Shown one piece after another: positions 1 through 64,000 of a stretch of DNA of 64,000 nt (positions are counted from its first letter, which is position 1; each line of letters starts with the position of its first letter). The stretch lies in contig NZ_JAMBNX010000006.1 of the NCBI RefSeq assembly GCF_023715325.1, forward strand, positions 186,001-250,000, in the 5' to 3' direction. The notes below the pieces were generated by a model. That model was not told the origin of the DNA, did not search any database, and saw nothing but the letters and a program-made list of their open reading frames with translations. Made by a program: the position numbers and the translations under genes. The stretch comes from Agromyces mediolanus (GTDB lineage Bacteria > Actinomycetota > Actinomycetes > Actinomycetales > Microbacteriaceae).

Positions 1-1083
1 GCGGTCGCGCTGCCGTCGGTCGCAGCCGGCGAGACCCTCGCCGAGCCGCTGCCCGGCCTCGCGCAGCCGGCCGGCCCGGCTGCGGCGCCGGGCACCGGGC
101 CCGCCACGATCGGTTCGCGCGCCGGGGCGATCGTCGGCCAGCGGGTCGACGAGTTCCTCGCGCCGGAGCTCGATCCCGAGCTCGCCCCGCCGGAGTCCGT
201 CGTGCACATCCCGGTCGGCCGCATCGTCGGCTCGACGCTGCTCGGCGGCGCCGCGCTCTGGATGCTGGCGCTCGCCGGCATCGTGATCGTGGGCGTCGTC
301 AGCCGGCAGCTCTGGATGCTGTTCACCTTCGTACCGGCGGCGATCGGCATCGTGAGCTACTTCTGGTCGCGCATCACGAAGTCGCTGCGCTACTCGATCG
401 CGGGCACCCCCGACGGCGTGCGGGTGGGCTACGGCCTGCTGTCGACCGCGAACCACACCCTGCCGCCCGGCCGCATCCACGCCGTCGAGGCGACGCAGTG
501 GGTCTTCTGGCGGCCCTTCGGCTGGTGGTCGGTGCGCATCAACGTCGCCGGACAGTCCGTGACGAGCGGTGCGGAGGCGGCGCAGCGCACCCTGGTGCTG
601 CCGGTCGGCACGGCCGGAGACGTGCAGCGGGTCATCGCCCTGCTGCTCCCGGAGGCGGCCGAGGGGGGCCCCGTCGCGGCGCAGATCGGCAGCGGCCTCA
701 CCGGGCGCGCCGGTCTCGACGGCGACCGCTTCTCGATCACGCCGAAGCGCGGTGCCTGGCTGCACCCCTTCTCGTGGCGGCGCATCGGCTGGGCCGCATC
801 CGACGGCATCGCGCTCCTCCGGCGCGGCTCGCTCGTGCGCCGGCTCGTGCTCGTGCCGCTCGCGCGGATGCAGTCGGTGGCGCTCTCCGCGGGCCCGCTG
901 CGGCGGGGCCTCGGGCTCGCCGAGCTCCGCCTGCACACCGTCACGGGCCCGGTCGTGCCGACCCTGCCCATCATCGAGCGCGAGGCCGGTGACGCGCTTT
1001 TCACGCACCTCGCAGGCGAGGCGGTCGAGCGGGCGAACGACGACCGTTCGCAGCACTGGGGCCGGGAGGCGGCGGATGCCTGA
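1..1083 (+). CDS. PH-domain (YdbT/DUF304-like) membrane protein, 5' partial
   Basis: The reading frame is already open at base 1, so the start lies outside the window. The visible part begins with an Ala/Pro-rich linker. Two adjacent hydrophobic segments follow (around bases 215-300 and 310-365), then a bacterial PH (bPH_2) domain with the typical core R-Y-S-I-A-G-T-P-D-G-V-R-V-G-Y-G-L-L. A second, weaker PH-like half lies near the end. Such proteins carry several membrane-flanked PH domains; their function is poorly known, and envelope stress or membrane organisation has been suggested for relatives. The stop overlaps the next start by 8 bases (ATGCCTGA), so the two are probably co-translated. 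Family assignment is from sequence pattern only. Confidence 0.8.
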   Translation, partial: AVALPSVAAGETLAEPLPGLAQPAGPAAAPGTGPATIGSRAGAIVGQRVDEFLAPELDPELAPPESVVHIPVGRIVGSTLLGGAALWMLALAGIVIVGVVSRQLWMLFTFVPAAIGIVSYFWSRITKSLRYSIAGTPDGVRVGYGLLSTANHTLPPGRIHAVEATQWVFWRPFGWWSVRINVAGQSVTSGAEAAQRTLVLPVGTAGDVQRVIALLLPEAAEGGPVAAQIGSGLTGRAGLDGDRFSITPKRGAWLHPFSWRRIGWAASDGIALLRRGSLVRRLVLVPLARMQSVALSAGPLRRGLGLAELRLHTVTGPVVPTLPIIEREAGDALFTHLAGEAVERANDDRSQHWGREAADA

Positions 1084-1834
1084 GCGGGCCGGACGGCTCG
1101 GGGTCGGCACCGTCGGGGCCGGTCGGGTCGGCGCCGTGCTCGCGGCCGCCCTCGGCGGGGCGGGCCACGCCCTCACCGGCGTCACCGCGGTCTCCGACTC
1201 GAGCCGCGACCGCGCCGACGCGATGCTGCCCGGCGTGCCCGTGCTCAGCACGCCCGAGGTGGTGCGCCGCAGCGAGCTCGTACTGCTCGCGGTGCCGCCG
1301 GACGAGCTGCCCGGGCTCGTCGAGGGCCTCGCCGCGACCGGCGACTGGCAGCCCGGGCAGCTCGTGCTGCACACCGCCGCCGAGTACGGCACGGGCGTGC
1401 TCGACCCGGCCCGCCGAGCCGGCGCCATCCCGCTCGCCGTGCACCCCGTGATGAGCTTCACCGGAACGAGCATCGATCTCGCCCGACTCGCCGGGGCGTG
1501 GTTCGCCGTCACCGCGCCCGCGCCCGTGCTGCCCATCGCGCAGGCCCTCGTCGTCGAGATGGGCGGCGAGCCCTTCGTCGTCGAGGAATCGGCGCGTCCC
1601 GCCTATGCCGAAGCGATCGACACCGCGGTGTCCTTCTCGTCCGCGATCGTCGACCAGGCGAGCGGCATCCTCGGCGGGCTGGGCGTCAGCCGACCCGGCG
1701 CGGTCCTCGCGCCCCTCGTGCGCAGCGCGGTCGAGAACGCCCTGGCCCGGCACGACGAGGGGCCGGGGCTCGACGGGCAGGCCGCCCTCGGGGAGCCCGG
1801 CGAGCACGACGATCCGCTTGGAGGACGCTGGTGA
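1076..1834 (+). CDS. Rossmann-fold DUF2520 protein (NADP-binding, ProC/3-hydroxyisobutyrate dehydrogenase-like)
   Basis: This 252-residue protein starts at the ATG overlapping the end of the PH-domain gene. Near the N-terminus it has a dinucleotide-binding glycine loop (V-G-T-V-G-A-G-R-V-G), followed by a Rossmann half with the typical A-V-P-P-D-E-L-P segment. The C-terminal half contains H-P-V-M-S-F-T-G, which is characteristic of DUF2520. This family sits next to pantothenate genes in many actinobacteria and has been proposed as a ketopantoate or related reductase, but that role is inferred from neighbourhood and not shown. Its TGA overlaps the GTG of panC, which supports one operon with pantothenate synthesis. 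Confidence 0.85.
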   Translation: MPERAGRLGVGTVGAGRVGAVLAAALGGAGHALTGVTAVSDSSRDRADAMLPGVPVLSTPEVVRRSELVLLAVPPDELPGLVEGLAATGDWQPGQLVLHTAAEYGTGVLDPARRAGAIPLAVHPVMSFTGTSIDLARLAGAWFAVTAPAPVLPIAQALVVEMGGEPFVVEESARPAYAEAIDTAVSFSSAIVDQASGILGGLGVSRPGAVLAPLVRSAVENALARHDEGPGLDGQAALGEPGEHDDPLGGRW

Positions 1835-2703
1835 ACGACACGACGCCCGCCGACCCGCCCGCCGTCGTCGGCACGATCGCCGAGCTCCGTAGCCGCGTGG
1901 CCGAGGCGCGAGCCGGCGGGGCATCCGTCGCCTTCGTGCCGACCATGGGCGCGCTGCACGACGGGCACCTGGCGCTCGTCGCCCGCGCCCGCGAGCTGGC
2001 CGAGCTCGTCGTCGTCTCGATCTTCGTGAACCCGCTGCAGTTCGGGCCGGACGAAGACCTCGAGCGCTACCCGCGCACCCTGGGCGCCGATGTCGCCGCG
2101 CTCGCCGGGACCGGCGCGGCGCTCGTGTTCGCGCCCGCCGTCGCCGAGATGTACCCCGACGGCCCGAGCCGGACGCGCATCGTCGCGGGCGAGGTCGGCG
2201 GACTCTACGAGGGCGCGTCCCGCCCCGGGCACTTCGACGGCATGCTCACGGTCGTCGCGAAGCTCTGCAACATCGTGCAGCCCGACGTCGCCGTGTTCGG
2301 GCAGAAGGACGCCCAGCAGGTCTTCCTCGTGCGCCGCATGGTGCGCGACCTCGACCTCCCGCTCGAGATCGAGGTCGTCGAGACCGTGCGCGAAGCCGAC
2401 GGGCTCGCCCTCTCCAGTCGCAACCGCTTCCTCGGCGAGCCGGAGCGGCGCACGGCGCTCGTGCTGTCCGAGGCGCTCGCCGCCGCCGCCGACGCCGGCG
2501 CGGAGGGCGCCCCGGAGGCGCTCGCCGAAGCGGTCGCCGCCTTCGGCGACCACGACGGCGCGGAGCTCGACTACTTCGTCATCGTCGACCCCGACACCTT
2601 CCTGCCCGTGGCCGACGACGCCACGGGGCCGGCGCTCGCCCTCGTCGCCGCCCGGGTCGGGGCGACCCGGCTGATCGACAACCGGCGCGTCGTTCTCGGC
2701 TGA
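1831..2703 (+). CDS. panC: Pantothenate synthetase
   Basis: PanC condenses pantoate with beta-alanine using ATP, the last step of vitamin B5 synthesis, in the cytoplasm. The 290-residue length matches the family (about 280-310). Visible motifs are the nucleotide-binding P-T-M-G-A-L-H-D-G-H near residue 40 (HIGH-like), F-V-N-P-L-Q-F-G-P, and the later G-Q-K-D-A-Q-Q and S-S-R-N stretches that line the active site. The GTG start is preceded by GGAGG about 6 bases upstream and overlaps the previous stop as GTGA. No panB or panD is visible here. Confidence 0.95.
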   Translation: MNDTTPADPPAVVGTIAELRSRVAEARAGGASVAFVPTMGALHDGHLALVARARELAELVVVSIFVNPLQFGPDEDLERYPRTLGADVAALAGTGAALVFAPAVAEMYPDGPSRTRIVAGEVGGLYEGASRPGHFDGMLTVVAKLCNIVQPDVAVFGQKDAQQVFLVRRMVRDLDLPLEIEVVETVREADGLALSSRNRFLGEPERRTALVLSEALAAAADAGAEGAPEALAEAVAAFGDHDGAELDYFVIVDPDTFLPVADDATGPALALVAARVGATRLIDNRRVVLG

Positions 2704-2730
2704 CCGCACCTCGCCTCCGTGCACCGCAAG

Positions 2731-2736
2731 TAGGCT
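2731..2736 (+). promoter_or_regulatory. Possible -10 box upstream of lysS
   Basis: TAGGCT, 55 bases before the lysS ATG, fits an actinobacterial -10 element (TANNNT). No convincing -35 is seen. A purine-rich ribosome binding site (GAGAGAGAAG) precedes the ATG at 2792. Confidence 0.3.
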
Positions 2737-2791
2737 GGTGGTCGCACGATTCCGAGCGCACCGCGATCCGCGAGAACCACGAGAGAGAAGC

Positions 2792-4309
<1,518 letters not shown>

Positions 4310-4311
4310 CG

Positions 4312-4446
4312 ATGAGCGCCGATCGCCCCGACCGGGATCCGGAGCGTCCGTCGAGTTCGCGGATCATGATCTGGGTCGTGGTCGGGGCGATCGCGCTCTA
4401 CTTCATCGGCTCCGGCGTCTGGGGCCTGCTGAGCAACGGCGGCTGA
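4312..4446 (+). CDS. Small single-span membrane protein, unknown
   Basis: A 44-residue frame starts two bases after the lysS stop. It has a charged, proline-containing N-terminus and then one hydrophobic helix ([16 protein letters not shown]). Position and composition suggest a small membrane protein translated with lysS. Similar short single-span proteins sit after lysS in related genomes, as far as I know, but no function can be given. Confidence 0.6.
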
Positions 4447-4449
4447 GCT

Positions 4450-4502
4450 GGTTCGCTGAGCTTGTCGAAGCGACGCATTCCCTTCGACGGGCTCAGGGAA
4501 CC
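4450..4502. repeat. Imperfect 21-bp inverted repeat (REP-like, possible terminator)
   Basis: The left arm (4450-4470, core CGCTGAGCTTGTCGAAG) pairs with the right arm (4482-4502, core CTTCGACGGGCTCAG). Of 21 positions 18 match, and the loop is 11 bases. It lies between two convergent genes. The 'GCTGAGCTTGTCGAAG' type of sequence is a recurrent intergenic element in high-GC actinobacteria; whether it terminates transcription here is inferred from its position. Confidence 0.6.
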
Positions 4503-4510
4503 ACAGCAGC

Positions 4511-5590
4511 TCAGCCCCGCTCGACGAAGACGACGCCGCGGTAGCCCGCCTCGCCCCACGCGACCATGCGGTCGAGGTCGGCGTGCGGGATCGGCAGCTC
4601 GTGCGTGTCGACCCAGCTCTCGCCGAGATCGGAGCTGATCCACGGATCCTCGATCACGACGACCTCCTCGTCGGCCGCGTGCGCGAGCACCCAGTGCGGG
4701 CCGGTCTCGCCGTGCATCGGCGCCTCGTCGATGAGGAGCAGTGCGAGCTCGCCGCCCGCGACCCGGCGGGCGATCTCGGCGACGGCGACGCGCTCGCGCA
4801 CGACGGGCACGCCGACCGCGTCCGCCTGCCGCTGCGACTCCGACTGCAGCTCCGCCCGGAAGTCGCGCTCGAAGCCGGTGTACGCCTCGATCAGCACGGG
4901 GCCGTCGTGGTCGAGGTGCACCTCGACCCGGCGCTCCGGCGGCAGAGTCTCGCGCATGACGACGCCGAGCCCGACCGGCTCGATCGCGGGGTAGTTGCTC
5001 GCCCGACGCCAGAACGCGAGCTCGAGGTCGCGGTCGGCGACCGACGGCTCGGGTGCCGTGTCGGACGCGAAGCCGCCCGCCCCGGCCACTTCCGCCGCGA
5101 GCAGGCCGGTCACCGCGCCGCAGGTGTACATCGTGGTCTGCGCGTAGTACGGCGCCTCGGCGTGCGGCAGCTCGCGCAGCCAGTGCACGTAGCCGCGGCT
5201 GCCGAGGGTGCCCGCCGCCGAGGGATGCGGGGCGTGGAGCTCGCTGAAGCCGCGCTCCCGGGCGAAGCCCGGCAGCTCCTGTCCTGCGGGCACCTCCCAC
5301 TTCACGGCGGCGTCGCCGTTCGCGACCGCGCGGTCGAGGAGCTCGTCGACGAGCCGCGCCGCAGCCGGGGCATCCGTCTCGCTCCGCCACCACACGTCGA
5401 CGATCTTCACCGCCGCGGTCGCGCCGCGCCGGGAGCTCAGCACCGCGGCGACGGCGGCGCCGTCGGCGGCGCGGGCGAGGTCGAGCCGCGGGGCGTACGC
5501 CTCGCGGGGCAGCTCCCAGCGTGCCGCGCGGGCGGGCCCGAGCGCCGTGCGCAGCTCGTCGTCGAGCCTGGGGGAGAGGGTGGTGGTCAT
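4511..5590 (-). CDS. C39-like cysteine peptidase with N-terminal GNAT-like region
   Basis: The protein has 359 residues. Residues about 30-135 resemble a degenerate GNAT fold (beta-alpha segments ending in G-F-S-E-L-H). From about 147 a papain-like C39-type domain begins: Q151 and C157 in Q-T-T-M-Y-T-C-G-A-V, H299 in G-P-H-W-V-L-A, and D315 in V-V-I-E-D-P-W form a plausible catalytic set. There is no signal peptide, so it should act in the cytoplasm. Its ATG overlaps the stop of the peptide ABC ATPase as ATGA, making it the last gene of the importer operon. A role in trimming imported peptides is inference from this context. Confidence 0.8.
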   Translation of the reverse strand: MTTTLSPRLDDELRTALGPARAARWELPREAYAPRLDLARAADGAAVAAVLSSRRGATAAVKIVDVWWRSETDAPAAARLVDELLDRAVANGDAAVKWEVPAGQELPGFARERGFSELHAPHPSAAGTLGSRGYVHWLRELPHAEAPYYAQTTMYTCGAVTGLLAAEVAGAGGFASDTAPEPSVADRDLELAFWRRASNYPAIEPVGLGVVMRETLPPERRVEVHLDHDGPVLIEAYTGFERDFRAELQSESQRQADAVGVPVVRERVAVAEIARRVAGGELALLLIDEAPMHGETGPHWVLAHAADEEVVVIEDPWISSDLGESWVDTHELPIPHADLDRMVAWGEAGYRGVVFVERG

Positions 5591-7221
5591 GCCGGGATGG
5601 TCCTTCCGTCGGTGCTGGGGTCGTGGCTGAGCGTGCGGTCGCGGTGGGCGGCGGCGACGAGGAGCTTCGTGTACTCCTCGACGGGCGCGTCGAGCACTCG
5701 GGCGCACGGGCCCCGCTCGACGACGCGGCCCTGCCAGACGACGGTGACGGTGTCGGCGATCCGGCGCACCACCGCGAGGTCGTGCGAGATGAACAGGATG
5801 GCGACGCCGAGTTCCTCGCGGAGCCGGCCGAGCAGGTCCAGGATCTGCGCCTGCACCTGCACGTCGAGGGCCGACACGGACTCGTCGCAGATGAGCAGCC
5901 GCGGCCGGGGTGCGAGGGCCCGGGCGATGGCGACGCGCTGCCGCTGCCCGCCCGAGAGCTGCGCCGGGCGCTTGCCCGCGGCGTCGGCGGGGAGCCCGAC
6001 CGTCTGCAGCAGCTCGGCGACCTCCGAGGGGGCGCGACCGCCGACGGCGAGGGCCTCGCGGAGGATCTGTCCGATCGTCATCATCGGATTGAGCGAGGAG
6101 TACGGATCCTGGAACACGATCTGCATCTGCCCGGGGGTGCGCGAGCGGCGGCCGGGCGTGAGCACCGCGCCGTCGAAGGCGATGGTGCCGCCGTCCTCCC
6201 GTTCGAGGCCGGCGATGCAGCGGGCGAGCGTCGATTTGCCGGAGCCGGACTCGCCGACGATGCCGACGATCTCGCCGGCCGCGATCTCGAGGTCGACGCC
6301 GCCCAGCACCGTGCGCTCGCCGAAGCGCTTCACGACGCCCGTGGCGCGCACGAGCGGCGCGGCGCCGGCCGCCTCGGCGAGCCCGGATGCCTCGGCACGC
6401 CCGGCTGCTTCGGCGAGCACGGATGCCTCGGCGTGCACGGGCGCGTCGAGCGCGAGCGCGGGGTCGGCGGCGATGAGCGCCTTCGTGTACTGGTGCTCGG
6501 GCGCCGAGAGCACCCGGGCGGTGGCGCCCCGCTCGACGACCTCGCCGTGCCGCATGACGAGCACCTCGTCGGTGCGGCCCCGGACGAGACCGAGGTCGTG
6601 CGAGATGAGCAGCATCGCCATGCCCCGCTCGTGCTGCAGCTCCCGCAGCAGGTCGAGGAGCTCGGCCTGGTTCGAGGCGTCGAGCGCCGTGGTCGGCTCG
6701 TCGGCGATGAGGAGCCGCGGATCGCTCGCGAGCGCCGCGGCGATGGCGACGCGCTGGCGCATGCCGCCCGAGAGCTCGTGCGGGTGCGCGCGGGCGACCC
6801 TGGCGGGGAGGTTCACCTCGTCGAGGCGGCGGGCGACCTCGGTGTCGAGTTCGCGGGCGGGCAGACGCCGGCCCGCCTTCGCCTCGAGGGTCCAGGCGAT
6901 CTGCGGCCCGCAGCGGTGCACGGGCGACAGGCTCGTGAACGGGTCCTGCAGCAGCAGCGACACCTCGCGGCCGCGCACGGCCCGCCACGAGGCATCCGCC
7001 TGGTCCAGCCGGTGCTCCCGCCCGTCGACGCGGAGCGTCCCCGCGGCGCGGAAGCCCGGCGGCAGGAGCCCGACGAGACTCTTCGCCGTGAGCGTCTTGC
7101 CCGAGCCGGACTCGCCGATGAGGGCGAGTGAAGCGGCCGGCGCGATCTCGAAGGAGAGCGGCTCGACCATGCGCCCGGCGGGCCCCTCGATGCCGTCGAG
7201 GGCGACGTCGATGCCCGTCAT
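5587..7221 (-). CDS. Peptide ABC importer, fused double ATP-binding protein (DppD-DppF type)
   Basis: The 544-residue protein contains two complete ABC ATPase domains. The first has Walker A at residues 36-43 (G-E-S-G-S-G-K-T), signature L-S-G-G-M and Walker B followed by D-E-P-T-T-A-L-D. The second has a G-E-S-G-S-G-K-S-T Walker A, L-S-G-G-Q signature and D-E-S-V-S-A-L-D. An Ala/Glu-rich linker joins them. This fused arrangement is common for actinobacterial dipeptide/oligopeptide importers, where two separate proteins would otherwise be needed. It energises the two permeases encoded upstream. Start ATG lies inside the end of the DppC-type permease gene (ATGA overlap). Confidence 0.93.
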   Translation of the reverse strand: MTGIDVALDGIEGPAGRMVEPLSFEIAPAASLALIGESGSGKTLTAKSLVGLLPPGFRAAGTLRVDGREHRLDQADASWRAVRGREVSLLLQDPFTSLSPVHRCGPQIAWTLEAKAGRRLPARELDTEVARRLDEVNLPARVARAHPHELSGGMRQRVAIAAALASDPRLLIADEPTTALDASNQAELLDLLRELQHERGMAMLLISHDLGLVRGRTDEVLVMRHGEVVERGATARVLSAPEHQYTKALIAADPALALDAPVHAEASVLAEAAGRAEASGLAEAAGAAPLVRATGVVKRFGERTVLGGVDLEIAAGEIVGIVGESGSGKSTLARCIAGLEREDGGTIAFDGAVLTPGRRSRTPGQMQIVFQDPYSSLNPMMTIGQILREALAVGGRAPSEVAELLQTVGLPADAAGKRPAQLSGGQRQRVAIARALAPRPRLLICDESVSALDVQVQAQILDLLGRLREELGVAILFISHDLAVVRRIADTVTVVWQGRVVERGPCARVLDAPVEEYTKLLVAAAHRDRTLSHDPSTDGRTIPA

Positions 7222-8072
7222 GCCAGGCCTCCGCTCCGGGTGAGGCGCTGGCCGAGCCAGTCGCCGACGAGGTTCACGGCGCAGGCGACCGCGATGATGA
7301 GCACCGCGGGCACGATCACCGCGGCCGGGTTGTCGAACATGATCGCCCGGCTGTCGGTGAGCTGGCGCCCCCAGTCCGCCGTGCCCGGCGGCACGCCGAC
7401 GCCGAGGAACGACAGCGAGGAGAACGCGACCAGCGCGAACGCGACGTTCAGCATCGCGTTCGTGATCACGAGCGAGGAGACGTTCGGCAGGATGTGCCGG
7501 AACATCACCCGCCAGCGCGACAGCGAGAGCATCTGCGCCGCCTCGATGTAGGGGCGCGCGCTCTGCTCGAGCACGCCGGCCCGCACGATGCGGATGTCGG
7601 AAGGGGAGAAGAGCAGCACGAGGAGGGCCACCGTCGTCCAATAGCCGCCGCCGAACACGCCCGACACGACGATCGCGGCGAGCAGCACGGGGAGGGCGAG
7701 GAGGAGGTCGGTCCAGCGGCTGATCACGAAGTCGAGCGGGCCGCGCTCGTAGCCGGCGAGGGTGCCGAGCAGGATGCCGAGCAGCATCGAGCCGACCGCG
7801 ACGCAGACGGGGCCGACGAGGGCCGAGGCCGCGCCCGCGACGGTGAGGGCGAGGATGTCGCGGCCGAGCTCGTCGGTGCCGAGCGGGTGGCCAGGGCTGC
7901 CGGCCGGCATGAGGCTCGACAGGATGTCCTGCTTCGTGGCCTCCGGGAACAGCACCGGGCCGAGCACCACCGCGAGGAACGCGGCGGCGAGCACGACGAG
8001 GCAGACGATGACGGTGGCGGGCACACCGCGGCGGCGGAACGCCACGCCGACGGCGCCGAGCGAGGCGCTCAT
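7218..8072 (-). CDS. Peptide ABC importer permease (DppC type)
   Basis: This 284-residue membrane protein has an N-terminal span (V-I-V-C-L-V-V-L-A-A-A-F). A G-H-P-L-G-T-D-E-L-G-R-D motif follows, which is typical of DppC/OppC permeases, and about five further helices. The cytoplasmic EAA loop (E-A-A-Q-M-L-S-L-S-R-W-R) contacts the ATPase. It partners the DppB-type permease directly upstream, and the two genes overlap by 4 bases (ATGA). Confidence 0.93.
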   Translation of the reverse strand: MSASLGAVGVAFRRRGVPATVIVCLVVLAAAFLAVVLGPVLFPEATKQDILSSLMPAGSPGHPLGTDELGRDILALTVAGAASALVGPVCVAVGSMLLGILLGTLAGYERGPLDFVISRWTDLLLALPVLLAAIVVSGVFGGGYWTTVALLVLLFSPSDIRIVRAGVLEQSARPYIEAAQMLSLSRWRVMFRHILPNVSSLVITNAMLNVAFALVAFSSLSFLGVGVPPGTADWGRQLTDSRAIMFDNPAAVIVPAVLIIAVACAVNLVGDWLGQRLTRSGGLA

Positions 8073-9061
8073 GCGGTGCCTCCCTTCGCGCGGACGCGCG
8101 GATCGAGCAGCAGGTACGCGAGGTCGGCGAGCAGGGCGATCACCGCGATGACGAGCGCGACGAGCAGGGTGAGCGCCTGCACGACGGCGAGATCCTTGAA
8201 CAGCACCGAGTCCTGCAGCAGCGTGCCGAGGCCCGGCAGCGCGTAGGTGGTCTCGGCGAGCACGGTGCCGCCGACGAGGAAGGTGAGCAGCAGGCTCGCG
8301 CCCGTGACGATCGGGATCGCCGCGTTGCGGAGCGCGAGGCGGCGCACGCGCCCCTCCGGGATGCCGCGGGCCCTGGCGCTCGTCACGTAGTCTGCGTCGA
8401 GCTCGCGGAGCATCGCCGTGCGGGTCAGCTTCAGCACGATGGCGCCGAGTCCGGCGGCGAGCGTGATCGCGGGCAGGATCAGGTGGTACAGCGTGTCGAG
8501 TGGGCCGCGCCCGCCGCCGTAGACGGGGAAGATCGGCAGGTAGTAGGCGAACACGTAGAGCAGCAGCAGGCCGACCGCGAAGGTGGGGGCGCTCAGGCCG
8601 ATGACGCCGAGGGCGGTGCCGACGCGGTCGAGGACACCGCCGGCGCGCACGGCGCTCTGCACGCCGAGCGGGATGCCGGTGCCGATCGCGGCGACGAAGG
8701 CGAGGCCGCAGAGCGCGAGCGTGAGGCCGAGCCGCGAGCCGATGGCGTCGGCGACGGAGGTCTGCAACCGGATCGACTGGCCGAAGTCGCCCGTCAGCAC
8801 CCCGCCGAGCCAGCGCAGGTACTGCACGGGCAGCGGGTCGTCGAGGTGGTACTGCTCGCGGATCGCGGCGACCGCCTCGGGGGAGGCCGGCCGGGTGCCG
8901 AGCAGGGTCTTCACGAGGTCGCCCGGGGCGAGGTGCAGCATCGAGAAGACGATGATCGACAGGACGAACAGGATGGCGAGGGTGCCGAGCACGCGCACCG
9001 CGAGCATCCGGCCGATGGGCCGCAGTCGCGGTGCGCGCGCCGTGGGGAGGGGCTCGGTCAC
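8069..9061 (-). CDS. Peptide ABC importer permease (DppB type)
   Basis: The 330-residue protein has an N-terminal transmembrane helix (L-A-I-L-F-V-L-S-I-I-V-F). The DppB-type D-P-L-P-V-Q-Y-L-R-W segment and five more helices follow, with an EAA-like loop (S-A-R-A-R-G-I-P-E-G-R-V). The start is the GTG at 9061, which overlaps the stop of the binding-protein gene as GTGA. Frames extending upstream of it overlap that gene and are not believable. It forms the translocation channel with the DppC-type protein. Confidence 0.9.
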   Translation of the reverse strand: MTEPLPTARAPRLRPIGRMLAVRVLGTLAILFVLSIIVFSMLHLAPGDLVKTLLGTRPASPEAVAAIREQYHLDDPLPVQYLRWLGGVLTGDFGQSIRLQTSVADAIGSRLGLTLALCGLAFVAAIGTGIPLGVQSAVRAGGVLDRVGTALGVIGLSAPTFAVGLLLLYVFAYYLPIFPVYGGGRGPLDTLYHLILPAITLAAGLGAIVLKLTRTAMLRELDADYVTSARARGIPEGRVRRLALRNAAIPIVTGASLLLTFLVGGTVLAETTYALPGLGTLLQDSVLFKDLAVVQALTLLVALVIAVIALLADLAYLLLDPRVRAKGGTA

Positions 9062-10659
9062 AGCTCGGCGCGGTAGAGGCTGGTCGGCCAGGACGAGATG
9101 AACGCGAAGGAGCTGTAGTCGTCGAAGCCGAGGTCCTTCGCGAAGGCGGTGGCCGACTGGCCCCACCAGAGCGGGACGTTCACGACGTCCTCGGCTTGCA
9201 GCGTCTCGACCTGCACGAGCAGCTCGGCGCGGGCGACCGGGTCGGACTCGGCGCCGGCCTGGGCCAGCAGCTCGTCGATCTCCGGGTTGCTGTACGCCGA
9301 GGGGTTGCCCGGCCCGAGCAGGTAGCTCGGCACCTCGGCGGGGTCGCCGAGGGTCGAGAAGTACCACATCAGGCCGACGCCGTAGCTCGACGAGGCGTCG
9401 AGGCTCGCGAGCCACTCCTCGATCGGCACCTCGCGGACGTTCAGGGTGACGCCGATGGAGGCGAGGTTCTCGGCGAGCGACTGCGCGGCGGTGCCGAGCT
9501 GCGGGCCGGTCGAGGGGGTGAGCAGCTCCGCCTCGAAGCCGTCGGGGTGGCCGGAGGCGGCGAGCGCCTGCTTGGCGGCGTCGAGGTCGAAGTCGTACTG
9601 CGGGATCTCGGCGAGCACCTTGCGGGCCTCGTCGGCGTCGTACGCCTTGCCGAGCGACTCCGGCGTCATGATCGCGGTCGCGGCCTCGCCGTGCCCGCGG
9701 AGGAGCTTGTCGACGACGGCGTCGCGGTCGACGGCGTGCGCGAAGGCCTCACGCACCTTGGGGTCGTCGAAGGGCGGCAGCGAGGTGTTGAAGTACAGGC
9801 CCACGTAGGAGAGGTCGTTCACGTACTCGACCCGCATGGTGTCGAGCTTCTCCCACTGGCTGGCCTGGGCGAGCGGCACGTTGAACGCGACGTCGACGTC
9901 GCCCGACTGGGCGGCGAGCAGGCGCGTGGACTCGTCGGGGATGAACTCGACCGTGATCGACTTCACCTTGGGCAGCTCGCCCCACCAGGTGTCGACGCGC
10001 TCGAGCTGCACGTGCGAGTCGGGCACGAACTCGGTGACCTGGTAGGGACCCGTGCCGAGCAGCAGCGAGTCGGCGGTGCCGACCTTGCCCGCGTTCTGCT
10101 CCCAGAACGCCTGCGAGCTGATGAAGGCGGCGCCGCCGGAGCTCATGTTCGAGGCGAAGGCGGCGTCGGGCGCGGTGAGCGTGATGGTCACCTCCTGCTC
10201 GTCGGTCTTCTCGATGGTGTCGACGCCCGCGAGGTAGTAGGCGAGCCCGGGGGAGACCGTCTCGTCGCGGGCCTGTTCGAGGCTGTAGACGACGTCGTCG
10301 GCGGTGACCGGGGTGCCGTCCTGGAACTCGGCGTCGTCGCGGAGCTCGTAGACGTAGGTCACGTCGTCGGTCTGCTCCCAGGACTCGGCGAGCCCGGGCT
10401 GCACGCGGCCCTGCGCGTCGACGGAGACGAGGCCCTCCTGCGCGATGGAAGCGATGTAGTAGTTCAGGATGCCGGCCTCCTGGCCGACGTAGAGGTTCGA
10501 CAGCGAACCGGGGAGCGCGACCGTGATGTGGTCGATCTCCTCGCCGGTGTCGGCGCCGGTACCGGGGTCGGGGGCGCCGGTCGCGCAGGCGGCCAGCAGC
10601 AGCACGCCGGCTGCGGCGGCGCCCGCGCGCGCGGCGCGGGAACGCGGGGAAACGGACAT
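9058..10659 (-). CDS. Peptide-binding lipoprotein of ABC importer (SBP family 5)
   Basis: The protein has 533 residues with a lipoprotein signal: positive N-terminus, hydrophobic stretch and lipobox L-L-A-A-C with Cys25. The family 5 solute-binding fold follows, with the family-typical stretch L-A-E-S-W-E-Q-T-D-D near the N-terminus. The start ATG has a strong AGGAGG 8 bases upstream, which marks it as a true initiation site even though the upstream LysR frame runs into it without a stop. It captures peptides outside the membrane for the downstream permeases. The exact ligand cannot be told from sequence. Confidence 0.93.
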   Translation of the reverse strand: MSVSPRSRAARAGAAAAGVLLLAACATGAPDPGTGADTGEEIDHITVALPGSLSNLYVGQEAGILNYYIASIAQEGLVSVDAQGRVQPGLAESWEQTDDVTYVYELRDDAEFQDGTPVTADDVVYSLEQARDETVSPGLAYYLAGVDTIEKTDEQEVTITLTAPDAAFASNMSSGGAAFISSQAFWEQNAGKVGTADSLLLGTGPYQVTEFVPDSHVQLERVDTWWGELPKVKSITVEFIPDESTRLLAAQSGDVDVAFNVPLAQASQWEKLDTMRVEYVNDLSYVGLYFNTSLPPFDDPKVREAFAHAVDRDAVVDKLLRGHGEAATAIMTPESLGKAYDADEARKVLAEIPQYDFDLDAAKQALAASGHPDGFEAELLTPSTGPQLGTAAQSLAENLASIGVTLNVREVPIEEWLASLDASSSYGVGLMWYFSTLGDPAEVPSYLLGPGNPSAYSNPEIDELLAQAGAESDPVARAELLVQVETLQAEDVVNVPLWWGQSATAFAKDLGFDDYSSFAFISSWPTSLYRAEL

Positions 10660-11709
10660 GGGGGAATCCTCCTGGAGGGGTCGGGGGAGCGGAGCGAGGG
10701 CGATGGGTTGCGCGAAGCGCGCACGGTGCCCGTGCGAACGGCGGCGGGCGTCGGCGAGCGCCTCGACCTCGAGTCCGTTCGGACGGCGTGCGGCGAGCAT
10801 GCGGAGGCTCGCCGCGACGGCGGGGATGGCGCTCGCCTCGGCGAGCGTCAGGGCGACGGTGCGGGTGGAGCACGCCGGGCTGAGACCGAGCGCGCGCACG
10901 CCCGGCGGGGGAGCGGTGACGAACGTGCGCTCCGGCAGGAACGCGACGCCGAGACCGCCGGCGACGAGCGCGAGCGCGGCGTCGGGGCGGGAGACGTGCA
11001 GATCGTTGGGCGCCACATCGCGGCCGACGAGCTCGGCCACGAGCGCCGAGCGGGTGCCGTCGCCGAAGATCCAGGGGAGCCCGGTGAGCGCGGATGCCGC
11101 GACGCGCGCGTCGAGGGCGCCCGCCTCGCTCGTGGGCACCGCGGCGATGAGCTCTTCGGCGTAGAGGAAGGTCGGCCGCAGTCCCGACCGGCGCAGTCGC
11201 GCGCCGCGTTCGCCGGCGTCGCTCGTGATGACGGCGATGTCGGCGCGACCGGAGCGGACGAGTTCGGGCGCCTCCTCGGTGCCGGCCTCGACGAGGCGCG
11301 CCTCGACGCCGGGCAGTTCGGCCGCGATGCGGGCGAGCGCCGGGGCGATGGTCGTCGCGATCGCTTCGGCGGGGGCGGCGATGCGCACGGTGCCGACCCG
11401 GTGGCCGAGCGCGCGGGCGAGTTCGGTGGCTGCGGCGGTGAGGCTCGCATCGATGCGCGGGGCATGGGTCGCGAGCAGTGCGCCGATCGGGGTGAGCGCC
11501 GCCGAGCGGGCGGTGCGGGCGACGAGCGCGGTGCCGAGTCGTGACTCGAGGCGCTGCACGTGCTGGGTGATGGTCGGCTGGCTGTAGCCGAGGGAACGGG
11601 CGGCCGCGCTGATCGACCCGGTGCGATCGATCGCGACCAGGATTCGCAGCGAGTGCACGTCGAGCGCTCGGGTCAGCGCGTCGATTTCGACGAAGCCATC
11701 ATCGTCCAT
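10660..11709 (-). CDS. LysR-family transcriptional regulator, reading open into the next gene
   Basis: The N-terminal winged helix-turn-helix is clear (S-L-R-I-L-V-A-I-D-R-T-G-S-I-S-A-A-A-R-S, then S-Q-P-T-I-T-Q-H-V), followed by a LysR effector domain. A normal LysR protein is near 300 residues. Here the frame has 350 codons and no stop before the binding-protein ATG, so the gene has no visible 3' end of its own. After about residue 310 the sequence (R-R-R-S-H-G-H-R-A-R-F) no longer looks like LysR. Either the native stop was lost by a frameshift or mutation, or a long LysR-binding protein fusion is made. LysR regulators usually sit divergent from their targets; here it is first in the same direction. 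Confidence 0.8.
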
Positions 11710-11793
11710 AGGGGAAGGCTATAGATGTTCATGTTTCGATGGCGTAACAATATGTAGGCCGGCGTCACCCCACGTCGCAGACGAACTGCCACG

Positions 11794-12570
11794 ATGAGCT
11801 GGCACGATGAACTGAGCAGGCACGACGACGAGACACAGCGAGGTGGCATGGATCTGCGGGCGGCGCACGAGGACTGGCTGCGGGAGCGCGAGGAGCGGGT
11901 GTGGGGCGAGCGGGGCATCGCGAGCCTCGCGGCCACGCACTGGCTCTGGAGCGAGCCGCTCGAGCTCGAGGGGATCCCCGGCCGCTGGCACGCGGCTGAC
12001 GGACTCGTCGTCGGCGAGGCGATCGACGGCGCCGACGACGGTGCGGCGCTCCGGCTCGCGCCCGGCGAGGAGGCCGAGCTTCCCGGCATCCTGGTCCGTG
12101 CCTTCGAACGCGACGGCTCGTTCGCACTGCGCGTGCTCGACCCCGGCGCCGCGGCCAAGCGCGGCATCTCGCGGATCGAGCGCTTCCCGCTCGACCCGGC
12201 GGCGCGCGTGCCGGGCCTCGTGCGCCGCCGCACGAGCGAGCAGCCGACCACATCGGTCGACGGGCACCTGGCGACTGGCGAGTTCGACGCGGTGGTCGAG
12301 CTGGAGCTCGACGGCGAGCCCGTGGCGCTCGCCGTGCAGGAGGACGAGGGCTGGTACTTCGCCGCGTTCTCGGATGCGACGAGCGGCGGGGAGAGCCATC
12401 CCTTCCGATTCCTCCGCTTCCCGGTCCCCGAGGGCGAGCAGGCGATGGTCGACTTCAACCGGGCCTTCCTGCCGCCGTGCGCCTTCTCCGACCACTACGT
12501 CTGCGTGCTCCCGGTGCCCGGCAACCGCTGGACGGTGCCGGTTCGGGCCGGCGAACGCGTCGTCGCGTGA
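11794..12570 (+). CDS. DUF1684 family protein
   Basis: This 258-residue soluble protein has the DUF1684 pattern: a W-x-x-E-R-E-E-R-V-W start region, a middle R-I-E-R-F-P-L-D, and the conserved C-terminal V-D-F-N-R-A-F-L-P-P-C-A-F-S. The family is widespread in actinobacteria with no settled biochemical role. A second in-frame ATG at 11848 would remove the first 18 residues and leave the family core intact. It is divergent from the LysR gene; the roughly 85-base gap between them is AT-richer than the surroundings and should hold both promoters. Confidence 0.85.
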   Translation: MSWHDELSRHDDETQRGGMDLRAAHEDWLREREERVWGERGIASLAATHWLWSEPLELEGIPGRWHAADGLVVGEAIDGADDGAALRLAPGEEAELPGILVRAFERDGSFALRVLDPGAAAKRGISRIERFPLDPAARVPGLVRRRTSEQPTTSVDGHLATGEFDAVVELELDGEPVALAVQEDEGWYFAAFSDATSGGESHPFRFLRFPVPEGEQAMVDFNRAFLPPCAFSDHYVCVLPVPGNRWTVPVRAGERVVA

Positions 12571-12621
12571 CCCGGTGAGGCGGATTCCCCGGCTGAGGCG
12601 GGATTTCCCGGCGAAGCCGTA

Positions 12622-12627
12622 TATCCT
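12622..12627 (+). promoter_or_regulatory. Probable -10 box before the small membrane protein
   Basis: TATCCT ends 9 bases before the ATG at 12637. This spacing allows only a very short or absent leader. Confidence 0.35.
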
Positions 12628-12636
12628 GATGGGGCT

Positions 12637-12813
12637 ATGGACGACTTCTGGGCGAATGCGATCTGGTCGCTGGCGCCGACCGTGCTCATCGGACTCATCT
12701 TCTGGTTCGTGATGCGGGCGCTCATGCGCGCCGATCGCAACGAACGCAAGGCGTACGCCCGCATCGAAGCCGAAGAGCGCGCGAAGCGGGCGCGCGAGCG
12801 CCCCGCCGGCTAG
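12637..12813 (+). CDS. Small membrane protein next to cardiolipin synthase
   Basis: A 58-residue protein with one transmembrane helix (L-A-P-T-V-L-I-G-L-I-F-W-F-V-M) and a strongly charged Arg/Lys/Glu tail. The stop is 6 bases before the cardiolipin synthase GTG, so the two are likely one transcript. Function is unknown; it may associate with the membrane enzyme. Confidence 0.7.
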   Translation: MDDFWANAIWSLAPTVLIGLIFWFVMRALMRADRNERKAYARIEAEERAKRARERPAG

Positions 12814-12819
12814 GTCTCC

Positions 12820-14292
12820 GTGATCACGGGGGAGCAGGCGGCGCTGATCGTCGCCGGCATCGTCATCCTGATCGATCTCGTCGTGCGCGTCGTCGCCGTC
12901 ATCGTCGTTCCCCGAAACCGCCGGCCCACCGCCGGCATGGCCTGGCTCCTCGCCATCTTCTTCATCCCGATCCTCGGGGTGCTCTTCTTCCTGCTCATCG
13001 GCAACCCGAAGCTGCCTCGCGGCCGGCGCAAGCGCCAGGCCGAGGTCGACCGCTTCATCCGGGAGTCCACCCACGGCGTCGAGCGCGCGAGCGACCCGGC
13101 CGGCTGGCCCGACTGGTTCGAAGGCGTCGTGCGCCTGAACCGCAACCTCGGCGCGATGCCGCTGATCGGCTCGAACAGCGCCCAGCTCATCGGCGACTAC
13201 GAGGGCTCGCTCGCGGCGATGACCGACGCCGTGCACGACGCGAAGCGCTACGTGCACGTCGAGTTCTACATCTTCGCCTACGACCGCACCACGGCCGCCT
13301 TCTTCGACGCCCTCGGCGACGCGGTCGCCCGCGGCGTCGAGGTGCGGGTACTGCTCGACCACATCGCCTCCGCCCGGGTCGCCGGATACCGCAAGACCCT
13401 CCGCAAGCTCGACGAGATGGGCGTGCACTGGCAGCTCATGCTGCCCGTGCAGCCGTGGCGCTGGAAGTACCAGCGGCCCGACCTCCGCAACCACCGCAAG
13501 ATCCTGGTGGTCGACGGCGAGGTCGGCTTCCTCGGCTCGCAGAACGTCATCGACCGCAGCTACAACAAGAAGAGCAACCAGCGCCGGGGGCTCAAGTGGA
13601 AGGAACTCGTGGCCCGCCTCGAAGGCCCGATCGTCGCCGGACTCGACGCGATCTTCGCGACCGACTGGTACCTCGAGACCGACGAGCCGCCCCAGCGCGA
13701 CGAGCTCGACGACGCCTTCTCCCAGCCTGGCGAGGCCCAGGACCTCGACTGCCAGGTGGTGCCCTCCGGCCCCGGGTTCCCGAACGAGAACAACCTGAAG
13801 CTCTTCCTCGCCCTGCTCTACGCCGCGCGCGAGAAGCTCATCATCACCTCGCCGTACTTCGTGCCGGACGAGGCCATGCTCCGGGCGATCAGCGGCGCGA
13901 CGCAGCGCGGCGTGCACGTCGAGCTCTTCGTCTCCGAGATCGGCGACCAGGCCCTCGTCTACCACGCCCAGCGTTCCTACTACGAGGCGCTCCTCCGCGC
14001 CGGCGTGCGCATCTACATGTACCAGGCGCCCTACATCCTGCACGCGAAGCACTTCACCGTCGACGACGACGTCGCGGTGATCGGGTCGTCCAACATGGAC
14101 ATCCGCTCCTTCGAGCTGAACGCCGAGGTGTCGCTGCTCGTGCGCGGCGCCTCGTTCGTGCGCGAGATGCGGCAGATCGAGGACGGCTACCGCCGCGACA
14201 GCCGCGAGCTCACCCTCGACGAGTGGCTGAAGCAGCCGCTGCGCTCGACCGTGCTCGACAACCTCGCGAGGCTCACCTCGGCGCTCCAGTAG
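12820..14292 (+). CDS. cls: Cardiolipin synthase (phospholipase D superfamily)
   Basis: This 490-residue membrane enzyme joins phosphatidylglycerol or related phospholipids into cardiolipin. Two N-terminal transmembrane helices form the PLDc_N region. Two HKD motifs follow: H-R-K-I-L-V-V-D-G (first half) and H-A-K-H-F-T-V-D-D (second half), each trailed by G-S-x-N. The length is that of bacterial Cls. The GTG start at 12820 is chosen because it directly precedes the first transmembrane segment and follows the upstream stop closely. Confidence 0.95.
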   Translation: MITGEQAALIVAGIVILIDLVVRVVAVIVVPRNRRPTAGMAWLLAIFFIPILGVLFFLLIGNPKLPRGRRKRQAEVDRFIRESTHGVERASDPAGWPDWFEGVVRLNRNLGAMPLIGSNSAQLIGDYEGSLAAMTDAVHDAKRYVHVEFYIFAYDRTTAAFFDALGDAVARGVEVRVLLDHIASARVAGYRKTLRKLDEMGVHWQLMLPVQPWRWKYQRPDLRNHRKILVVDGEVGFLGSQNVIDRSYNKKSNQRRGLKWKELVARLEGPIVAGLDAIFATDWYLETDEPPQRDELDDAFSQPGEAQDLDCQVVPSGPGFPNENNLKLFLALLYAAREKLIITSPYFVPDEAMLRAISGATQRGVHVELFVSEIGDQALVYHAQRSYYEALLRAGVRIYMYQAPYILHAKHFTVDDDVAVIGSSNMDIRSFELNAEVSLLVRGASFVREMRQIEDGYRRDSRELTLDEWLKQPLRSTVLDNLARLTSALQ

Positions 14293-14322
14293 GGCAGGAT
14301 CGCGCAGCGGCGCGGGCCGGGC

Positions 14323-15372
14323 TCAGCTGCGCGGCTTCAGCCGCACCGTCGGGAGCTCGGGGGCCGGCAGGGCGTCGCCCGGGTAGTCCGCGACGGTGCC
14401 GAAGCGCCCGTCGGGGTTGTCGCGGCCGATCACCTCCGCCTGCCACTGACGCCGGAACTCGGCGACCTCCTCGTGGCTGCGGCCGATGAAGTTCCACCAC
14501 ATCACGAGCTCCTCGCCGAACGGCGTGCCGCCGAGGAGCACCACGCGCACGGGCTCGTCGCCCGCCTGCAGCCGGACGCCCTCGTGCCGGGGCGGCAGGT
14601 AGCCGAGCTCGGCGCGCTCGAGCGTCGCCTGGTGCCCGGCGACCGCGAGCGGGTCGCCGCCCACGAGCCGATCGAGGTCCTCGTCGTCGGTCGCCGCGAT
14701 CGCGAGGTGCACCGGACCGCGATCGACCAGGATGCCGTGCTCGAAGCCGGCGTCGAGCTCGATCCAGGCCTCGCCGCCCGCCGGGAGGTCGATCTGGGCC
14801 GCGACGAGCGGGGTGAAGACCGTGACGGGCGCCTCATCGTCGAGACCGGGCAGCGTGCCGACGAAGACGCGAACCACGGCGTCGTCGACGGTCGCCTCGC
14901 CGACCTCGGCGTGCTCGAAGAACGGCGACACGTCGCGCGACGCATCGGGGAGCGCGACCCAGAGCTGCACGCCGTGCAGGGTGGTGGTCGCCGGCGTCGA
15001 GACCTCGGAGTGCGAGATGCCGTGCCCCGCGGTCATGAGGTTCACGGCGCCCGGCCGGACCAGCGCGTGACTGCCCGTCGAGTCGCGGTGCTCGATCTCG
15101 CCCTGGAACAGCCAGCTCACCGTCTGCAGCCCGGTGTGCGGATGCGGGGGCACCACCATGCCGCCCGTCTCCGCCACGTCGTCGGGCCCGTAGTGGTCGG
15201 CGAAGCACCACGCGCCGATCGTCGTCCGGCCGCGCTGCGGCAGCGTGCGGCGCACCGGCATCGCGCGGGGGCCGCCGAGCGGCACGTCCCGCGGCCGGAG
15301 CACCTCGACCGCGGACCCGGCGGCCTCGGCGTGGCATCGCAGTTCGACCGGGTCGCGCTCGAGGTTGCTCAT
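14323..15372 (-). CDS. Pirin family protein (cupin)
   Basis: The 349-residue bicupin has the pirin N-terminal metal site: P-H-P-H-T-G-L-Q-T-V, H-R-D-S-T-G-S-H and the A-G-H-G-I-S-H-S-E loop. The C-terminal cupin follows. Some bacterial pirins have quercetinase activity or modulate metabolic enzymes, and the substrate is not predictable here. The ATG at 15372 is preferred to an upstream start because it places the usual N-terminal length before the R-x-L-P-Q-R-G-R motif. Confidence 0.9.
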   Translation of the reverse strand: MSNLERDPVELRCHAEAAGSAVEVLRPRDVPLGGPRAMPVRRTLPQRGRTTIGAWCFADHYGPDDVAETGGMVVPPHPHTGLQTVSWLFQGEIEHRDSTGSHALVRPGAVNLMTAGHGISHSEVSTPATTTLHGVQLWVALPDASRDVSPFFEHAEVGEATVDDAVVRVFVGTLPGLDDEAPVTVFTPLVAAQIDLPAGGEAWIELDAGFEHGILVDRGPVHLAIAATDDEDLDRLVGGDPLAVAGHQATLERAELGYLPPRHEGVRLQAGDEPVRVVLLGGTPFGEELVMWWNFIGRSHEEVAEFRRQWQAEVIGRDNPDGRFGTVADYPGDALPAPELPTVRLKPRS

Positions 15373-15446
15373 GCGAGGCATCCTATGCCTGCCCGAGGGG
15401 CCCACCGCCCTCGTCGTGCCGCTTCGATCGGGTCCCCGCCAGCCGA

Positions 15447-15452
15447 TAGCAT
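15447..15452 (+). promoter_or_regulatory. Probable -10 box, leaderless lipoprotein gene
   Basis: TAGCAT ends 6 bases before the ATG at 15459, so transcription should begin at or next to the start codon. No ribosome binding site is visible. Confidence 0.4.
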
Positions 15453-15458
15453 GGGCGC

Positions 15459-15905
15459 ATGGTTTCTTCCACGGGCATCCGTCGTGCGTCGCTGGCCGCT
15501 GCTGCGCTGGCCTCGGTCTTCCTGCTTTCGGCGTGCGCGCCGGGCACCAGCCCGGTCGAGAACTTCCCGGGCCTGCCCGAGTCCGAGCACGGCGAGTCCG
15601 GGCACGAGACCGGCGGCGAAGAGAGCCCGCTGCAGGCGCAGTGGCTCGAGCTCGGCGGCAAGCTCGCCGTCACCACCTTCGGCTCCTCGACCTGCCCCGT
15701 CATCGGCACCGACATCAAGGTGATCGAGCCGGCCGGCGAGGGCAACACAGTCGAGATCGTGGTGCCCGAGCCCGACGCGACGCAGCCCTGCACCATGGAC
15801 TACGTGCCGCACACCACGGTCTTCTGGACGCCGATGAACGTCACCACCACCGAGAAGCTCACCGTGCGCCTCGGCGACGAGCAGACGGTCGTGCCGATCA
15901 AGTAG
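15459..15905 (+). CDS. Small secreted lipoprotein, unknown
   Basis: This 148-residue protein has a lipoprotein signal peptide with lipobox L-L-S-A-C (Cys26). A Glu/Gly/His-rich linker precedes a compact domain containing two further cysteines (S-T-C-P-V-I-G and T-Q-P-C-T-M-D) that could form a disulfide. It should be anchored outside the membrane. No family is recognised. It is a single-gene unit ending in a strong hairpin. Confidence 0.8.
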   Translation: MVSSTGIRRASLAAAALASVFLLSACAPGTSPVENFPGLPESEHGESGHETGGEESPLQAQWLELGGKLAVTTFGSSTCPVIGTDIKVIEPAGEGNTVEIVVPEPDATQPCTMDYVPHTTVFWTPMNVTTTEKLTVRLGDEQTVVPIK

Positions 15906-15921
15906 CGGCCCCGGACTCTCT

Positions 15922-15958
15922 GACGGGCCGTCGGCGCTGCACGCGCCGGCGGCCCGTC
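15922..15958 (+). terminator. Strong hairpin after lipoprotein gene
   Basis: Arms at 15922-15937 (GACGGGCCGTCGGCGC) and 15943-15958 pair over 16 bases with one G-T pair around the loop TGCAC. No T run follows, as is common for high-GC terminators. Confidence 0.7.
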
Positions 15959-16069
15959 GTCGTTCGTCAAGTCCGGTGCGCCCACGGCGAACAGCGCCCC
16001 GCGAGCCATCCGCCTTGTTTACGCTCGTTGTATCGATGCCACACAGCCGGCGTCGACGAGGAGTTGATG

Positions 16070-18598
<2,529 letters not shown>

Positions 18599-18616
18599 TC
18601 CTCACCGTCCTACCCC

Positions 18617-18649
18617 GGATGCCCCGTGCTCGACGAGCACGGGGCATCC
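18617..18649 (+). terminator. clpC terminator hairpin
   Basis: GGATGCCCCGTGCTCG at 18617-18632 is followed one base later by its perfect reverse complement at 18634-18649. It lies 18 bases after the clpC stop. Confidence 0.75.
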
Positions 18650-18689
18650 GCCGTTCCCGGCCGTTTTCCCTCGACGAGCCGCGCGGTCC

Positions 18690-18695
18690 TACGAT
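18690..18695 (+). promoter_or_regulatory. Probable -10 box, leaderless argA
   Basis: TACGAT ends 6 bases before the ATG at 18702, so the transcript probably starts at the start codon. No ribosome binding site is seen. Confidence 0.4.
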
Positions 18696-18701
18696 TGGGC
18701 G

Positions 18702-19205
18702 ATGACCGACTTCACGGTGCGCCGGGCGCGCACGAGCGATGTGCCGAGGATCATCGAGGTCGTGGAGCCGTTCGTCAGCCGACGAATCCTGCTCGGCAAG
18801 GAGCGGGTCGATCTGTACGGCGCGATCCAGGAGTTCCGCATCGCGGAGGACGCCGAGGGCCGCGTCATCGGCGCCGGCGCCCTGCACGTGATCTGGGAGG
18901 ACCTCGGCGAGGTGCGCACCCTCGCCGTCGCCGAGGAGTGGCTCGGCCGCGGCGTCGGGCGTGCGCTCCTCGACGCGCTCGAGCGCGACGCCCGCGAGCT
19001 CGGCCTGTCGCGGTTGTTCTGCCTGACCTTCGAGGTGGGCTTCTTCGGCCGCAACGGCTTCGAGGACATGGGCGAGGAGACCGTCGACCCCGAGGTGTAC
19101 GCGGAGCTCGTGCGCTCCCACGACGAGGGCGTGGCGGAGTTCCTCGATCTCGCCCGGGTGAAGCAGAACACGCTCGGCAACACCCGCATGCTGAAGCGCC
19201 TCTGA
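18702..19205 (+). CDS. argA: Amino-acid N-acetyltransferase (N-acetylglutamate synthase, actinobacterial short type)
   Basis: This 167-residue GNAT protein acetylates glutamate to begin arginine synthesis. The acetyl-CoA loop appears as V-R-T-L-A-V-A-E-E-W-L-G-R-G-V-G-R-A-L-L. The C-terminus K-Q-N-T-L-G-N-T-R-M-L resembles the mycobacterial short-form ArgA (Rv2747-like). That similarity separates it from generic GNATs. No other arginine genes are near, which is usual for this form. Specificity for glutamate is inferred from the family. Confidence 0.85.
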   Translation: MTDFTVRRARTSDVPRIIEVVEPFVSRRILLGKERVDLYGAIQEFRIAEDAEGRVIGAGALHVIWEDLGEVRTLAVAEEWLGRGVGRALLDALERDARELGLSRLFCLTFEVGFFGRNGFEDMGEETVDPEVYAELVRSHDEGVAEFLDLARVKQNTLGNTRMLKRL

Positions 19206-19266
19206 GCCCGACTGGGGGATGCCCCGGCGCGCCGCGTGCCTCACCGCCGCCGCGCGCCGCTGGACG

Positions 19267-19272
19267 TACCCT
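19267..19272 (+). promoter_or_regulatory. Possible -10 box, leaderless membrane protein gene
   Basis: TACCCT ends 6 bases before the ATG at 19279. Confidence 0.35.
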
Positions 19273-19278
19273 GTGGCC

Positions 19279-19920
19279 ATGTCGACGAACCCTGCACCGA
19301 ACGGGCGCCTCTCGCCCGCGGTGTACCGGCGCCGCCGGCTGATCGTGCTCCTCGGGGTCGTCGCGGTGATCGTCGCGATCGTGCTGATCATCGTGCGACC
19401 GGGCTCCAGCCAGGGCGACGAGAAGACGGCGCCGCCGACGGACAAGACCGCGGATGCCCCGGCCAGCACCGCCCCCGAGACGGTCATCCCGACCGAGGAG
19501 ACCGCCGCCGACGGCGCCCCCTGCGACCCTGCGCAGGTCCTCGTCGAGGCGGTGACCGACATGGGGCAGTACCAGGCGGGCGAGCAGCCGCAGCTCTCGG
19601 TGTCGATCACGAACACCGGCAAGAACGTCTGCGTCATGAACGCCGGCACCGCGGTGCAGGAGTTCACGATCCGCAGCGGCGACCAGGTCTACTGGCGCTC
19701 GAGCGACTGCCAGAGCGACGCCGTGGACGCGCAGGTCTCGCTCACGCCCGGCACGCCGGTGAGCTCGGCCGTGCCGATCGTGTGGGATCGCACCAGTTCC
19801 TCGGCGGACACCTGCACCGGCGCGCGCGAGGCTGTGCCCGCCGACGGCGCCTCGTACCACCTCGAGGTCTCCGTCGACGGCATCACCTCGGCCGAGACGA
19901 AGCAGTTCCTGCTGTACTGA
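19279..19920 (+). CDS. Membrane-anchored extracytoplasmic protein, unknown (DUF4232-like fold possible)
   Basis: This 213-residue protein has a short basic N-terminus and one transmembrane helix (L-I-V-L-L-G-V-V-A-V-I-V-A-I-V-L-I-I-V). A Thr/Pro/Ala linker precedes an extracellular beta-rich domain (about residues 80-213) with cysteines C-D-P, N-V-C-V-M, S-D-C-Q and T-C-T-G that can form two disulfides. The V-S-I-T-N-T-G-K strand resembles Ig-like or DUF4232-like domains, without a firm match. The last codons and stop lie in a 20-bp tandem duplication. Confidence 0.75.
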   Translation: MSTNPAPNGRLSPAVYRRRRLIVLLGVVAVIVAIVLIIVRPGSSQGDEKTAPPTDKTADAPASTAPETVIPTEETAADGAPCDPAQVLVEAVTDMGQYQAGEQPQLSVSITNTGKNVCVMNAGTAVQEFTIRSGDQVYWRSSDCQSDAVDAQVSLTPGTPVSSAVPIVWDRTSSSADTCTGAREAVPADGASYHLEVSVDGITSAETKQFLLY

Positions 19921-19951
19921 GCTCCCGGAGCCTGTACTGAGCTCCCGGAGC
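19912..19951 (+). repeat. Perfect 20-bp tandem duplication over a stop codon
   Basis: CTGTACTGAGCTCCCGGAGC occurs at 19912-19931 and again at 19932-19951. The first copy contains the end and stop of the membrane protein gene. Each copy ends in the palindrome GCTCCCGGAGC, which may also act as a small hairpin. Confidence 0.9.
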
Positions 19952-19972
19952 GGCTGGCCTGCGGGACCGCCG

Positions 19973-20251
19973 TCAGAGCTCGCCGAGGATGCGCGCGCGG
20001 GTCTGCTCGTACTCCGCGTCGCTGATGCGGCCCTGATCGCGCAGGCGATCGAGTTCCGCGAGGCGGTCGGAGGCGCTCGGCGCGGGTGCCGGTGCGGTCT
20101 GGGGCGGGTACGGGCTCACGGGGGACGCCGGGGGCGCGGTGCTGCGCGAGACGCGCACCACGACGAGCACGATCACCGCGACGATCGCGAGGGGCACGAG
20201 CACCATGCCGAGGATGATGAGCGCGTGCCAGCCGTCGAATCCCATGAACAT
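19973..20251 (-). CDS. SHOCT-domain small membrane protein
   Basis: A 92-residue protein with one N-terminal transmembrane helix (I-I-L-G-M-V-L-V-P-L-A-I-V-A-V-I-V-L-V-V-V) and a Pro-rich linker. The C-terminal SHOCT motif reads L-A-E-L-D-R-L-R-D-Q-G-R-I-S-D-A-E-Y-E. SHOCT modules promote oligomerisation. Function of this protein is unknown. Confidence 0.85.
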   Translation of the reverse strand: MFMGFDGWHALIILGMVLVPLAIVAVIVLVVVRVSRSTAPPASPVSPYPPQTAPAPAPSASDRLAELDRLRDQGRISDAEYEQTRARILGEL

Positions 20252-20274
20252 GGCTCGAGCCTAGTGCCGGAGGA

Positions 20275-20934
20275 TCAGCGGTCTTCGATGCGCAGGCCGA
20301 GCTGGGCGGCGAAGTGCTCGGCGAGCGCGGCGGCCTGCTGCGAGTCGATCGTCGCGCCGGCGAGGCCCTCGAGGCTGCGGATGGCGCGGATCTCGAGCCC
20401 GCGCAGGTCGACGTCCTGCATGGTCGTGCGGGTGACGACGAGCTCGCCGACCGTGCAGTCCTCGAAGGCGACGCGCGCGAGGGTCGCCTCGCCGAGGTCG
20501 AGCTCGTCGAAGCTGCACCCGCGGAACAGCACGTCGCGAAGCCCGGCGGCGCGGAGGTTCACCCAGCCGAGCTTGGACTGCTCGACGACGAGCGAGTGCA
20601 GTTCGGCGTCGTAGAGCTCGGCCGAGCCGATGCGGGAGCCCTCGATGCGCACGTCGCGGAACGTCGAACGGGCGGCGGAGAACACCGGGGCGTTCAGCCG
20701 CTCGATGCGCGTCTCGAGGAAGCGGGCGGCGCGGAACGAGGCCTCGTGCGCGTGCCACCCCACGAGTTCGCACTCGGAGAACGTCGCGCCGGAGAGGTCG
20801 CGGCCCTCGAGCTCGGCGTCGACGAACCGGAGCCCCTCGACGGTGCGCTGCGGGCCGAGCTCGGCGGCGTCGCCGGCCTGGAGGTCGTCGAGGCGGAGCG
20901 GGTCGATCTGGGGTGCGCGGGTGGGCTTGGGCAT
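20275..20934 (-). CDS. Pentapeptide-repeat protein
   Basis: The 219-residue protein is built of degenerate A(D/N)LXX repeats (for example D-L-S-G-A-T-F-S-E-C-E-L, F-R-A-A-R-F, F-R-G-C-S-F-D-E-L-D-L-G-E-A-T-L). These fold as a right-handed quadrilateral beta helix. Relatives include gyrase-protecting proteins such as MfpA, but most are of unknown function, and this one lacks obvious MfpA-like acidity. The ATG at 20934 is chosen because upstream codons do not fit the repeat. Confidence 0.85.
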   Translation of the reverse strand: MPKPTRAPQIDPLRLDDLQAGDAAELGPQRTVEGLRFVDAELEGRDLSGATFSECELVGWHAHEASFRAARFLETRIERLNAPVFSAARSTFRDVRIEGSRIGSAELYDAELHSLVVEQSKLGWVNLRAAGLRDVLFRGCSFDELDLGEATLARVAFEDCTVGELVVTRTTMQDVDLRGLEIRAIRSLEGLAGATIDSQQAAALAEHFAAQLGLRIEDR

Positions 20935-20993
20935 GCGAGCACGGTACCGGCGGGGACCGACATCGAGGGACGGATGCCGCCTGTCGGCGCGGC

Positions 20994-20999
20994 TACGCT
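20994..20999 (+). promoter_or_regulatory. Probable -10 box, leaderless SseB-like gene
   Basis: TACGCT ends 7 bases before the ATG at 21007; no ribosome binding site intervenes. Confidence 0.4.
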
Positions 21000-21006
21000 G
21001 GAAGGC

Positions 21007-21414
21007 ATGGCAGGCAAGGGCAAAAAGAAGGCGCAGGAGCCGCTCGAGTTCCGCTCGCAGGCGCTCGCCGAGGCGCTCGAACGGCAGGACATGGCCGCGG
21101 TCGCCCTCGCCCTCCGGCACGGCAACACCGTGGTGCCGCTCGTGAAGCCGGGCCCCCGCGACCGCCCGCTCGACGGTGGAGAGGTGTGGACCTACCGCGA
21201 CCCGAAGACGGGTGAGGTCGCGTTGCTCCTCTTCAGCGACGCCGAGCACAAGCCGGCCAACCTGCCGCCTGCCGTCGGGCTGCAGAGCCCGGCGTGGTTG
21301 CGCAGCTTCCTGAAGCGCTACGAGTCCACGATCACCACGGTGTTCCTCGACATCGCCGGCCCGCACCCGATGCAGGCGCCCCCGGGCGAGCTGCTGCGGG
21401 CGCTCGAGGCGTAG
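21007..21414 (+). CDS. SseB-like small protein, unknown function
   Basis: A 135-residue soluble protein with a Lys-rich N-terminus. The segment V-A-L-L-L-F-S-D-A-E-H-K followed by V-G-L-Q-S-P-A-W-L resembles the SseB N-terminal domain (a strand ending in L-F-T/S, then a helix). The match is by pattern only. It is divergent from the pentapeptide-repeat gene and convergent with radA. Confidence 0.65.
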   Translation: MAGKGKKKAQEPLEFRSQALAEALERQDMAAVALALRHGNTVVPLVKPGPRDRPLDGGEVWTYRDPKTGEVALLLFSDAEHKPANLPPAVGLQSPAWLRSFLKRYESTITTVFLDIAGPHPMQAPPGELLRALEA

Positions 21415-21443
21415 CCCCGGGCCCACGCCTTCGGGGGGAGCGA

Positions 21444-22808
21444 TCAGAACGCGGCGTCGAGCTCCCGCTCGCGTGAGCCCTTCGCCGCGAGCATCGCCCG
21501 CTCGACCGCGGCGCGCACGCTGCCCGCCTCGACGTCGAGGATCGAGGTGTAGCCGAGTCGGCGAGCCTCGGTGGCGCGCTGCGCCGCCGCCGCGACGGGA
21601 CGCACCTCGCCCGCCAGGCTGATCTCGCCGAAGGCGGCGAGCTCGTGCGGTACGGCCCGGTCGCGCATCGCCGAGGCGATGGCCACCGCGATCGCGAGGT
21701 CGGCCCCCGGCTCGATCAGACGGACCCCGCCGACGGTCGAGACGTAGACGTCGTGCTCGCCGAGCGCCTTGAGCCCGGCCCGCCGTTCGAGCACGGCGAG
21801 GATCATCGCCACGCGCGAGGGGTCGACCCCGTTCACCACGCGGCGCGGCTGCGGCGCCTTCGTCGCGACGACGAGCGCCTGCACCTCGACGGGCAGGGCC
21901 CGGCGGCCCTCGAGCGCCACGGTGACGCAGGTGCCGCTCACCGAGGTGCGGGCGCGGCTGAGGAACAGGCCAGACGGGTCGGGCACCTCGGCGATGCCGT
22001 CGCCGGTCATCTCGAAGCAGCCGACCTCGTCGGTGGGGCCGAAGCGGTTCTTGAGTGCGCGCACGAAACGCAGGGCCGTCTGCCGGTCGCCCTCGAAGTG
22101 GCAGACGACGTCGACGAGGTGCTCGAGCAGGCGGGGACCGGCGATCGTGCCGTCTTTCGTGACGTGGCCCACGAGCAGCAGCGGCAGGTCTCGCTCTTTG
22201 GCGACGCGGATGAGGGTCGACGCGACCTCGCGCACCTGGCTGGGTTGGCCGGGCAGGCCGTCGACGAGGGAGCTCGCGACCGTCTGCACCGAGTCGACGA
22301 TGAGGAGTTCGGGGGAGACCTCGTCGATCTGGCCGAGCACGGTGGCGAGGTCGGCCTCGGCCGCGAGGTAGAGCTCGTCGTGCAGCGCACCGGTTCGGCC
22401 GGCGCGAAGGCGCACCTGGGCGGCCGACTCCTCGGCGCTGACATAGAGCACCCGGCGGCCGCCCGCCGCGACGCGCGCGGCGACCTCGAGCAGCAGCGTG
22501 GACTTGCCGACACCGGGCTCGCCGGAGAGCAGGATGGCGGCGCCCGCGACGATGCCGCCGCCGAGCACCCGGTCGAACTCGCCGATGCCGCTCGGCCGGT
22601 GGCTCGTGGCCGCGACCTCAATGTGCGCGATCGGGCGGGCCGCCTGCGACGGCGCGATGGCGGCGGCCTTGACGGTGCGGGTGATGCCCGTGGGCGCTGC
22701 GGCCTCGATGACCGTGCCCCACTGCTGGCACTCGGCGCAGCGACCGACCCATTTGGCGGTGCTCCACCCGCACTCGGTGCAGCGGAAAGCGGTGCTCGTT
22801 CGGGCCAT
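21444..22808 (-). CDS. radA: DNA repair protein RadA (Sms)
   Basis: The 454-residue protein processes recombination intermediates together with RecA. It has an N-terminal zinc finger (F-R-C-T-E-C-G-W then G-R-C-A-E-C-Q-Q-W-G), a RecA-like ATPase with Walker A G-E-P-G-V-G-K-S-T and Walker B L-L-I-V-D-S-V, and the RadA-specific K-N-R-F-G motif. A C-terminal Lon-protease-like domain without catalytic function ends it (G-G-V-R-L-I-E-P-G-A-D-L-A-I-A). The length is typical. Confidence 0.97.
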   Translation of the reverse strand: MARTSTAFRCTECGWSTAKWVGRCAECQQWGTVIEAAAPTGITRTVKAAAIAPSQAARPIAHIEVAATSHRPSGIGEFDRVLGGGIVAGAAILLSGEPGVGKSTLLLEVAARVAAGGRRVLYVSAEESAAQVRLRAGRTGALHDELYLAAEADLATVLGQIDEVSPELLIVDSVQTVASSLVDGLPGQPSQVREVASTLIRVAKERDLPLLLVGHVTKDGTIAGPRLLEHLVDVVCHFEGDRQTALRFVRALKNRFGPTDEVGCFEMTGDGIAEVPDPSGLFLSRARTSVSGTCVTVALEGRRALPVEVQALVVATKAPQPRRVVNGVDPSRVAMILAVLERRAGLKALGEHDVYVSTVGGVRLIEPGADLAIAVAIASAMRDRAVPHELAAFGEISLAGEVRPVAAAAQRATEARRLGYTSILDVEAGSVRAAVERAMLAAKGSRERELDAAF

Positions 22809-22817
22809 GCCCAGAGC

Positions 22818-23588
22818 CTAGCCGCGGCCCCCGACACCGCCGGTCAGCTGGTGCAGGCGCGAGATCACCGCCGGGCGGAATGCCCCCGCCCAGACCCGGT
22901 AGCCGCGGTCGTTCGGGTGGAACCAGTCCTTCGCGAATCCGGTCAGGATGCCGCGCACGCCCTGCCGCTTCGTGGACTCGTGCAACGGCACGACCGTGAG
23001 CCCGCGCGCCGCCGCCTCCCGGCGGACGATCGCGTTCGCCTCGGCGACCTTGCGCTCGTTCGCCGGGAAGTAGAAGTACGGCAGGTCGGCCACCACGGCG
23101 TGCTTCGGGACCGCGTCGAACACGGCGCGGATGCCCTCGGCGAAGGCCGCGGCATCCCAGTCGGCGATGTCGTTCGCGCCGATCGCGACGGTGACGACGT
23201 CGGGGCGGAGCTTGCCGAATCGGGGGAGCTGGTCGCGCACCGCGAGACCGACGGTCGCGCCGGAGACGCTGAGGTTCACGACCCGGATCGTGCGGCCGCT
23301 GCGGCTGCGCAGCTCGTCGGCGAGGAGCCCGACGTAGCCGAGGTCGGGGCGGCTCGCGCCGATGCCCTGGGCGGCGCTGTCGCCGATCGCGACGTAGAGC
23401 AGCTCGCCCCGGGTTTTCGCGAGATCCCGCCACCACTTCGAGTGCACGGGGAGCGTCTCGTTCAACACCGCGGACTGCTCGCGCCGGCGCTCGCCGAAGG
23501 CGCGCCAGCCGAGCGCCCCGACGGCCGCGGCGGCGCCGACGCCTCCCGCGACGAGCGCGATGGTGGCGAGACGGTGCGGCGCAGGCAT
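22818..23588 (-). CDS. SGNH/GDSL-family hydrolase, secreted or membrane-anchored
   Basis: This 256-residue protein has an N-terminal hydrophobic helix (A-T-I-A-L-V-A-G-G-V-G-A-A-A-A-V). The SGNH blocks follow: block I I-G-D-S-A-A-Q-G-I-G-A with the nucleophilic Ser, block II Gly in N-L-S-V-S-G-A-T, block III G-A-N-D-I, and block V D-W-F-H-P-N-D-R-G-Y with the catalytic Asp and His. The family includes lipases and carbohydrate esterases; the substrate is unknown. It follows radA 9 bases upstream on the same strand. Confidence 0.88.
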   Translation of the reverse strand: MPAPHRLATIALVAGGVGAAAAVGALGWRAFGERRREQSAVLNETLPVHSKWWRDLAKTRGELLYVAIGDSAAQGIGASRPDLGYVGLLADELRSRSGRTIRVVNLSVSGATVGLAVRDQLPRFGKLRPDVVTVAIGANDIADWDAAAFAEGIRAVFDAVPKHAVVADLPYFYFPANERKVAEANAIVRREAAARGLTVVPLHESTKRQGVRGILTGFAKDWFHPNDRGYRVWAGAFRPAVISRLHQLTGGVGGRG

Positions 23589-23646
23589 GCGACGAAACTA
23601 TGGGTGTCCGCTGAACGTCGGCTGAACCATCCGGTGCTCGTTCGTT

Positions 23647-23675
23647 TTGGTCAGCCGCGACGGATCGTCTACTAT
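23647..23675 (+). promoter_or_regulatory. tRNA-Ser promoter
   Basis: A -35-like TTGGTC (23647-23652) and a -10 TACTAT (23670-23675) are separated by 17 bases. The tRNA begins 7 bases after the -10 box. Confidence 0.55.
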
Positions 23676-23682
23676 CGATCCC

Positions 23683-23773
23683 GGTGACGTGTCCGAGCGG
23701 CCGAAGGTGCAACTCTCGAAAAGTTGTGTAGGGTAACCCCCTACCGTGGGTTCAAATCCCACCGTCACCGCCA
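23683..23773 (+). tRNA. tRNA-Ser (anticodon CGA)
   Basis: The acceptor stem GGTGACG (23683-23689) pairs with CGTCACC (23763-23769), followed by G and an encoded CCA. The anticodon stem CAACT/AGTTG encloses CTCGAAA with anticodon CGA at 23717-23719, which reads UCG. A long variable arm (GTAGGGTAACCCCCTAC) and the T-arm G-T-T-C-A-A-A complete a class II serine tRNA. Its 3' end is the integration site of the island that follows. Confidence 0.97.
23748..23773 (+). repeat. Left attachment site (attL), 26 bp of tRNA-Ser 3' end
   Basis: The sequence from GGGTTCAAATCCCACC through the encoded CCA is identical to 36424-36449. It includes the T-arm and the 3' acceptor strand, a standard target for tyrosine integrases. 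Confidence 0.9.
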
Positions 23774-23776
23774 TGG

Positions 23777-23821
23777 AAACCCCCGCGATTCCCTTGAAAA
23801 CACAGGGATCGCGGGGGTTTT
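23777..23821 (+). terminator. tRNA-Ser terminator inside the island's left end
   Basis: AAACCCCCGCGATTCCCT (23777-23794) pairs with 23804-23820 with one bulged T. The loop has 9 bases and a T-rich tail (TTTTGCTTT) follows. It is supplied by the island and replaces the chromosomal one. Confidence 0.85.
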
Positions 23822-23839
23822 GCTTTGCCCGAACGTGCT

Positions 23840-23860
23840 CAGCAGTAACTCTGCGGTAAC
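23840..23860 (+). repeat. Candidate integrase arm sites, left end
   Basis: CAGCAGTAAC (23840-23849) and CTGCGGTAAC (23851-23860) resemble the CAGCGGTAAC copies at 36298, 36309 and 36528. They lie 67-87 bases after the att core. A role as integrase or excisionase arm sites is inferred. Confidence 0.45.
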
Positions 23861-23919
23861 AGGATATTTCTACCTTGCCAATCGACCGGCCGAACGAACG
23901 GGCGGCATCAAACCACCGA

Positions 23920-24771
23920 TCACACGACTTCAGCGTCGTCGGATCGCTCTGCAGCACGTCGCAGGGCCTCTATTGCATCCTCACTGACTCGGTTGAGCGT
24001 CTGTGCGAATTGTAGGACGGTGACATGCAGCAGCTGAACCGCCGACCCGGGCACCGGCGACGTCGAGAGGTGGCGCAGCATCATGTACGAGAAGTGGCTG
24101 AGATCACTCAGCATTCCCCAGGTCACGCGCTCTACGCTCTTGTCGCCGTATGCGGCCGTGATCGGTGCGCTCGTCGCAAGCTGTGCTGTGACATCGCGAG
24201 GATCGAGACGGAGTCGGCCCGCAAGGTCGGCGAAGTGCGCACGGAAGTCTTCCCGCTCTTGTCGAACGTGCGTGTCGAGCTTCCCACCGAGTTCGGCCGT
24301 GAGCGCGCCGTGGCCAAGCGCGGTGGCGGCGAGAAGCAGATGGTTCTTCGAAAAGTAGAGCGCATCCTGGTGGATTGCTCGTAGTCCACGAGTTAGTCGT
24401 TCATCGCGCGATGACGGTTCTTGTAGCCACATGATCGTCGTAGTGTCCTCAAGCGCCGCGCGCATGAGGGGATACATGACTGTCGCGTCGAGATGGAGTT
24501 TTCCCGGCTCGGTATCGAAGACCCAACGGTGTAGCCCGCGAAGCATCCGTGCCGTGTTCCAGGCGCGCTCCTGAACGTAGTGCGAAACGACGGGCGGCGG
24601 ATCGATGACTGCAGCGGCAGCCGTATCGAGCTGTGCACGAGACCCTTCGGTGAACCCAGCGTCAGCAAGCTGCTGAAAGCTGGCGGCGAGGTCGCTCCAG
24701 CGATCACACTCCACCCACAGCGCCGCGACGACCTCATCAGGATCCATTGGAGGTATTAGCTCAGTCGTCAA
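23920..24771 (-). CDS. Unknown mostly helical protein, last gene of restriction-like operon
   Basis: This 283-residue protein has no signal or membrane segment. It looks mainly alpha-helical, with a central R-A-A-L-E-D-T-T-T-I-M-W-L and R-D-E-R-L-T-R-G-L-R-A-I-H segment. I recognise no family. The TTG start at 24771 has GAGG 9 bases upstream and overlaps the end of the NucS-like gene by 11 bases. The ATG at 24747 is an alternative that would remove 8 residues. Its overlap with the operon suggests a role as an accessory or sensor subunit of the same system, but that is only context. Confidence 0.7.
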   Translation of the reverse strand: MTTELIPPMDPDEVVAALWVECDRWSDLAASFQQLADAGFTEGSRAQLDTAAAAVIDPPPVVSHYVQERAWNTARMLRGLHRWVFDTEPGKLHLDATVMYPLMRAALEDTTTIMWLQEPSSRDERLTRGLRAIHQDALYFSKNHLLLAATALGHGALTAELGGKLDTHVRQEREDFRAHFADLAGRLRLDPRDVTAQLATSAPITAAYGDKSVERVTWGMLSDLSHFSYMMLRHLSTSPVPGSAVQLLHVTVLQFAQTLNRVSEDAIEALRRAAERSDDAEVV

Positions 24772-25849
24772 GGCCGAACGCCTCGGTCACCTGTTCGATC
24801 GTGAACTTCTGACGGAGCTTCGCGGCCGTGTTCTGATTGGCGAACATACCGTTCCGCCATATCGCTTCCTCGCGTGGGACCGCGTGCGTCCAATCGATGG
24901 GGACAGCCCATTCGGCCTTCTCGTCCTCGACATCGCCGTCGTGACGGTAGCTCCCGGCGAGGGGCAGAGTGTGTAGCGGGGTCGCGACACCGTTGACCTC
25001 GACCATTGTGTGGTCGAACCGGCGAGCTTCGCCGACGACCGTGCCGACGCCGACGTAGCCGGTCTTCGGGATATGCACGAAGATTCGGGCGTCGATCGGC
25101 AGGTTCTTGAGCGTCTGGGAGAACCACTTGCCACCGCCGCCAGAAATGAACCCGTACTTCAGGCCGTCGGCCCACTGGCGGACACCGCCATCTTCTCCGA
25201 AGGAGACGTACCAGTCGCTGCCGTTCCAGGGCTCACGGGTCTTGGTCTGACGCGCTGAGACGCCCGCAGCAGCCTGTTGGCCCTCGTGCTCGACCAGCCA
25301 GGTGCGGGCCAGGTACGTCGCGCCGTTGTCCGCGAAATGACGGAAGAAGACGACGTTGATCGGCACCCCGAAGCCCTCATTGAGGAACCTTACGATCCGC
25401 TCGGTAGCTGCATCGACGTTCGCGGCGACGATGGTGAAGGTCTGCGAACCGTTGACCTCCTCGGGCAAGGTCTCGTTGAAGCACTCGGCGAACGCCTCTT
25501 CCAGCGCCGAGCCCGGCTTGTAGGCCTCGAAAATTGCCTGGATATCGGCGCGACCGAGTCCGGCCACCCAGGAGCCATAGTCCAGTGCTTGGGCTGTGAC
25601 GTCACGCGGAGTCTTGTCGCGCTTCAGTTCGATGACGTGCACCGCGGCGGTCTCGTCGAGAGCGAGGAGATCGATGTATCCGCCATAGGCCGTGGCAACC
25701 TGACGGCCGATAATCAACAGCACCTCACCGAGCATCGACGGATCGGACTCGATGTAGCCCTCGAGCTGGGACTCCAGTCCGATTGAGGTCGGAACAATCC
25801 GACTGAGCGTTCTGCCCTCGGCGCGCCAGAGGCCCATCTCAACCGTCAT
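24761..25849 (-). CDS. PD-(D/E)XK endonuclease, NucS/DUF91-like domain
   Basis: The 362-residue protein has an N-terminal NucS/DUF91-type nuclease domain. L-E-S-Q-L-E-G-Y-I leads to I-G-R-Q-V, then D60 (Y-I-D-L-L), E74-x-K76 (V-I-E-L-K-R) and Q87-A-L-D-Y, the PD-(D/E)XK core with its QxxxY helix. The C-terminal half (about 190-362) has aromatic-rich W-Y-V-S-F-G-E-D-G-G and K-T-G-Y-V-G-V-G segments that could bind nucleic acid. The ATG at 25849 has GGAG 5 bases upstream and is preferred to the GTG at 25852. It overlaps the GIY-YIG gene upstream and the unknown gene downstream. It probably cuts DNA for the system encoded with it. Confidence 0.85.
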   Translation of the reverse strand: MTVEMGLWRAEGRTLSRIVPTSIGLESQLEGYIESDPSMLGEVLLIIGRQVATAYGGYIDLLALDETAAVHVIELKRDKTPRDVTAQALDYGSWVAGLGRADIQAIFEAYKPGSALEEAFAECFNETLPEEVNGSQTFTIVAANVDAATERIVRFLNEGFGVPINVVFFRHFADNGATYLARTWLVEHEGQQAAAGVSARQTKTREPWNGSDWYVSFGEDGGVRQWADGLKYGFISGGGGKWFSQTLKNLPIDARIFVHIPKTGYVGVGTVVGEARRFDHTMVEVNGVATPLHTLPLAGSYRHDGDVEDEKAEWAVPIDWTHAVPREEAIWRNGMFANQNTAAKLRQKFTIEQVTEAFGLDD

Positions 25850-27047
25850 CACTGCTCCGCTCCACCAGCTTCTGCTGCATCCTGTCGTAGATGTAGTCGG
25901 TGATCTCGCCTGACATGATCATCGCGATGGCCTTGTTGATCGTGGCAAGCGGCACTACGAACCACTCCGAGGGGTCGTAGTCGCGCCCCTTCTTGTCGAC
26001 CTGGGTGAGATCTAGGCGCACCTCAGCGAAAACTCTGTGAATCAGGTGCTCAAGCCACGACGCCTTGATGTTGTACAGCCGGTAGTCCGCCAGCACTTTG
26101 ACTGGCGCCATCAAGTAGGTCGGTGATTTCGCCGCGTTCTTGATGCGCTGCTCGACGCTCGTCGTAGAGAAGCCGATCTTGTGCAGGTCGGTCATGTTTG
26201 CGATCAGCGGGTCGGCGCTGAGCGACTGAAGCACGTAGATGTGGCCGCTCTCCACGTCCCCGTCGAGGATGTCGGCCACGTCATATCCTGTGCGTGCGAG
26301 CACCTCGCCCTGCGCCTCGTACATGCGGGTCATCAGGCTCTGCTTGTACATCGCTGACTCTGTGCCGTTCTCGAACACGACCTTCAGCCGCTGCTTCTGT
26401 TTCGGCTTGCCACCGACGACGAGGTCCACGTCCTCCCCGACCTCGGCGACGAAACACATGACGCCGTTGAGGACGAAGAAGGCGCCCTCGCGGATGAGGT
26501 CCAGGCCGGTGAACGGCATCAGCTGGAACGTGCCATCGGCCAGCTCCGCATGCTTCGCCTTGAACAGTGGCGCATAGAGCTCGAAGTCCTCAGACTTAAC
26601 CCGCTGGGCAACAGAGTCCGGCGACTCGGGACGCTTCATAACGGGCAGATCGGAGACATCGAGGATGCCGCTGTCGTCGCCGAGCAGGTCGTCGAGGTCG
26701 TCACCCTCGAGGAGCTCGTCGATTGATGCCGGCGCTTGCGGTGCCTCGAGCAGACCGAACTCGTCCAGATGCTTGACGGCAGCTGCCCGCTCGTCGCTGG
26801 CAAGGAAGCCGTCGAGCCGAGCGCCTAGTTTGCGCTCCGCGATCTCGCGGGTTGACGAGCTCGGCACTCTGCCATGTACCCGGTAGAACTCGACGATCTC
26901 GAGGAACGCACGTTCGAGCCGATCGGATGACGTTACCTTCTGAGGCTTCTCCGGTGCGTCGAGAAGGCCATCGATGTCGGCGTCGAGAACTGCCTGGAAA
27001 TCGGGAACTATGAAGTCGACGGGACCAATGCCATCGTTCGTACTCAT
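25839..27047 (-). CDS. GIY-YIG nuclease family protein (T5orf172/MUG113-like)
   Basis: The 402-residue protein has three parts. Residues about 41-85 form a helical module with V-H-G-R-V-P that recurs in the partner helicase. Residues 150-265 are a beta-rich middle. Residues 268-345 form a GIY-YIG-type nuclease: G-H-I-Y-V-L, K290-I-G-F-S, R301 and the metal-binding E333 in L-E-H-L-I-H. The motif spacing is that of T5orf172. Its ATG overlaps the helicase stop as ATGA. It is likely a cutting subunit delivered by the helicase; the combination with a separate PD-(D/E)XK enzyme is unusual. Confidence 0.85.
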   Translation of the reverse strand: MSTNDGIGPVDFIVPDFQAVLDADIDGLLDAPEKPQKVTSSDRLERAFLEIVEFYRVHGRVPSSSTREIAERKLGARLDGFLASDERAAAVKHLDEFGLLEAPQAPASIDELLEGDDLDDLLGDDSGILDVSDLPVMKRPESPDSVAQRVKSEDFELYAPLFKAKHAELADGTFQLMPFTGLDLIREGAFFVLNGVMCFVAEVGEDVDLVVGGKPKQKQRLKVVFENGTESAMYKQSLMTRMYEAQGEVLARTGYDVADILDGDVESGHIYVLQSLSADPLIANMTDLHKIGFSTTSVEQRIKNAAKSPTYLMAPVKVLADYRLYNIKASWLEHLIHRVFAEVRLDLTQVDKKGRDYDPSEWFVVPLATINKAIAMIMSGEITDYIYDRMQQKLVERSSDDG

Positions 27048-29029
27048 GCGTCGGTCACCATTTCCGTTGCGCGTCTCTCGGCCTCGCGCTGCTGCTTGAG
27101 CTTCTGCAGGAAGAGCAGTGCCGCGGCGAGGTGCTTCTCGTTCGGGTCTTCCGCGCGCACGTCTGGACGGCGCCCGTTCACCTTTACCCAATTCTGGATC
27201 TTCGGGAACAGCGCCAGCGCCTCCTCCTCGGTGAACTCAATTCGGGTCGCAGCGATCTGGTCCTGGATGATCTTCAGCACCGAGGGTGTGACCGATTTGG
27301 ACATGACTTCGAAGGCCCGCTGGAAGGGGTTCACGGAATCGATGAGGTTGATGCTCAGCTCGTCGATGTTCACGAACTTCTCGGCGAGCTTAATGAAGCG
27401 CTTGTCGCCAACCTCGCGCACCTCGCCAGTTTTGATCACCGAGTCGACGACGACCTGCTGGCGAACCTCCTCGACCTCGGCCTCAGTGAGGTCCGGGTAC
27501 TTCTCGCGGATGATCTTCGGGATCAGCACCTTATTGGTCGTCTCGGGATCCACAGAACCGGCCGCGGCCTTCGCGAAAGTGTCGTCCTGCAAAATCGTCG
27601 CCTTAAGGTCGTTCAGGTCCGTCTCGACGATCTGCTTCACCCGCGCGGTCGAGGGTTCCTTGTAACCCTTGATCTTCAGCTCTCCGGGCTTCCCTACGTC
27701 GTCGCCGTCGAACTTCTTGGTCTTGAACTGGAAGTTCTGCGCGAGGACCTGCTCCATGAGCAGCGAGGCGGTGATGGCCTTGAGCATGTTGTTCACCGAT
27801 ACCTTGACCTCGCCCTGCGAGGCGTCCGGCTCAGCGATGAGGTTCGTGAACTGCGCGTGCGACTTGCCGGGGCTGTCGCGCGTCACCCGCCCGATGATTT
27901 GGATGACTTCGGTGAGCGAGGCCCGGTAGCCGACGGTCAGGGCATGCTCGGCGAAGGGCCAATCGAAGCCCTCCTTCGCCATGCCGAGGGCGATGATCAC
28001 GTCCACCGCGTCACGGTCCTTCGAGGCCGTATGCGCCAGGTAGTGCAGCGTGTCGCCCCGCTTCTTCTGATCGGTGTCATCCACGAGGTCCGCGACGCGC
28101 ACAACCTCGCCGGTATCATTCCGCCGCACGCTGATGATTCCGGTGTCCTCGTTTTCGTCGACGACCTCCCCGATCGTGTCGAGGATGAAGCCCACCTCCT
28201 CGAGCTTGTCCTTCGTGGACTCGCCGGAGTTGACGTTCGGGATGTGCACGATCGTCTTCTTGTCGAGGTCGAGGACCTCGCCGATCGCATCCGTGTACCG
28301 GCCCTGGTAGAAGTGGTGACCGATGCCGAGCGAGCGCAGGTGCTCGTAGCCGTTGAGCTGGTCGTAATAGTTGAAGGTCACGGGCGTGAACTTCGCCTCG
28401 TCCTCAGGTGAGAGCACCGGCACCGAGTCCCCGCGGAAGTACGAGCCCGTCATCGCGACGATGTGCACGTCAGAACCGTTCATCACGTCGCGCAGCAGCG
28501 CACCGAGGCGCGAGCTCTCCGTGTCAGCGGAGACGTGGTGGAACTCGTCGATCGCGAGAACTGTGCCGTTGAAGGCTTCGGGCGCGAGCTTCTCGAAGGC
28601 GAAGCGCAACGTCGCGTGCGTGCACACCAGCGTCGCGTCGGAGCCCTCGAGGAACTTGATGAAAGCGTCGACTTTGCCGGCCGATGACCCCGCGTCGCAG
28701 AGGTTGTTCGACTCCTTGATCTCCCAGTCCGCCCAGAAGCCGTGCTTCGTCAGCGCCGTTGGGGCGAAGGATGCGCCGATGGAGCGCTCCGGCACAGCCA
28801 CGATGACCTTCTTGCGGCCCTGGTTGTAGAGCTTGTCGAGCGCTACAAACATCAGCGCGCGCGACTTGCCCGAGGCCGGCGGGGCCTTCACTAGCAGGTG
28901 CTGGGCGTCGCGCTGCTCGAAGACGCGCTGCTGCATCTCGCGCATGCCGAGCTTGTCGGTGTTCACCGACTCTCTGGTCTGGGCGTAGGTGACGTTGACG
29001 ATGTTGACGGGCTTCTTGATTGCGTTCAC
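27044..29029 (-). CDS. SF2 DEAD/DEAH-box helicase of restriction-like system
   Basis: The 661-residue protein has Walker A A-P-P-A-S-G-K-S (residues 49-56), motif II D161-E-F-H-H, motif III A-M-T-G-S-Y-F and, in the second RecA-like lobe, G-M-A-K-E-G-F-D-W and Q-I-I-G-R-V-T-R (motif VI). The last 70 residues carry an N-G-R-R-P module similar to that in the GIY-YIG partner. No nuclease motif is seen in the helicase itself. It starts at GTG, overlapping the methyltransferase stop as GTGA, so the stoichiometry is probably coupled. Its role should be ATP-driven translocation or remodelling of non-self DNA. Confidence 0.88.
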   Translation of the reverse strand: MNAIKKPVNIVNVTYAQTRESVNTDKLGMREMQQRVFEQRDAQHLLVKAPPASGKSRALMFVALDKLYNQGRKKVIVAVPERSIGASFAPTALTKHGFWADWEIKESNNLCDAGSSAGKVDAFIKFLEGSDATLVCTHATLRFAFEKLAPEAFNGTVLAIDEFHHVSADTESSRLGALLRDVMNGSDVHIVAMTGSYFRGDSVPVLSPEDEAKFTPVTFNYYDQLNGYEHLRSLGIGHHFYQGRYTDAIGEVLDLDKKTIVHIPNVNSGESTKDKLEEVGFILDTIGEVVDENEDTGIISVRRNDTGEVVRVADLVDDTDQKKRGDTLHYLAHTASKDRDAVDVIIALGMAKEGFDWPFAEHALTVGYRASLTEVIQIIGRVTRDSPGKSHAQFTNLIAEPDASQGEVKVSVNNMLKAITASLLMEQVLAQNFQFKTKKFDGDDVGKPGELKIKGYKEPSTARVKQIVETDLNDLKATILQDDTFAKAAAGSVDPETTNKVLIPKIIREKYPDLTEAEVEEVRQQVVVDSVIKTGEVREVGDKRFIKLAEKFVNIDELSINLIDSVNPFQRAFEVMSKSVTPSVLKIIQDQIAATRIEFTEEEALALFPKIQNWVKVNGRRPDVRAEDPNEKHLAAALLFLQKLKQQREAERRATEMVTDA

Positions 29030-31743
29030 TTCCGGATCCCCCTGGTCTTCTTTGCCGGGGCCTTCGCGGCCTCGTCAGCGGTCATGCGCTCGTGCATCGC
29101 GAACAGGTCTGACAGGCGCTGCTCGTCGGTCTCGTACGGCTTTTTCGAGTAGATCGAATCGACCAACGCATCCACCGCGGCGTGCGCCTTGCGAAGGTCG
29201 TTCGGCATTTTGTCCGGGTCGTACAGTTCCCCGAGCGTCAGCTCACAGTGATACTCCCGCACGTCCAGAACGCGCAGCGCCGCGAGGGTTAGCTCTTCCT
29301 TGACACCGTCCGAGAACGATGGGACTGGGAAGTTGTTGTAGACGATGGTGTTCGAGTAGCGGAGCCGGGTCTCCAGCTGACCTCCCACTGCCTTTGTCCA
29401 AGCCATGTGCATCGCGGAGGTGAGCAGGCCGAATACCCATGGCTGCGCGTCATAGACGGCGAATGCCGCGTCTGAGATCACCGTGTCGGTACCGAGATAC
29501 CCCATCGGCACGTACACGCGTCTTTCCGAGGAAACACGCGGAACGATGATCGATTCGGTCGGCTTGTAGCTGATCTGAACGAACCTGTGAGGCTGCGCGG
29601 CAAACGACGCCGTGCTCGCTGCCTTGCTCTCCGAGCGCTCCTCGGCGACCTTTTGCAGCCTTGCTGCGATCGCCGGAATCGAACGAGCAGACGCAGCCTG
29701 CCGGTCCTCGATCCAGAGGCAGTATCTCTCCCCGTCGTTAATGGCCTCGGATGAACCCATATAGCGCTTGATGAACTCGTCGGCTCGCGGATCGGCCGCG
29801 AGCATGTCCTCACGCTCGGTGGGGGAGATAATCAGGCCTCCGCCGTCACGCGGCATGGAGCCGAAAACCATGTCGGGTCGCGCCGCTCCCAGAGGGGTCT
29901 TGCGCCGTTCCATGACGACGTTGGCACCCTCGGTGAGGTATCCATTGATATTCGTGGCGGCGATTCGGAGGTCGTCAGTGAAGAGATACTTGTCTCCAGC
30001 TCGGACTGTTCGGAGGCCGATGACCACGACGGTTACTCCAGCATTGCGCTTCGCGTTGTTTCCCCATTTGAACGAGGTGTACGCGAATCCGATCTCGATG
30101 CCCTTGGCGAAGATCATTGGGAACATCAGCCCGACATGCTCGCCCTGCGCGACCGAGTTGGTCGTCACGAATGCGAGTTCGGCGCGCGTGCCCTCGATGT
30201 AGTCAGACCCTTTGATGAACCAGAGTGCGATGTAGTCGAGGTTCTTGGAGTGGGGACGGCGACCGAAGACGAATCCGTAGTCCGCCTTCTGATCCTTCGT
30301 TTGCGTCTTCGCACCGGCGTATGGCGGGTTGCCGATCAGGTAGATCTCGCCGCCGTCGTTTGGACAGACGTCGTTCCAGTCGATGCGAGTCGCGTTGCCC
30401 TGCTTGATCTGGCCGGTCTCTCTAAGCGGAATCAGAGGGAGATCAATGCCGAACTTCTCACGGAACTCAACGTTCATCTGATGCTTGGCGATCCACAGAG
30501 AGAGGATCGCGACCTCGACAGCGAAGTCGTCGATCTCGATGCCAAAGAATTTCTCGACGTTGATTCGCGATCCCAGCAGTTGTCCCTGGTGGTCCCCGCG
30601 CAGCTCGGCCAGCCGCTCGAGGATGGCGTGCTCGAGCCGGCGTAGCTCCTTGTATGCGATGACCAGGAAGTTACCTGAGCCACATGCGGGGTCGAACACC
30701 TTGATCGTGCTGATCCGCTCGAGCAGTCTCGCGAGCCGGCGCTCGCTGTCGTATGCCTCATCCAGTTCGTCCTTCAAGGCGTTCAGGAACAGCGGCTCGA
30801 TCGTCTTCAGGATGTTCGGGACGGAGGTGTAGTGCTGGCCGAGGTCGCTGCGCTTGCCAGGTGTGACGATTGCCTGGAACATCGAGCCGAAAATATCGGG
30901 GTTGATCTCGCGCCATATCAGCTTGCCGGCGTTGATGAGCTCCTCGCGCGCGGTCTTCGTGAACGTGGGCACCACGTGGTCCGGCGACAACGTGAAGAGT
31001 CGACCGTTGACGTAAGGGAACGCCGCGAGGTGACTCGGCTTGTCCGCGGGGTTCGCAGTATCTAGCGCAGCGAATAGGTCCGTCAGGAACTCGGCGGTAT
31101 CCGAGCCGTCGGCCAAGGTGTGTGAACCAACGGCGTTGGTGAACTGGTTCTCTGCGAAGATCCCCGTGTCCTCGGCGAAGAAGCAGAACAGCAGGCGCGT
31201 GAAGAACAGGTTCAGCGCGTGCCGGCCGTGCGGCTGCTCAAGAAGGCCGGGGTTCGCCTGCAGCAGTTCGTCAAAGAGCTTGCCCATGCGCTCGGCGGCC
31301 TTGACATCGGCGTGTGCCTCGGCGACGTACTGCGCCTTCTCCATCCCCGCCCATGGAAGGAAAAACGTGAAATGCTGGTCGACCTCGCGGATCGGGAAGC
31401 CGATGGTCTCGCCAGTCTGCGTGTCGTGCGCGACCAGTTCGGCGTAGTCGGTGACGATCACGAAGCGCGTGCTGAAGCGCACCACGTTTGGCGAGGTCTT
31501 CAGCTCCTCAAGAACCTCGAGGGGGTCGCCGGTGGTCTCTTTGAAGTAGACGACCTTCTTCTGCGCGACTTCACTCGACGGGTCTGCGGCTACATTCAGA
31601 TCGCCGTTGCGCAGGCGTGTGACGCTGCTCTGAGGCTTGCCATAGACAAGGAGCAGGTCGAAGATGAAGTCGCGGTCGTAGCGTTCGCGACTGGCCAGCG
31701 GGGCGACACGCTCTTCGACCGCCTTGAGGTTCAGCCTCGCCAT
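29026..31743 (-). CDS. MmeI-like DNA adenine methyltransferase with target-recognition domain
   Basis: The 905-residue protein has the MmeI-type layout. An N-terminal domain (1-160) is followed by a helical connector with R-L-L-F-C-F-F-A-E-D-T-G-I-F and F-P-Y-V-N-G-R-L-F. The gamma-class methyltransferase has motif I D351-P-A-C-G-S-G and motif IV N472-P-P-Y. A C-terminal target-recognition part follows (about 610-860). In classic MmeI the N-terminus is a PD-(D/E)XK nuclease. Here the expected E-x-K is missing (V-V-Y-F-K-E-T), so I infer a methylase only, with cutting done by the partner nucleases. ATG at 31743 starts the operon. Confidence 0.88.
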   Translation of the reverse strand: MARLNLKAVEERVAPLASRERYDRDFIFDLLLVYGKPQSSVTRLRNGDLNVAADPSSEVAQKKVVYFKETTGDPLEVLEELKTSPNVVRFSTRFVIVTDYAELVAHDTQTGETIGFPIREVDQHFTFFLPWAGMEKAQYVAEAHADVKAAERMGKLFDELLQANPGLLEQPHGRHALNLFFTRLLFCFFAEDTGIFAENQFTNAVGSHTLADGSDTAEFLTDLFAALDTANPADKPSHLAAFPYVNGRLFTLSPDHVVPTFTKTAREELINAGKLIWREINPDIFGSMFQAIVTPGKRSDLGQHYTSVPNILKTIEPLFLNALKDELDEAYDSERRLARLLERISTIKVFDPACGSGNFLVIAYKELRRLEHAILERLAELRGDHQGQLLGSRINVEKFFGIEIDDFAVEVAILSLWIAKHQMNVEFREKFGIDLPLIPLRETGQIKQGNATRIDWNDVCPNDGGEIYLIGNPPYAGAKTQTKDQKADYGFVFGRRPHSKNLDYIALWFIKGSDYIEGTRAELAFVTTNSVAQGEHVGLMFPMIFAKGIEIGFAYTSFKWGNNAKRNAGVTVVVIGLRTVRAGDKYLFTDDLRIAATNINGYLTEGANVVMERRKTPLGAARPDMVFGSMPRDGGGLIISPTEREDMLAADPRADEFIKRYMGSSEAINDGERYCLWIEDRQAASARSIPAIAARLQKVAEERSESKAASTASFAAQPHRFVQISYKPTESIIVPRVSSERRVYVPMGYLGTDTVISDAAFAVYDAQPWVFGLLTSAMHMAWTKAVGGQLETRLRYSNTIVYNNFPVPSFSDGVKEELTLAALRVLDVREYHCELTLGELYDPDKMPNDLRKAHAAVDALVDSIYSKKPYETDEQRLSDLFAMHERMTADEAAKAPAKKTRGIRK

Positions 31744-32095
31744 GGATTTTCCGCCTTCATACTCGAATCTCATCAGCGGCATCAGACACAGAAGCGGTCG
31801 CAAACCAGACGCTCGGCTTGCCGATCTCCTAGCAGATGGAACGATGCCTCCCTCGCGATCCTATTGGCGGCTCGGTCGCCGCGGCCTTACCCGCTCGGCG
31901 TCGCCACGAGGTTCGCGCTCAGCCTCGGTCCGAAGCTACCCACAGGCCACGCGATACCTTCTCGATCGACGAAACCGTGACGTTGAGATCGAGTCAGACG
32001 CGACGCGCCGGTTGGGTCCTCGTCGCGGCCGTGTTCATGTCGGACCCCGGTGCGAGCATCCTGATATCGTCTCGGGAGTGAGGTACGGCGGCGAC
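31744..32095. other. Divergent intergenic region inside the island
   Basis: These 352 bases separate the minus-strand methyltransferase operon from the plus-strand small gene. Open frames exist, but none has a believable start or protein-like composition. It should contain the promoters of both units; I see no clear operator. Confidence 0.5.
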
Positions 32096-32467
32096 ATGTT
32101 TGAGATCGAGGCGCAGACCTTCGAGACCCGGTTGCGCGGGGTGAATGTCACGTGCATCGTGACTCTTGACTCCGCCGAGTCACCGGATGTACGCATCGAG
32201 ACCCGAGCGAAGACCCTCGAGCAGGGCGTGCGTGCGGTGTCGAAGTTCGCGGGCTACTGTCGGCGGACGCTTGTGTTGCCGGTTCTCAGCGAAGACGAGG
32301 ATGCGTGGGCACGCGTGCTTGCGTCGTACTACGGGTTCGGACTCATCCTCGAATCTGCGGATCGGCGTCGTGAGGTCATGCCGGCGCCAGCCGTCGATAT
32401 CGCCGACGACCAGGGGCCCAGGCGAAGTTTCATCCGCCGGGTGCTTGCTGAGCTTCCGTCGGCCTAG
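32096..32467 (+). CDS. Small unknown island protein
   Basis: The 123-residue protein starts at the ATG at 32096; the GTG at 32078 is an alternative adding 6 residues. The sequence is soluble and acidic-basic mixed, with V-R-I-E-T-R-A-K-T-L-E-Q-G-V-R-A-V and a C-terminal R-S-F-I-R-R-V-L-A-E-L. No family is recognised. It is transcribed away from the methyltransferase operon and converges on the truncated gene at 32464, overlapping it by 4 bases. Confidence 0.6.
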   Translation: MFEIEAQTFETRLRGVNVTCIVTLDSAESPDVRIETRAKTLEQGVRAVSKFAGYCRRTLVLPVLSEDEDAWARVLASYYGFGLILESADRRREVMPAPAVDIADDQGPRRSFIRRVLAELPSA

Positions 32468-33339
32468 TCTCCGGCGAAGGTAGAGACGTCGTTCGGTGCA
32501 TTCCATGGGCGCCCGACGACGGCGCTCGTCGCTTCGTGAGCCACCAGTGCATCCTGGGCCATGCTCCGCCAGAGCGAGGGCCGCTCGCTCGGCGCTGCCG
32601 ACAGCAACGATTGTGCGTACTCGTCGATGATCGCGTGGTTGTGACGTGAAGCGGCCGCCGCTTGCGATTCAGTGAAGCGGTCGATGCGCTGACCGCCGCA
32701 CTCCCGGCAACCGCATGTGGGTGCCGGTGCCCCGACGTAGAGTTCTTCGCGCATTGCCCCCGTCTTCATCCAGTGCATGTGCCCGGGGTTCAGCACGTAT
32801 GGCGTGGGGTCGTCGGGGCGGCGAGCCTTCCCCTTGTCCTTGGGAGGTGTGAACCGGCGAAGGCCGGGGCCGGTGCCGATCGCGGTGCCGAGCGCGCCGT
32901 GAGCGAGGGCATCCAGGCCGGCGAGATCCGTCCGCCAGCTGAACGCCCCGGACCCGGTGACGAGCCGGCGATAGATCGCGAGCTTCCGCTTGGAGTCCAA
33001 AGGGTTCGTGGAGGAACCGAACGACACCAGGACGGGGTGCGAGCTCAGGGCAATCACGGCGAGCAGGAACTGTTCGTGCTCGGGCCGCAGCCAGCTCGTC
33101 GAGAGGTAGAGGGGAAGCGCGACGTCATCACCGCTGATCTCATTTGCCGCGTCCACGATCGCGCGAAGGGTCTCCACATCTCCGGCTTCGACATAGCCCG
33201 ACGGAAGGAGCACGAGCGTCGCGCCGCTGGAGCGCTGACCAGCCAAGATATCAACGACGGAGGGGCCGGCAAACAACCCGTCGTCGTCGGAGCCAGGTAG
33301 CCCAGGTGGGGAACTCGACGTGTCGGCTCGATCCGGCAC
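32464..33339 (-). CDS. Unknown protein, probably 5'-truncated at the integrase junction
   Basis: The visible product (291 residues from a GTG at 33339) has a regular, gene-like sequence from about residue 22 onward (S-G-A-T-L-V-L-L-P-S-G-Y then F-L-L-A-V-I-A-L-S). It ends in a Cys-rich C-G-C-R-E-C-G-G stretch and a helical tail. Upstream of about 33300 the frame runs antiparallel over integrase coding sequence and loses protein-like character, so the native N-terminus appears to be missing. No family is recognised. The product may not be made. Confidence 0.5.
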   Translation of the reverse strand: MPDRADTSSSPPGLPGSDDDGLFAGPSVVDILAGQRSSGATLVLLPSGYVEAGDVETLRAIVDAANEISGDDVALPLYLSTSWLRPEHEQFLLAVIALSSHPVLVSFGSSTNPLDSKRKLAIYRRLVTGSGAFSWRTDLAGLDALAHGALGTAIGTGPGLRRFTPPKDKGKARRPDDPTPYVLNPGHMHWMKTGAMREELYVGAPAPTCGCRECGGQRIDRFTESQAAAASRHNHAIIDEYAQSLLSAAPSERPSLWRSMAQDALVAHEATSAVVGRPWNAPNDVSTFAGD

Positions 33340-33393
33340 ACCGAGGTCGCCGCATGGATCGCCGAACTCGCCGCGACCAAATCGCCGACGACG

Positions 33394-34152
33394 GTGAAGC
33401 GGTGTCACGGAGTTCTGGCGTCCATTCTCGACGGCGCGGTGCGTGATCGGCGGATCCCTGCGAACCCTGCGCGGGAAGTAAAGACGCCGAAGAGGTCCAA
33501 GAAGCCGAAGCCGTATCTCAGTCACAAACAGGTGGAGCGTCTGGCGGCGGCATCCCGCTATCCCGATGTCATCCGCTTCACTGCGTACACTGGCCTGCGC
33601 TGGGGCGAAGTCACCGGGATCCGAGTCCGGAACGTCGACCTCAAGCGACGCAGGGTGCTGATCGAAGAGAACGCCGTCGAGGTCAACGGCCACGTGCAGG
33701 TCGGCACGCCGAAGACGCATGAGCGGCGCGCGGTCGTCTACCCGGCATTCTTGGACAAGTGCGTGCGTGACGCGGTGAAAGGCCGGACGTCTGAGGATCT
33801 GCTCTGGCCTGCGGAGTTCGGGGGATATCTCCGCCCCGGCAACGCTGTATCCGGATGGTTCGCGGGCGCGGTGAAGCGGATCCGCACGGAGGATGCCAAG
33901 GCGGCGGAGGAGGCGCAAGATCGTGGAGAGGCAGCGCCGCCGATCATGCCGCGAGTCACTCCGCATGACCTGCGTCACACCGCCGCGTCGCTCGCGATCA
34001 GCGCCGGAGCCAACGTCAAGGCGGTTCAGCGGATGCTGGGGCATGCGAGCGCGGCGATGACGCTCGATACTTATGCCGAACTCTTCGAGGACGATCTCGA
34101 TTCCGTGGCTGTGGCGCTGGACGGCCAGCGATCAGCCTCACTCGCGTCGTAG
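33394..34152 (+). CDS. Tyrosine recombinase (phage-type integrase), N-terminally truncated
   Basis: The catalytic domain is complete: R69 (T-G-L-R-W-G-E), K107 (T-P-K-T), H191-x-x-R194 (H-D-L-R-H-T), H217 (L-G-H-A-S) and nucleophile Y227 (L-D-T-Y-A-E-L). From the GTG at 33394 it has 252 residues. Integrase-like sequence (R-R-V-G-S-I-R-H-T-E-V-A-A-W) continues upstream in frame to 33301, where a TAG blocks it, and no start codon lies between. A full relative has about 370-400 residues with an arm-binding domain that is absent here. It probably catalysed insertion into tRNA-Ser; present activity is doubtful. Confidence 0.85.
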   Translation: MKRCHGVLASILDGAVRDRRIPANPAREVKTPKRSKKPKPYLSHKQVERLAAASRYPDVIRFTAYTGLRWGEVTGIRVRNVDLKRRRVLIEENAVEVNGHVQVGTPKTHERRAVVYPAFLDKCVRDAVKGRTSEDLLWPAEFGGYLRPGNAVSGWFAGAVKRIRTEDAKAAEEAQDRGEAAPPIMPRVTPHDLRHTAASLAISAGANVKAVQRMLGHASAAMTLDTYAELFEDDLDSVAVALDGQRSASLAS

Positions 34153-34189
34153 CTCTCCACTAACCTGGTGTCTTCCAGGGCCGGCGGCA

Positions 34190-34224
34190 GAAGACCCCAC
34201 GGCCGTGCGTGCCGTGGGGTCTTC
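34190..34224. terminator. Bidirectional terminator between integrase and zinc-ribbon gene
   Basis: GAAGACCCCACGGC (34190-34203) and its perfect reverse complement (34211-34224) enclose a 7-base loop. The hairpin lies between the 3' ends of two convergent genes. Confidence 0.8.
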
Positions 34225-34250
34225 GACCGTCCGTGCCTAGGACTTGGGAG

Positions 34251-34940
34251 TCAGTGCGACGTCTCCACCCAGCCCATGCCCGAGTTGCCTGTCTCGTGCA
34301 TCCAATCCTTGCCGCAGGCGGTGCAGTGGTAGTCCTGCTCGTCCGCGACCATGCCGGAGCCGCCGAACTGTCGGAAGTTCCCGACACGCTCGAGGCGTGC
34401 GTGCGGCGGGACGTTGCGGCCCTTCGTTCCTGTGTCGACCAGCTTCCAGCAGTCGTCGCACATCGCCTCCTTCACGATCTTGACGATCTCCGGGGCCACT
34501 CGGAAGAGGTGCGCCTGGCGGTAGCCGGAACCCTCGGTGTAGTCGGCCTCCATCGGGAACTCGGCGTCCTCCGGGAGGCTTCCACGCTCCACGAGCTCGC
34601 TCGTGATCGTCCGCAGGGGCTTGGTCCAGTTCTTCAACTGCCGCTTGGGCTCGTAGTTCCCGATCCGAAAGATATCCTCGCGGCTGATCTCGCCGCCGTT
34701 CCGAATCGCCTGGTTGAACGCCTCGAGCTGCACGTCGTTGCCGCGACGCCGGAGCATCTCGCGGAGCACTAGGACCAGGTCCAGAGTCCAGCCGGTGGAG
34801 GCGGCCTCCGCCCATGACGAGTCGTCGGTGCTCTCCGCGTGCGGAACGGATTCGTCGCGCATCGAGCGCACGAGAGCCAGCACACGGCCGACCTCCTCCG
34901 GAGTGAGGTCACTGATGTCGAGATTCAGGGTGTCTGCCAT
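34251..34940 (-). CDS. Unknown island protein with C-terminal zinc ribbon
   Basis: The 229-residue protein has an acidic N-terminus and a central helical region (D-L-V-L-V-L-R-E-M-L-R-R-R-G-N-D). The C-terminal part carries C-D-D-C and C-T-A-C pairs about 50 residues apart, consistent with a zinc ribbon. ATG at 34940 has AGGAG 7 bases upstream. It is divergent from the HTH gene. I recognise no family; DNA or RNA binding is a guess from the zinc ribbon. Confidence 0.7.
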   Translation of the reverse strand: MADTLNLDISDLTPEEVGRVLALVRSMRDESVPHAESTDDSSWAEAASTGWTLDLVLVLREMLRRRGNDVQLEAFNQAIRNGGEISREDIFRIGNYEPKRQLKNWTKPLRTITSELVERGSLPEDAEFPMEADYTEGSGYRQAHLFRVAPEIVKIVKEAMCDDCWKLVDTGTKGRNVPPHARLERVGNFRQFGGSGMVADEQDYHCTACGKDWMHETGNSGMGWVETSH

Positions 34941-35206
34941 AGAGTTTCTCCTTGATCGGCCTCCCCGACGAGTCACTTCCTACGGTCTCGCGTCAGGGAG
35001 GCTGGTTCTGTATCAGCGGGTTGCGAATACATCAGCGATAGTACACCCAGTACTGCCGATAGCTATATGTAGCTCGCTGTAATTGATCCTTACTCGTTCC
35101 GATCTCGCTCATGGGCGGGTCTGTCGTCCAGGCGAAGTCGGACCCGCTTCCCGCCAATGTGCTGAAGGATATGGCGGATTTGGATGATTTGAGCGAATAT
35201 AGAGGC

Positions 35207-35713
35207 ATGAGCACTGCATCCGTACGAACAAGAGATCCGTTGGTCGTCGACCCGCCTAACGACCTCAGCGAGATGCTTGAACTCGGGCGATTCCTGGAGC
35301 ATCACACCGCTCCTGCGCTGCTGCTCGGTCCCGACGGCGAGCAGATCCCGCTCCCGATGGTGGCGTACGACGTGCTTCGGCAGGTGGTGTCGGCGATGGA
35401 GCGCGGCGAGGCTGTCAGCGTCGAACCCATCGATCGGCAACTGACGACTCAGCAAGCAGCCACACTGCTCGGCATTAGCCGTAGCACGCTGGTCCGGCTG
35501 CTTGATGAGCACGAGCTGCCATTCGAGCGATTCGGCGAGTCCAGGCACAGGCGATTGCGACTGCACGATGTCCTCGCATACCGCGACCGAAAGCGCGCTG
35601 ACAGGCGGAGCCGCTTGGACGAGCTCACCCGACAAGCGGACGAAGACGGTCTGTATGACGTCGATGCGGACGCCTACAAGGAGGCATTGGCTCAGGCGCG
35701 GAAGCAGTCGTAG
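35207..35713 (+). CDS. HTH (excisionase-family) antitoxin partner of PIN toxin
   Basis: This 168-residue protein (ATG at 35207; an upstream ATG at 35111 would add 32 residues) contains an excisionase-type winged helix: L-T-T-Q-Q-A-A-T-L-L-G-I-S-R-S-T-L-V-R, then H-R-R-L-R-L-H-D-V. An acidic C-terminal tail (D-E-D-G-L-Y-D-V-D-A-D-A-Y) follows, of the kind that wraps a PIN toxin. It ends 2 bases before the PIN gene. The pair probably forms a type II toxin-antitoxin module that represses its own promoter. Confidence 0.8.
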   Translation: MSTASVRTRDPLVVDPPNDLSEMLELGRFLEHHTAPALLLGPDGEQIPLPMVAYDVLRQVVSAMERGEAVSVEPIDRQLTTQQAATLLGISRSTLVRLLDEHELPFERFGESRHRRLRLHDVLAYRDRKRADRRSRLDELTRQADEDGLYDVDADAYKEALAQARKQS

Positions 35714-35715
35714 CG

Positions 35716-36288
35716 GTGGCGCGGTTCACGGCATTGCTCGACGCATGTGTGATCGTGCCGCTGGCGCCGTGCGACACCATGCTCCGCATGGCTGACGCTG
35801 GAGCCTTCCGCCCGGTCTGGTCGCAGAACGTGCTCGACGAAGCCCTCAGGGCTCTCGAACGCATACATCCAGATGTCGACGCGAGTCGATTCCAGAGCCG
35901 TTTCCGATCGATGAATGAAGCCTTTGATGATGCTCTCGTGGAAGGGTGGGAGCCGCTCGCTCAGGGAATCGAACTGCCGGACCCGAACGATGCCCACGTT
36001 GTGGCTGCTGCCCTCCTCGGCAGAGCCGACCTGATCGTCACTGAGAATGTGAAGGACTTTCCAGCATCCGTGCTCGCGCCCCTGGGGCTCGAGGCCATCA
36101 GAACCGACGCATTCCTCCTCGACCAGTTCGACCTCTCGCCGAGCGGGGCATGTCGGATCGTCACGGAACAGGCGGCCGCCATGCGGCAGCCGCCCGTGGA
36201 AGTCGCCCGACTGCTCGAGCGGCTCTCGCGGAGTGGCGCTCCGGGCTTCGCGCAGCGGGTCGCTGAAGCGTTGAAGAACGATCCGTAG
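35716..36288 (+). CDS. PIN-domain toxin (RNase)
   Basis: This 190-residue protein has the PIN core residues: D9 (L-L-D-A-C-V-I), E42 (L-D-E-A-L), D92 in D-P-N-D-A-H-V-V-A-A-A-L, and the E-N-V-K-D-F segment with D114. These acidic residues would bind metal for RNA cleavage. It starts at GTG right after the HTH gene, the usual antitoxin-toxin order. It lies at the right edge of the island, where such modules often stabilise integrated elements. Confidence 0.85.
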   Translation: MARFTALLDACVIVPLAPCDTMLRMADAGAFRPVWSQNVLDEALRALERIHPDVDASRFQSRFRSMNEAFDDALVEGWEPLAQGIELPDPNDAHVVAAALLGRADLIVTENVKDFPASVLAPLGLEAIRTDAFLLDQFDLSPSGACRIVTEQAAAMRQPPVEVARLLERLSRSGAPGFAQRVAEALKNDP

Positions 36289-36297
36289 ACCGGTGGT

Positions 36298-36318
36298 CAG
36301 CGGTAACGCAGCGGTAAC
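36298..36318 (+). repeat. Two direct CAGCGGTAAC copies near attR
   Basis: CAGCGGTAAC occurs at 36298-36307 and 36309-36318, about 106-126 bases before the attR core. A third copy lies at 36528-36537 after it, and similar motifs follow attL. They are candidate recombinase arm sites. Confidence 0.5.
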
Positions 36319-36423
36319 GGAATTCCTGCGGGAGCCTGTTTTCGGGTGTGCGCACATGTGCCCAACTTCCGCGGAATCATGCCGATCTAGCGTGTCGACC
36401 CGGCATCCATTGACCTGCGATAG

Positions 36424-36449
36424 GGGTTCAAATCCCACCGTCACCGCCA
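36424..36449 (+). repeat. Right attachment site (attR), 26-bp copy of tRNA-Ser 3' end
   Basis: Identical to 23748-23773, but here no tRNA precedes it, so it is the displaced end of the target. A hairpin with arms ACGAAGGCC (36452-36460) and GGCCTTCGT (36491-36499) follows; it is probably the original chromosomal tRNA terminator or the end of an earlier element. Confidence 0.9.
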
Positions 36450-36604
36450 CCACGAAGGCCTCGAGTCCCCTGGAAACACTGGGAAATCGGGGCCTTCGTC
36501 TTGTCCGGAGTGCCCGTGGTAGGAGCTCAGCGGTAACGTGACGCGAGGCCACGGCATGGCGCTGGTTCATGTGATCCGCAACGAGCCGAAGGCGGCGATC
36601 GTGC
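36450..36604. other. Post-attR intergenic region
   Basis: Contains the 36452-36499 hairpin and CAGCGGTAAC at 36528-36537, then no gene until the SDR remnant. The layout mirrors the segment after attL (hairpin, then GGTAAC motif at nearly the same offset). Confidence 0.6.
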
Positions 36605-37361
36605 TCACAGGAGGACTCCACCGGAGACCTCGAGGCGCTCACCTGTAACCCACCGCATGCCGGGCGCGACGAGCGCGACGACGGCATCGGCGATCTCCGC
36701 CGGTTCGCCGACCCTGCCGAGCGCGGTCTGCTGGCTCAGTCCGGCGCGCAGTTCGGCGTCGTCGCGCATGGCGCCGCCATTGAAGTCAGTCGCCGTCGGA
36801 CCGGGGCGATCGTGTTGATGCGGATGCCGCGTCGTCCGAGCTCGAGCGCGAGACTCCGCGACAGGGCTTCGACGGCCGCCTTGGATGCCGCAAAGACGGC
36901 GGTGGCGGGACTCACATGCCGACTCAGCGAGCTCGACAGGTTCACCACCCGTCCGCCTTCGGCGAGGTGCGGTGCGAGTGCCTGGATCAAGAGGAACGGC
37001 CCGCGGACGTTGACGGCGAACGTGTCGTCGAAGTCGGCGGCCCGCACCTCACCCAGCGGCGCGAAGTGCCCGATCCCCGCGTTGTTGACGAGCACCGAGA
37101 GGGGGAACCCGACCACGTCGCAGCGACGGCGGTGAGAAGTGTCGTCGTCGCGGAGTCGATGGACCGCGGGTCCCCGATGTCCAATTGGAGCGGCAGCGCC
37201 TCGCCGCCGGCTTCCTCGATGCGGCTCACGACGGCGTCAGCCGACGCCGCGGAGCGGGTCGCCACGACGACGCGGTATCCGTTCTCGGCGAGGGCCAGCG
37301 CGGTCGCTCGCCCCAGCCCTCGGCCTGCGCCGGTGACGACGGCGATCTCTGGATGATCCAT
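36605..37361 (-). pseudogene. Short-chain dehydrogenase, broken by two frameshifts
   Basis: The N-terminal frame (from ATG 37361) has the NAD(P) loop T-G-A-G-R-G-L-G-R-A and reads to about 37115. The frame then changes to N-N-A-G-I-G-H-F, the catalytic S-S-S-L and the downstream A-S-K-A-A-V-E-A-L. Near 36800 it changes again after N-T-I-A-P to D-F-N-G-G-A-M and ends V-S-G-G-V-L-L at 36605. Corrected, it would be a normal SDR of about 250 residues. Either the gene is decaying or the assembly has two indels. It is divergent from a TetR gene, as SDR/TetR pairs often are. Confidence 0.8.
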
Positions 37362-37374
37362 GCTGACTCCTAGA

Positions 37375-37392
37375 TAAGTAAATAACTACTTA
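37375..37392. promoter_or_regulatory. Inverted repeat, probable TetR operator
   Basis: TAAGTA (37375-37380) and TACTTA (37387-37392) are 6-base arms around AATAAC, in the gap between the SDR remnant and the divergent TetR gene. Confidence 0.5.
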
Positions 37393-37441
37393 CTGATAAC
37401 CTAGAAGCGCAGTCGGAGAGCGTCAAGTCGAAGGGCAGCGC

Positions 37442-37996
37442 ATGAGAGACGCGGAAGCCACCCGGTCACGGATCCTGGCCGCGGCCATCGAGGAGTTCGC
37501 CGGGCACGGTTTCGCCGGTGGCCGGGTCGAGCGGATCGCGCGGGGCGCCGGGAGCAACGTGCGGATGATCTACGCGTACTTCGGGGGCAAGAGCGGTCTT
37601 TTCGATGCCGCACTCGAGACCGCGTTGCGCACGCTCGCGAACGAGGTGCCTCCGGATCCCGACGACCTGGCCGAATGGGCGGGGAGAGTGTTCGACCACC
37701 ACCAGGAACGTCCTGACATTCTCCGCCTGAGCATGTGGGCACGGCTGGAGCGACCTTCCGCGCTGTCTGAGCCCAGCGACGTGTATTCCGCCAAGGTGGA
37801 CGGGGTTCGGGTGTCGAGCCCGGGCGCTCTGTCGCCGGTCGATGTCCTGGTCTTCATCTACGCGATCGCGCAGGCCTGGCAGCTCTCTCCGACCGGCCTC
37901 ACGGGGCTTGAGGGTGCGCACGACGATCCCCGCCGGATCGCGGCGCATCGGCGCGCGGTCGTGGCAGCCGTCGAAGGCATGCTCCGAGACGCGTGA
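37442..37996 (+). CDS. TetR-family regulator
   Basis: The 184-residue protein starts with a TetR HTH: R-S-R-I-L-A-A-A-I-E-E-F-A-G-H-G-F-A, then N-V-R-M-I-Y-A-Y-F-G-G-K. The C-terminal ligand domain is typical of the short TetR_C family (H-H-Q-E-R-P-D-I-L-R-L). It probably represses the divergent SDR gene and itself through the inverted repeat between them. Confidence 0.88.
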   Translation: MRDAEATRSRILAAAIEEFAGHGFAGGRVERIARGAGSNVRMIYAYFGGKSGLFDAALETALRTLANEVPPDPDDLAEWAGRVFDHHQERPDILRLSMWARLERPSALSEPSDVYSAKVDGVRVSSPGALSPVDVLVFIYAIAQAWQLSPTGLTGLEGAHDDPRRIAAHRRAVVAAVEGMLRDA

Positions 37997-38040
37997 TGCC
38001 CTCGGCTGCGAGCGGGCCGCATCCGAGGGCATCGTGACGA

Positions 38041-38996
38041 TCACGACGAACGGTCGGCTGAGCCGTTCAGCGCCGGGGTGCGTGCGGGACCGGTCCTCCG
38101 CGTGATCCACCAGACGGCAGCGGTGATCAGGATCAGTGCTGCGCCGGGGATGAGGGTGGTGACGGACCCGGCGATCTCTCCGCGGCTGTTGAGTGCGCCG
38201 CCGAGATCGACGTGCAGGGTCGTACCGAGCACGAGGGCGCCACGTTGTACACGACGTGGAGGACGATCGCGGTCTCGAGTCCGCCGGTGCGCCAGGTGAC
38301 GATCGCCAAGGATCCGAACAGCACGAGGTAGGAGGTGAGGATGTACGGGTCGAGCGAGCCGTGGAAGAGGGAGAAGAGGACCGTGGGGATGACGATGCCG
38401 ATCACCGCGCCGAGGCGCGCGCCTCTCGTCCATCCGCCGACGATGCGGAACATCAACCCGCGGAAGCCGTACTCTTCGCCTGCTGCCGCGAGTGGTGTAA
38501 GCACCATGCCGATCACGAAATAGGCGACGAGGTCGAATATCGACCAGGGCACCTGATCGACGGGCGCCAGAAGGAAGCCGAAGGCGACGACGATGAGCAG
38601 CACCGGGCCGAACGCGAGCAGTGCTCGTCCGAGCACGCCGTATCGGAAGCGCCCGGCTACGGAGTGCATCGACCGGAAGGGGACTCCATAGAGCAGGCGC
38701 TGCAACAGCATGCAGTAGGGGATGAGCACGGCGAGTGACAGTGCACCTGCGGCCTGCTGGAGCGGCGTGAATCCAGAGCGCCCCAGGAACTCCGTGTCGA
38801 CAAGGCGTGCCCCGAGCGCGAACAATAGCGCGAAGGCGACCAGCCCGACGAACACCAGGATGATCGCGAGGATGCCGCGGAGGATCCGGCGCTTCTCGCC
38901 AGCATAGACGCGGTGGTATTCGACGCCAGAGGGAACCCGAGGGGTTGGGACGGGGTCGTCCAACTGGAGGAGCCAGTTCGGCGCGGTGGTGGTCAT
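38041..38996 (-). pseudogene. CPBP-family intramembrane protease, frameshifted near C-terminus
   Basis: The multi-span protein (from ATG 38996) has the CPBP metal motifs E-E-Y-G-F-R, F-S-L-F-H-G and H-V-V-Y-N. Immediately after H-V-V-Y-N-V-A the frame breaks at about 38240. The other frame continues L-V-L-G-T-T-L-H-V-D with a final membrane helix to the stop at 38041. All catalytic motifs lie before the break, so a shortened product could still fold. Two operator copies of the nearby TetR regulator lie upstream of its start. Confidence 0.75.
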
Positions 38997-39014
38997 GGGT
39001 GATTCCTATCCAAA

Positions 39015-39065
39015 CTAGTACAGCGTGATAGCGACAAGGGAGTCCAAGCTATCACACTGTGCTAG
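39015..39065. promoter_or_regulatory. Two TetR operator copies before the CPBP gene
   Basis: CTAGTACAGCGTGATAG (39015-39031) and CTATCACACTGTGCTAG (39049-39065) are near-palindromes. They match the two copies at 40811 and 40844 in front of the TetR gene. They should bring the CPBP gene under that regulator. Confidence 0.7.
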
Positions 39066-39140
39066 AAGCTCGTCGCCATTTCGGTGCTACATGCGTGAGG
39101 TCTGGCTAGGTGACCCGACCGCTGTGCGACACTCTTCTCC

Positions 39141-40073
39141 TCAGTTGCTGCGGTCGAGTGCGTGCAGGGCGATGGATGCGGCTCCGGCCACGAGTGCGTT
39201 GTCGAAGTCTGCATCTGGGTCGTTCCGCGACGTCAGCACCGTGATGATGATGGGGTCTTCTCCGGGCGGCGTGACGAGGGCGATGTCGTTGCGGATCGGA
39301 CCTGCGCCTCCGGATTTATCGGCGACCGTCCAGCCGGCTGGTGCCCCGGCGCGGATGAGGGCGTCTCCGGTGCGGTTGTCGCTCATCCAGTCGACGAGCA
39401 GTGCCGTGTCCGCAGCGGACAATGTGGAGCCGTCCAGGATCCTCGCGAGCGAGGCCGTGAAGGCGGCAGCGGTCGTGGTGTCCTCGGTGCTGCCCGGTTC
39501 GATCGTGTTGAGGGTCGGCTCGTCGTTCACGACCTCCGTGGTGGCATCGCCCAGCTCGGCGAGTGCATCGTCGAGGGCTGCGGGACCGCCGATCCGGTCA
39601 AGGATGAGATTGAGAGCCGCGTTGTCGCTGACTCGCACGGCGGCTTCGGCGAGCTGCGCGTAGGTCAGGCCGTCGTCGACGTACTGCGAGGTCACGGGTG
39701 CGTGGCCGGCGGCGGCGGCTTCTTCTGCCGTCCACCGCACGGTCTCATCGCGGGCTGCGCCCGACACGGACTGGAGGAAGGCTGCCGCGGCGAAGGCCTT
39801 GATGGTGGAGGCGAAGCCGAAGCGACGGTCCTCGCCGTACGAGACGGATTCGCCGGTTCCGGTGTCGACCGCCATGACGCCGACAGTCGCGTCATACTCC
39901 CGCTCGAGGCCCGCGAGTTCGTCTGCCACGAGCGCGTCGAGGTTCGATGAGGTCGCACGGGCCGTGGGAGACGCCGGGGCGGACTCCGCGGCAGGCGGAG
40001 GCGCGCCCACGCAGCCCGTGAGCGCGAAGCCGGCGAGCAGGCAGCAGAGGCCGAAGGCCAGATTTCGGCGCAT
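39141..40073 (-). CDS. Class A beta-lactamase, lipoprotein
   Basis: The 310-residue enzyme hydrolyses beta-lactam rings. A lipoprotein signal ends in L-T-G-C (Cys21). Catalytic motifs are S89-T-I-K92, S149-D-N151, E185-P-T-L-N189 (general base) and K253-S-G255. ATG at 40073 gives a proper signal peptide. An upstream ATG at 40175 overlaps the TetR stop but would place the lipobox too far in. It probably follows the TetR gene in one transcript. KSG instead of KTG occurs in several class A enzymes. Resistance spectrum cannot be read from sequence. Confidence 0.92.
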   Translation of the reverse strand: MRRNLAFGLCCLLAGFALTGCVGAPPPAAESAPASPTARATSSNLDALVADELAGLEREYDATVGVMAVDTGTGESVSYGEDRRFGFASTIKAFAAAAFLQSVSGAARDETVRWTAEEAAAAGHAPVTSQYVDDGLTYAQLAEAAVRVSDNAALNLILDRIGGPAALDDALAELGDATTEVVNDEPTLNTIEPGSTEDTTTAAAFTASLARILDGSTLSAADTALLVDWMSDNRTGDALIRAGAPAGWTVADKSGGAGPIRNDIALVTPPGEDPIIITVLTSRNDPDADFDNALVAGAASIALHALDRSN

Positions 40074-40171
40074 GCCCTCACGCGCCTCCGAACGCCCCGG
40101 TGGGCGCGAAGACGAGGTCGGCGAAGCGTGTGCCGACGAGCGTGAGGTGGTCGAGGGAGTGCGGGCGACGA

Positions 40172-40798
40172 TCATCCTGCGACGGGCCACTCGCTCATGA
40201 CCGCGTGGACGGCGAGCCGCAGACTCGCCATCTCGGCGTCGACGCCCACCGCGTCGGAGGGCAGCGCACGTTCGGTCATGAGCCCCGCCAGCATGGTCGC
40301 GAGGAACCGCGCTCGCTCCTCGACCCGACCGCCGGGGATCGCTCCCTCGTCGATCAAGGTGGTCAGCCACTGCGAGATCCGATGTCGCCCCATGCGGTCC
40401 AGGGCGAGGTACGTGGCTGTTTCGTCTTCCGACGGAGCCGTGGCCACATACGCCTCGTAGAGCGCCCCCCACTGCTTCCGGGCCCTCTCGCCCACGCCGA
40501 CTTCACGGAGGATCAGTTGCAAGCATCCGATGAGTCGTTCCTCCGCCGTCAAGGAATGATCATTGATCGGATCATCGGGGATCTCCAGGTCGTACATCGC
40601 GGCCACCACCGTCTCGATGAGTTCCCGCTGTGTCGGGAAGAAGTGGCGGAGCGATCCCGTGCTCACCTGAGCGCGGGCTGCCACTGCTCTCACGCTCAAA
40701 CGTGCTGTGGGGTTCTCGCCCAGCATGGTTGCCGCGGCGATGAGGATCTTCGCCCGCGTTCCCGGTTCCTTCGATGCTTCGTCCACTTTTTCCCTCAC
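40172..40798 (-). CDS. TetR-family regulator controlling the neighbouring genes
   Basis: The 208-residue protein has a TetR HTH (R-A-K-I-L-I-A-A-A-T-M-L-G, then S-V-R-A-V-A-A-R-A, S-T-G-S-L-R-H-F-F-P-T). A larger ligand-binding domain follows. Its start faces the gene at 40876, and two 17-bp operator copies lie between them. A matching pair lies before the CPBP gene. It therefore probably represses itself with beta-lactamase, the divergent membrane protein and CPBP. Confidence 0.9.
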   Translation of the reverse strand: MREKVDEASKEPGTRAKILIAAATMLGENPTARLSVRAVAARAQVSTGSLRHFFPTQRELIETVVAAMYDLEIPDDPINDHSLTAEERLIGCLQLILREVGVGERARKQWGALYEAYVATAPSEDETATYLALDRMGRHRISQWLTTLIDEGAIPGGRVEERARFLATMLAGLMTERALPSDAVGVDAEMASLRLAVHAVMSEWPVAG

Positions 40799-40810
40799 GA
40801 GCCATCCGTC

Positions 40811-40860
40811 TATAACAGTGTGCTAGTTTAGCCCGTCGAAAGCTATCACACTGTATTAGA
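40811..40860. promoter_or_regulatory. Two TetR operator copies in the divergent promoter
   Basis: CTATAACAGTGTGCTAG (40811-40827) and CTATCACACTGTATTAG (40844-40860) lie between the TetR gene and the divergent membrane-protein gene. Each is a 17-bp near-palindrome centred on one base. Confidence 0.75.
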
Positions 40861-40875
40861 TTTCTGGAGGTCGGG

Positions 40876-41520
40876 ATGATGGCGGGAAAGAACTGGCGCA
40901 ACCGTCGAGTCCGTGTCGGCTCCGGAGAACCGCTGCGCCGCTATCGCTGGTGGCAGATGTTCGGCAGGTCTCTCCGATCCATCACGCTGCGCTCAGCCGA
41001 CGGCACGACATCGACGTACACGGTCGACGTCCGTCACGCCGGGGATATGACCGACGGCGAGATCCGCGCCCGTCTCTACGTCGACGGAGCCTTGCGGTCC
41101 TACGCGAAGATGCCCACGCGCTTCGCGGTGCCAGGCGGACACATCGAGGTGGCGATCACCGGGTTCGGGCTCAAACGGTGCCACTATGTGCGGGCAGACG
41201 GTGTGGAGCAGCAGCTGTCGCCCGATCCTCGATCCACCGAAGGGCGTCGCGCCCGCTTGCACGAGCGGCACCCCGGAGTGAGCCGCGTGATCGGCATCGT
41301 CTCCGTCGTGTTCGTCGTGGGCGGCCTCACCGTCGAGGTCCCTCAGATCATCGAGGCGCTCTCGAAGATCCCTCTGATCGCCGACTCGATCGGCACCTTC
41401 ACCTCTCCCATCCGACTCCCGCTCCAGCTCAATCTGCTCGTCGGTCTCGCCGCTGCCCTCGGCAGCGCGGAGCGAGCCCTGCGGATGCGTTCGAGCTGGA
41501 TCGACGAGCTCGCCAGCTGA
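40876..41520 (+). CDS. Unknown membrane protein under TetR control
   Basis: The 214-residue protein has a basic soluble N-terminal half with beta-strand character (S-I-T-L-R-S-A-D-G-T-T-S-T-Y-T-V-D-V). Two hydrophobic segments follow in the C-terminal half (V-I-G-I-V-S-V-V-F-V-V-G-G-L and L-N-L-L-V-G-L-A-A-A-L). No family is recognised. GGAGG lies about 6-11 bases before the adjacent candidate start codons, and the TetR operators sit just upstream. Confidence 0.75.
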   Translation: MMAGKNWRNRRVRVGSGEPLRRYRWWQMFGRSLRSITLRSADGTTSTYTVDVRHAGDMTDGEIRARLYVDGALRSYAKMPTRFAVPGGHIEVAITGFGLKRCHYVRADGVEQQLSPDPRSTEGRRARLHERHPGVSRVIGIVSVVFVVGGLTVEVPQIIEALSKIPLIADSIGTFTSPIRLPLQLNLLVGLAAALGSAERALRMRSSWIDELAS

Positions 41521-41540
41521 CCCCTCCGAAAGGAGCCACC

Positions 41541-41885
41541 ATGCACCAGAGTGACCCTGCCGCCACACCCGAACTGCACGCGCAGCAGCGGGAGCGGATT
41601 GCGTGCGCCCATGCGCGACCCCCAATCGGGGGGTTCGCCGATGTCGAACTCGATGGTGCGGCGACGTCGGTGTCTGTGGTATTCAGATGGCAGATCGTCT
41701 GTGCACGAGGCCGGGGGGCACGATGCGCGAGTGGCTCAAGAGGACCGTCGGAATTGTCGCGACCGCGCTGGTCGCGCTCACACTGGTGCTGGTGCCGCAG
41801 GCCCCACCGGCCCAGGCGACCACGATCACCTCACCCGGGCCGCTGTCGAGCATCGTGGTCGGGCCCGACCTCAACTGCGCCGTGA
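41541..41885 (+). CDS. Doubtful small gene, possible truncated remnant
   Basis: An ATG at 41541 has an excellent ribosome binding site (AAAGGAG, 6 bases upstream), and about 50 codons read as ordinary protein. After that the frame runs into Arg-rich sequence overlapping the start of the DUF11 gene. Probably only the first part is native and the rest was replaced at a junction. The product is unknown. Confidence 0.25.
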   Translation: MHQSDPAATPELHAQQRERIACAHARPPIGGFADVELDGAATSVSVVFRWQIVCARGRGARCASGSRGPSELSRPRWSRSHWCWCRRPHRPRRPRSPHPGRCRASWSGPTSTAP

Positions 41886-44800
41886 ACCACGTGCTCGACT
41901 CGTCGCCCGAGTGGTATGGCGGCACCGCGTGCGGCACGTTCGCCTCGCTGAACGGCACGCTCTTCGGCCCCCAGGACGTGCCGGCGGGCGGCGGCGCGTC
42001 CCCCCGCACCCGATGGCTGATGGTGAGCCAGACGGCGACGACCGGTAGCGGCACCGTGGGCGACCCGTACACCGTCGTCACGGTCGTGCGCAGCACCACC
42101 GGGGTCGAGCTCACCCAGACCGACCGGTACGTCGTCGGCAACGAGTTCTACGACACCTCGCTCTCGATCGCGAACCCCACGGCCGTGCAGCAGCTCGGCA
42201 CGATCTACACCGCAGGCGACTGCTACCTGCAGAACTCCGACCTCGGCTACGGCAAGATCTTCGGCACGTCGCCGGCGTGCGCGACCTCCACCCTGCCCGG
42301 CAGCCGCCTCGAACAGCTCATCCCTCGCACGGGCGGCAACAACTTCTATCAGGCCGGCTACTCCTCGGTGTGGTCGCGCATCGGCGCGCAGCAGCCGTTC
42401 CCGGACACGTGCGCCTGCAACAGCTACATCGACAACGGCATCGGCATCTCATGGCCGCTGAACATCGCGCCGGGCGGCACGAGCGTCTTCGAGTGGACCA
42501 CCGCCTTCTCGCCGGCGGGCGTCGTGCCGATGACGATCACCGCGACGGCCGACGTCGCGTCGGTGCTCCCTGGCGCCGCCGACGGCTACACCCTGCGGGT
42601 GAGCAATCCCAATGCGACGAGCGGCGTGCTCGACGAGCTGACGGTGACGCTGCCCGACGGATTCGCCTATACGCCGGGCTCCACGACGGGGTTCACGACG
42701 TCCGATCCGGTCGTGTCGGGCAACACGCTCACCTTCAGCGGACCGTTCACCGTGCCGCCGAACGGCTTGATCTCGGTGCATTTCGGCGTCGCCGCCGGCA
42801 CCATACCCGGGACCTACACGATCGATGCAAGCGGAACGTCGCCCGACTTCGACGTGTCGGGCACCACGAATGCCGCGCCGATCACGGTGCTCGCCGTCTC
42901 CGACCTCAGCGTGGCCAAGACGACCGCGACGCCGACCGTGGTGGCCGGGGGCGCGCCCATCGTGTTCGACGTGGTCGCGACGAACGCGGGCCCCGGCACC
43001 GCCCCGAACGTCCAGGTCACCGACACGGTCCCGCCGGGGATGACGTTCTCAGCGTCCGCGAGTTCGCCGACCTGCTTCGTGCTCTCGGGCCAGGTGCGCT
43101 GCAGCGTCGCGTCCCTCGCACCGGGGGCGAGCGCGTCCTTCCAGATCGCGTTCACCGCGGCCGGCACGACAAGCGGCACGTTCAGCAACACCGCGGTCGT
43201 CTCGGGCGACGTGCAGGACGGCAACCTGTCGAACAACTCGTCGACCGCGAACTTCACCGTCGAACGACGGGTGGACGTGTCGGTCACGAAGTCGGCAAGT
43301 CCCACGACCGTCGCCGCCGGCGCCGTCACGACGTACACGATGACCGTGCACAACGCCGGCCCGTCGTCGGCGAATTACACGCTCGTCGACTCGCTGCCCG
43401 TCGGCGTGACCGCGACCTCGATCACGGGATCGGGCTGCACGATCACGCCTTCGCCGCGTTGCAGCGGGGTGCTCGCAGCCGGAGCATCCACCGTGGTCAC
43501 CCTGCAGGCGACGGTCGCCCCTGGCGCGGCGGCGGGCACGGTGCTCGTGAACTCGGCAGCGGTGACGACGCCGCAGATCGAGACGGTGACGGACAACAAC
43601 ATCGCGACGGCGTCCAACACCGTGAGCCGCTCCGCGAACCTCGCGATCCTCAAGGCTCTCTCGAGCGGGCTGGTGGCGGGGTATCCCGCCGTGTACACCC
43701 TCGATGTGACGAACGCCGGGCCGTCGTCGGCGACGAACGTCGTGGTCACCGACCCCGTGCCGGCCGGGCTCACGTTCGACCCGCTCGTCTCCTCGCCCGC
43801 CTGCTCGCTCGTCGGCGCCGACGTCATGTGCACCTCGGCCACCCTCGCCCCGACCTCGACGCTCCGCTTCGTGATCGGCTTCACCCTTCCGGCCGACACG
43901 CCCGCCGGCATGTCGATCGCGAATACGGCCACCGTCGCCTCGGACGAGCCCGACCCGGCGCCCGCCGACAACACGTCGACCTCGACGGCCGACGTCTCGC
44001 GACTCGTCGACCTCGTGGCGTCGAAGACCACCGTCGGCGGGGTGGTCGTCGCCGGAGGTGCCATCGATTACGACGTCACGGTGACCAACCGGGGTCCCTC
44101 GCTCGCGACCGAGGTGAAGCTGACCGACCCGGCCCCCGCCGGAGTCACCTGGACGGCGGCGGCCTCGACCGCGGGCCCCACCGCCGATTGCACGGTGGAT
44201 GCCGCTTCGGTGGCCTGCACGATCACCGAGTTGCAGCCCGGGGAGACGGCGGCCGTGCGGCTGACGGGCACGCTCGCGTCCTCGCTGCCTGCGGGCCCGG
44301 TCTCCAACACGGTCACCGCGACCTCGGCAGAGCCCGAGGCGACGCCCGACGACAACACCGCCGACGACTCCGTGAACGTCGCGGTCGAGTCGGGCCTCGA
44401 GTTGCACAAGGAGGACTCTGCACCGACCGGTGTCGCCGGCGCAGGCTTCGGCTACACGTTCACCCTCATCAACCGCGGTCCCTCCGACGCCGTCGACGCG
44501 ACGCTCACCGACACGCTGCCGACCGAACTGCGCGATCCGGTCATCGTCTCCCAGCCCGCCGGCGATCCCTGCTCGATCACCGACGGCGAACTGGACTGCT
44601 CCTTCGGCACCGTCCCAGCCGACCCCGACGGCACGAGCCCGCTCGTCGTAACCGTCTCCGGTACGCTCGACCCGGCTCTCGCCACCGGCACGACGCTGCA
44701 GAACACGGCGAGCGCGACCGATGCCACCGGCGCAACGGTGACTGCCGATGAGACCACGCAGGTCATCCGCGAGTCGACCTTCACCGTCGTGAAGACCCCG

Positions 44801-47116
44801 ATGACCGATCCCGTCGTCGCGGGCGCCCCGCTCGACTGGACCGTCGTCGTGGCGAACGAGGGACCGTCGGTCTCGGACGGCCCGGTCATGATCGAGACGC
44901 CCGACGCCGGGTACACGATCACCGCGATGTCCGGAGACGGGGCGACGTGCGAGGTCGCGACCCTCACGTGCGACCTCGGCACGCTGCCTCCCGACGGCAC
45001 CGTCACGATCACCGTGAGCGGCACGGTCAGCGCCGACCGCCCGGCCGGCCCGCTCGTCAACCGCGCGACGGTGCTGAACCCGCAGGGCGAGGACCCGAGT
45101 GATGAGGCGCAGGTCGACGTGAGCCGGGTCGCCGACCTGACGCTGATGAAGACGGCCGCACCCGAGCCGGTTCGCGCGGGCGACGTCGTGCTGTACACCC
45201 TCGTCGTCGGCAACACCGGCCCGTCGACCGCGAACGACGTCGTGGTGGCTGACACGCTGCCGTCGGGCCTCACCTTCTTCGCCGGCCCCAGCACGGCGGG
45301 GTGCTCCGTCGCCGGTCAGGTCGTCTCCTGCCCGGTGGGCGCGCTCGCCGTCGGCGAGAGCCGGGTCATCGGCATCGCGGCATCCACCGACCCGACGTTC
45401 GACGGCGTCGTCACCAACACCGCGACCGCCGTCGGCACCGAGGACGACCCCGACGGCGCGACCGCGACGACCGACAGCACGGTGGTGCCCGAGGCGGCGG
45501 TCTCGCTCGAGAAGACCGGCGGCCCGGCGATCGCCGGGCAGAACCTCACGTGGACGCTGACCGTCTCGAACGCCGGTCCGTCGGCGGCCGCCGACCTCGT
45601 GCTCACCGACACGCTCGCCCCCTCGCTCGGCTTCGTGAGCGGCGTCGCCGACGACGGCACGGTCTGCTCCGCAGACGCACTCGTGGTGACCTGCGAGCTC
45701 GCCGATCTGGCGCCCAACGGGCAGACGATCGTCACGATCGTCACCTCGACCTCGCCGAGCGCGGTGCCCCACGGCCAGGCATCGGTGACGGTCGGCAACA
45801 CCGCGAGGGTGACCTCGTCGACGCCCGACGACGATCCCGACGACAACACGGCGAACGCGCTCGCGGTCATCGCCGCCCTCGTGCACCTCACACCGTCGAA
45901 GTCGGGGCCCGCCGAGGTCATCGCGGGCACCGACGGCAGCTACGTCCTCGGGGTCGCGAACTCGGGCCCCTCGACCGCGACGAACGTCGAGGTCGTCGAC
46001 CGTCTCGACCCGTCGCTCACGTTCGACGCCGACGCATCCGACCCGGCCTGCACGCTCTCAGATCCCGGTCAGAACGAGGTGCGCTGCCGCGTCGACGAGC
46101 TCGGGGTCGGCGACTCCGCGACGTTCACCGTCGTGGTGCGCTTCGACCCGAGCATCGCGCCGGGCTCGCTCATCGTGAACGCGGCGGCGGGCGTCGCGGA
46201 CCAGACGGACATCGGCTTCGAGCCGCCCGCCTCCGTCACCACGCTCGTGCAGTCGCAGGCTGACGTGTCGATCGAGAAGCGAGTGACGTCACCGATCGCC
46301 GCGGGCGAGGAGGCGGTCTACACCATCGTCGTCTCGAACACGGGCCCGTCATCGGCGCTCGGCGTTCGGTTCTCCGACGTGGGGCCTGCCGACGGCCTCC
46401 TGGGCGGCGGCCTCCAGCGCGGCCTCAAGGGTGCACCTGACTGCCCCGTCGAGGGCATCAGGTTCGAGTGCACCATCCCACAGCTCCTGCCGGGCGAGTC
46501 CATCACGATCACCATGTCGACCGGTACCGATCCGGCGCTGCCCGACGGAACGGAGATCACGAACGTCGCGACCGTCGAGTCGGACACCCCCGACATGGTC
46601 ACCGAGAACAACGCCGACGAGTCGACGCTCGTGATCGTGCGGCAGTCGACGCTCTCGCTCACCAAGGTCGCGTCGGTCGACGCCGCGCGCCCCGGCGCGT
46701 CCGTCGACTGGACCCTCGTCGTCGGCAACGGGGGCCCGTCGGTCGCCGACGAGACCGTGGTCACCGACACGCTGCCCGACGGCCTCGTGCTCACCGCGGC
46801 CCCGTCCGGCTGCACCGTTTCGACCGCGACGGTGACCTGCGAGGTCGGCGCTCTCGCTCCCGGGGAGACGTCGACGATCGTGCTGGGCACCCGAGTCGCC
46901 GATGGCGCAGACGGGCCCGTGACGAACTCGGCGTCGGCATCGGCGACCGGTGCCGAGGGCGTGACGGCGACGGCGACGCTCCTCGTCGATGCCGACGCGC
47001 AGCCGCCGATCGCTTCCACCGGATGGGCGAACGGCTGGCTCGCCGTCGTTGCGATGCTGCTCATCGGAGCGGGCGGGCTTGGCGTGACGCTGGTGCGCCG
47101 CCGACCGCCTGCGTGA
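41723..47116 (+). CDS. Giant DUF11-repeat cell-surface protein
   Basis: The 1797-residue protein has a signal peptide (cleavage likely after A-Q-A, near residue 33) and a unique N-terminal domain of about 250 residues with several cysteines. One degenerate repeat and then 11 clear DUF11 repeats of about 110-130 residues follow, each opening like D-L-S-V-A-K and containing N-x-G-P-S and a D-x-L-P turn. The C-terminus I-A-S-T-G, hydrophobic helix and R-R-R tail resemble a class E sortase signal (LAxTG with Ile for Leu). It should project from the cell wall. Adhesion or wall structure is plausible; nothing indicates enzymatic activity. Confidence 0.9.
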   Translation: MREWLKRTVGIVATALVALTLVLVPQAPPAQATTITSPGPLSSIVVGPDLNCAVNHVLDSSPEWYGGTACGTFASLNGTLFGPQDVPAGGGASPRTRWLMVSQTATTGSGTVGDPYTVVTVVRSTTGVELTQTDRYVVGNEFYDTSLSIANPTAVQQLGTIYTAGDCYLQNSDLGYGKIFGTSPACATSTLPGSRLEQLIPRTGGNNFYQAGYSSVWSRIGAQQPFPDTCACNSYIDNGIGISWPLNIAPGGTSVFEWTTAFSPAGVVPMTITATADVASVLPGAADGYTLRVSNPNATSGVLDELTVTLPDGFAYTPGSTTGFTTSDPVVSGNTLTFSGPFTVPPNGLISVHFGVAAGTIPGTYTIDASGTSPDFDVSGTTNAAPITVLAVSDLSVAKTTATPTVVAGGAPIVFDVVATNAGPGTAPNVQVTDTVPPGMTFSASASSPTCFVLSGQVRCSVASLAPGASASFQIAFTAAGTTSGTFSNTAVVSGDVQDGNLSNNSSTANFTVERRVDVSVTKSASPTTVAAGAVTTYTMTVHNAGPSSANYTLVDSLPVGVTATSITGSGCTITPSPRCSGVLAAGASTVVTLQATVAPGAAAGTVLVNSAAVTTPQIETVTDNNIATASNTVSRSANLAILKALSSGLVAGYPAVYTLDVTNAGPSSATNVVVTDPVPAGLTFDPLVSSPACSLVGADVMCTSATLAPTSTLRFVIGFTLPADTPAGMSIANTATVASDEPDPAPADNTSTSTADVSRLVDLVASKTTVGGVVVAGGAIDYDVTVTNRGPSLATEVKLTDPAPAGVTWTAAASTAGPTADCTVDAASVACTITELQPGETAAVRLTGTLASSLPAGPVSNTVTATSAEPEATPDDNTADDSVNVAVESGLELHKEDSAPTGVAGAGFGYTFTLINRGPSDAVDATLTDTLPTELRDPVIVSQPAGDPCSITDGELDCSFGTVPADPDGTSPLVVTVSGTLDPALATGTTLQNTASATDATGATVTADETTQVIRESTFTVVKTPMTDPVVAGAPLDWTVVVANEGPSVSDGPVMIETPDAGYTITAMSGDGATCEVATLTCDLGTLPPDGTVTITVSGTVSADRPAGPLVNRATVLNPQGEDPSDEAQVDVSRVADLTLMKTAAPEPVRAGDVVLYTLVVGNTGPSTANDVVVADTLPSGLTFFAGPSTAGCSVAGQVVSCPVGALAVGESRVIGIAASTDPTFDGVVTNTATAVGTEDDPDGATATTDSTVVPEAAVSLEKTGGPAIAGQNLTWTLTVSNAGPSAAADLVLTDTLAPSLGFVSGVADDGTVCSADALVVTCELADLAPNGQTIVTIVTSTSPSAVPHGQASVTVGNTARVTSSTPDDDPDDNTANALAVIAALVHLTPSKSGPAEVIAGTDGSYVLGVANSGPSTATNVEVVDRLDPSLTFDADASDPACTLSDPGQNEVRCRVDELGVGDSATFTVVVRFDPSIAPGSLIVNAAAGVADQTDIGFEPPASVTTLVQSQADVSIEKRVTSPIAAGEEAVYTIVVSNTGPSSALGVRFSDVGPADGLLGGGLQRGLKGAPDCPVEGIRFECTIPQLLPGESITITMSTGTDPALPDGTEITNVATVESDTPDMVTENNADESTLVIVRQSTLSLTKVASVDAARPGASVDWTLVVGNGGPSVADETVVTDTLPDGLVLTAAPSGCTVSTATVTCEVGALAPGETSTIVLGTRVADGADGPVTNSASASATGAEGVTATATLLVDADAQPPIASTGWANGWLAVVAMLLIGAGGLGVTLVRRRPPA

Positions 47117-47205
47117 GCGATGCGCGCGTTCAGGTCGGGAGGTACTCAATTCCAGCGCGATCGGGGTCTCGTAGAGGCCTGGCCCGCCTATAGCGCAGCA
47201 GCGCC

Positions 47206-47237
47206 ATACCGAAGGATAGTCACCTAACCTTTGGTAT
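47206..47237. promoter_or_regulatory. Inverted repeat over the Fic promoter
   Basis: ATACCGAAGG (47206-47215) and CCTTTGGTAT (47228-47237) pair at 9 of 10 positions around a 12-base spacer. The right arm overlaps the -10 box, so a bound protein would block transcription. Confidence 0.65.
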
Positions 47238-47240
47238 AAT
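47235..47240 (+). promoter_or_regulatory. -10 box of leaderless fic gene
   Basis: A perfect TATAAT ends 6 bases before the ATG at 47247; no ribosome binding site is present. Confidence 0.6.
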
Positions 47241-47246
47241 CGAACC

Positions 47247-48467
47247 ATGCCTGCAGATCCCGCCCGTCCGGCCGAGCCGCCCGGCTCGGCCACCTGGCCG
47301 CCGCTCGGGTACGAAGCCCGCCCCTGGGTGCGCAGCGGCGACGAGCTCGGATCGAGGCGTGCGCTGCGTGCAGCTCGAGGTGACTACCTTGCGGCCGTCC
47401 CGCCGTTCATCGCGGATGCCCGGGTCGCGCTCGAGCCAGACACGCTCGCGCTGGCCGACGATGCGAGCCAGGAGCTGGCGCGCTTCGATGCCGAGGCTGG
47501 GATGATCGCGGCGCCCTTCGCGTCGATCCTCCTGCGCACGGAGTCCGCCTCGAGCTCCGAGGTCGAGAACCTGACCTCGAGCGCGAAGCAGGTCGCCCTC
47601 GCGGAGATCGGTCAAGCGAGGTCCGAGAACGCGCGCCTCGTCGTCGCGAACGTGCGCGCCATGCGCGCAGCGATCAGCATGGCCGATCGCCTGGACGAGG
47701 CATCGATCCTCGCGATGCACGACGCGCTGCTGCGCGAGAGCGCACCCGAGTACGTGGGGCACTGGCGCGGCGAGCAGGTCTGGATCGGCGGCGGCAGCAT
47801 CTCGCCGCACGCGGCGACGTTCGTGCCGCCTCATCACGTCCGGGTGCCGGCGCTCATGGGAGACCTCGTGTCGTTCGCCGCGCGCGCGGACGTACCGGTG
47901 CTCGTGCAGGCTGCGATCGCGCATGCGCAGTTCGAGACCATCCACCCGTTCCCCGACGGCAACGGCCGCACCGGGCGAGCGCTGCTGCAGGGCATGCTGC
48001 GCCACGGTGGGCTCACGCGGAACGTCGCCGTGCCCGTGTCAGCGGGCCTCCTGCGAGACACCGATGGCTACTTCGCTGCGCTCACTGCGTTCCGAGCGGG
48101 AGATCCCGACGCGATCGTCGCCTCGGTCGCCAACGCCGTGTTCAGCGCCGTGCAGAACGGCCGCCGGCTCGTTGACGACATCGAGGCTGCCATGGCGGGC
48201 TGGGCCGAGCGGGTGACCGCCCGCAGCGACTCCGCGGTGCACCGTGTGAAGCAGTACCTGCCGATGCAGCCGGTCGTGAACGCGAAGACGGTCGCCCAGG
48301 AGCTCGGCATCAGCGACGTCGCGGCGCAGAACGCCATCGACCGGCTGGTCGACGCCGGCGTGCTCACGAAGATCAGCGAGGGCCGTCGCAACCGGCTCTG
48401 GCAAGCCGGCGAGATCCTCGCTGCACTCGACGCCTTCGGTGAACGAGCACGACGCCGGCGCGGCTAG
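47247..48467 (+). CDS. Fic-domain protein (AMP transferase), self-inhibited type
   Basis: The 406-residue protein has an N-terminal Fic_N-like region and the inhibitory helix motif S103-x-x-x-E107-N108 (S-S-E-V-E-N). The Fic core H233-P-F-P-D-G-N-G-R-T-G-R transfers AMP to target hydroxyls, and a C-terminal winged helix follows (A-K-T-V-A-Q-E-L-G-I-S-D-V-A-A-Q-N-A). The inhibitory motif before the core makes it a class II Fic protein, regulated in cis. The DNA-binding tail could bind the inverted repeat at its own promoter; that is inference. Confidence 0.93.
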   Translation: MPADPARPAEPPGSATWPPLGYEARPWVRSGDELGSRRALRAARGDYLAAVPPFIADARVALEPDTLALADDASQELARFDAEAGMIAAPFASILLRTESASSSEVENLTSSAKQVALAEIGQARSENARLVVANVRAMRAAISMADRLDEASILAMHDALLRESAPEYVGHWRGEQVWIGGGSISPHAATFVPPHHVRVPALMGDLVSFAARADVPVLVQAAIAHAQFETIHPFPDGNGRTGRALLQGMLRHGGLTRNVAVPVSAGLLRDTDGYFAALTAFRAGDPDAIVASVANAVFSAVQNGRRLVDDIEAAMAGWAERVTARSDSAVHRVKQYLPMQPVVNAKTVAQELGISDVAAQNAIDRLVDAGVLTKISEGRRNRLWQAGEILAALDAFGERARRRRG

Positions 48468-48533
48468 AACTCGACCCACCTCGTGACCCCTGCAACCCAA
48501 GGTGAGAGGGGGCGTTCTCGTAGCGCCAGACTG

Positions 48534-49286
48534 CTACCCGGCGATGAGCGCCCGCTTGACGCGGCCGGCGAATCGGCGCGCCTGCTGGAGGAGCGACGGT
48601 GGGGCGATGATCTCGACGACCGGCTCCGGCATCGGCTCCGGGGTGATGCTCTCGGGCACGTCGGTGTTCTGCTGGACGTGCTTGTACAGCCACCGGACGT
48701 TGCGGCGGACGACGCGGGCCGGGTTGCCGACGGCGACGACGTTCGCAGGGATGGGGCGTCCAGCGGTGACGACCGTCTGGGCGCCGAGAATCGAACCTGA
48801 CTCGATGTGTGAGCCGGGAAGGATCGTGGCGCCTCGGCCGGTCCATACTCCGTCGGCCACCGTCGTGCTCTGAGCGCGGTTCAGGCGGGCGCCGGTGGCG
48901 AGATCGTAGAACGGGTGCGCGTCGTCGGAGCGGACGATGTTGTATGCGCCGATGAGGCACCGGGTTCCGATCGAGAGTGTCGCGCCTTCGGCGGTGGACA
49001 GCTCGGTCTGCGGACCGACGAAGGTGCCGTCGCCGATGCGGATGGTCGCATTGTCGCCGAGGAGGATGTGGACGCCGGCGAGGTTCGCGTTCGCGCCGAT
49101 CGTGACGTCGCCGTTCACGCGGCGGAACTCGAGGTTGCCGCGGAGCTTCGCGGACTTCCCGACGCGGAGGGTGCAGTCCTGCGCGTTCGCGGTGAAGCGG
49201 ACGTTGAAGCTGTCGGGGATCGGGTCGTGGCCGAGGATGCGGTTGCCGCGGTCGTCGCTGTAGAGCACGGTCTCGGCTTCACCCAT
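48534..49286 (-). CDS. Hexapeptide-repeat (left-handed beta helix) acyltransferase
   Basis: The 250-residue protein shows imperfect hexapeptide repeats (for example V-T-I-G-A-N-A-N-L, I-R-I-G-D-G-T-F-V, S-I-G-T-R-C-L-I-G). The acetyltransferase end region reads S-I-L-G-A-Q-T-V-V then V-A-V-G-N-P-A-R-V. A catalytic His is likely in D-D-A-H-P-F. The C-terminal tail is helical. It resembles sugar O-acetyltransferases used in surface polysaccharide synthesis. The substrate is unknown and no glycan genes are adjacent. Confidence 0.85.
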   Translation of the reverse strand: MGEAETVLYSDDRGNRILGHDPIPDSFNVRFTANAQDCTLRVGKSAKLRGNLEFRRVNGDVTIGANANLAGVHILLGDNATIRIGDGTFVGPQTELSTAEGATLSIGTRCLIGAYNIVRSDDAHPFYDLATGARLNRAQSTTVADGVWTGRGATILPGSHIESGSILGAQTVVTAGRPIPANVVAVGNPARVVRRNVRWLYKHVQQNTDVPESITPEPMPEPVVEIIAPPSLLQQARRFAGRVKRALIAG

Positions 49287-49398
49287 GGGCGCATCCTATC
49301 TCTCGGCCGGTTCGGTGGGAGGCCGCACGGTGCGCGCGTATTTCGAACGGTTGCCTCGGGCGGCGGCGCGCGCGGCCGGAACCTGTCATCCTCGTTCC

Positions 49399-50385
49399 AT
49401 GCCGAGTCTTCGATCGCCGCGTGACGTGCATGGGGAGGTCGCGGTGCGGTTCGACCGCTTCGGGTCCGTGGACCAGCTGGCGCTGCGCCCCGTCGCGGCG
49501 GTCGTGCTCGCGCCGGATCAGGTGCGGATCCGGGTGACCGTCGCCGGGCTGAATCCGGTGGACTGGCAGATCGTCGAGTCCCCGTCGCTCGCCGCCGCGT
49601 TCGGGATCGCCGTTCCCGCCGGATACGGGAACGACTTCGCCGGCGTCGTCGTCGAGACCGGCGAAGCGGTGACGAGGTGGCGGGTCGGCGATCGGGTGTT
49701 CGGTGGAGCGCGGGGACGCGCCGTCGCGTCGTCCGTCGTGCTCGAGGAACGGCATCCGAGCCTGCACCGCACGCCGGACGGCGTGGACGACCTGACCGCG
49801 GGCGTCCTGGACATCGCCGGACGGACCGCGTCCGCCGTGGCGAGGGCCCTGGCGGTCGCACCCGGCGAGACGGTCCTGGTCGGTGGCGCGGGCGGCGGGG
49901 TCGGCTCGATCCTGACGCAGCTGCTCGTGCACGCCGGCGCGCAGGTGGTCGGCACGGGCTCGGCGTCGTCGGCTCCGTTCCTCCGATCCATCGGCGCGGA
50001 ACCGCTCACCTACGGCGAGGGGCTCGCCGGCGCCCTGCGGGCCTCCGGAGCTCGCATCGCCGCTGCGGCCGATCTGCACGGCGTGGCCACCGCGCTCGCC
50101 GCCCGCGAGCTCGGCGTCCCCGCCCGTCGTATCGTCACGATCGAGTCCGAGGACCCGCCCGCGGGCGTCGTCTCCGTCAACGGGTCCGATGCCCACCCCG
50201 GCGACCTTCAGCGGATCCTCGCCCTCGTCGTCGAGGGGCGCCTCACCGTCCCCATCGCCGGGGTGTACCCGGTCGAGCGGTTCTCGGACGCCATCGCGCA
50301 GCAGCGGAGCCGCCATGCGCGGGGCAAGATCGCCATCGTGCTCCCGGCGGACCCGCCGGCTAGCGTCGCTGACGCCAGCGGCTGA
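49399..50385 (+). CDS. Zinc-less medium-chain NADP-dependent oxidoreductase (quinone-reductase-like)
   Basis: The 328-residue protein has the MDR layout: an N-terminal GroES-like domain (R-I-R-V-T-V-A-G-L-N-P-V-D-W, G-N-D-F-A-G-V-V-V-E) and a Rossmann domain with V-L-V-G-G-A-G-G-G-V-G-S. Zinc-binding cysteines are absent, as in quinone oxidoreductases. ATG at 49399 is preferred because upstream codons lack family similarity. A CATCCT box ends 6 bases before it and may serve as -10. The 3' end overlaps the convergent permease gene by 26 bases. Confidence 0.88.
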   Translation: MPSLRSPRDVHGEVAVRFDRFGSVDQLALRPVAAVVLAPDQVRIRVTVAGLNPVDWQIVESPSLAAAFGIAVPAGYGNDFAGVVVETGEAVTRWRVGDRVFGGARGRAVASSVVLEERHPSLHRTPDGVDDLTAGVLDIAGRTASAVARALAVAPGETVLVGGAGGGVGSILTQLLVHAGAQVVGTGSASSAPFLRSIGAEPLTYGEGLAGALRASGARIAAAADLHGVATALAARELGVPARRIVTIESEDPPAGVVSVNGSDAHPGDLQRILALVVEGRLTVPIAGVYPVERFSDAIAQQRSRHARGKIAIVLPADPPASVADASG

Positions 50386-51862
50386 CCCCGACGACGAGGA
50401 GCACGGCCGCCGCTCCGGCGGCCGGGAGGGGGCTGACGAGGACGAGGGCGGCTGCGGCGCCCGAGAGGGCGACGAGCAGCAGGGCGTCGAGTGCCCACGC
50501 CATCCGCACGGCCGCGGCGAGGTCGCCCACCGGGGTCGGGACCGGTGCGAGCAGTGCGGGCGGCATCGGCCCCTTGAGCGCGGCGTCGACACGTGCGAGC
50601 AGGGCGAGCGGGCCGAGCACGAGCGCGCCGGCGAGCGGCCCGAGGGGTGGGATGCCCGTCACGAGCGAGGTCGCGACGGCGGCGGTGAGGAGCACCACGA
50701 GCGTCAGGATCGTCGGGAAGAGGAGGTGCCTGGCGAGGAGTTGCTCGTCCCCGATCCCGTAGAGCGGGAGCCCGGCGGAGATGCTCGCCGCGTGCCGGAG
50801 GCCGTCGGTGAGCGGGCCGAGGCCGGCGAACAGGACCGTTCCGGCGGCGGCCCCGAGCGCCCATCCCGCTGCCGCCGGGGCGAAGGCGAGGGCGAGCAGC
50901 GTGCCGGCCGCGGCGACGACGAGGACGCCGATGGCGAGGCGGCCGGGTGTCCGGACCGCGCCGATCGCGTCGCGCACGAGGAAGACCACGGCCGGGTGCC
51001 CGGGCGCTCGGACGGCTCGGAGCCGCCGGCCGCGGCGCGGCCATCGCTGATAGACCGACACGGCGGCGCTGAAGTCCATGCCGCCAGCGTGCGTGGTCGC
51101 CGAGTCCCAGCGCACCGACTGGGCCAGCAACTCCCGGAGGCGGAGCCGGTTCAGCAGCGGCGGGATGGCGCAGACGAGTGCCGCGCTGAGCGCCCCCAGG
51201 GCCGTCAGCGCGGCGACCGCGGATGACCCGCCGGCGAGGGGGTACGCGAGGCCGACCCATCCCCACGGCGTGAACGGCTGCAGGGCCGGGGCGGCCGCGG
51301 TGGCCGCTCCGAGCGCGCACACGACGACGGCCGCCGGCACCGCCGTGCGCGGGAGGGCCTGCCCGGCGAGCCAGGCGACCGTGGCGATCACGCCGACGAG
51401 GGCGCCGACCACGAGGAACAGCCCCGCGTCGAGCGGGTCCGCCAGTCGGGCGCTGACGAGGGCGGCGCCGAGCAGCCCGGCGGCCGCGGTGGTCAGCGCC
51501 GTGACGAGCGCGCCGGCGCGCAGCACCGGCCCGCGGAACGCCTCGGCGGCGGGGAGGCCGCTCGTGGCGAGCGCGTGCGTGAGGAACGGCGGCCGCACGG
51601 CCGGGCCGCGGTCGCGACCGAGGAGCAGTGCGCCCGCCCAGAGCGCCGCCACCACGAGGATCGCCGTCTCCGGCGCGGTGCCTGCGGAGATCGCGGCGAT
51701 CCCCTCCGGGCTCGTCACGCCGAGCCAGGCGGCCCGGACGACCGGGATCACCGTCACCAGCGCGACCATCAGTGCGAGGTAGACCGCGTACGCCCCATCC
51801 CGCCCCGTGCGGACGTTGCGGGCGCGCCAGATCCCGATCGCTGCTCGGACGCGGCCGGTCAC
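50360..51862 (-). CDS. ABC exporter membrane protein, multi-span
   Basis: The 500-residue protein is very hydrophobic, with about 10-12 predicted spans in two blocks separated by a cytoplasmic loop near residues 265-300. It starts at GTG, overlapping the stop of the ATPase gene as GTGA, so the pair should form one exporter. The layout resembles ABC-2-like or ABC-transporter-associated permeases of actinobacteria. No conserved substrate signature is visible. Confidence 0.75.
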   Translation of the reverse strand: MTGRVRAAIGIWRARNVRTGRDGAYAVYLALMVALVTVIPVVRAAWLGVTSPEGIAAISAGTAPETAILVVAALWAGALLLGRDRGPAVRPPFLTHALATSGLPAAEAFRGPVLRAGALVTALTTAAAGLLGAALVSARLADPLDAGLFLVVGALVGVIATVAWLAGQALPRTAVPAAVVVCALGAATAAAPALQPFTPWGWVGLAYPLAGGSSAVAALTALGALSAALVCAIPPLLNRLRLRELLAQSVRWDSATTHAGGMDFSAAVSVYQRWPRRGRRLRAVRAPGHPAVVFLVRDAIGAVRTPGRLAIGVLVVAAAGTLLALAFAPAAAGWALGAAAGTVLFAGLGPLTDGLRHAASISAGLPLYGIGDEQLLARHLLFPTILTLVVLLTAAVATSLVTGIPPLGPLAGALVLGPLALLARVDAALKGPMPPALLAPVPTPVGDLAAAVRMAWALDALLLVALSGAAAALVLVSPLPAAGAAAVLLVVGVSRWRQRR

Positions 51863-52497
51863 GCTGCGGCATCCAGCCAGAGCGTGCGATCGGCGAGTCC
51901 GTCCGCGAGTGCCGGACTGTGGGTGGCGACGACGATCGTCGCCCCGTCGTCGCGCCGGGCGCGCAGCACCCGGATCACGGACTCGACGTGCTCCGGGTCC
52001 AGCCGCTGTTCGGGCTCGTCGAGGATCAGCACCTCGAACGGCCTGGCGAGGACCAGGGCGAGACCGAACAACTGGGTCTGCCCCGACGAGAGTTCGTGCG
52101 GGAACCGCCGCCCCAGGGCGGTCAGCGCCAGCTCCGCGATCACCCGATCCGCGAGCGCCGCGGCATCGCGGGGGTCGTCCAGCCAGGTCGTGGCGACCAG
52201 GAGCACATGGTCGGAGACGGTGAGATCGGGCGCCATCGGCGGCAGGCCGATCATCGCGGCGACCCGACGGCGGAAGTCGCGGTCGCGCGGGGCGACGGCT
52301 GCGCCGCCGATCCGCACGGTGCCCTGGGAGGGGTTCCTGGCGCCGGCCAGCACGCCGAGCAGCGTCGACTTGCCGCTGCCGTTCCTGCCTCGGATCGCCA
52401 GGACGGCACCGCGCGGGGCGGTCATCGTCACGGCCGGCAGGAGCGTCACTTCGCCCGCGGTCACGACGACGTCATCCACCTCGATCATGGGAGCCAT
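51859..52497 (-). CDS. ABC exporter ATP-binding protein
   Basis: The 212-residue ATPase has Walker A G-R-N-G-S-G-K-S, signature L-S-S-G-Q, Walker B L-I-L-D-E-P and the switch H in A-T-H-S. It powers the multi-span partner directly downstream. An in-frame ATG at 52488 is an alternative start. Confidence 0.88.
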   Translation of the reverse strand: MAPMIEVDDVVVTAGEVTLLPAVTMTAPRGAVLAIRGRNGSGKSTLLGVLAGARNPSQGTVRIGGAAVAPRDRDFRRRVAAMIGLPPMAPDLTVSDHVLLVATTWLDDPRDAAALADRVIAELALTALGRRFPHELSSGQTQLFGLALVLARPFEVLILDEPEQRLDPEHVESVIRVLRARRDDGATIVVATHSPALADGLADRTLWLDAAA

Positions 52498-52501
52498 CCT
52501 C

Positions 52502-53368
52502 TCAAACGGGCGCGGCGTCCTCTCGGGCGATCCGGCGTGACTCGCGCAGGAGCGCCAGGATCTCGCGCGGGCGATAGCGCAGGAACAGGCGCTGCGGCCG
52601 CGTGCCGCGGACCAGGGCGTCCGTCCCGCCGTCGCAGTAGATGAGCTGGCCGGTCATGAAGCGGTTCTCGGGCGACACGGCGTGAGCGAGCAGCGCGGCG
52701 ACGGGCGCGACGGGTCCCGGCGCGCCCATCGGCTGCGGCAGCGCCGTCTCCAGGAGCTGCCGCTCGCGGTCCCACGTCCGCAGCACGAGTTCGGTGCCGA
52801 TGATCCCGGGGGCCACGGCGTTCAGGACGATGCCCGAACCGGCCCATTCGGCCTGTACCGAAGCGGTCCGCACCCAGTGGTTGAGCGCGATCTTGCTGGA
52901 GCGGTAGAGCTGGCTGCCCCGCCTGGTGCGGATCAGCCGGTTCGCGACGGCGAGCGCCTTCGCCTCGTCCCCGCTGAGGCAGGCGCGCACCAGTGGCCCA
53001 CTGCCGCGGTTCAGGGTGGAGGACGACGAGACGACCACCGCGGCCGGCGCAGGCGATTGGGCGAGCAGCGGGCGGAGCCCGTCGAGGACGGCGACGGTGC
53101 CGAAGTGATTCAGCGCGACCGTCTCCGCCCGCGGGGCACCGAGCCCGGCTGCGGCGACGATGCCGTCCACCCGGCCCCCGCTCAGCGAGCCGACCTCGTC
53201 GACGAGGCGCGCGCGGCCGTCGGCGCTCGCCAGGTCCGCGCGGACTTCGACGCCCGTGCCGAGACCGCAGCGGATCACCCGCCCCCGCGCGGCGAGGAGT
53301 TCGGCCACCGCGCTGCCGAGGCCCGAGTCCGCTCCCGTCACGACGTATGTCCGCGTGTCCGATTCCAT
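52502..53368 (-). CDS. Short-chain dehydrogenase/reductase
   Basis: The 288-residue protein has the cofactor loop T-G-A-D-S-G-L-G-S-A, the catalytic S-S-S-S-T-L region, Y-R-S-S-K with the Tyr/Lys pair, and C-terminal G-G-T-D. The middle (L-G-A-P-R-A-E-T-V-A-L-N-H-F-G) is somewhat divergent, similar to the 3-alpha-hydroxysteroid-dehydrogenase-like subgroup. ATG at 53368 faces the TetR gene across a palindromic operator, which implies TetR control. It lies 4 bases before the ABC ATPase start, so all three genes could be one transcript. Confidence 0.88.
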   Translation of the reverse strand: MESDTRTYVVTGADSGLGSAVAELLAARGRVIRCGLGTGVEVRADLASADGRARLVDEVGSLSGGRVDGIVAAAGLGAPRAETVALNHFGTVAVLDGLRPLLAQSPAPAAVVVSSSSTLNRGSGPLVRACLSGDEAKALAVANRLIRTRRGSQLYRSSKIALNHWVRTASVQAEWAGSGIVLNAVAPGIIGTELVLRTWDRERQLLETALPQPMGAPGPVAPVAALLAHAVSPENRFMTGQLIYCDGGTDALVRGTRPQRLFLRYRPREILALLRESRRIAREDAAPV

Positions 53369-53388
53369 AGCGACAGCATGGTGCAAAG

Positions 53389-53404
53389 ATTGCAGATCTG
53401 CAAT
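53389..53404. promoter_or_regulatory. Perfect palindromic operator between SDR and TetR
   Basis: ATTGCAGATCTGCAAT is a perfect 16-bp palindrome in the 66-base divergent gap. It is the expected binding site for the adjacent TetR protein. Confidence 0.75.
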
Positions 53405-53422
53405 TTGTGGGCGGATCGCGGC

Positions 53423-53428
53423 TAGACT
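53423..53428 (+). promoter_or_regulatory. -10 box of leaderless tetR gene
   Basis: TAGACT ends 6 bases before the ATG at 53435. Confidence 0.45.
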
Positions 53429-53434
53429 CGACCC

Positions 53435-54034
53435 ATGCCGCAGGCGCAGGGGAACGGACACGACGCTCGGCGTCGGCGCACGCATCAGGCGCTGCGCGAC
53501 AGCGCGTCGCAGCTGTTCGAGGCGAACGGGTACGAGGCCACGACCGTGGCGGAGATCGCCCGCCGCGCCCAGGTGTCCGAGCGCACCTTCTACGTGCACT
53601 TCCCGTCCAAGGAGGACCTGCTCTTCGCGCACGTCGAGGACTTCGCCGCGCTCGCCCGGCGGGTCGCCGGCGAGGCGGACTCCCCGCATCCCGCGGACCG
53701 CGTCCGCGCTGCCGTGCTCGCGTTGATCGAGGCTGCCACGACCGAGGAGGCGGTCGCCCGGCAGGCGGTGATCCGGGGCGCGCTCGGGTCGCGCGGCGAG
53801 ATCCCGCGTTCCCTCGCGGCGCAGCTGATGGACCTCGCGCGAGGGCTCGCGCTCCGCATCGCGGCGGACACGGGCGCGCCGGTCGCGAGCGTCGCGCCGA
53901 TGGTGGGGGCCGCGTTCGGCGCCGTCGAGGGCGCCGGCCTCGACGGCGCGCTCCGTGCGGAATCCGGAGGGACGCGACGCGAGGCGATGGTCCGGGCGCT
54001 GGATGCCGCGCTCCGCGGCTTTCGCGAGGGCTGA
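53435..54034 (+). CDS. TetR-family regulator
   Basis: The 199-residue protein has a TetR HTH (Q-A-L-R-D-S-A-S-Q-L-F-E-A-N-G-Y, T-V-A-E-I-A-R-R-A, E-R-T-F-Y-V-H-F-P-S-K-E-D). The C-terminal ligand domain is a TetR_C of the AcrR type. The palindrome in front of its gene also faces the SDR gene, so it probably represses both, and with the SDR gene possibly the ABC exporter. Confidence 0.92.
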   Translation: MPQAQGNGHDARRRRTHQALRDSASQLFEANGYEATTVAEIARRAQVSERTFYVHFPSKEDLLFAHVEDFAALARRVAGEADSPHPADRVRAAVLALIEAATTEEAVARQAVIRGALGSRGEIPRSLAAQLMDLARGLALRIAADTGAPVASVAPMVGAAFGAVEGAGLDGALRAESGGTRREAMVRALDAALRGFREG

Positions 54035-54037
54035 GGC

Positions 54038-54457
54038 CTAGTCGGTCTGCGTGAGTCTCGCGAGGGAGCGCAGGAACGGTTCGCGGTCCTCCTCCGGCAG
54101 TCGACCGAGCACGGAGTCGTAGAGGCCGTCGAGGATGCCGGCGGTGGACGCGACGACTCGTCGACCTTCGTCGGTGACGGCCACGACCCGCGCCCGGCGG
54201 TCCTCCGCCGGGACCTTCCGCTCGGCGAGCCCGGAGCGCTCGAGCGCGTCGAGCGTGTTCACCATCGTGGACTTGTCGAGGCGGGCGAGCTCGGACAGCT
54301 CCTTCTGCGTTTTCTCGCCGGATGCCGCGCAGAGGAGCACGCTCACGGTTCGCAGCGTGGTGTCGAGCTCGCCGAGTTCGTCGGCGGCCCGGTGCTCGAT
54401 CGACCGGGTCAGCAGCTGAAGTTGGACGACGAGGTCGCTCACCGTGCGTGCGATCAT
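54038..54457 (-). CDS. MarR-family regulator
   Basis: The 139-residue protein has a MarR winged helix: T-Q-K-E-L-S-E-L-A-R-L-D-K-S-T-M-V-N-T-L-D-A-L-E-R-S-G-L and the wing V-P-A-E-D-R-R-A-R-V-V-A-V-T. The ATG at 54457 gives the normal MarR length. It is divergent from the MFS exporter, the classic layout for a repressor of a drug efflux gene. Confidence 0.88.
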   Translation of the reverse strand: MIARTVSDLVVQLQLLTRSIEHRAADELGELDTTLRTVSVLLCAASGEKTQKELSELARLDKSTMVNTLDALERSGLAERKVPAEDRRARVVAVTDEGRRVVASTAGILDGLYDSVLGRLPEEDREPFLRSLARLTQTD

Positions 54458-54480
54458 GAGGCAAGCATAGCAGTGCATGA

Positions 54481-54507
54481 ATAGATCGTCTAAGAATAGA
54501 TTATCTG
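54481..54507. promoter_or_regulatory. Probable MarR operator
   Basis: AATAGAT occurs at 54481-54487 and 54496-54502; the latter is part of the short palindrome AGATTATCT (54499-54507). The AT-rich patch is in the divergent promoter between marR and the MFS gene. Confidence 0.5.
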
Positions 54508-54551
54508 TTACGGTCGTGCAGTCCCCTGGCACCGACCGAAGGAGCACCGCC

Positions 54552-55994
54552 ATGAAGGCCTCCCGTGCGCGCTGGATCGCGCTCGTCGTCCTCTGCATCG
54601 GCACGCTGATGACGATCCTCGACGAGACGATCGTCAACGTCGCGCTGCCGGTCATGCAGAAGGAGCTCGGCTTCTCGCAGGCCGGAGTGTCCTGGGTGAT
54701 CAACGCGTACCTCATCGCCTACGGCGGGCTGCTGGTCTTCGCCGGGCGCCTCGGAGACCTGCTCGGCCACCGCCGGGTCCTCCTCATCGGCGTGTCCGTC
54801 TTCACGGTCGCCTCGGTCGCGGCCGGCCTCTCGCCGAGTGCGATCATCCTGGTCGCCTCACGCTTCGGCCAGGGCGTCGGCGCGGCGCTGATCACCGCGG
54901 TCACCCTGGCGCTGATCGTGACCATGTTCACCGAGCCGAGGGAGCAGGCGAGGGCCATCGGCTTCTACAGCTTCACCTTCGCCGGCGGGGGCGCGCTCGG
55001 GCTGCTGCTCGGCGGCGTGCTGATGCAGCTGGCGAGCTGGCAATGGCTGTTCTTCATCAATCTGCCGATCGGTCTCGTCAGCCTCGTCGTCGGCTGGCGG
55101 CTGCTCCCGCGCGGGCGCGCACTCGGACTCGGTCGGGGGCTCGACGTCGTCGGGGCGGGACTGCTCGTGGCGGCGGTGTCGCTGCTCGTCTACGGCGTCA
55201 TCACGGCCGAGCATCTCGGTTGGGGCGGGACCACCATCTTCTCCCTCGGCGGCGCTGTGATCCTGCTGTTCGGCTTCGTGCTCCGGCAGCGGCGGGCGAA
55301 GGTGCCGCTGCTGCACCTCGGCGTGCTGCGTGATCGCGACGTCGCGGGAGCCAATGTCATCCAGTTCCTCGTCACCGGCGGTCTCTACGGCTCGTTCTTC
55401 ATCGCGACGCTGCTCCTGCAGCAGGTGCTCGGCTACACCCCGATGCAGATGGCGCTGTCGTTCGTGCCGCTGACGATCGTCACGGCGCTCGCGTCCATCG
55501 TCGTCGCGCCGTTCCTGACCGCGCGCTTCCGGGAGCGGATCACCCTCGTCGTCGGCCTGCTCGCGTTCCTCGCGGGTGCACTGCTCCTCGCGCGCGTGCC
55601 CCTCGGTGGCGGCTACCTCGCCGACGTGCTCGCGCCCCTGCTGCTGCTCGGCCTCGGCATCGGGATCGTGCTCCCGCCGATCATGAGCCTCGCGATGTCG
55701 AAGGCGGGCGAGGACGAGGTCGGCGCGGTCTCCGGGCTTGCCAATTCGACCGGCATGATCGGCGGGGCGTTCTGGACGGCCGTGGTCGCCTCGGTGATCG
55801 GCGCCGTCGCCGGCGCTCGCGGCGACGCCGGTGCCGAGGGGCGGGCGGCGCTCGCCCAAGGGCTCGCCGCCGGGTCGCTGGCGATCGCGGCGGTCCTCGT
55901 CGTGGCGCTCGTCGTCGCCCTCGCGGTGCTGCGCCGGCGGCGTGATCCGGAGGCCGGGAGGGCGTTGACCGCGAACATGCAGGCCGAACGCTAG
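54552..55994 (+). CDS. MFS drug exporter, DHA2 (EmrB/QacA) type
   Basis: The 480-residue protein has about 14 predicted spans. It has motif D1 (L-D-E-T-I-V-N-V-A-L-P) in the first span, motif A (G-R-L-G-D-L-L-G-H-R-R-V-L) between spans 2 and 3, and the motif C-like G-G-G-A-L-G-L-L-L-G-G. These are marks of DHA2 proton-driven efflux pumps. ATG at 54552 has AAGGAG upstream. Control by the divergent MarR protein is likely; the substrate is unknown. Confidence 0.93.
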   Translation: MKASRARWIALVVLCIGTLMTILDETIVNVALPVMQKELGFSQAGVSWVINAYLIAYGGLLVFAGRLGDLLGHRRVLLIGVSVFTVASVAAGLSPSAIILVASRFGQGVGAALITAVTLALIVTMFTEPREQARAIGFYSFTFAGGGALGLLLGGVLMQLASWQWLFFINLPIGLVSLVVGWRLLPRGRALGLGRGLDVVGAGLLVAAVSLLVYGVITAEHLGWGGTTIFSLGGAVILLFGFVLRQRRAKVPLLHLGVLRDRDVAGANVIQFLVTGGLYGSFFIATLLLQQVLGYTPMQMALSFVPLTIVTALASIVVAPFLTARFRERITLVVGLLAFLAGALLLARVPLGGGYLADVLAPLLLLGLGIGIVLPPIMSLAMSKAGEDEVGAVSGLANSTGMIGGAFWTAVVASVIGAVAGARGDAGAEGRAALAQGLAAGSLAIAAVLVVALVVALAVLRRRRDPEAGRALTANMQAER

Positions 55995-56000
55995 TCGTGG

Positions 56001-56381
56001 TCAGCCCTGCGCCGGCTCCACGTCCTGCACGTCCGCTCCGACGCTGACCGGCTGGCCGGGGACGGCCGGGATCGGCTCGGGGTCGAGGTGCTCCGGCACG
56101 AGCTCGATGCCGCCCGTGCTGTTGGCCGACCGCATGAGGTCCTCCAGCCACTGGGCGTTCAGGTCGGGGCGCTCGGGCTCGGTGAAGACGAAGCGGATCG
56201 GGATGGCCGGGTGCAGCCAGAGCGTCTCCCGCCCTCGTGGCTCGTCGTCGGGGTGCCGCCACGAGAGGGTGAAGCTCTCGTTGCGGCGCAGCTTGGTGGT
56301 CAGGACGATCTTCAGATGCGCGAGCGCGCGGTCCTCGATCCCGATGGGGGTCTGCGAGTCCCCGTAGTACAGCGTTCCCAT
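56001..56381 (-). CDS. Small conserved actinobacterial protein (DUF7882-like)
   Basis: The 126-residue protein begins M-G-T-L-Y-Y-G-D-S and continues I-E-D-R-A-L-A-H-L-K-I-V-L-T-T-K-L-R-R-N-E-S-F and S-W. This pattern recurs in small Microbacteriaceae proteins that are often, wrongly in my view, labelled ATP-dependent DNA ligase. Function is unknown. It is convergent with the MFS gene. Confidence 0.75.
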   Translation of the reverse strand: MGTLYYGDSQTPIGIEDRALAHLKIVLTTKLRRNESFTLSWRHPDDEPRGRETLWLHPAIPIRFVFTEPERPDLNAQWLEDLMRSANSTGGIELVPEHLDPEPIPAVPGQPVSVGADVQDVEPAQG

Positions 56382-56750
56382 ATTGCTGACCGTAGCCGTT
56401 TTTCTCCGACTGGATCGGCGACTCCGGGGTCGTGTTCGCGTTCCGTCAGGCTCGGTGCGCATCTCGGCCACCAGACGGGGCGCTGGACCTCCCAGCCGCA
56501 TCGCGTACACTAGTGGGCAGTGATACACCGTGCAGCCCACCGGTCGTCACGACCGAGTGCCCGTCATCTTCGAGCACCGTCGCGTTCTACGCGTCCCGAA
56601 TCCGCTTCCGCGCTTGGAGCGCATCCTCAGCTTCCCGCAGCCGCTGACGTCGTCGTCAGAAACGGCAGCCGTACCGAAACGATCATCCTCATCGCTCTTC
56701 TCTTCACCAGTTCGTCCCCTCGCCTGTCGTGGCGGCAAGCCGACCACGAC
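56382..56750. other. Intergenic region before the cold-shock gene
   Basis: No convincing gene. Cold-shock genes often have long leaders, and part of this could be the 5' untranslated region. Divergent promoters for the DUF7882-like and cold-shock units should lie here. Confidence 0.4.
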
Positions 56751-57014
56751 GTGCACAGCGCCACGCGCGACGGCGAGTACGCCGGGCACGTCGTGGCCGA
56801 CGGCGACGGCTACCGCGCCTACGACGCGACCGGACGGGCGATCGCCCGCGCCGAGACGCTCCACGAGGCGTGCACCGCCCTCGAATCGACAGCGCCGTCC
56901 GCTCTCGCTCCCGCCGCCGAGCACCTCGTGCGGCGCACCAAAGCCCCGCGGCGGCGCCGTCGCCGCGGATTCACGGATCACACCCGTGGTCCCAGACAAC
57001 GAAGGAATGACGTC
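56751..57014 (+). other. Open in-frame extension upstream of the cold-shock protein
   Basis: From a GTG at 56751 the frame of the cold-shock gene is open. It encodes a protein-like segment ([20 protein letters not shown], then [10 protein letters not shown]) and then a basic linker before the cold-shock Met. Short proteins with this pattern exist alone in related genera, as far as I recall. Either a small separate product, an N-terminally extended cold-shock protein, or chance openness in GC-rich DNA. Confidence 0.3.
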
Positions 57015-57218
57015 ATGGCCACCGGCATCGTCAAATGGTTCAACACTGAAAAGGGCTTCGGCTTCATCGCTCCCGACGACGGCTCCGCCGACGTGTTCGC
57101 GCACTTCAGCGCGATCACCGGCAACGGCTACCGCGAGCTCGCCGAGAACCAGCGCGTCGAGTTCGACGTGGAGCAGGGTCAGAAGGGCCTCCAGGCCACC
57201 AACATCCGCGGCCTGTGA
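57015..57218 (+). CDS. Cold-shock protein (CspA family)
   Basis: The 67-residue OB-fold protein has RNP1-like K-G-F-G-F-I and RNP2-like V-F-A-H-F motifs, with the family opening T-G-I-V-K-W-F-N. It binds single-stranded RNA and DNA as an RNA chaperone. GAAGGAATG lies 5-8 bases before the ATG. The length is canonical, so the upstream extension is not needed. Confidence 0.96.
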
Positions 57219-57224
57219 GCTCCC

Positions 57225-57255
57225 CGGCCGGCCCCGCCCGAGGCGGGGCCGGCCG
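57225..57255 (+). terminator. Cold-shock gene terminator
   Basis: CGGCCGGCCCCGCC (57225-57238) and its perfect reverse complement (57242-57255) form a 14-bp stem with a 3-base loop directly after the stop. Confidence 0.8.
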
Positions 57256-57388
57256 TGCGCTCACAGCAGGATCACGGGAGGTATGCAGGCAGCGGCATGG
57301 TTCACCGCCTAACGTGGGAATAGCGATGGGCACCCGCCTTTGGCTTCACGGCCGAAGACTCCCGGCCCAGCACAGACAGGCAGCCCCC

Positions 57389-58492
57389 ATGCCGACCGTA
57401 CCCATCGCCCAGGAGGCCGTGCTCGGCCCCGTCCGACAGACCTACGCCAGGGCCGGCGACTTCCCGCCGATCACCCGGGCCTACAGCCAGCTCTCCCAGA
57501 TCGTCCGCGAGACCGGGCTCCTCCGCCGGACCCCGTGGTTCTACGCCCTCGTCGGCGCCGGCATCGTGCTCGCCTTCGGCGGGGCGGTCGCCGGATTCAT
57601 CCTCCTCGGCGACAGCTGGTACCAGCTCCTGATCGCCGGGGCGCTCGGGCTGCTGTTCACCCAGGTCGCCTTCCTCGCCCATGAGGCCGCGCACCGTCAG
57701 ATCCTCGCCTCGGGGCCGGCGAACGACCGGCTCGCGAGAGTGCTCGCCGGCCTCGTCGGCATGAGCTACGGCTGGTGGGACAGCAAGCACAGCCGTCACC
57801 ACGCCAACCCGAACCGCGTCGGGAAAGATCCCGACATCGAGGTCGACACGATCTCCTTCCTCGACGAGGATGCCGCGAACGCCCGCGGCCTGCGTCGGCT
57901 CCTCACCCGCAAGCAGGGCTGGTGGTTCTTCCCGCTGCTGACGCTCGAGGGGCTGAACCTCCACTTCCAGAGCCTCCGGTATCTCTTCGCCCGCGGCCCG
58001 GTCCCCGGCCGCTGGACCGAGCTCGGCATCATCGCGGCGCGCTTCGCCGTGCTCTTCGTGCCCGTGTTCCTCGTGCTCCCGCTGGGGATGGCGTTCGCCT
58101 TCGTCGGCGTGCAGCTCGCCGTCTTCGGCGTGTACATGGGGGCGTCGTTCGCGCCGAACCACAAGGGCATGCCGGTGATCGCGCCCGACGCCAAGCTCGA
58201 CTTCTTCCAGAAGCAGGTGCGCACCTCGCGCAACATCAGCGGCGGCTGGTGGGCGACCTGGCTCTTCGGCGGCCTCAACTACCAGGTCGAGCACCACCTG
58301 TTCCCGAGCATGTCCCGCCTGCACCTCGCCCGCACCCGCGAGATCGTGCGCGAGTACTGCCAGACGCACGACGTGCCCTACACCGAGACCTCGCTCTGGC
58401 GCTCCTACGCGATCGTGATCGCGTACCTGAACCGCGTCGGGCTCGCCGCCCGCGATCCCTTCGACTGCCCGGTGGCCGCCCGGTACCGCTGA
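57389..58492 (+). CDS. Membrane fatty acid desaturase
   Basis: The 367-residue di-iron membrane enzyme introduces double bonds into acyl lipids. It has His boxes H98-E-A-A-H, H134-S-R-H-H and Q-V-E-H-H-L-F-P, and hydrophobic segments between. The third box with Q fits front-end or acyl-CoA/lipid desaturases of the delta-5/6 type; the position of the double bond is not predictable. Located after a cold-shock gene; a joint role in cold adaptation is inference. Confidence 0.92.
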   Translation: MPTVPIAQEAVLGPVRQTYARAGDFPPITRAYSQLSQIVRETGLLRRTPWFYALVGAGIVLAFGGAVAGFILLGDSWYQLLIAGALGLLFTQVAFLAHEAAHRQILASGPANDRLARVLAGLVGMSYGWWDSKHSRHHANPNRVGKDPDIEVDTISFLDEDAANARGLRRLLTRKQGWWFFPLLTLEGLNLHFQSLRYLFARGPVPGRWTELGIIAARFAVLFVPVFLVLPLGMAFAFVGVQLAVFGVYMGASFAPNHKGMPVIAPDAKLDFFQKQVRTSRNISGGWWATWLFGGLNYQVEHHLFPSMSRLHLARTREIVREYCQTHDVPYTETSLWRSYAIVIAYLNRVGLAARDPFDCPVAARYR

Positions 58493-58584
58493 CCGGTGCC
58501 GCGCGTCCTCGTCTCTGGGGGAGTTCCCGGCTGGATGGCCGACACTGGTACGGCAGGTGATCGGGCCGACGGGGGGAGGCGACG

Positions 58585-58776
58585 ATGGGCATCCGACGGC
58601 GGCGGGCCGCTGCACCCCCGACGAACCCCGAGGACGACCCGTATCTCGCCTACCTGATCTGGAAGGGCGAGCAGCCCGCGGCCGAGTCGGAGCCCGAGAC
58701 GCCGCCCAAGCGCGGCTGGTGGCAGCGCATGCTCGGGCGGCGCGATGCCGACGGCGGGTCTCGGCACGAGTCGTGA
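58585..58776 (+). CDS. Small charged unknown protein
   Basis: The 63-residue protein has a basic N-terminus and an acidic/proline middle with D-P-Y-L-A-Y-L-I-W-K-G. A basic C-terminus follows (K-R-G-W-W-Q-R-M-L-G-R). GGGGAGGCGACG precedes the ATG. No family or function is recognised. Confidence 0.5.
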   Translation: MGIRRRRAAAPPTNPEDDPYLAYLIWKGEQPAAESEPETPPKRGWWQRMLGRRDADGGSRHES

Positions 58777-58819
58777 GGTGCCGTCCGCCGCGGCTCAGTG
58801 CGTGGTCGTCTCTTCGCGC

Positions 58820-59275
58820 TCAGCCCGCGACGTCGATCACCCAGGTGACGCCGAAGCGATCGGCGAGCATGCCGAAGCCGGGCGACCATGCCGAAGCGGC
58901 GAGCGGCTCGACGACCGTCGCCCCCTCGGCGAGCCCGTCCCAGGCGTGCTGCGCCTCGGCGAGCGAGTCGGCGCGGAGCGACAGGAAGAAGGGCCGGTCG
59001 GTGACGGTCGCACCGTGTTCGCGCCGGGTGGCGGTGGGCGAGGCATCCGCCGGTCCGGCATCGCCCGGCACGTCGTAGGCCATCACGCGGAAGCCGTCGG
59101 GGCTCGTCACGTTGCCGAAGACGATCCGCTCGGCGTCCGGGCTGCCTGCGGGCATGCCGAGCTCGCCGTAGCTCGTGAGCGCGAGCTCGCCGCCGAAGAC
59201 GCGCTGGTAGTGCTCGAGGGCCGCGCGGGCGCGCCCGTCGCGGAAGTTCAGGTGGGTGGTGGTGTGCAGGCTCAT
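58820..59275 (-). CDS. VOC/PhnB-like glyoxalase-fold protein
   Basis: The 151-residue protein opens H-L-N-F-R-D-G-R-A-R-A-A-L-E-H-Y. It contains L-A-D-R-F-G-V-T-W near the end, typical of PhnB-like VOC proteins (3-demethylubiquinone-9 3-methyltransferase-like domain). The metal ligands of classical glyoxalases are not all present. It is divergent from a WYL regulator that may control it. Confidence 0.85.
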   Translation of the reverse strand: MSLHTTTHLNFRDGRARAALEHYQRVFGGELALTSYGELGMPAGSPDAERIVFGNVTSPDGFRVMAYDVPGDAGPADASPTATRREHGATVTDRPFFLSLRADSLAEAQHAWDGLAEGATVVEPLAASAWSPGFGMLADRFGVTWVIDVAG

Positions 59276-59377
59276 CGCCGTTCCTCTCGATCGCGGGCGG
59301 CTCGGTTCGACCGCCTGCGGCCAGCGTTCCAGCAGTCGAGGACACCGAATGTCCGCGACCTGGCCCAGACTGAAGGC

Positions 59378-60400
59378 ATGACGGATGGCTCGGCACGCAT
59401 GCTCTCGTTGCTCTCCCTGTTGCAGGCGAGACGTGAGTGGCCGGCCGCCGAGCTCGCCGGCCGGCTCGACGTCAGCACGCGCACGATCCGCCGGGACGTC
59501 GAGCGACTGCGGGAGCTCGGGTACCGGGTGTCGGCGACGATGGGCCCCGACGGCGGCTACCGGCTCGCCGCGGGGGAGGAGCTGCCGCCGCTCCGCTTCG
59601 ACGACGAGCAGGCGGTCGCCCTCGCGATCGCGCTGAGCTCCGTGACGGGCGGCGGTGCGGCCATCGAGGAGGCGGCCGAGCGGGCGCTCGGCACGGTGCG
59701 GCAGGTGCTGCCCTCGCGGCTCCGGCACCGCGTCGACGGGCTCCGCTTCGCGCACGAGCCGAGCGCGGTGCGCACCGACCCCGAGGTGATCCTGGCGGTC
59801 AGCGAGGCGGTGCGCGAGCGTCGGGTGCTGCGCTTCGGGTACCGGCGCGGCGACGGTGCCGAGGCCGACGGCGACCCACGCCGCGTCGAGGCGCACGAGC
59901 TCGTCGCCCGCGACGGGCGGTGGTACCTCGTCGCCTTCGACCTGGAGCGCGAGGACTGGCGGCTGTTCCGGCTCGATCGGATGGCGCCGCGCGCGCCGCA
60001 CGGGGCGCGGTTCGCGCCACGCCGGATCCCGCACGGCGACGCCCTGGCGTTCCTGACGGCGCGCTTCCGCGGGGCGGTGGAGCAGGGCGACGTGGGCGCA
60101 GGCAGCGCGGCCGGTCCCGCCTGGCCCTGCGTCGGCGAGGCGGTGGTCCGCGCCGAGGCATCCGAGCTCGCGCCATGGCTGGAACCCGGCGAACTGATCG
60201 AGGCAGCCGACGGCCGCTGCCGCGTGGCGCTCGGCTCGTGGTCGTGGGCGGGCGTCGTGGCGCGACTGCTGCAGTTCGAGCGGCCGTTCGAGCTGCTCGG
60301 GCCGCCCGAGCTCGTGACCGCGGCCGAGGCCGCCGCCGCGCAGCTCAGTTCGGCCGGTAGAGCGTCGCCTGGAACTCGTATGCGTCGTGCCGGTACGTGA
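59378..60400 (+). CDS. WYL-domain DeoR-type transcriptional regulator
   Basis: The 340-residue protein has an HTH_11 at the N-terminus (L-A-G-R-L-D-V-S-T-R-T-I-R-R-D-V-E-R-L), a middle linker, a WYL domain (R-V-L-R-F-G-Y-R-R-G then G-R-W-Y-L-V-A-F-D), and a WCX-like C-terminal domain. WYL proteins sense nucleic acids or small ligands. It is divergent from the VOC gene, and its 3' end overlaps the convergent GntR gene by 56 bases. Confidence 0.9.
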   Translation: MTDGSARMLSLLSLLQARREWPAAELAGRLDVSTRTIRRDVERLRELGYRVSATMGPDGGYRLAAGEELPPLRFDDEQAVALAIALSSVTGGGAAIEEAAERALGTVRQVLPSRLRHRVDGLRFAHEPSAVRTDPEVILAVSEAVRERRVLRFGYRRGDGAEADGDPRRVEAHELVARDGRWYLVAFDLEREDWRLFRLDRMAPRAPHGARFAPRRIPHGDALAFLTARFRGAVEQGDVGAGSAAGPAWPCVGEAVVRAEASELAPWLEPGELIEAADGRCRVALGSWSWAGVVARLLQFERPFELLGPPELVTAAEAAAAQLSSAGRASPGTRMRRAGT

Positions 60401-61094
60401 CCCGGCCGAGCAGCACCGGCGTGCCGGAGAGCTCCGAGGCCGTCTCCTCGCCGACGAGCACGGGGGCGCCCGCGGCGATGCCGAGCGCGGCGGCGATCGC
60501 CTCGTCGGCGGCCTCGGCGCGCACCGTGTAGTCGCTGCGCACCACGCGGAGGCCGCACACGGACTCGAGCGTCCCGTAGAGCGAGGCGTCCTCGAGCATC
60601 TCGGGCTCCAGCCCGACCGCCCGCTGCGCCGGGATGATCGACACGTCGTAGCAGATCGGCACGTCGTCGAGCGTGCGCACCCGGTGCACCTCGAGCACGG
60701 GGGAGGCGGGGGCGAGCGCGAGGCTGCCCGCTTCGCCGAGGCTCGCCGGGCGCACCTCGCTGCGGTGCACCCGGGCGCCCGGCCGCAGCCCGCGGGCGAG
60801 CGCCATCTCGGTGAACGACTGCAGGGCGACCCGCTCCGCCATGTGCGGGGCGGTGACGAACCATCCGCGCCACGGCGAGCTCTCCAGCAGGCCGTCGCGC
60901 TCGAGCGAGGCGAGGGCCTCGCGCAGCACGACCCGGCTGACCGAGACCCGATCAGCGAGCTCGCGCTCGCCGGGCAGCTTCTGCCCGGGCTCGAAGACGC
61001 CGGCCTCGATGAGCTCGCGGATCGCGTCTCGCGCGCGGGCGGCGGTGCGCCCGAGCTGCCGCGGCGCCGCGGTCGCGGTCGCGTGTTCGGTCAT
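60345..61094 (-). CDS. GntR-family regulator with UTRA domain
   Basis: The 249-residue protein has a GntR winged helix (I-R-E-L-I-E-A-G-V-F-E-P-G-Q-K-L-P-G-E-R-E) and a UTRA effector domain (V-L-E-V-H-R-V-R-T-L-D-D-V-P-I-C-Y-D-V-S). It lies downstream of the sugar ABC operon on the same strand, so it likely controls uptake in response to a sugar or amino sugar derivative. Confidence 0.92.
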   Translation of the reverse strand: MTEHATATAAPRQLGRTAARARDAIRELIEAGVFEPGQKLPGERELADRVSVSRVVLREALASLERDGLLESSPWRGWFVTAPHMAERVALQSFTEMALARGLRPGARVHRSEVRPASLGEAGSLALAPASPVLEVHRVRTLDDVPICYDVSIIPAQRAVGLEPEMLEDASLYGTLESVCGLRVVRSDYTVRAEAADEAIAAALGIAAGAPVLVGEETASELSGTPVLLGRVTYRHDAYEFQATLYRPN

Positions 61095-61176
61095 CGTGGC
61101 CGCCTCTCCGCCCCGATTCTCCTGAGCGGGCGGCCGCCGGTCAAGCCGGGCCGCGGCCCGCCGCCGAGCGCCCGGT

Positions 61177-62007
61177 TCACTCCTTCACCGCCCCGGCGAC
61201 GACGCCGGTGATGAAGCGGCGCTGGAAGATCGCGTAGACGACGAGGATCGGCAGGGCGACGATGACCGCGGCGGCCGCCGTCACCGAGGGGTCGAAGTTG
61301 CGCGTGCTGCCCGCGAAGAACGAGAGCGCGAGCGGAGCGGTCTGCACGTCGGGGTTCTGCGGCACGAGGACGAGCGCCATCAGGAACTCGTTCCACGTGT
61401 AGAGGAAGAGGAGCGTGCCGAGCGTCGCGATCGCGGGCGCCGACACGGGTACGTAGATGCGCCAGAGCGTCGCCCACCGGCCGGCGCCGTCGATCGAGGC
61501 CGCCTCGCCGAGCGAGCGCGGCACGTTCGCGTAGGCGGTGCGCATCCACAGCACGCCGAGCGAGACCGAGGTCGCGATCTGCGGCAGGATGAGCGCCCAG
61601 TACGTGTTCAGCAGGCCCATGCCCTCGAGCAGGTAGTAGAGCGGCACGATGATGCCCTCGTAGGGCATCACGAGGCCGACGAGCAGGATGCCGAGCAGCA
61701 CGAAGCGCCCCGGGAACCGCATCGTCGAGAAGGCGTAGCCGGCGAGCACCGAGACGAGGCTCGCGCCGAGCACGACCGCCACGGCGACGATGAGCGACGA
61801 CCAGAGCGCCTGGCCGAAGCCGCCGCGGGTCCACGCGGTGGCGAAGTTCTCCAGGGTGAGGCTGGACGGCAGGCCGCCGCCGCCCGTGCGCTCGCCGGGA
61901 GGCGTGAGCGCGAGCAGGACGATCGACAGGAACGGAAGGAGCGCGAGCAGCGCTCCGACGACGAGCAGCAGATGCCCCAGGAGCTGTTCGGAGCGGCGGG
62001 TCCTCAT
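61177..62007 (-). CDS. Sugar ABC transporter permease (MalG type)
   Basis: The 276-residue permease has six predicted spans and the EAA loop E-A-A-S-I-D-G-A-G-R-W-A-T-L-W-R-I, typical of CUT1 inner-membrane components. The start overlaps the upstream permease stop as ATGA. The ATPase is not in this cluster; a shared MsiK-like ATPase is likely, as for many actinobacterial CUT1 systems. Confidence 0.92.
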   Translation of the reverse strand: MRTRRSEQLLGHLLLVVGALLALLPFLSIVLLALTPPGERTGGGGLPSSLTLENFATAWTRGGFGQALWSSLIVAVAVVLGASLVSVLAGYAFSTMRFPGRFVLLGILLVGLVMPYEGIIVPLYYLLEGMGLLNTYWALILPQIATSVSLGVLWMRTAYANVPRSLGEAASIDGAGRWATLWRIYVPVSAPAIATLGTLLFLYTWNEFLMALVLVPQNPDVQTAPLALSFFAGSTRNFDPSVTAAAAVIVALPILVVYAIFQRRFITGVVAGAVKE

Positions 62008-62972
62008 CGGTTCCCTCCTCGGGGTGCAGCGGCGTCGCGGTCGCGGGTGAGCCACATCACCGCACCGACGATCGCGAAGATCAGCAGGGTCAGCACCACG
62101 GCGATCGCGGAGGCGCGGCCGACCTGGTGGGTCACGAACGCCTCGCGGTAGATGAAGTACGAGGGCACGGTGGTGGAGGTGCCCGGGCCGCCGGAGGTGG
62201 TGTTCCAGACGATGTCGAAGTTCCGAAGCGCGGCGGTGATCATCAGCACGAGCGCGACCTGGATCTCCCCTCGGAGCGAGGGAAGGGTGACCGCGAAGAA
62301 CTCGCGCACGGGCCCGGCGCCGTCGAGGCGGGCCGCCTCGAACTGCTCGGCGGGGATGTTCTGCAGGCCGCTCACGAACAGCACGAAGGCGAGGCCGAAC
62401 ATCACCCAGGTGCCGATGATGCCGACCGACGGCAGCGCGGTCGTGAAGTCGCCGAGCCAGGCGCGGGTGAGCCCGTCGAGCCCGATGGCCCGCAGCGCGG
62501 TGTTGAGCGGCCCGGACTCGGCGAAGATCCAGCGCCAGGAGATCGCGACGACGACGGTGGAGAGGATGTACGGCACGAACAGCAGCGCACGGAACGCGGC
62601 CAGTCCGCGCACCCGGATGCGGGCGATCGCCCCCACGAAGACGAGCGCGAGGGCCGTCGGCAGGAGCGCGTAGAAGACCACGAAGACGAGCGAGTGCAGC
62701 GTCGCCTGCCAGATCTGGGGGTCGGCGAGCACGCCGGCGAAGTTGTCGAAGCCGACCCATTCGCTGGCGGTGATGCCGTCCCAGTCGAACAGCGCGATCC
62801 AGATGGACTCGACGACCGGGCGCACGAGGAAGACGAGGTAGAAGGCGAACGCGGGGACGAGATAGAGGTACGCGTCCCAGTCGTAGCGGCGGAGGAAGGG
62901 GCGGCGCCGCGGGGCGCGGTCGGTGGGCCGGGCGGGGTCCGGGCCTGGGCGCGGGGGCGAGAGGGTCGTCAT
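62004..62972 (-). CDS. Sugar ABC transporter permease (MalF type)
   Basis: The 322-residue permease has an Arg/Pro-rich cytoplasmic N-terminus, six spans and the EAA loop F-E-A-A-R-L-D-G-A-G-P-V-R-E-F-F. It pairs with the MalG-type permease downstream. ATG at 62972 lies 59 bases after the binding-protein stop. Confidence 0.92.
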   Translation of the reverse strand: MTTLSPPRPGPDPARPTDRAPRRRPFLRRYDWDAYLYLVPAFAFYLVFLVRPVVESIWIALFDWDGITASEWVGFDNFAGVLADPQIWQATLHSLVFVVFYALLPTALALVFVGAIARIRVRGLAAFRALLFVPYILSTVVVAISWRWIFAESGPLNTALRAIGLDGLTRAWLGDFTTALPSVGIIGTWVMFGLAFVLFVSGLQNIPAEQFEAARLDGAGPVREFFAVTLPSLRGEIQVALVLMITAALRNFDIVWNTTSGGPGTSTTVPSYFIYREAFVTHQVGRASAIAVVLTLLIFAIVGAVMWLTRDRDAAAPRGGNR

Positions 62973-63031
62973 CGAGGAGTCTCCGGGTGGATGCCGGGGG
63001 CGGGCCGGGCTCGGCCCACCCCCGGTCGCGG

Positions 63032-64000
63032 TCAGTCGGTGTGGAAGTCGACCCAGTCGGACTGCACGCGGTCGAGCAGCGCGTCGGCGCTCTCGCGTCC
63101 GGCGAGCACCTCCTGCAGGCCGCCCGTGAAGGTGTCGAACATCGTGTCGGTGGCCCAGTCGTACCAGTAGAGCGGACCGGCGCCCTCGAGCTGGGTGGCG
63201 GAGGCGTCGAGCAGCGCGGCGAACATCGCATCGTCGCCCGCGGCCTCGACCGGCTGGATCGGCACCCGGTGCGTCGCGGCGAGGAGCTCGGCGGACTCGG
63301 GGGAGTTCACCATGCCGACGAAGGCGATCGCCGCGAGGGAGGCGTCGGACTTCGAGCTCACGTGCCACGGCATGCCGAACGAGCCGCTCGTGGCGTGGTC
63401 GCCGTCGGCGAGGCCGGGCGTGAAGTCGAAGGCCGCGCCGTCGGAGATGGCGCCGGCGTACCAGTTGCCGCCGATGAAGAACACGCCGTCGCCGGAGGCG
63501 AACGCCGCGGCCGCGTCGTCGGGGCTCGTGCCGTCGTACCCGGGGGAGACGTAGCCCTTCGCGACCCACTCCGCGAAGCGGTCGAGCGCCTCGCGGTTCG
63601 AGTCGACCGCGAAGTCGGCGCCCGTCGCGCCGGTGATCCACTCGCGGGTGTCGGCGGCCGGGGTGAGGGCGCCCTGCAGGATCGAGAAGGTCTGCATGGC
63701 GGAGGCCTTGTCGGCGTTGCCGAGCACGAGCGGGGTCTGCCCGGCGGCCTTGGCGGCGGCGAACGCCGCTTCGAGCTCGTCGAGCGTGGTCGGCGTGCCG
63801 AGGCCGAGCTCGGCGAGCTTGGCGCGGTTCGAGAACAGGCCGACCATCTGGTTGTCGGGCGACATGCCGTAGACCGACCCCTCGCCGAAGCTGGCGCCGT
63901 CGTCGGACCACTGCAGCTGCGTGATGGCGTCGCCGGCGGCGGCGCGGTAGTCGTAGGCGTCGGCGACGTCGTCGAGGGGGCGGATGAGCCCGGCCTTCAC
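63032..64000 (-). CDS. Extracellular sugar-binding protein (SBP family 1), 5' partial
   Basis: The frame is open to the last base, so the N-terminus and signal peptide lie outside the window. The visible 322 residues match family 1 binding proteins: G-M-S-P-D-N-Q-M-V-G-L-F-S-N, W-V-A-K-G-Y-V-S-P and F-F-I-G-G-N-W. It delivers ligand to the two permeases downstream. Confidence 0.88.
   Translation of the reverse strand: MKAGLIRPLDDVADAYDYRAAAGDAITQLQWSDDGASFGEGSVYGMSPDNQMVGLFSNRAKLAELGLGTPTTLDELEAAFAAAKAAGQTPLVLGNADKASAMQTFSILQGALTPAADTREWITGATGADFAVDSNREALDRFAEWVAKGYVSPGYDGTSPDDAAAAFASGDGVFFIGGNWYAGAISDGAAFDFTPGLADGDHATSGSFGMPWHVSSKSDASLAAIAFVGMVNSPESAELLAATHRVPIQPVEAAGDDAMFAALLDASATQLEGAGPLYWYDWATDTMFDTFTGGLQEVLAGRESADALLDRVQSDWVDFHTD

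Follow-up and report, generated by a model that had tools for sequence, protein, structure and literature searches.

A DnmA-YeeB-YeeC-type gene triad followed by a predicted modification-dependent nuclease in a tRNA-linked island of Agromyces mediolanus

A run of five closely packed genes in Agromyces mediolanus encodes a DNA methylase, a helicase, two predicted nucleases, and an unfamiliar protein. The locus raises the question of whether these proteins constitute one new multisubunit defense system, as a preliminary description had proposed, or a known restriction-modification (R-M) system to which other genes have been added. It was analyzed within a window of 64,000 nucleotides of contig NZ_JAMBNX010000006.1, the whole stretch of DNA to which all coordinates refer.

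Results

All five open reading frames (ORFs) and their close packing were confirmed on the minus strand (Table 1). Genes 1 to 3 match known families in Pfam over long stretches, and PADLOC models cover nearly the whole length of genes 1 and 4, so that these ORFs can be considered real rather than chance products. Successive genes had been stated to overlap by 4, 4, 11, and 11 bases. The first two values and the last one held, but the third overlap is 14 bases and becomes 11 only if gene 4 starts at its ATG. The overlap between genes 4 and 5 depends on the TTG start of gene 5 and is uncertain, because alignments of gene 5 with its two close homologues start at residues 6 to 8 and a methionine occupies residue 9; a start there would leave a small gap. 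A promoter scan returned no hit, compared with a mean of 2.1 in shuffled sequences.

Table 1. Features of the island and its operon (positions in the window)
Feature	Position	Strand	Remarks
tRNA-Ser (CGA), integration target	23683..23773	+	ARAGORN
26-bp att-like repeat, tRNA side	23748..23773	+	exact copy at 36424-36449
Gene 5, unfamiliar protein, likely passenger	23920..24771	-	283 aa; TTG start uncertain
Gene 4, PDC-S11 protein, predicted PD-(D/E)XK nuclease	24761..25852	-	GTG start, or ATG at 25849
Gene 3, GIY-YIG nuclease with T5orf172/MUG113 domain (YeeC type)	25839..27047	-	402 aa
Gene 2, SF2 helicase/translocase (YeeB type)	27044..29029	-	661 aa; GTG start; DEAD 2.1e-7
Gene 1, MmeI-like DNA methyltransferase (DnmA type)	29026..31743	-	905 aa; Pfam and PADLOC
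Tyrosine integrase ORF	33394..34152	+	252 aa; Phage_integrase 1.6e-18, residues 41-230
HTH_17 protein and PIN_3 protein	35111..36288	+	HTH_17 5.7e-11, PIN_3 3.1e-10
26-bp att-like repeat, far side	36424..36449	+	island of ~12.7 kb

The product of gene 1 (P0001) matched the Pfam families MmeI_Mtase (1.1e-99), MmeI_TRD (8.7e-78), and MmeI_N (1.7e-25) and the PADLOC model REase_MTase_IIG (2.6e-290). It carries motif I (DPACGSGNF), motif IV (GNPPY), and an MmeI target recognition domain; residues 80 to 82 form the tripeptide ELK. Its methylase, target recognition, and C-terminal domains are common to MmeI and other Type IIL/IIG enzymes, but alignment with the MmeI structure (PDB 5hr4) starts only at residue 91. 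Among 107 methylase N termini, P0001 included, a loose D-x-ExK pattern was present in 75 and a strict PD-(D/E)XK pattern in a single one, and no column conserved in more than half of the rows formed a nuclease pattern. Since the strict motif was so rare and lacked a conserved column, an active nuclease fused to the methylase was rejected. Judged from sequence, the N-terminal motif appears degenerate, in line with the earlier proposal of an MmeI-like methylase devoid of an intact nuclease motif. MmeI contains its own nuclease; here the nucleases are separate genes, and the degenerate motif argues against a Type IIL enzyme with both activities in one polypeptide.

Using similarity to the helicase, we collected 142 loci, including our own. 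Across 140 sequences, conservation of the helicase residues in PPASGKS, DEFHH, and QIIGRxTRD reaches 95% or more. Gene 3 matched MUG113 (4.4e-12) and T5orf172 (9.1e-12), and its residues Y271, K290-I291-G292, R301, and E333, the last of which had already been singled out, show at least 95% conservation in 132 sequences (P0005 included). Where the collected sequence left room for it, a GIY-YIG gene followed the helicase gene (135/138 loci) and a methylase gene lay upstream (107/107). In a triad from Bacillus mediterraneensis, the helicase is 60% identical.

Genes 1 to 3 thus comprise an MmeI-type methylase without an N-terminal nuclease motif, an SF2 helicase directly downstream, and a GIY-YIG/T5orf172 nuclease next, which is the published DnmA-YeeB-YeeC arrangement. 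The expectation of an R-M-type operon with nucleases and a helicase encoded in trans was borne out, but its core is not new, and the idea of a wholly new multisubunit system had to be abandoned. A literature search turned up the triad under no other name and gave no account of a four-gene form. Two papers (PMC9973331, PMC7261158) propose a Type I-like R-M system for such loci and describe, in Bacillus subtilis and Vibrio crassostreae, the same methylase, helicase, and T5orf172-GIY-YIG set, order, strand, and horizontal movement. Compared with that published description, our locus differs in the EVE-NucS-type nuclease and unfamiliar gene added behind the triad with overlaps.

According to the same papers (PMC9973331, PMC7261158), deletion of the B. 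subtilis triad had no effect on three phages, no restriction of transformation was seen, and the authors labeled the locus a relic; Vibrio deletions reportedly raised phage sensitivity. By analogy, the triad might persist for methylation only, with the methylase as an orphan regulator and genes 2 and 3 inactive, as proposed for B. subtilis. We regard this as unlikely for A. mediolanus, where all three frames are intact and both the helicase and the nuclease retain the residues with at least 95% conservation in their families.

The helicase has weak similarity to the Type ISP enzymes LlaGI and LlaBIII, which recognize a site, translocate by means of ATP, and cut, a logic assumed to be alike here. 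However, these enzymes are single polypeptides with a different nuclease fold, whereas three genes are involved in our locus. Among the eight island proteins scanned with PADLOC, DrmA and DrmB of DISARM and PglZ and BrxC of BREX were not matched, and the methylase gave only secondary DrmMI and PglX matches; both systems were rejected for want of these partner genes.

Gene 4 corresponds to the PADLOC candidate PDC-S11. A second look at the Foldseek matches of its structure model, which has moderate confidence (pTM, 0.46), assigned residues ~26 to 181 to a NucS/EndoMS-type PD-(D/E)XK domain and ~202 to 363 to an EVE/YTH-type reader fold. Two residues previously given as E74 and K76 are present and invariant in 18 sequences, but they are E75 and K77 in P0003 numbering. 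Scores stayed below the curated cutoffs for Pfam NucS_C (19.4 bits versus 24) and NCBIfam NucS (28.8 versus 216), which does not support a NucS/EndoMS mismatch nuclease. Pfam gave no match between the gene 4 sequence and any EVE or YTH family, and a viral fold library yielded one match at an E value of ≤0.001, to Gp54 of Bacillus phage G (rmsd, 16.5). Because the model joins a nuclease fold with catalytic residues to a putative reader of modified bases, we interpret gene 4 as a predicted modification-dependent (Type IV) nuclease, separate from genes 1 to 3, a possibility that the preliminary description did not anticipate. In combining these two folds, it resembles EVE-type modification-dependent nucleases, among them VcaM4I and the EVE-PD(D/E)XK class (PMC7641849); it differs in that its predicted nuclease domain is NucS/EndoMS-like and that it lies behind an R-M operon.

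A helicase tree of 36 mostly actinobacterial loci places gene 4 behind eight triads and forces at least four gains or losses of the gene. An alternative is that gene 4 serves as a second nuclease, or as a checkpoint of methylation state, within a complex with genes 1 to 3 and was recruited in actinobacterial lineages. Its junctions in the eight loci are overlapping or close (gaps of -13 to +16), the methylase marks DNA while gene 4 has a YTH/EVE-like fold, and the two co-occur weakly in Microbacteriaceae (2 shared genomes versus 0.25 expected; P = 0.023). Yet gene 4 is missing from the other 28 triads of the tree, seven of the nine other Microbacteriaceae genomes with a strong gene 4 match lack the triad, and elsewhere the gene adjoins other systems. 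Such a joint machine therefore seems improbable.

We also asked whether a special cargo slot exists downstream of the GIY-YIG gene. In 29 of 132 loci, that gene was closely followed by an ORF (gap of -20 to +20; ≥150 amino acids), versus 15% (386/2,560) at random positions further downstream. PADLOC was applied to 22 of the 29 ORFs and gave 14 matches at an E value of ≤1e-5 and 8 ORFs without a match; two of the matches are doubtful, one Cas4-like (L059) and one a short C-terminal match of a ligase-like protein (L087). Six of the seven unscanned ORFs are gene 4 homologues, 68 to 87% identical to P0003, and the seventh (L139) seems almost identical to an ORF that was scanned. At gaps of 43 to 101 bp, six additional genes all matched PADLOC models, a biased selection made by eye without a control. 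These counts lend weak support to a cargo slot.

Gene 5 had been said to match no family, and this held at an E value of ≤0.1 in Pfam, PADLOC, and NCBIfam and at 0.01 in PHROGs; its structure model reached a pLDDT of 42. Since a homologue was not found in the 141 other helicase-defined loci and a paralogue (55%; G000:C87) lies elsewhere in the genome, gene 5 is probably a passenger. The proposed five-part complex is thus not supported, and a new five-subunit system was rejected, gene 4 being optional and gene 5 not conserved. That all five genes nevertheless act together, as their tight packing might suggest, is highly improbable given this distribution and the uncertain TTG start behind the last overlap.

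The link to a tRNA-integrated island was verified, an exact 26-bp direct repeat bounding the island. Sequence beyond the far repeat resembles, with a caveat, post-tRNA sequence of six genomes in the genus. Phage_integrase was the only domain recognized in the integrase ORF, and the HTH_17 and PIN_3 proteins are a probable toxin-antitoxin pair of the island. P0004 was not found in plasmids and viral contigs.

Discussion

Our preferred reading, to which we assign a probability of roughly 65%, is that genes 1 to 3 form a split R-M system of the DnmA-YeeB-YeeC type, with gene 4 as a separate modification-dependent nuclease and gene 5 as a passenger. The methylase would recognize an asymmetric site and methylate adenine in one strand. 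At an unmethylated site it would become the subunit that does the targeting, the SF2 helicase would move along DNA at the expense of ATP, and the GIY-YIG protein would cut, so that genes 1 to 3 probably mark the cell's own DNA and cut unmarked invading DNA. Gene 4 would be coexpressed but functionally separate, attacking phage DNA with altered bases and thereby catching DNA that could escape genes 1 to 3. Several points count against this explanation. The B. subtilis triad gave no protection against the phages tried, and phage genomes show no avoidance of the DnmA motif, as reported in PMC9973331 and PMC7261158. A shared fold does not show the function of gene 4, and if its reader bound m6A, the nuclease would endanger its host.

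We tentatively consider a broader possibility, namely that a two-sided operon has been assembled repeatedly in Actinobacteria, in which an m6A-writing, ATP-driven split R-M system that destroys DNA without the host's mark is paired with an EVE-NucS-type nuclease that destroys DNA with foreign marks. In its boldest form, the gene 4 reader would in addition sense the status of the mark set by the methylase itself. If the two-sided operon exists, a single transcript would close off the two ways in which phages escape restriction.

The core is known, and the composite variant with gene 4 behind the triad is new. For PDC-S11, the analysis yields a specific prediction, a NucS-type nuclease linked to a reader of the EVE/YTH type. 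DnmA-YeeB-YeeC loci occur across many phyla, yet the B. subtilis copy is deemed a relic by the authors who studied it. The A. mediolanus copy, in which catalytic residues are conserved and a predicted modification-dependent nuclease is coupled to the triad, provides a test case for restriction by split R-M systems and for the ways in which bacteria may combine restriction systems of opposite logic.

Organization of the operon and identity of genes 1 to 3

The five ORFs of the preliminary description were all recovered in ORF calls on the window and share the minus strand (table below). Overlaps at the junctions of genes 1/2, 2/3, 3/4, and 4/5 measure 4, 4, 14, and 11 bases, respectively, the third shrinking to 11 bases if an internal ATG of gene 4 is used. 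The overlap between genes 4 and 5 depends on a TTG start of gene 5, which is uncertain because similarity in the alignment to two close homologues begins only at residues 6 to 8.

Positions in the window of the five operon genes and the adjacent tRNA gene
Feature	Position	Strand
Methylase (gene 1)	29026-31743	-
Helicase (gene 2)	27044-29029	-
GIY-YIG (gene 3)	25839-27047	-
PD-(D/E)XK (gene 4)	24761-25852	-
Unknown protein (gene 5)	23920-24771	-
tRNA-Ser (CGA)	end at 23773	

All five MmeI Pfam domains were matched by gene 1, as was the PADLOC Type IIG model (2.6e-290). The alignment of solved MmeI (5hr4) with gene 1 starts at residue 91, and a strict nuclease pattern was present in 1 of 107 methylase N termini, a set that includes the gene 1 protein (P0001). 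The product of gene 2 belongs to the SF2 helicases and weakly matches Type ISP enzymes; across 140 sequences, its helicase motifs show conservation of at least 95%. Gene 3 contains MUG113/T5orf172, which PMC9973331 groups with GIY-YIG nucleases; its Y271, K290-G292, R301, and E333 are at least 95% conserved (n = 132 sequences).

Going by the relevant passages of PMC9973331 and PMC7261158, genes 1 to 3 (the triad) are the DnmA-YeeB-YeeC arrangement. DnmA places m6A in GACGAG, and the commonest defense-type neighbors of its homologues are those of yeeB (helicase) and yeeC (T5orf172), first and second downstream, respectively (passages of PMC9973331 and PMC7261158). The same passages state that three phages were unaffected by the Bacillus subtilis deletions, that transformation was unchanged without dnmA in that organism, and that deletion of dnmA and yeeB in Vibrio crassostreae reportedly raised sensitivity to some phages. 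A Type I-like proposal is attributed to Morgan 2009 in a passage of PMC7261158.

Spread of the triad

Helicase similarity yielded 142 loci including the window: 80 loci from genomes (the best 80 of 539 relatives), 43 viral-contig loci, 11 other loci from Microbacteriaceae, and 7 plasmid loci chosen among the best rows. A GIY-YIG gene came next after the helicase in 135 of the 138 loci where 1 kb or more of sequence was available for it (exceptions L124, L157, and L158). A same-strand methylase lay upstream in 107 of the 107 loci offering 3.5 kb or more, and in 76 of them it was no further than 150 bp from the helicase; these counts are not independent, since some viral loci look like near-copies. 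Titles among the best 80 of 539 name Actinomycetota, Bacteroidota, Pseudomonadota, Bacillota, Campylobacterota, Planctomycetes, and one archaeal MAG. Within the 398 Microbacteriaceae genomes scanned, own genome included, 17 gave any helicase match and 12 a strong one.

Many nonactinobacterial loci carry at least one gene inserted between methylase and helicase, including L055, L062, L063, L067, L070, L090, L098, L106, and L113. By eye, the inserted genes are partly alike between loci, e.g., L090, L106, and L113.

Genes lying shortly after other triads, partly picked by eye and without a control, match many defense families, namely ThsA/SIR2, QatA, PDC-S06, GmrSD-like Orf5, LmuA, CBASS cyclase, DRT3a, GajA, AbiJ, retron PRTase, and HEC-08; the loci concerned are L051, L055, L056, L088, L089, L115, L116, L121, L136, L137, and L156. 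In Flavobacterium, a different NucS-like protein (PDC-S18, with DUF5655; L092:11120-12028) lies behind a triad, so recruitment of a NucS-like add-on may not be limited to Actinobacteria.

Gene 4 as a recurrent partner

A close homologue of gene 4 stands behind the GIY-YIG gene at eight loci (L024, L036, L038, L039, L040, L043, L050, and the window), with gaps of -13 to +16. The homologue of Microbacterium nymphoidis (L036:11166-12253) is split over two frames. At L045 the match is weak only and ~230 bp away, and at L023 a weak match lies ~3.5 kb upstream of the triad.

The helicase tree had 36 rows (35 from Actinobacteria, their plasmids, or family genomes, and 1 from Saccharibacteria), 8 of them with gene 4 behind the triad. 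Presence of gene 4 required 6 changes, at least 4 being forced by well-supported branches; shuffled labels averaged 7.4 changes, with 54 of 500 shuffles needing no more than the observed number. Gene 4 has thus been repeatedly gained or lost and is hardly clustered.

Of the 397 other family genomes, a strong triad helicase was present in 11, a strong gene 4 in 9 (E below 1e-100, 12 genomes with weaker matches being excluded), and both in 2, against 0.25 expected (P 0.023). The two were adjacent in one of these two genomes, and no triad protein was found near gene 4 in the seven with a strong gene 4 and no triad. Any gene 4 match occurred in 22/398 genomes, and one genome (G178) combined a weaker match with a triad. 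On plasmids, gene 4 lies beside Type I restriction-modification genes, near BREX genes, or in other contexts. Gene 4 is a recurrent partner of the triad rather than one of its fixed subunits.

Gene 5

No family match to gene 5 was found in Pfam, PADLOC, NCBIfam, or PHROGs. Matches at E up to 0.001 occurred in 20/398 family genomes and were strong at only two other places. The strong match in G047 (58%) is ~600 kb from the triad of that genome; the other is an additional copy within the own genome (55%) at G000:C87:104799-105617, where one short integrase-like ORF was noted by eye together with TIR-like ORFs. Gene 5 was not found at any of the other 141 loci in the sequence available around them, and it is most likely a passenger.

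The tRNA-bounded island

The G+C content is 0.70 to 0.74 at 20001-24000, 0.61 to 0.63 across the operon (24001-32000), 0.63 to 0.66 up to 36000, and 0.67 at 36001-42000, rising again beyond. The final 26 bases of the tRNA-Ser gene are repeated exactly at 36424-36449, which is firm evidence for the island boundary. The island so bounded spans ~12.7 kb; an integrase ORF lies in it, as does an HTH/PIN pair.

Six genomes (G427, G079, G142, G413, G421, and G401) were chosen among 41 searched from the genus, own included. In these six, 69 to 85 bases adjoining the tRNA match, repeat first, resemble the far-repeat sequence at 75 to 83% identity, as would be expected of an unoccupied site. Part of this resemblance may reflect a common tRNA-trailer pattern, since in the own genome the sequences behind the two repeat copies are themselves 72% alike over 114 bases. 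The match was limited to the 26 bases in G400 and G422, whose left flanks are most similar (94%), and some of the remaining genomes gave shorter or weaker matches.

The integrase ORF (33394-34152) has only 252 aa and may be without its front part; it is overlapped by a minus-strand ORF of 526 aa with no Pfam match. Another minus-strand ORF (34251-34976, 241 aa) has two C-x2-C pairs and no family match. On inspection by eye, the ORF at 41603-47116 (1,837 aa), beyond the island, resembles a repetitive surface protein whose C terminus carries a hydrophobic stretch.

Proposed mechanism

In Type ISP and Type III systems, the unmethylated daughter strand after replication is spared through the need for two oppositely oriented sites. 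Going by the title of a paper by Morgan, the MmeI family methylates one strand. By analogy with Type I/ISP enzymes and the proposal cited in a passage of PMC7261158, gene 1 would recognize an asymmetric site and mark it, gene 2 would drive ATP-dependent movement along DNA, and gene 3 would cut. Gene 4 would deal with modified DNA. A plasmid on which BREX stands together with a Type IV enzyme offers a precedent for such a pairing.

No report of the coupled four-gene form was found in the open papers searched. The triad core is already known; what is new is its coupled four-gene variant.
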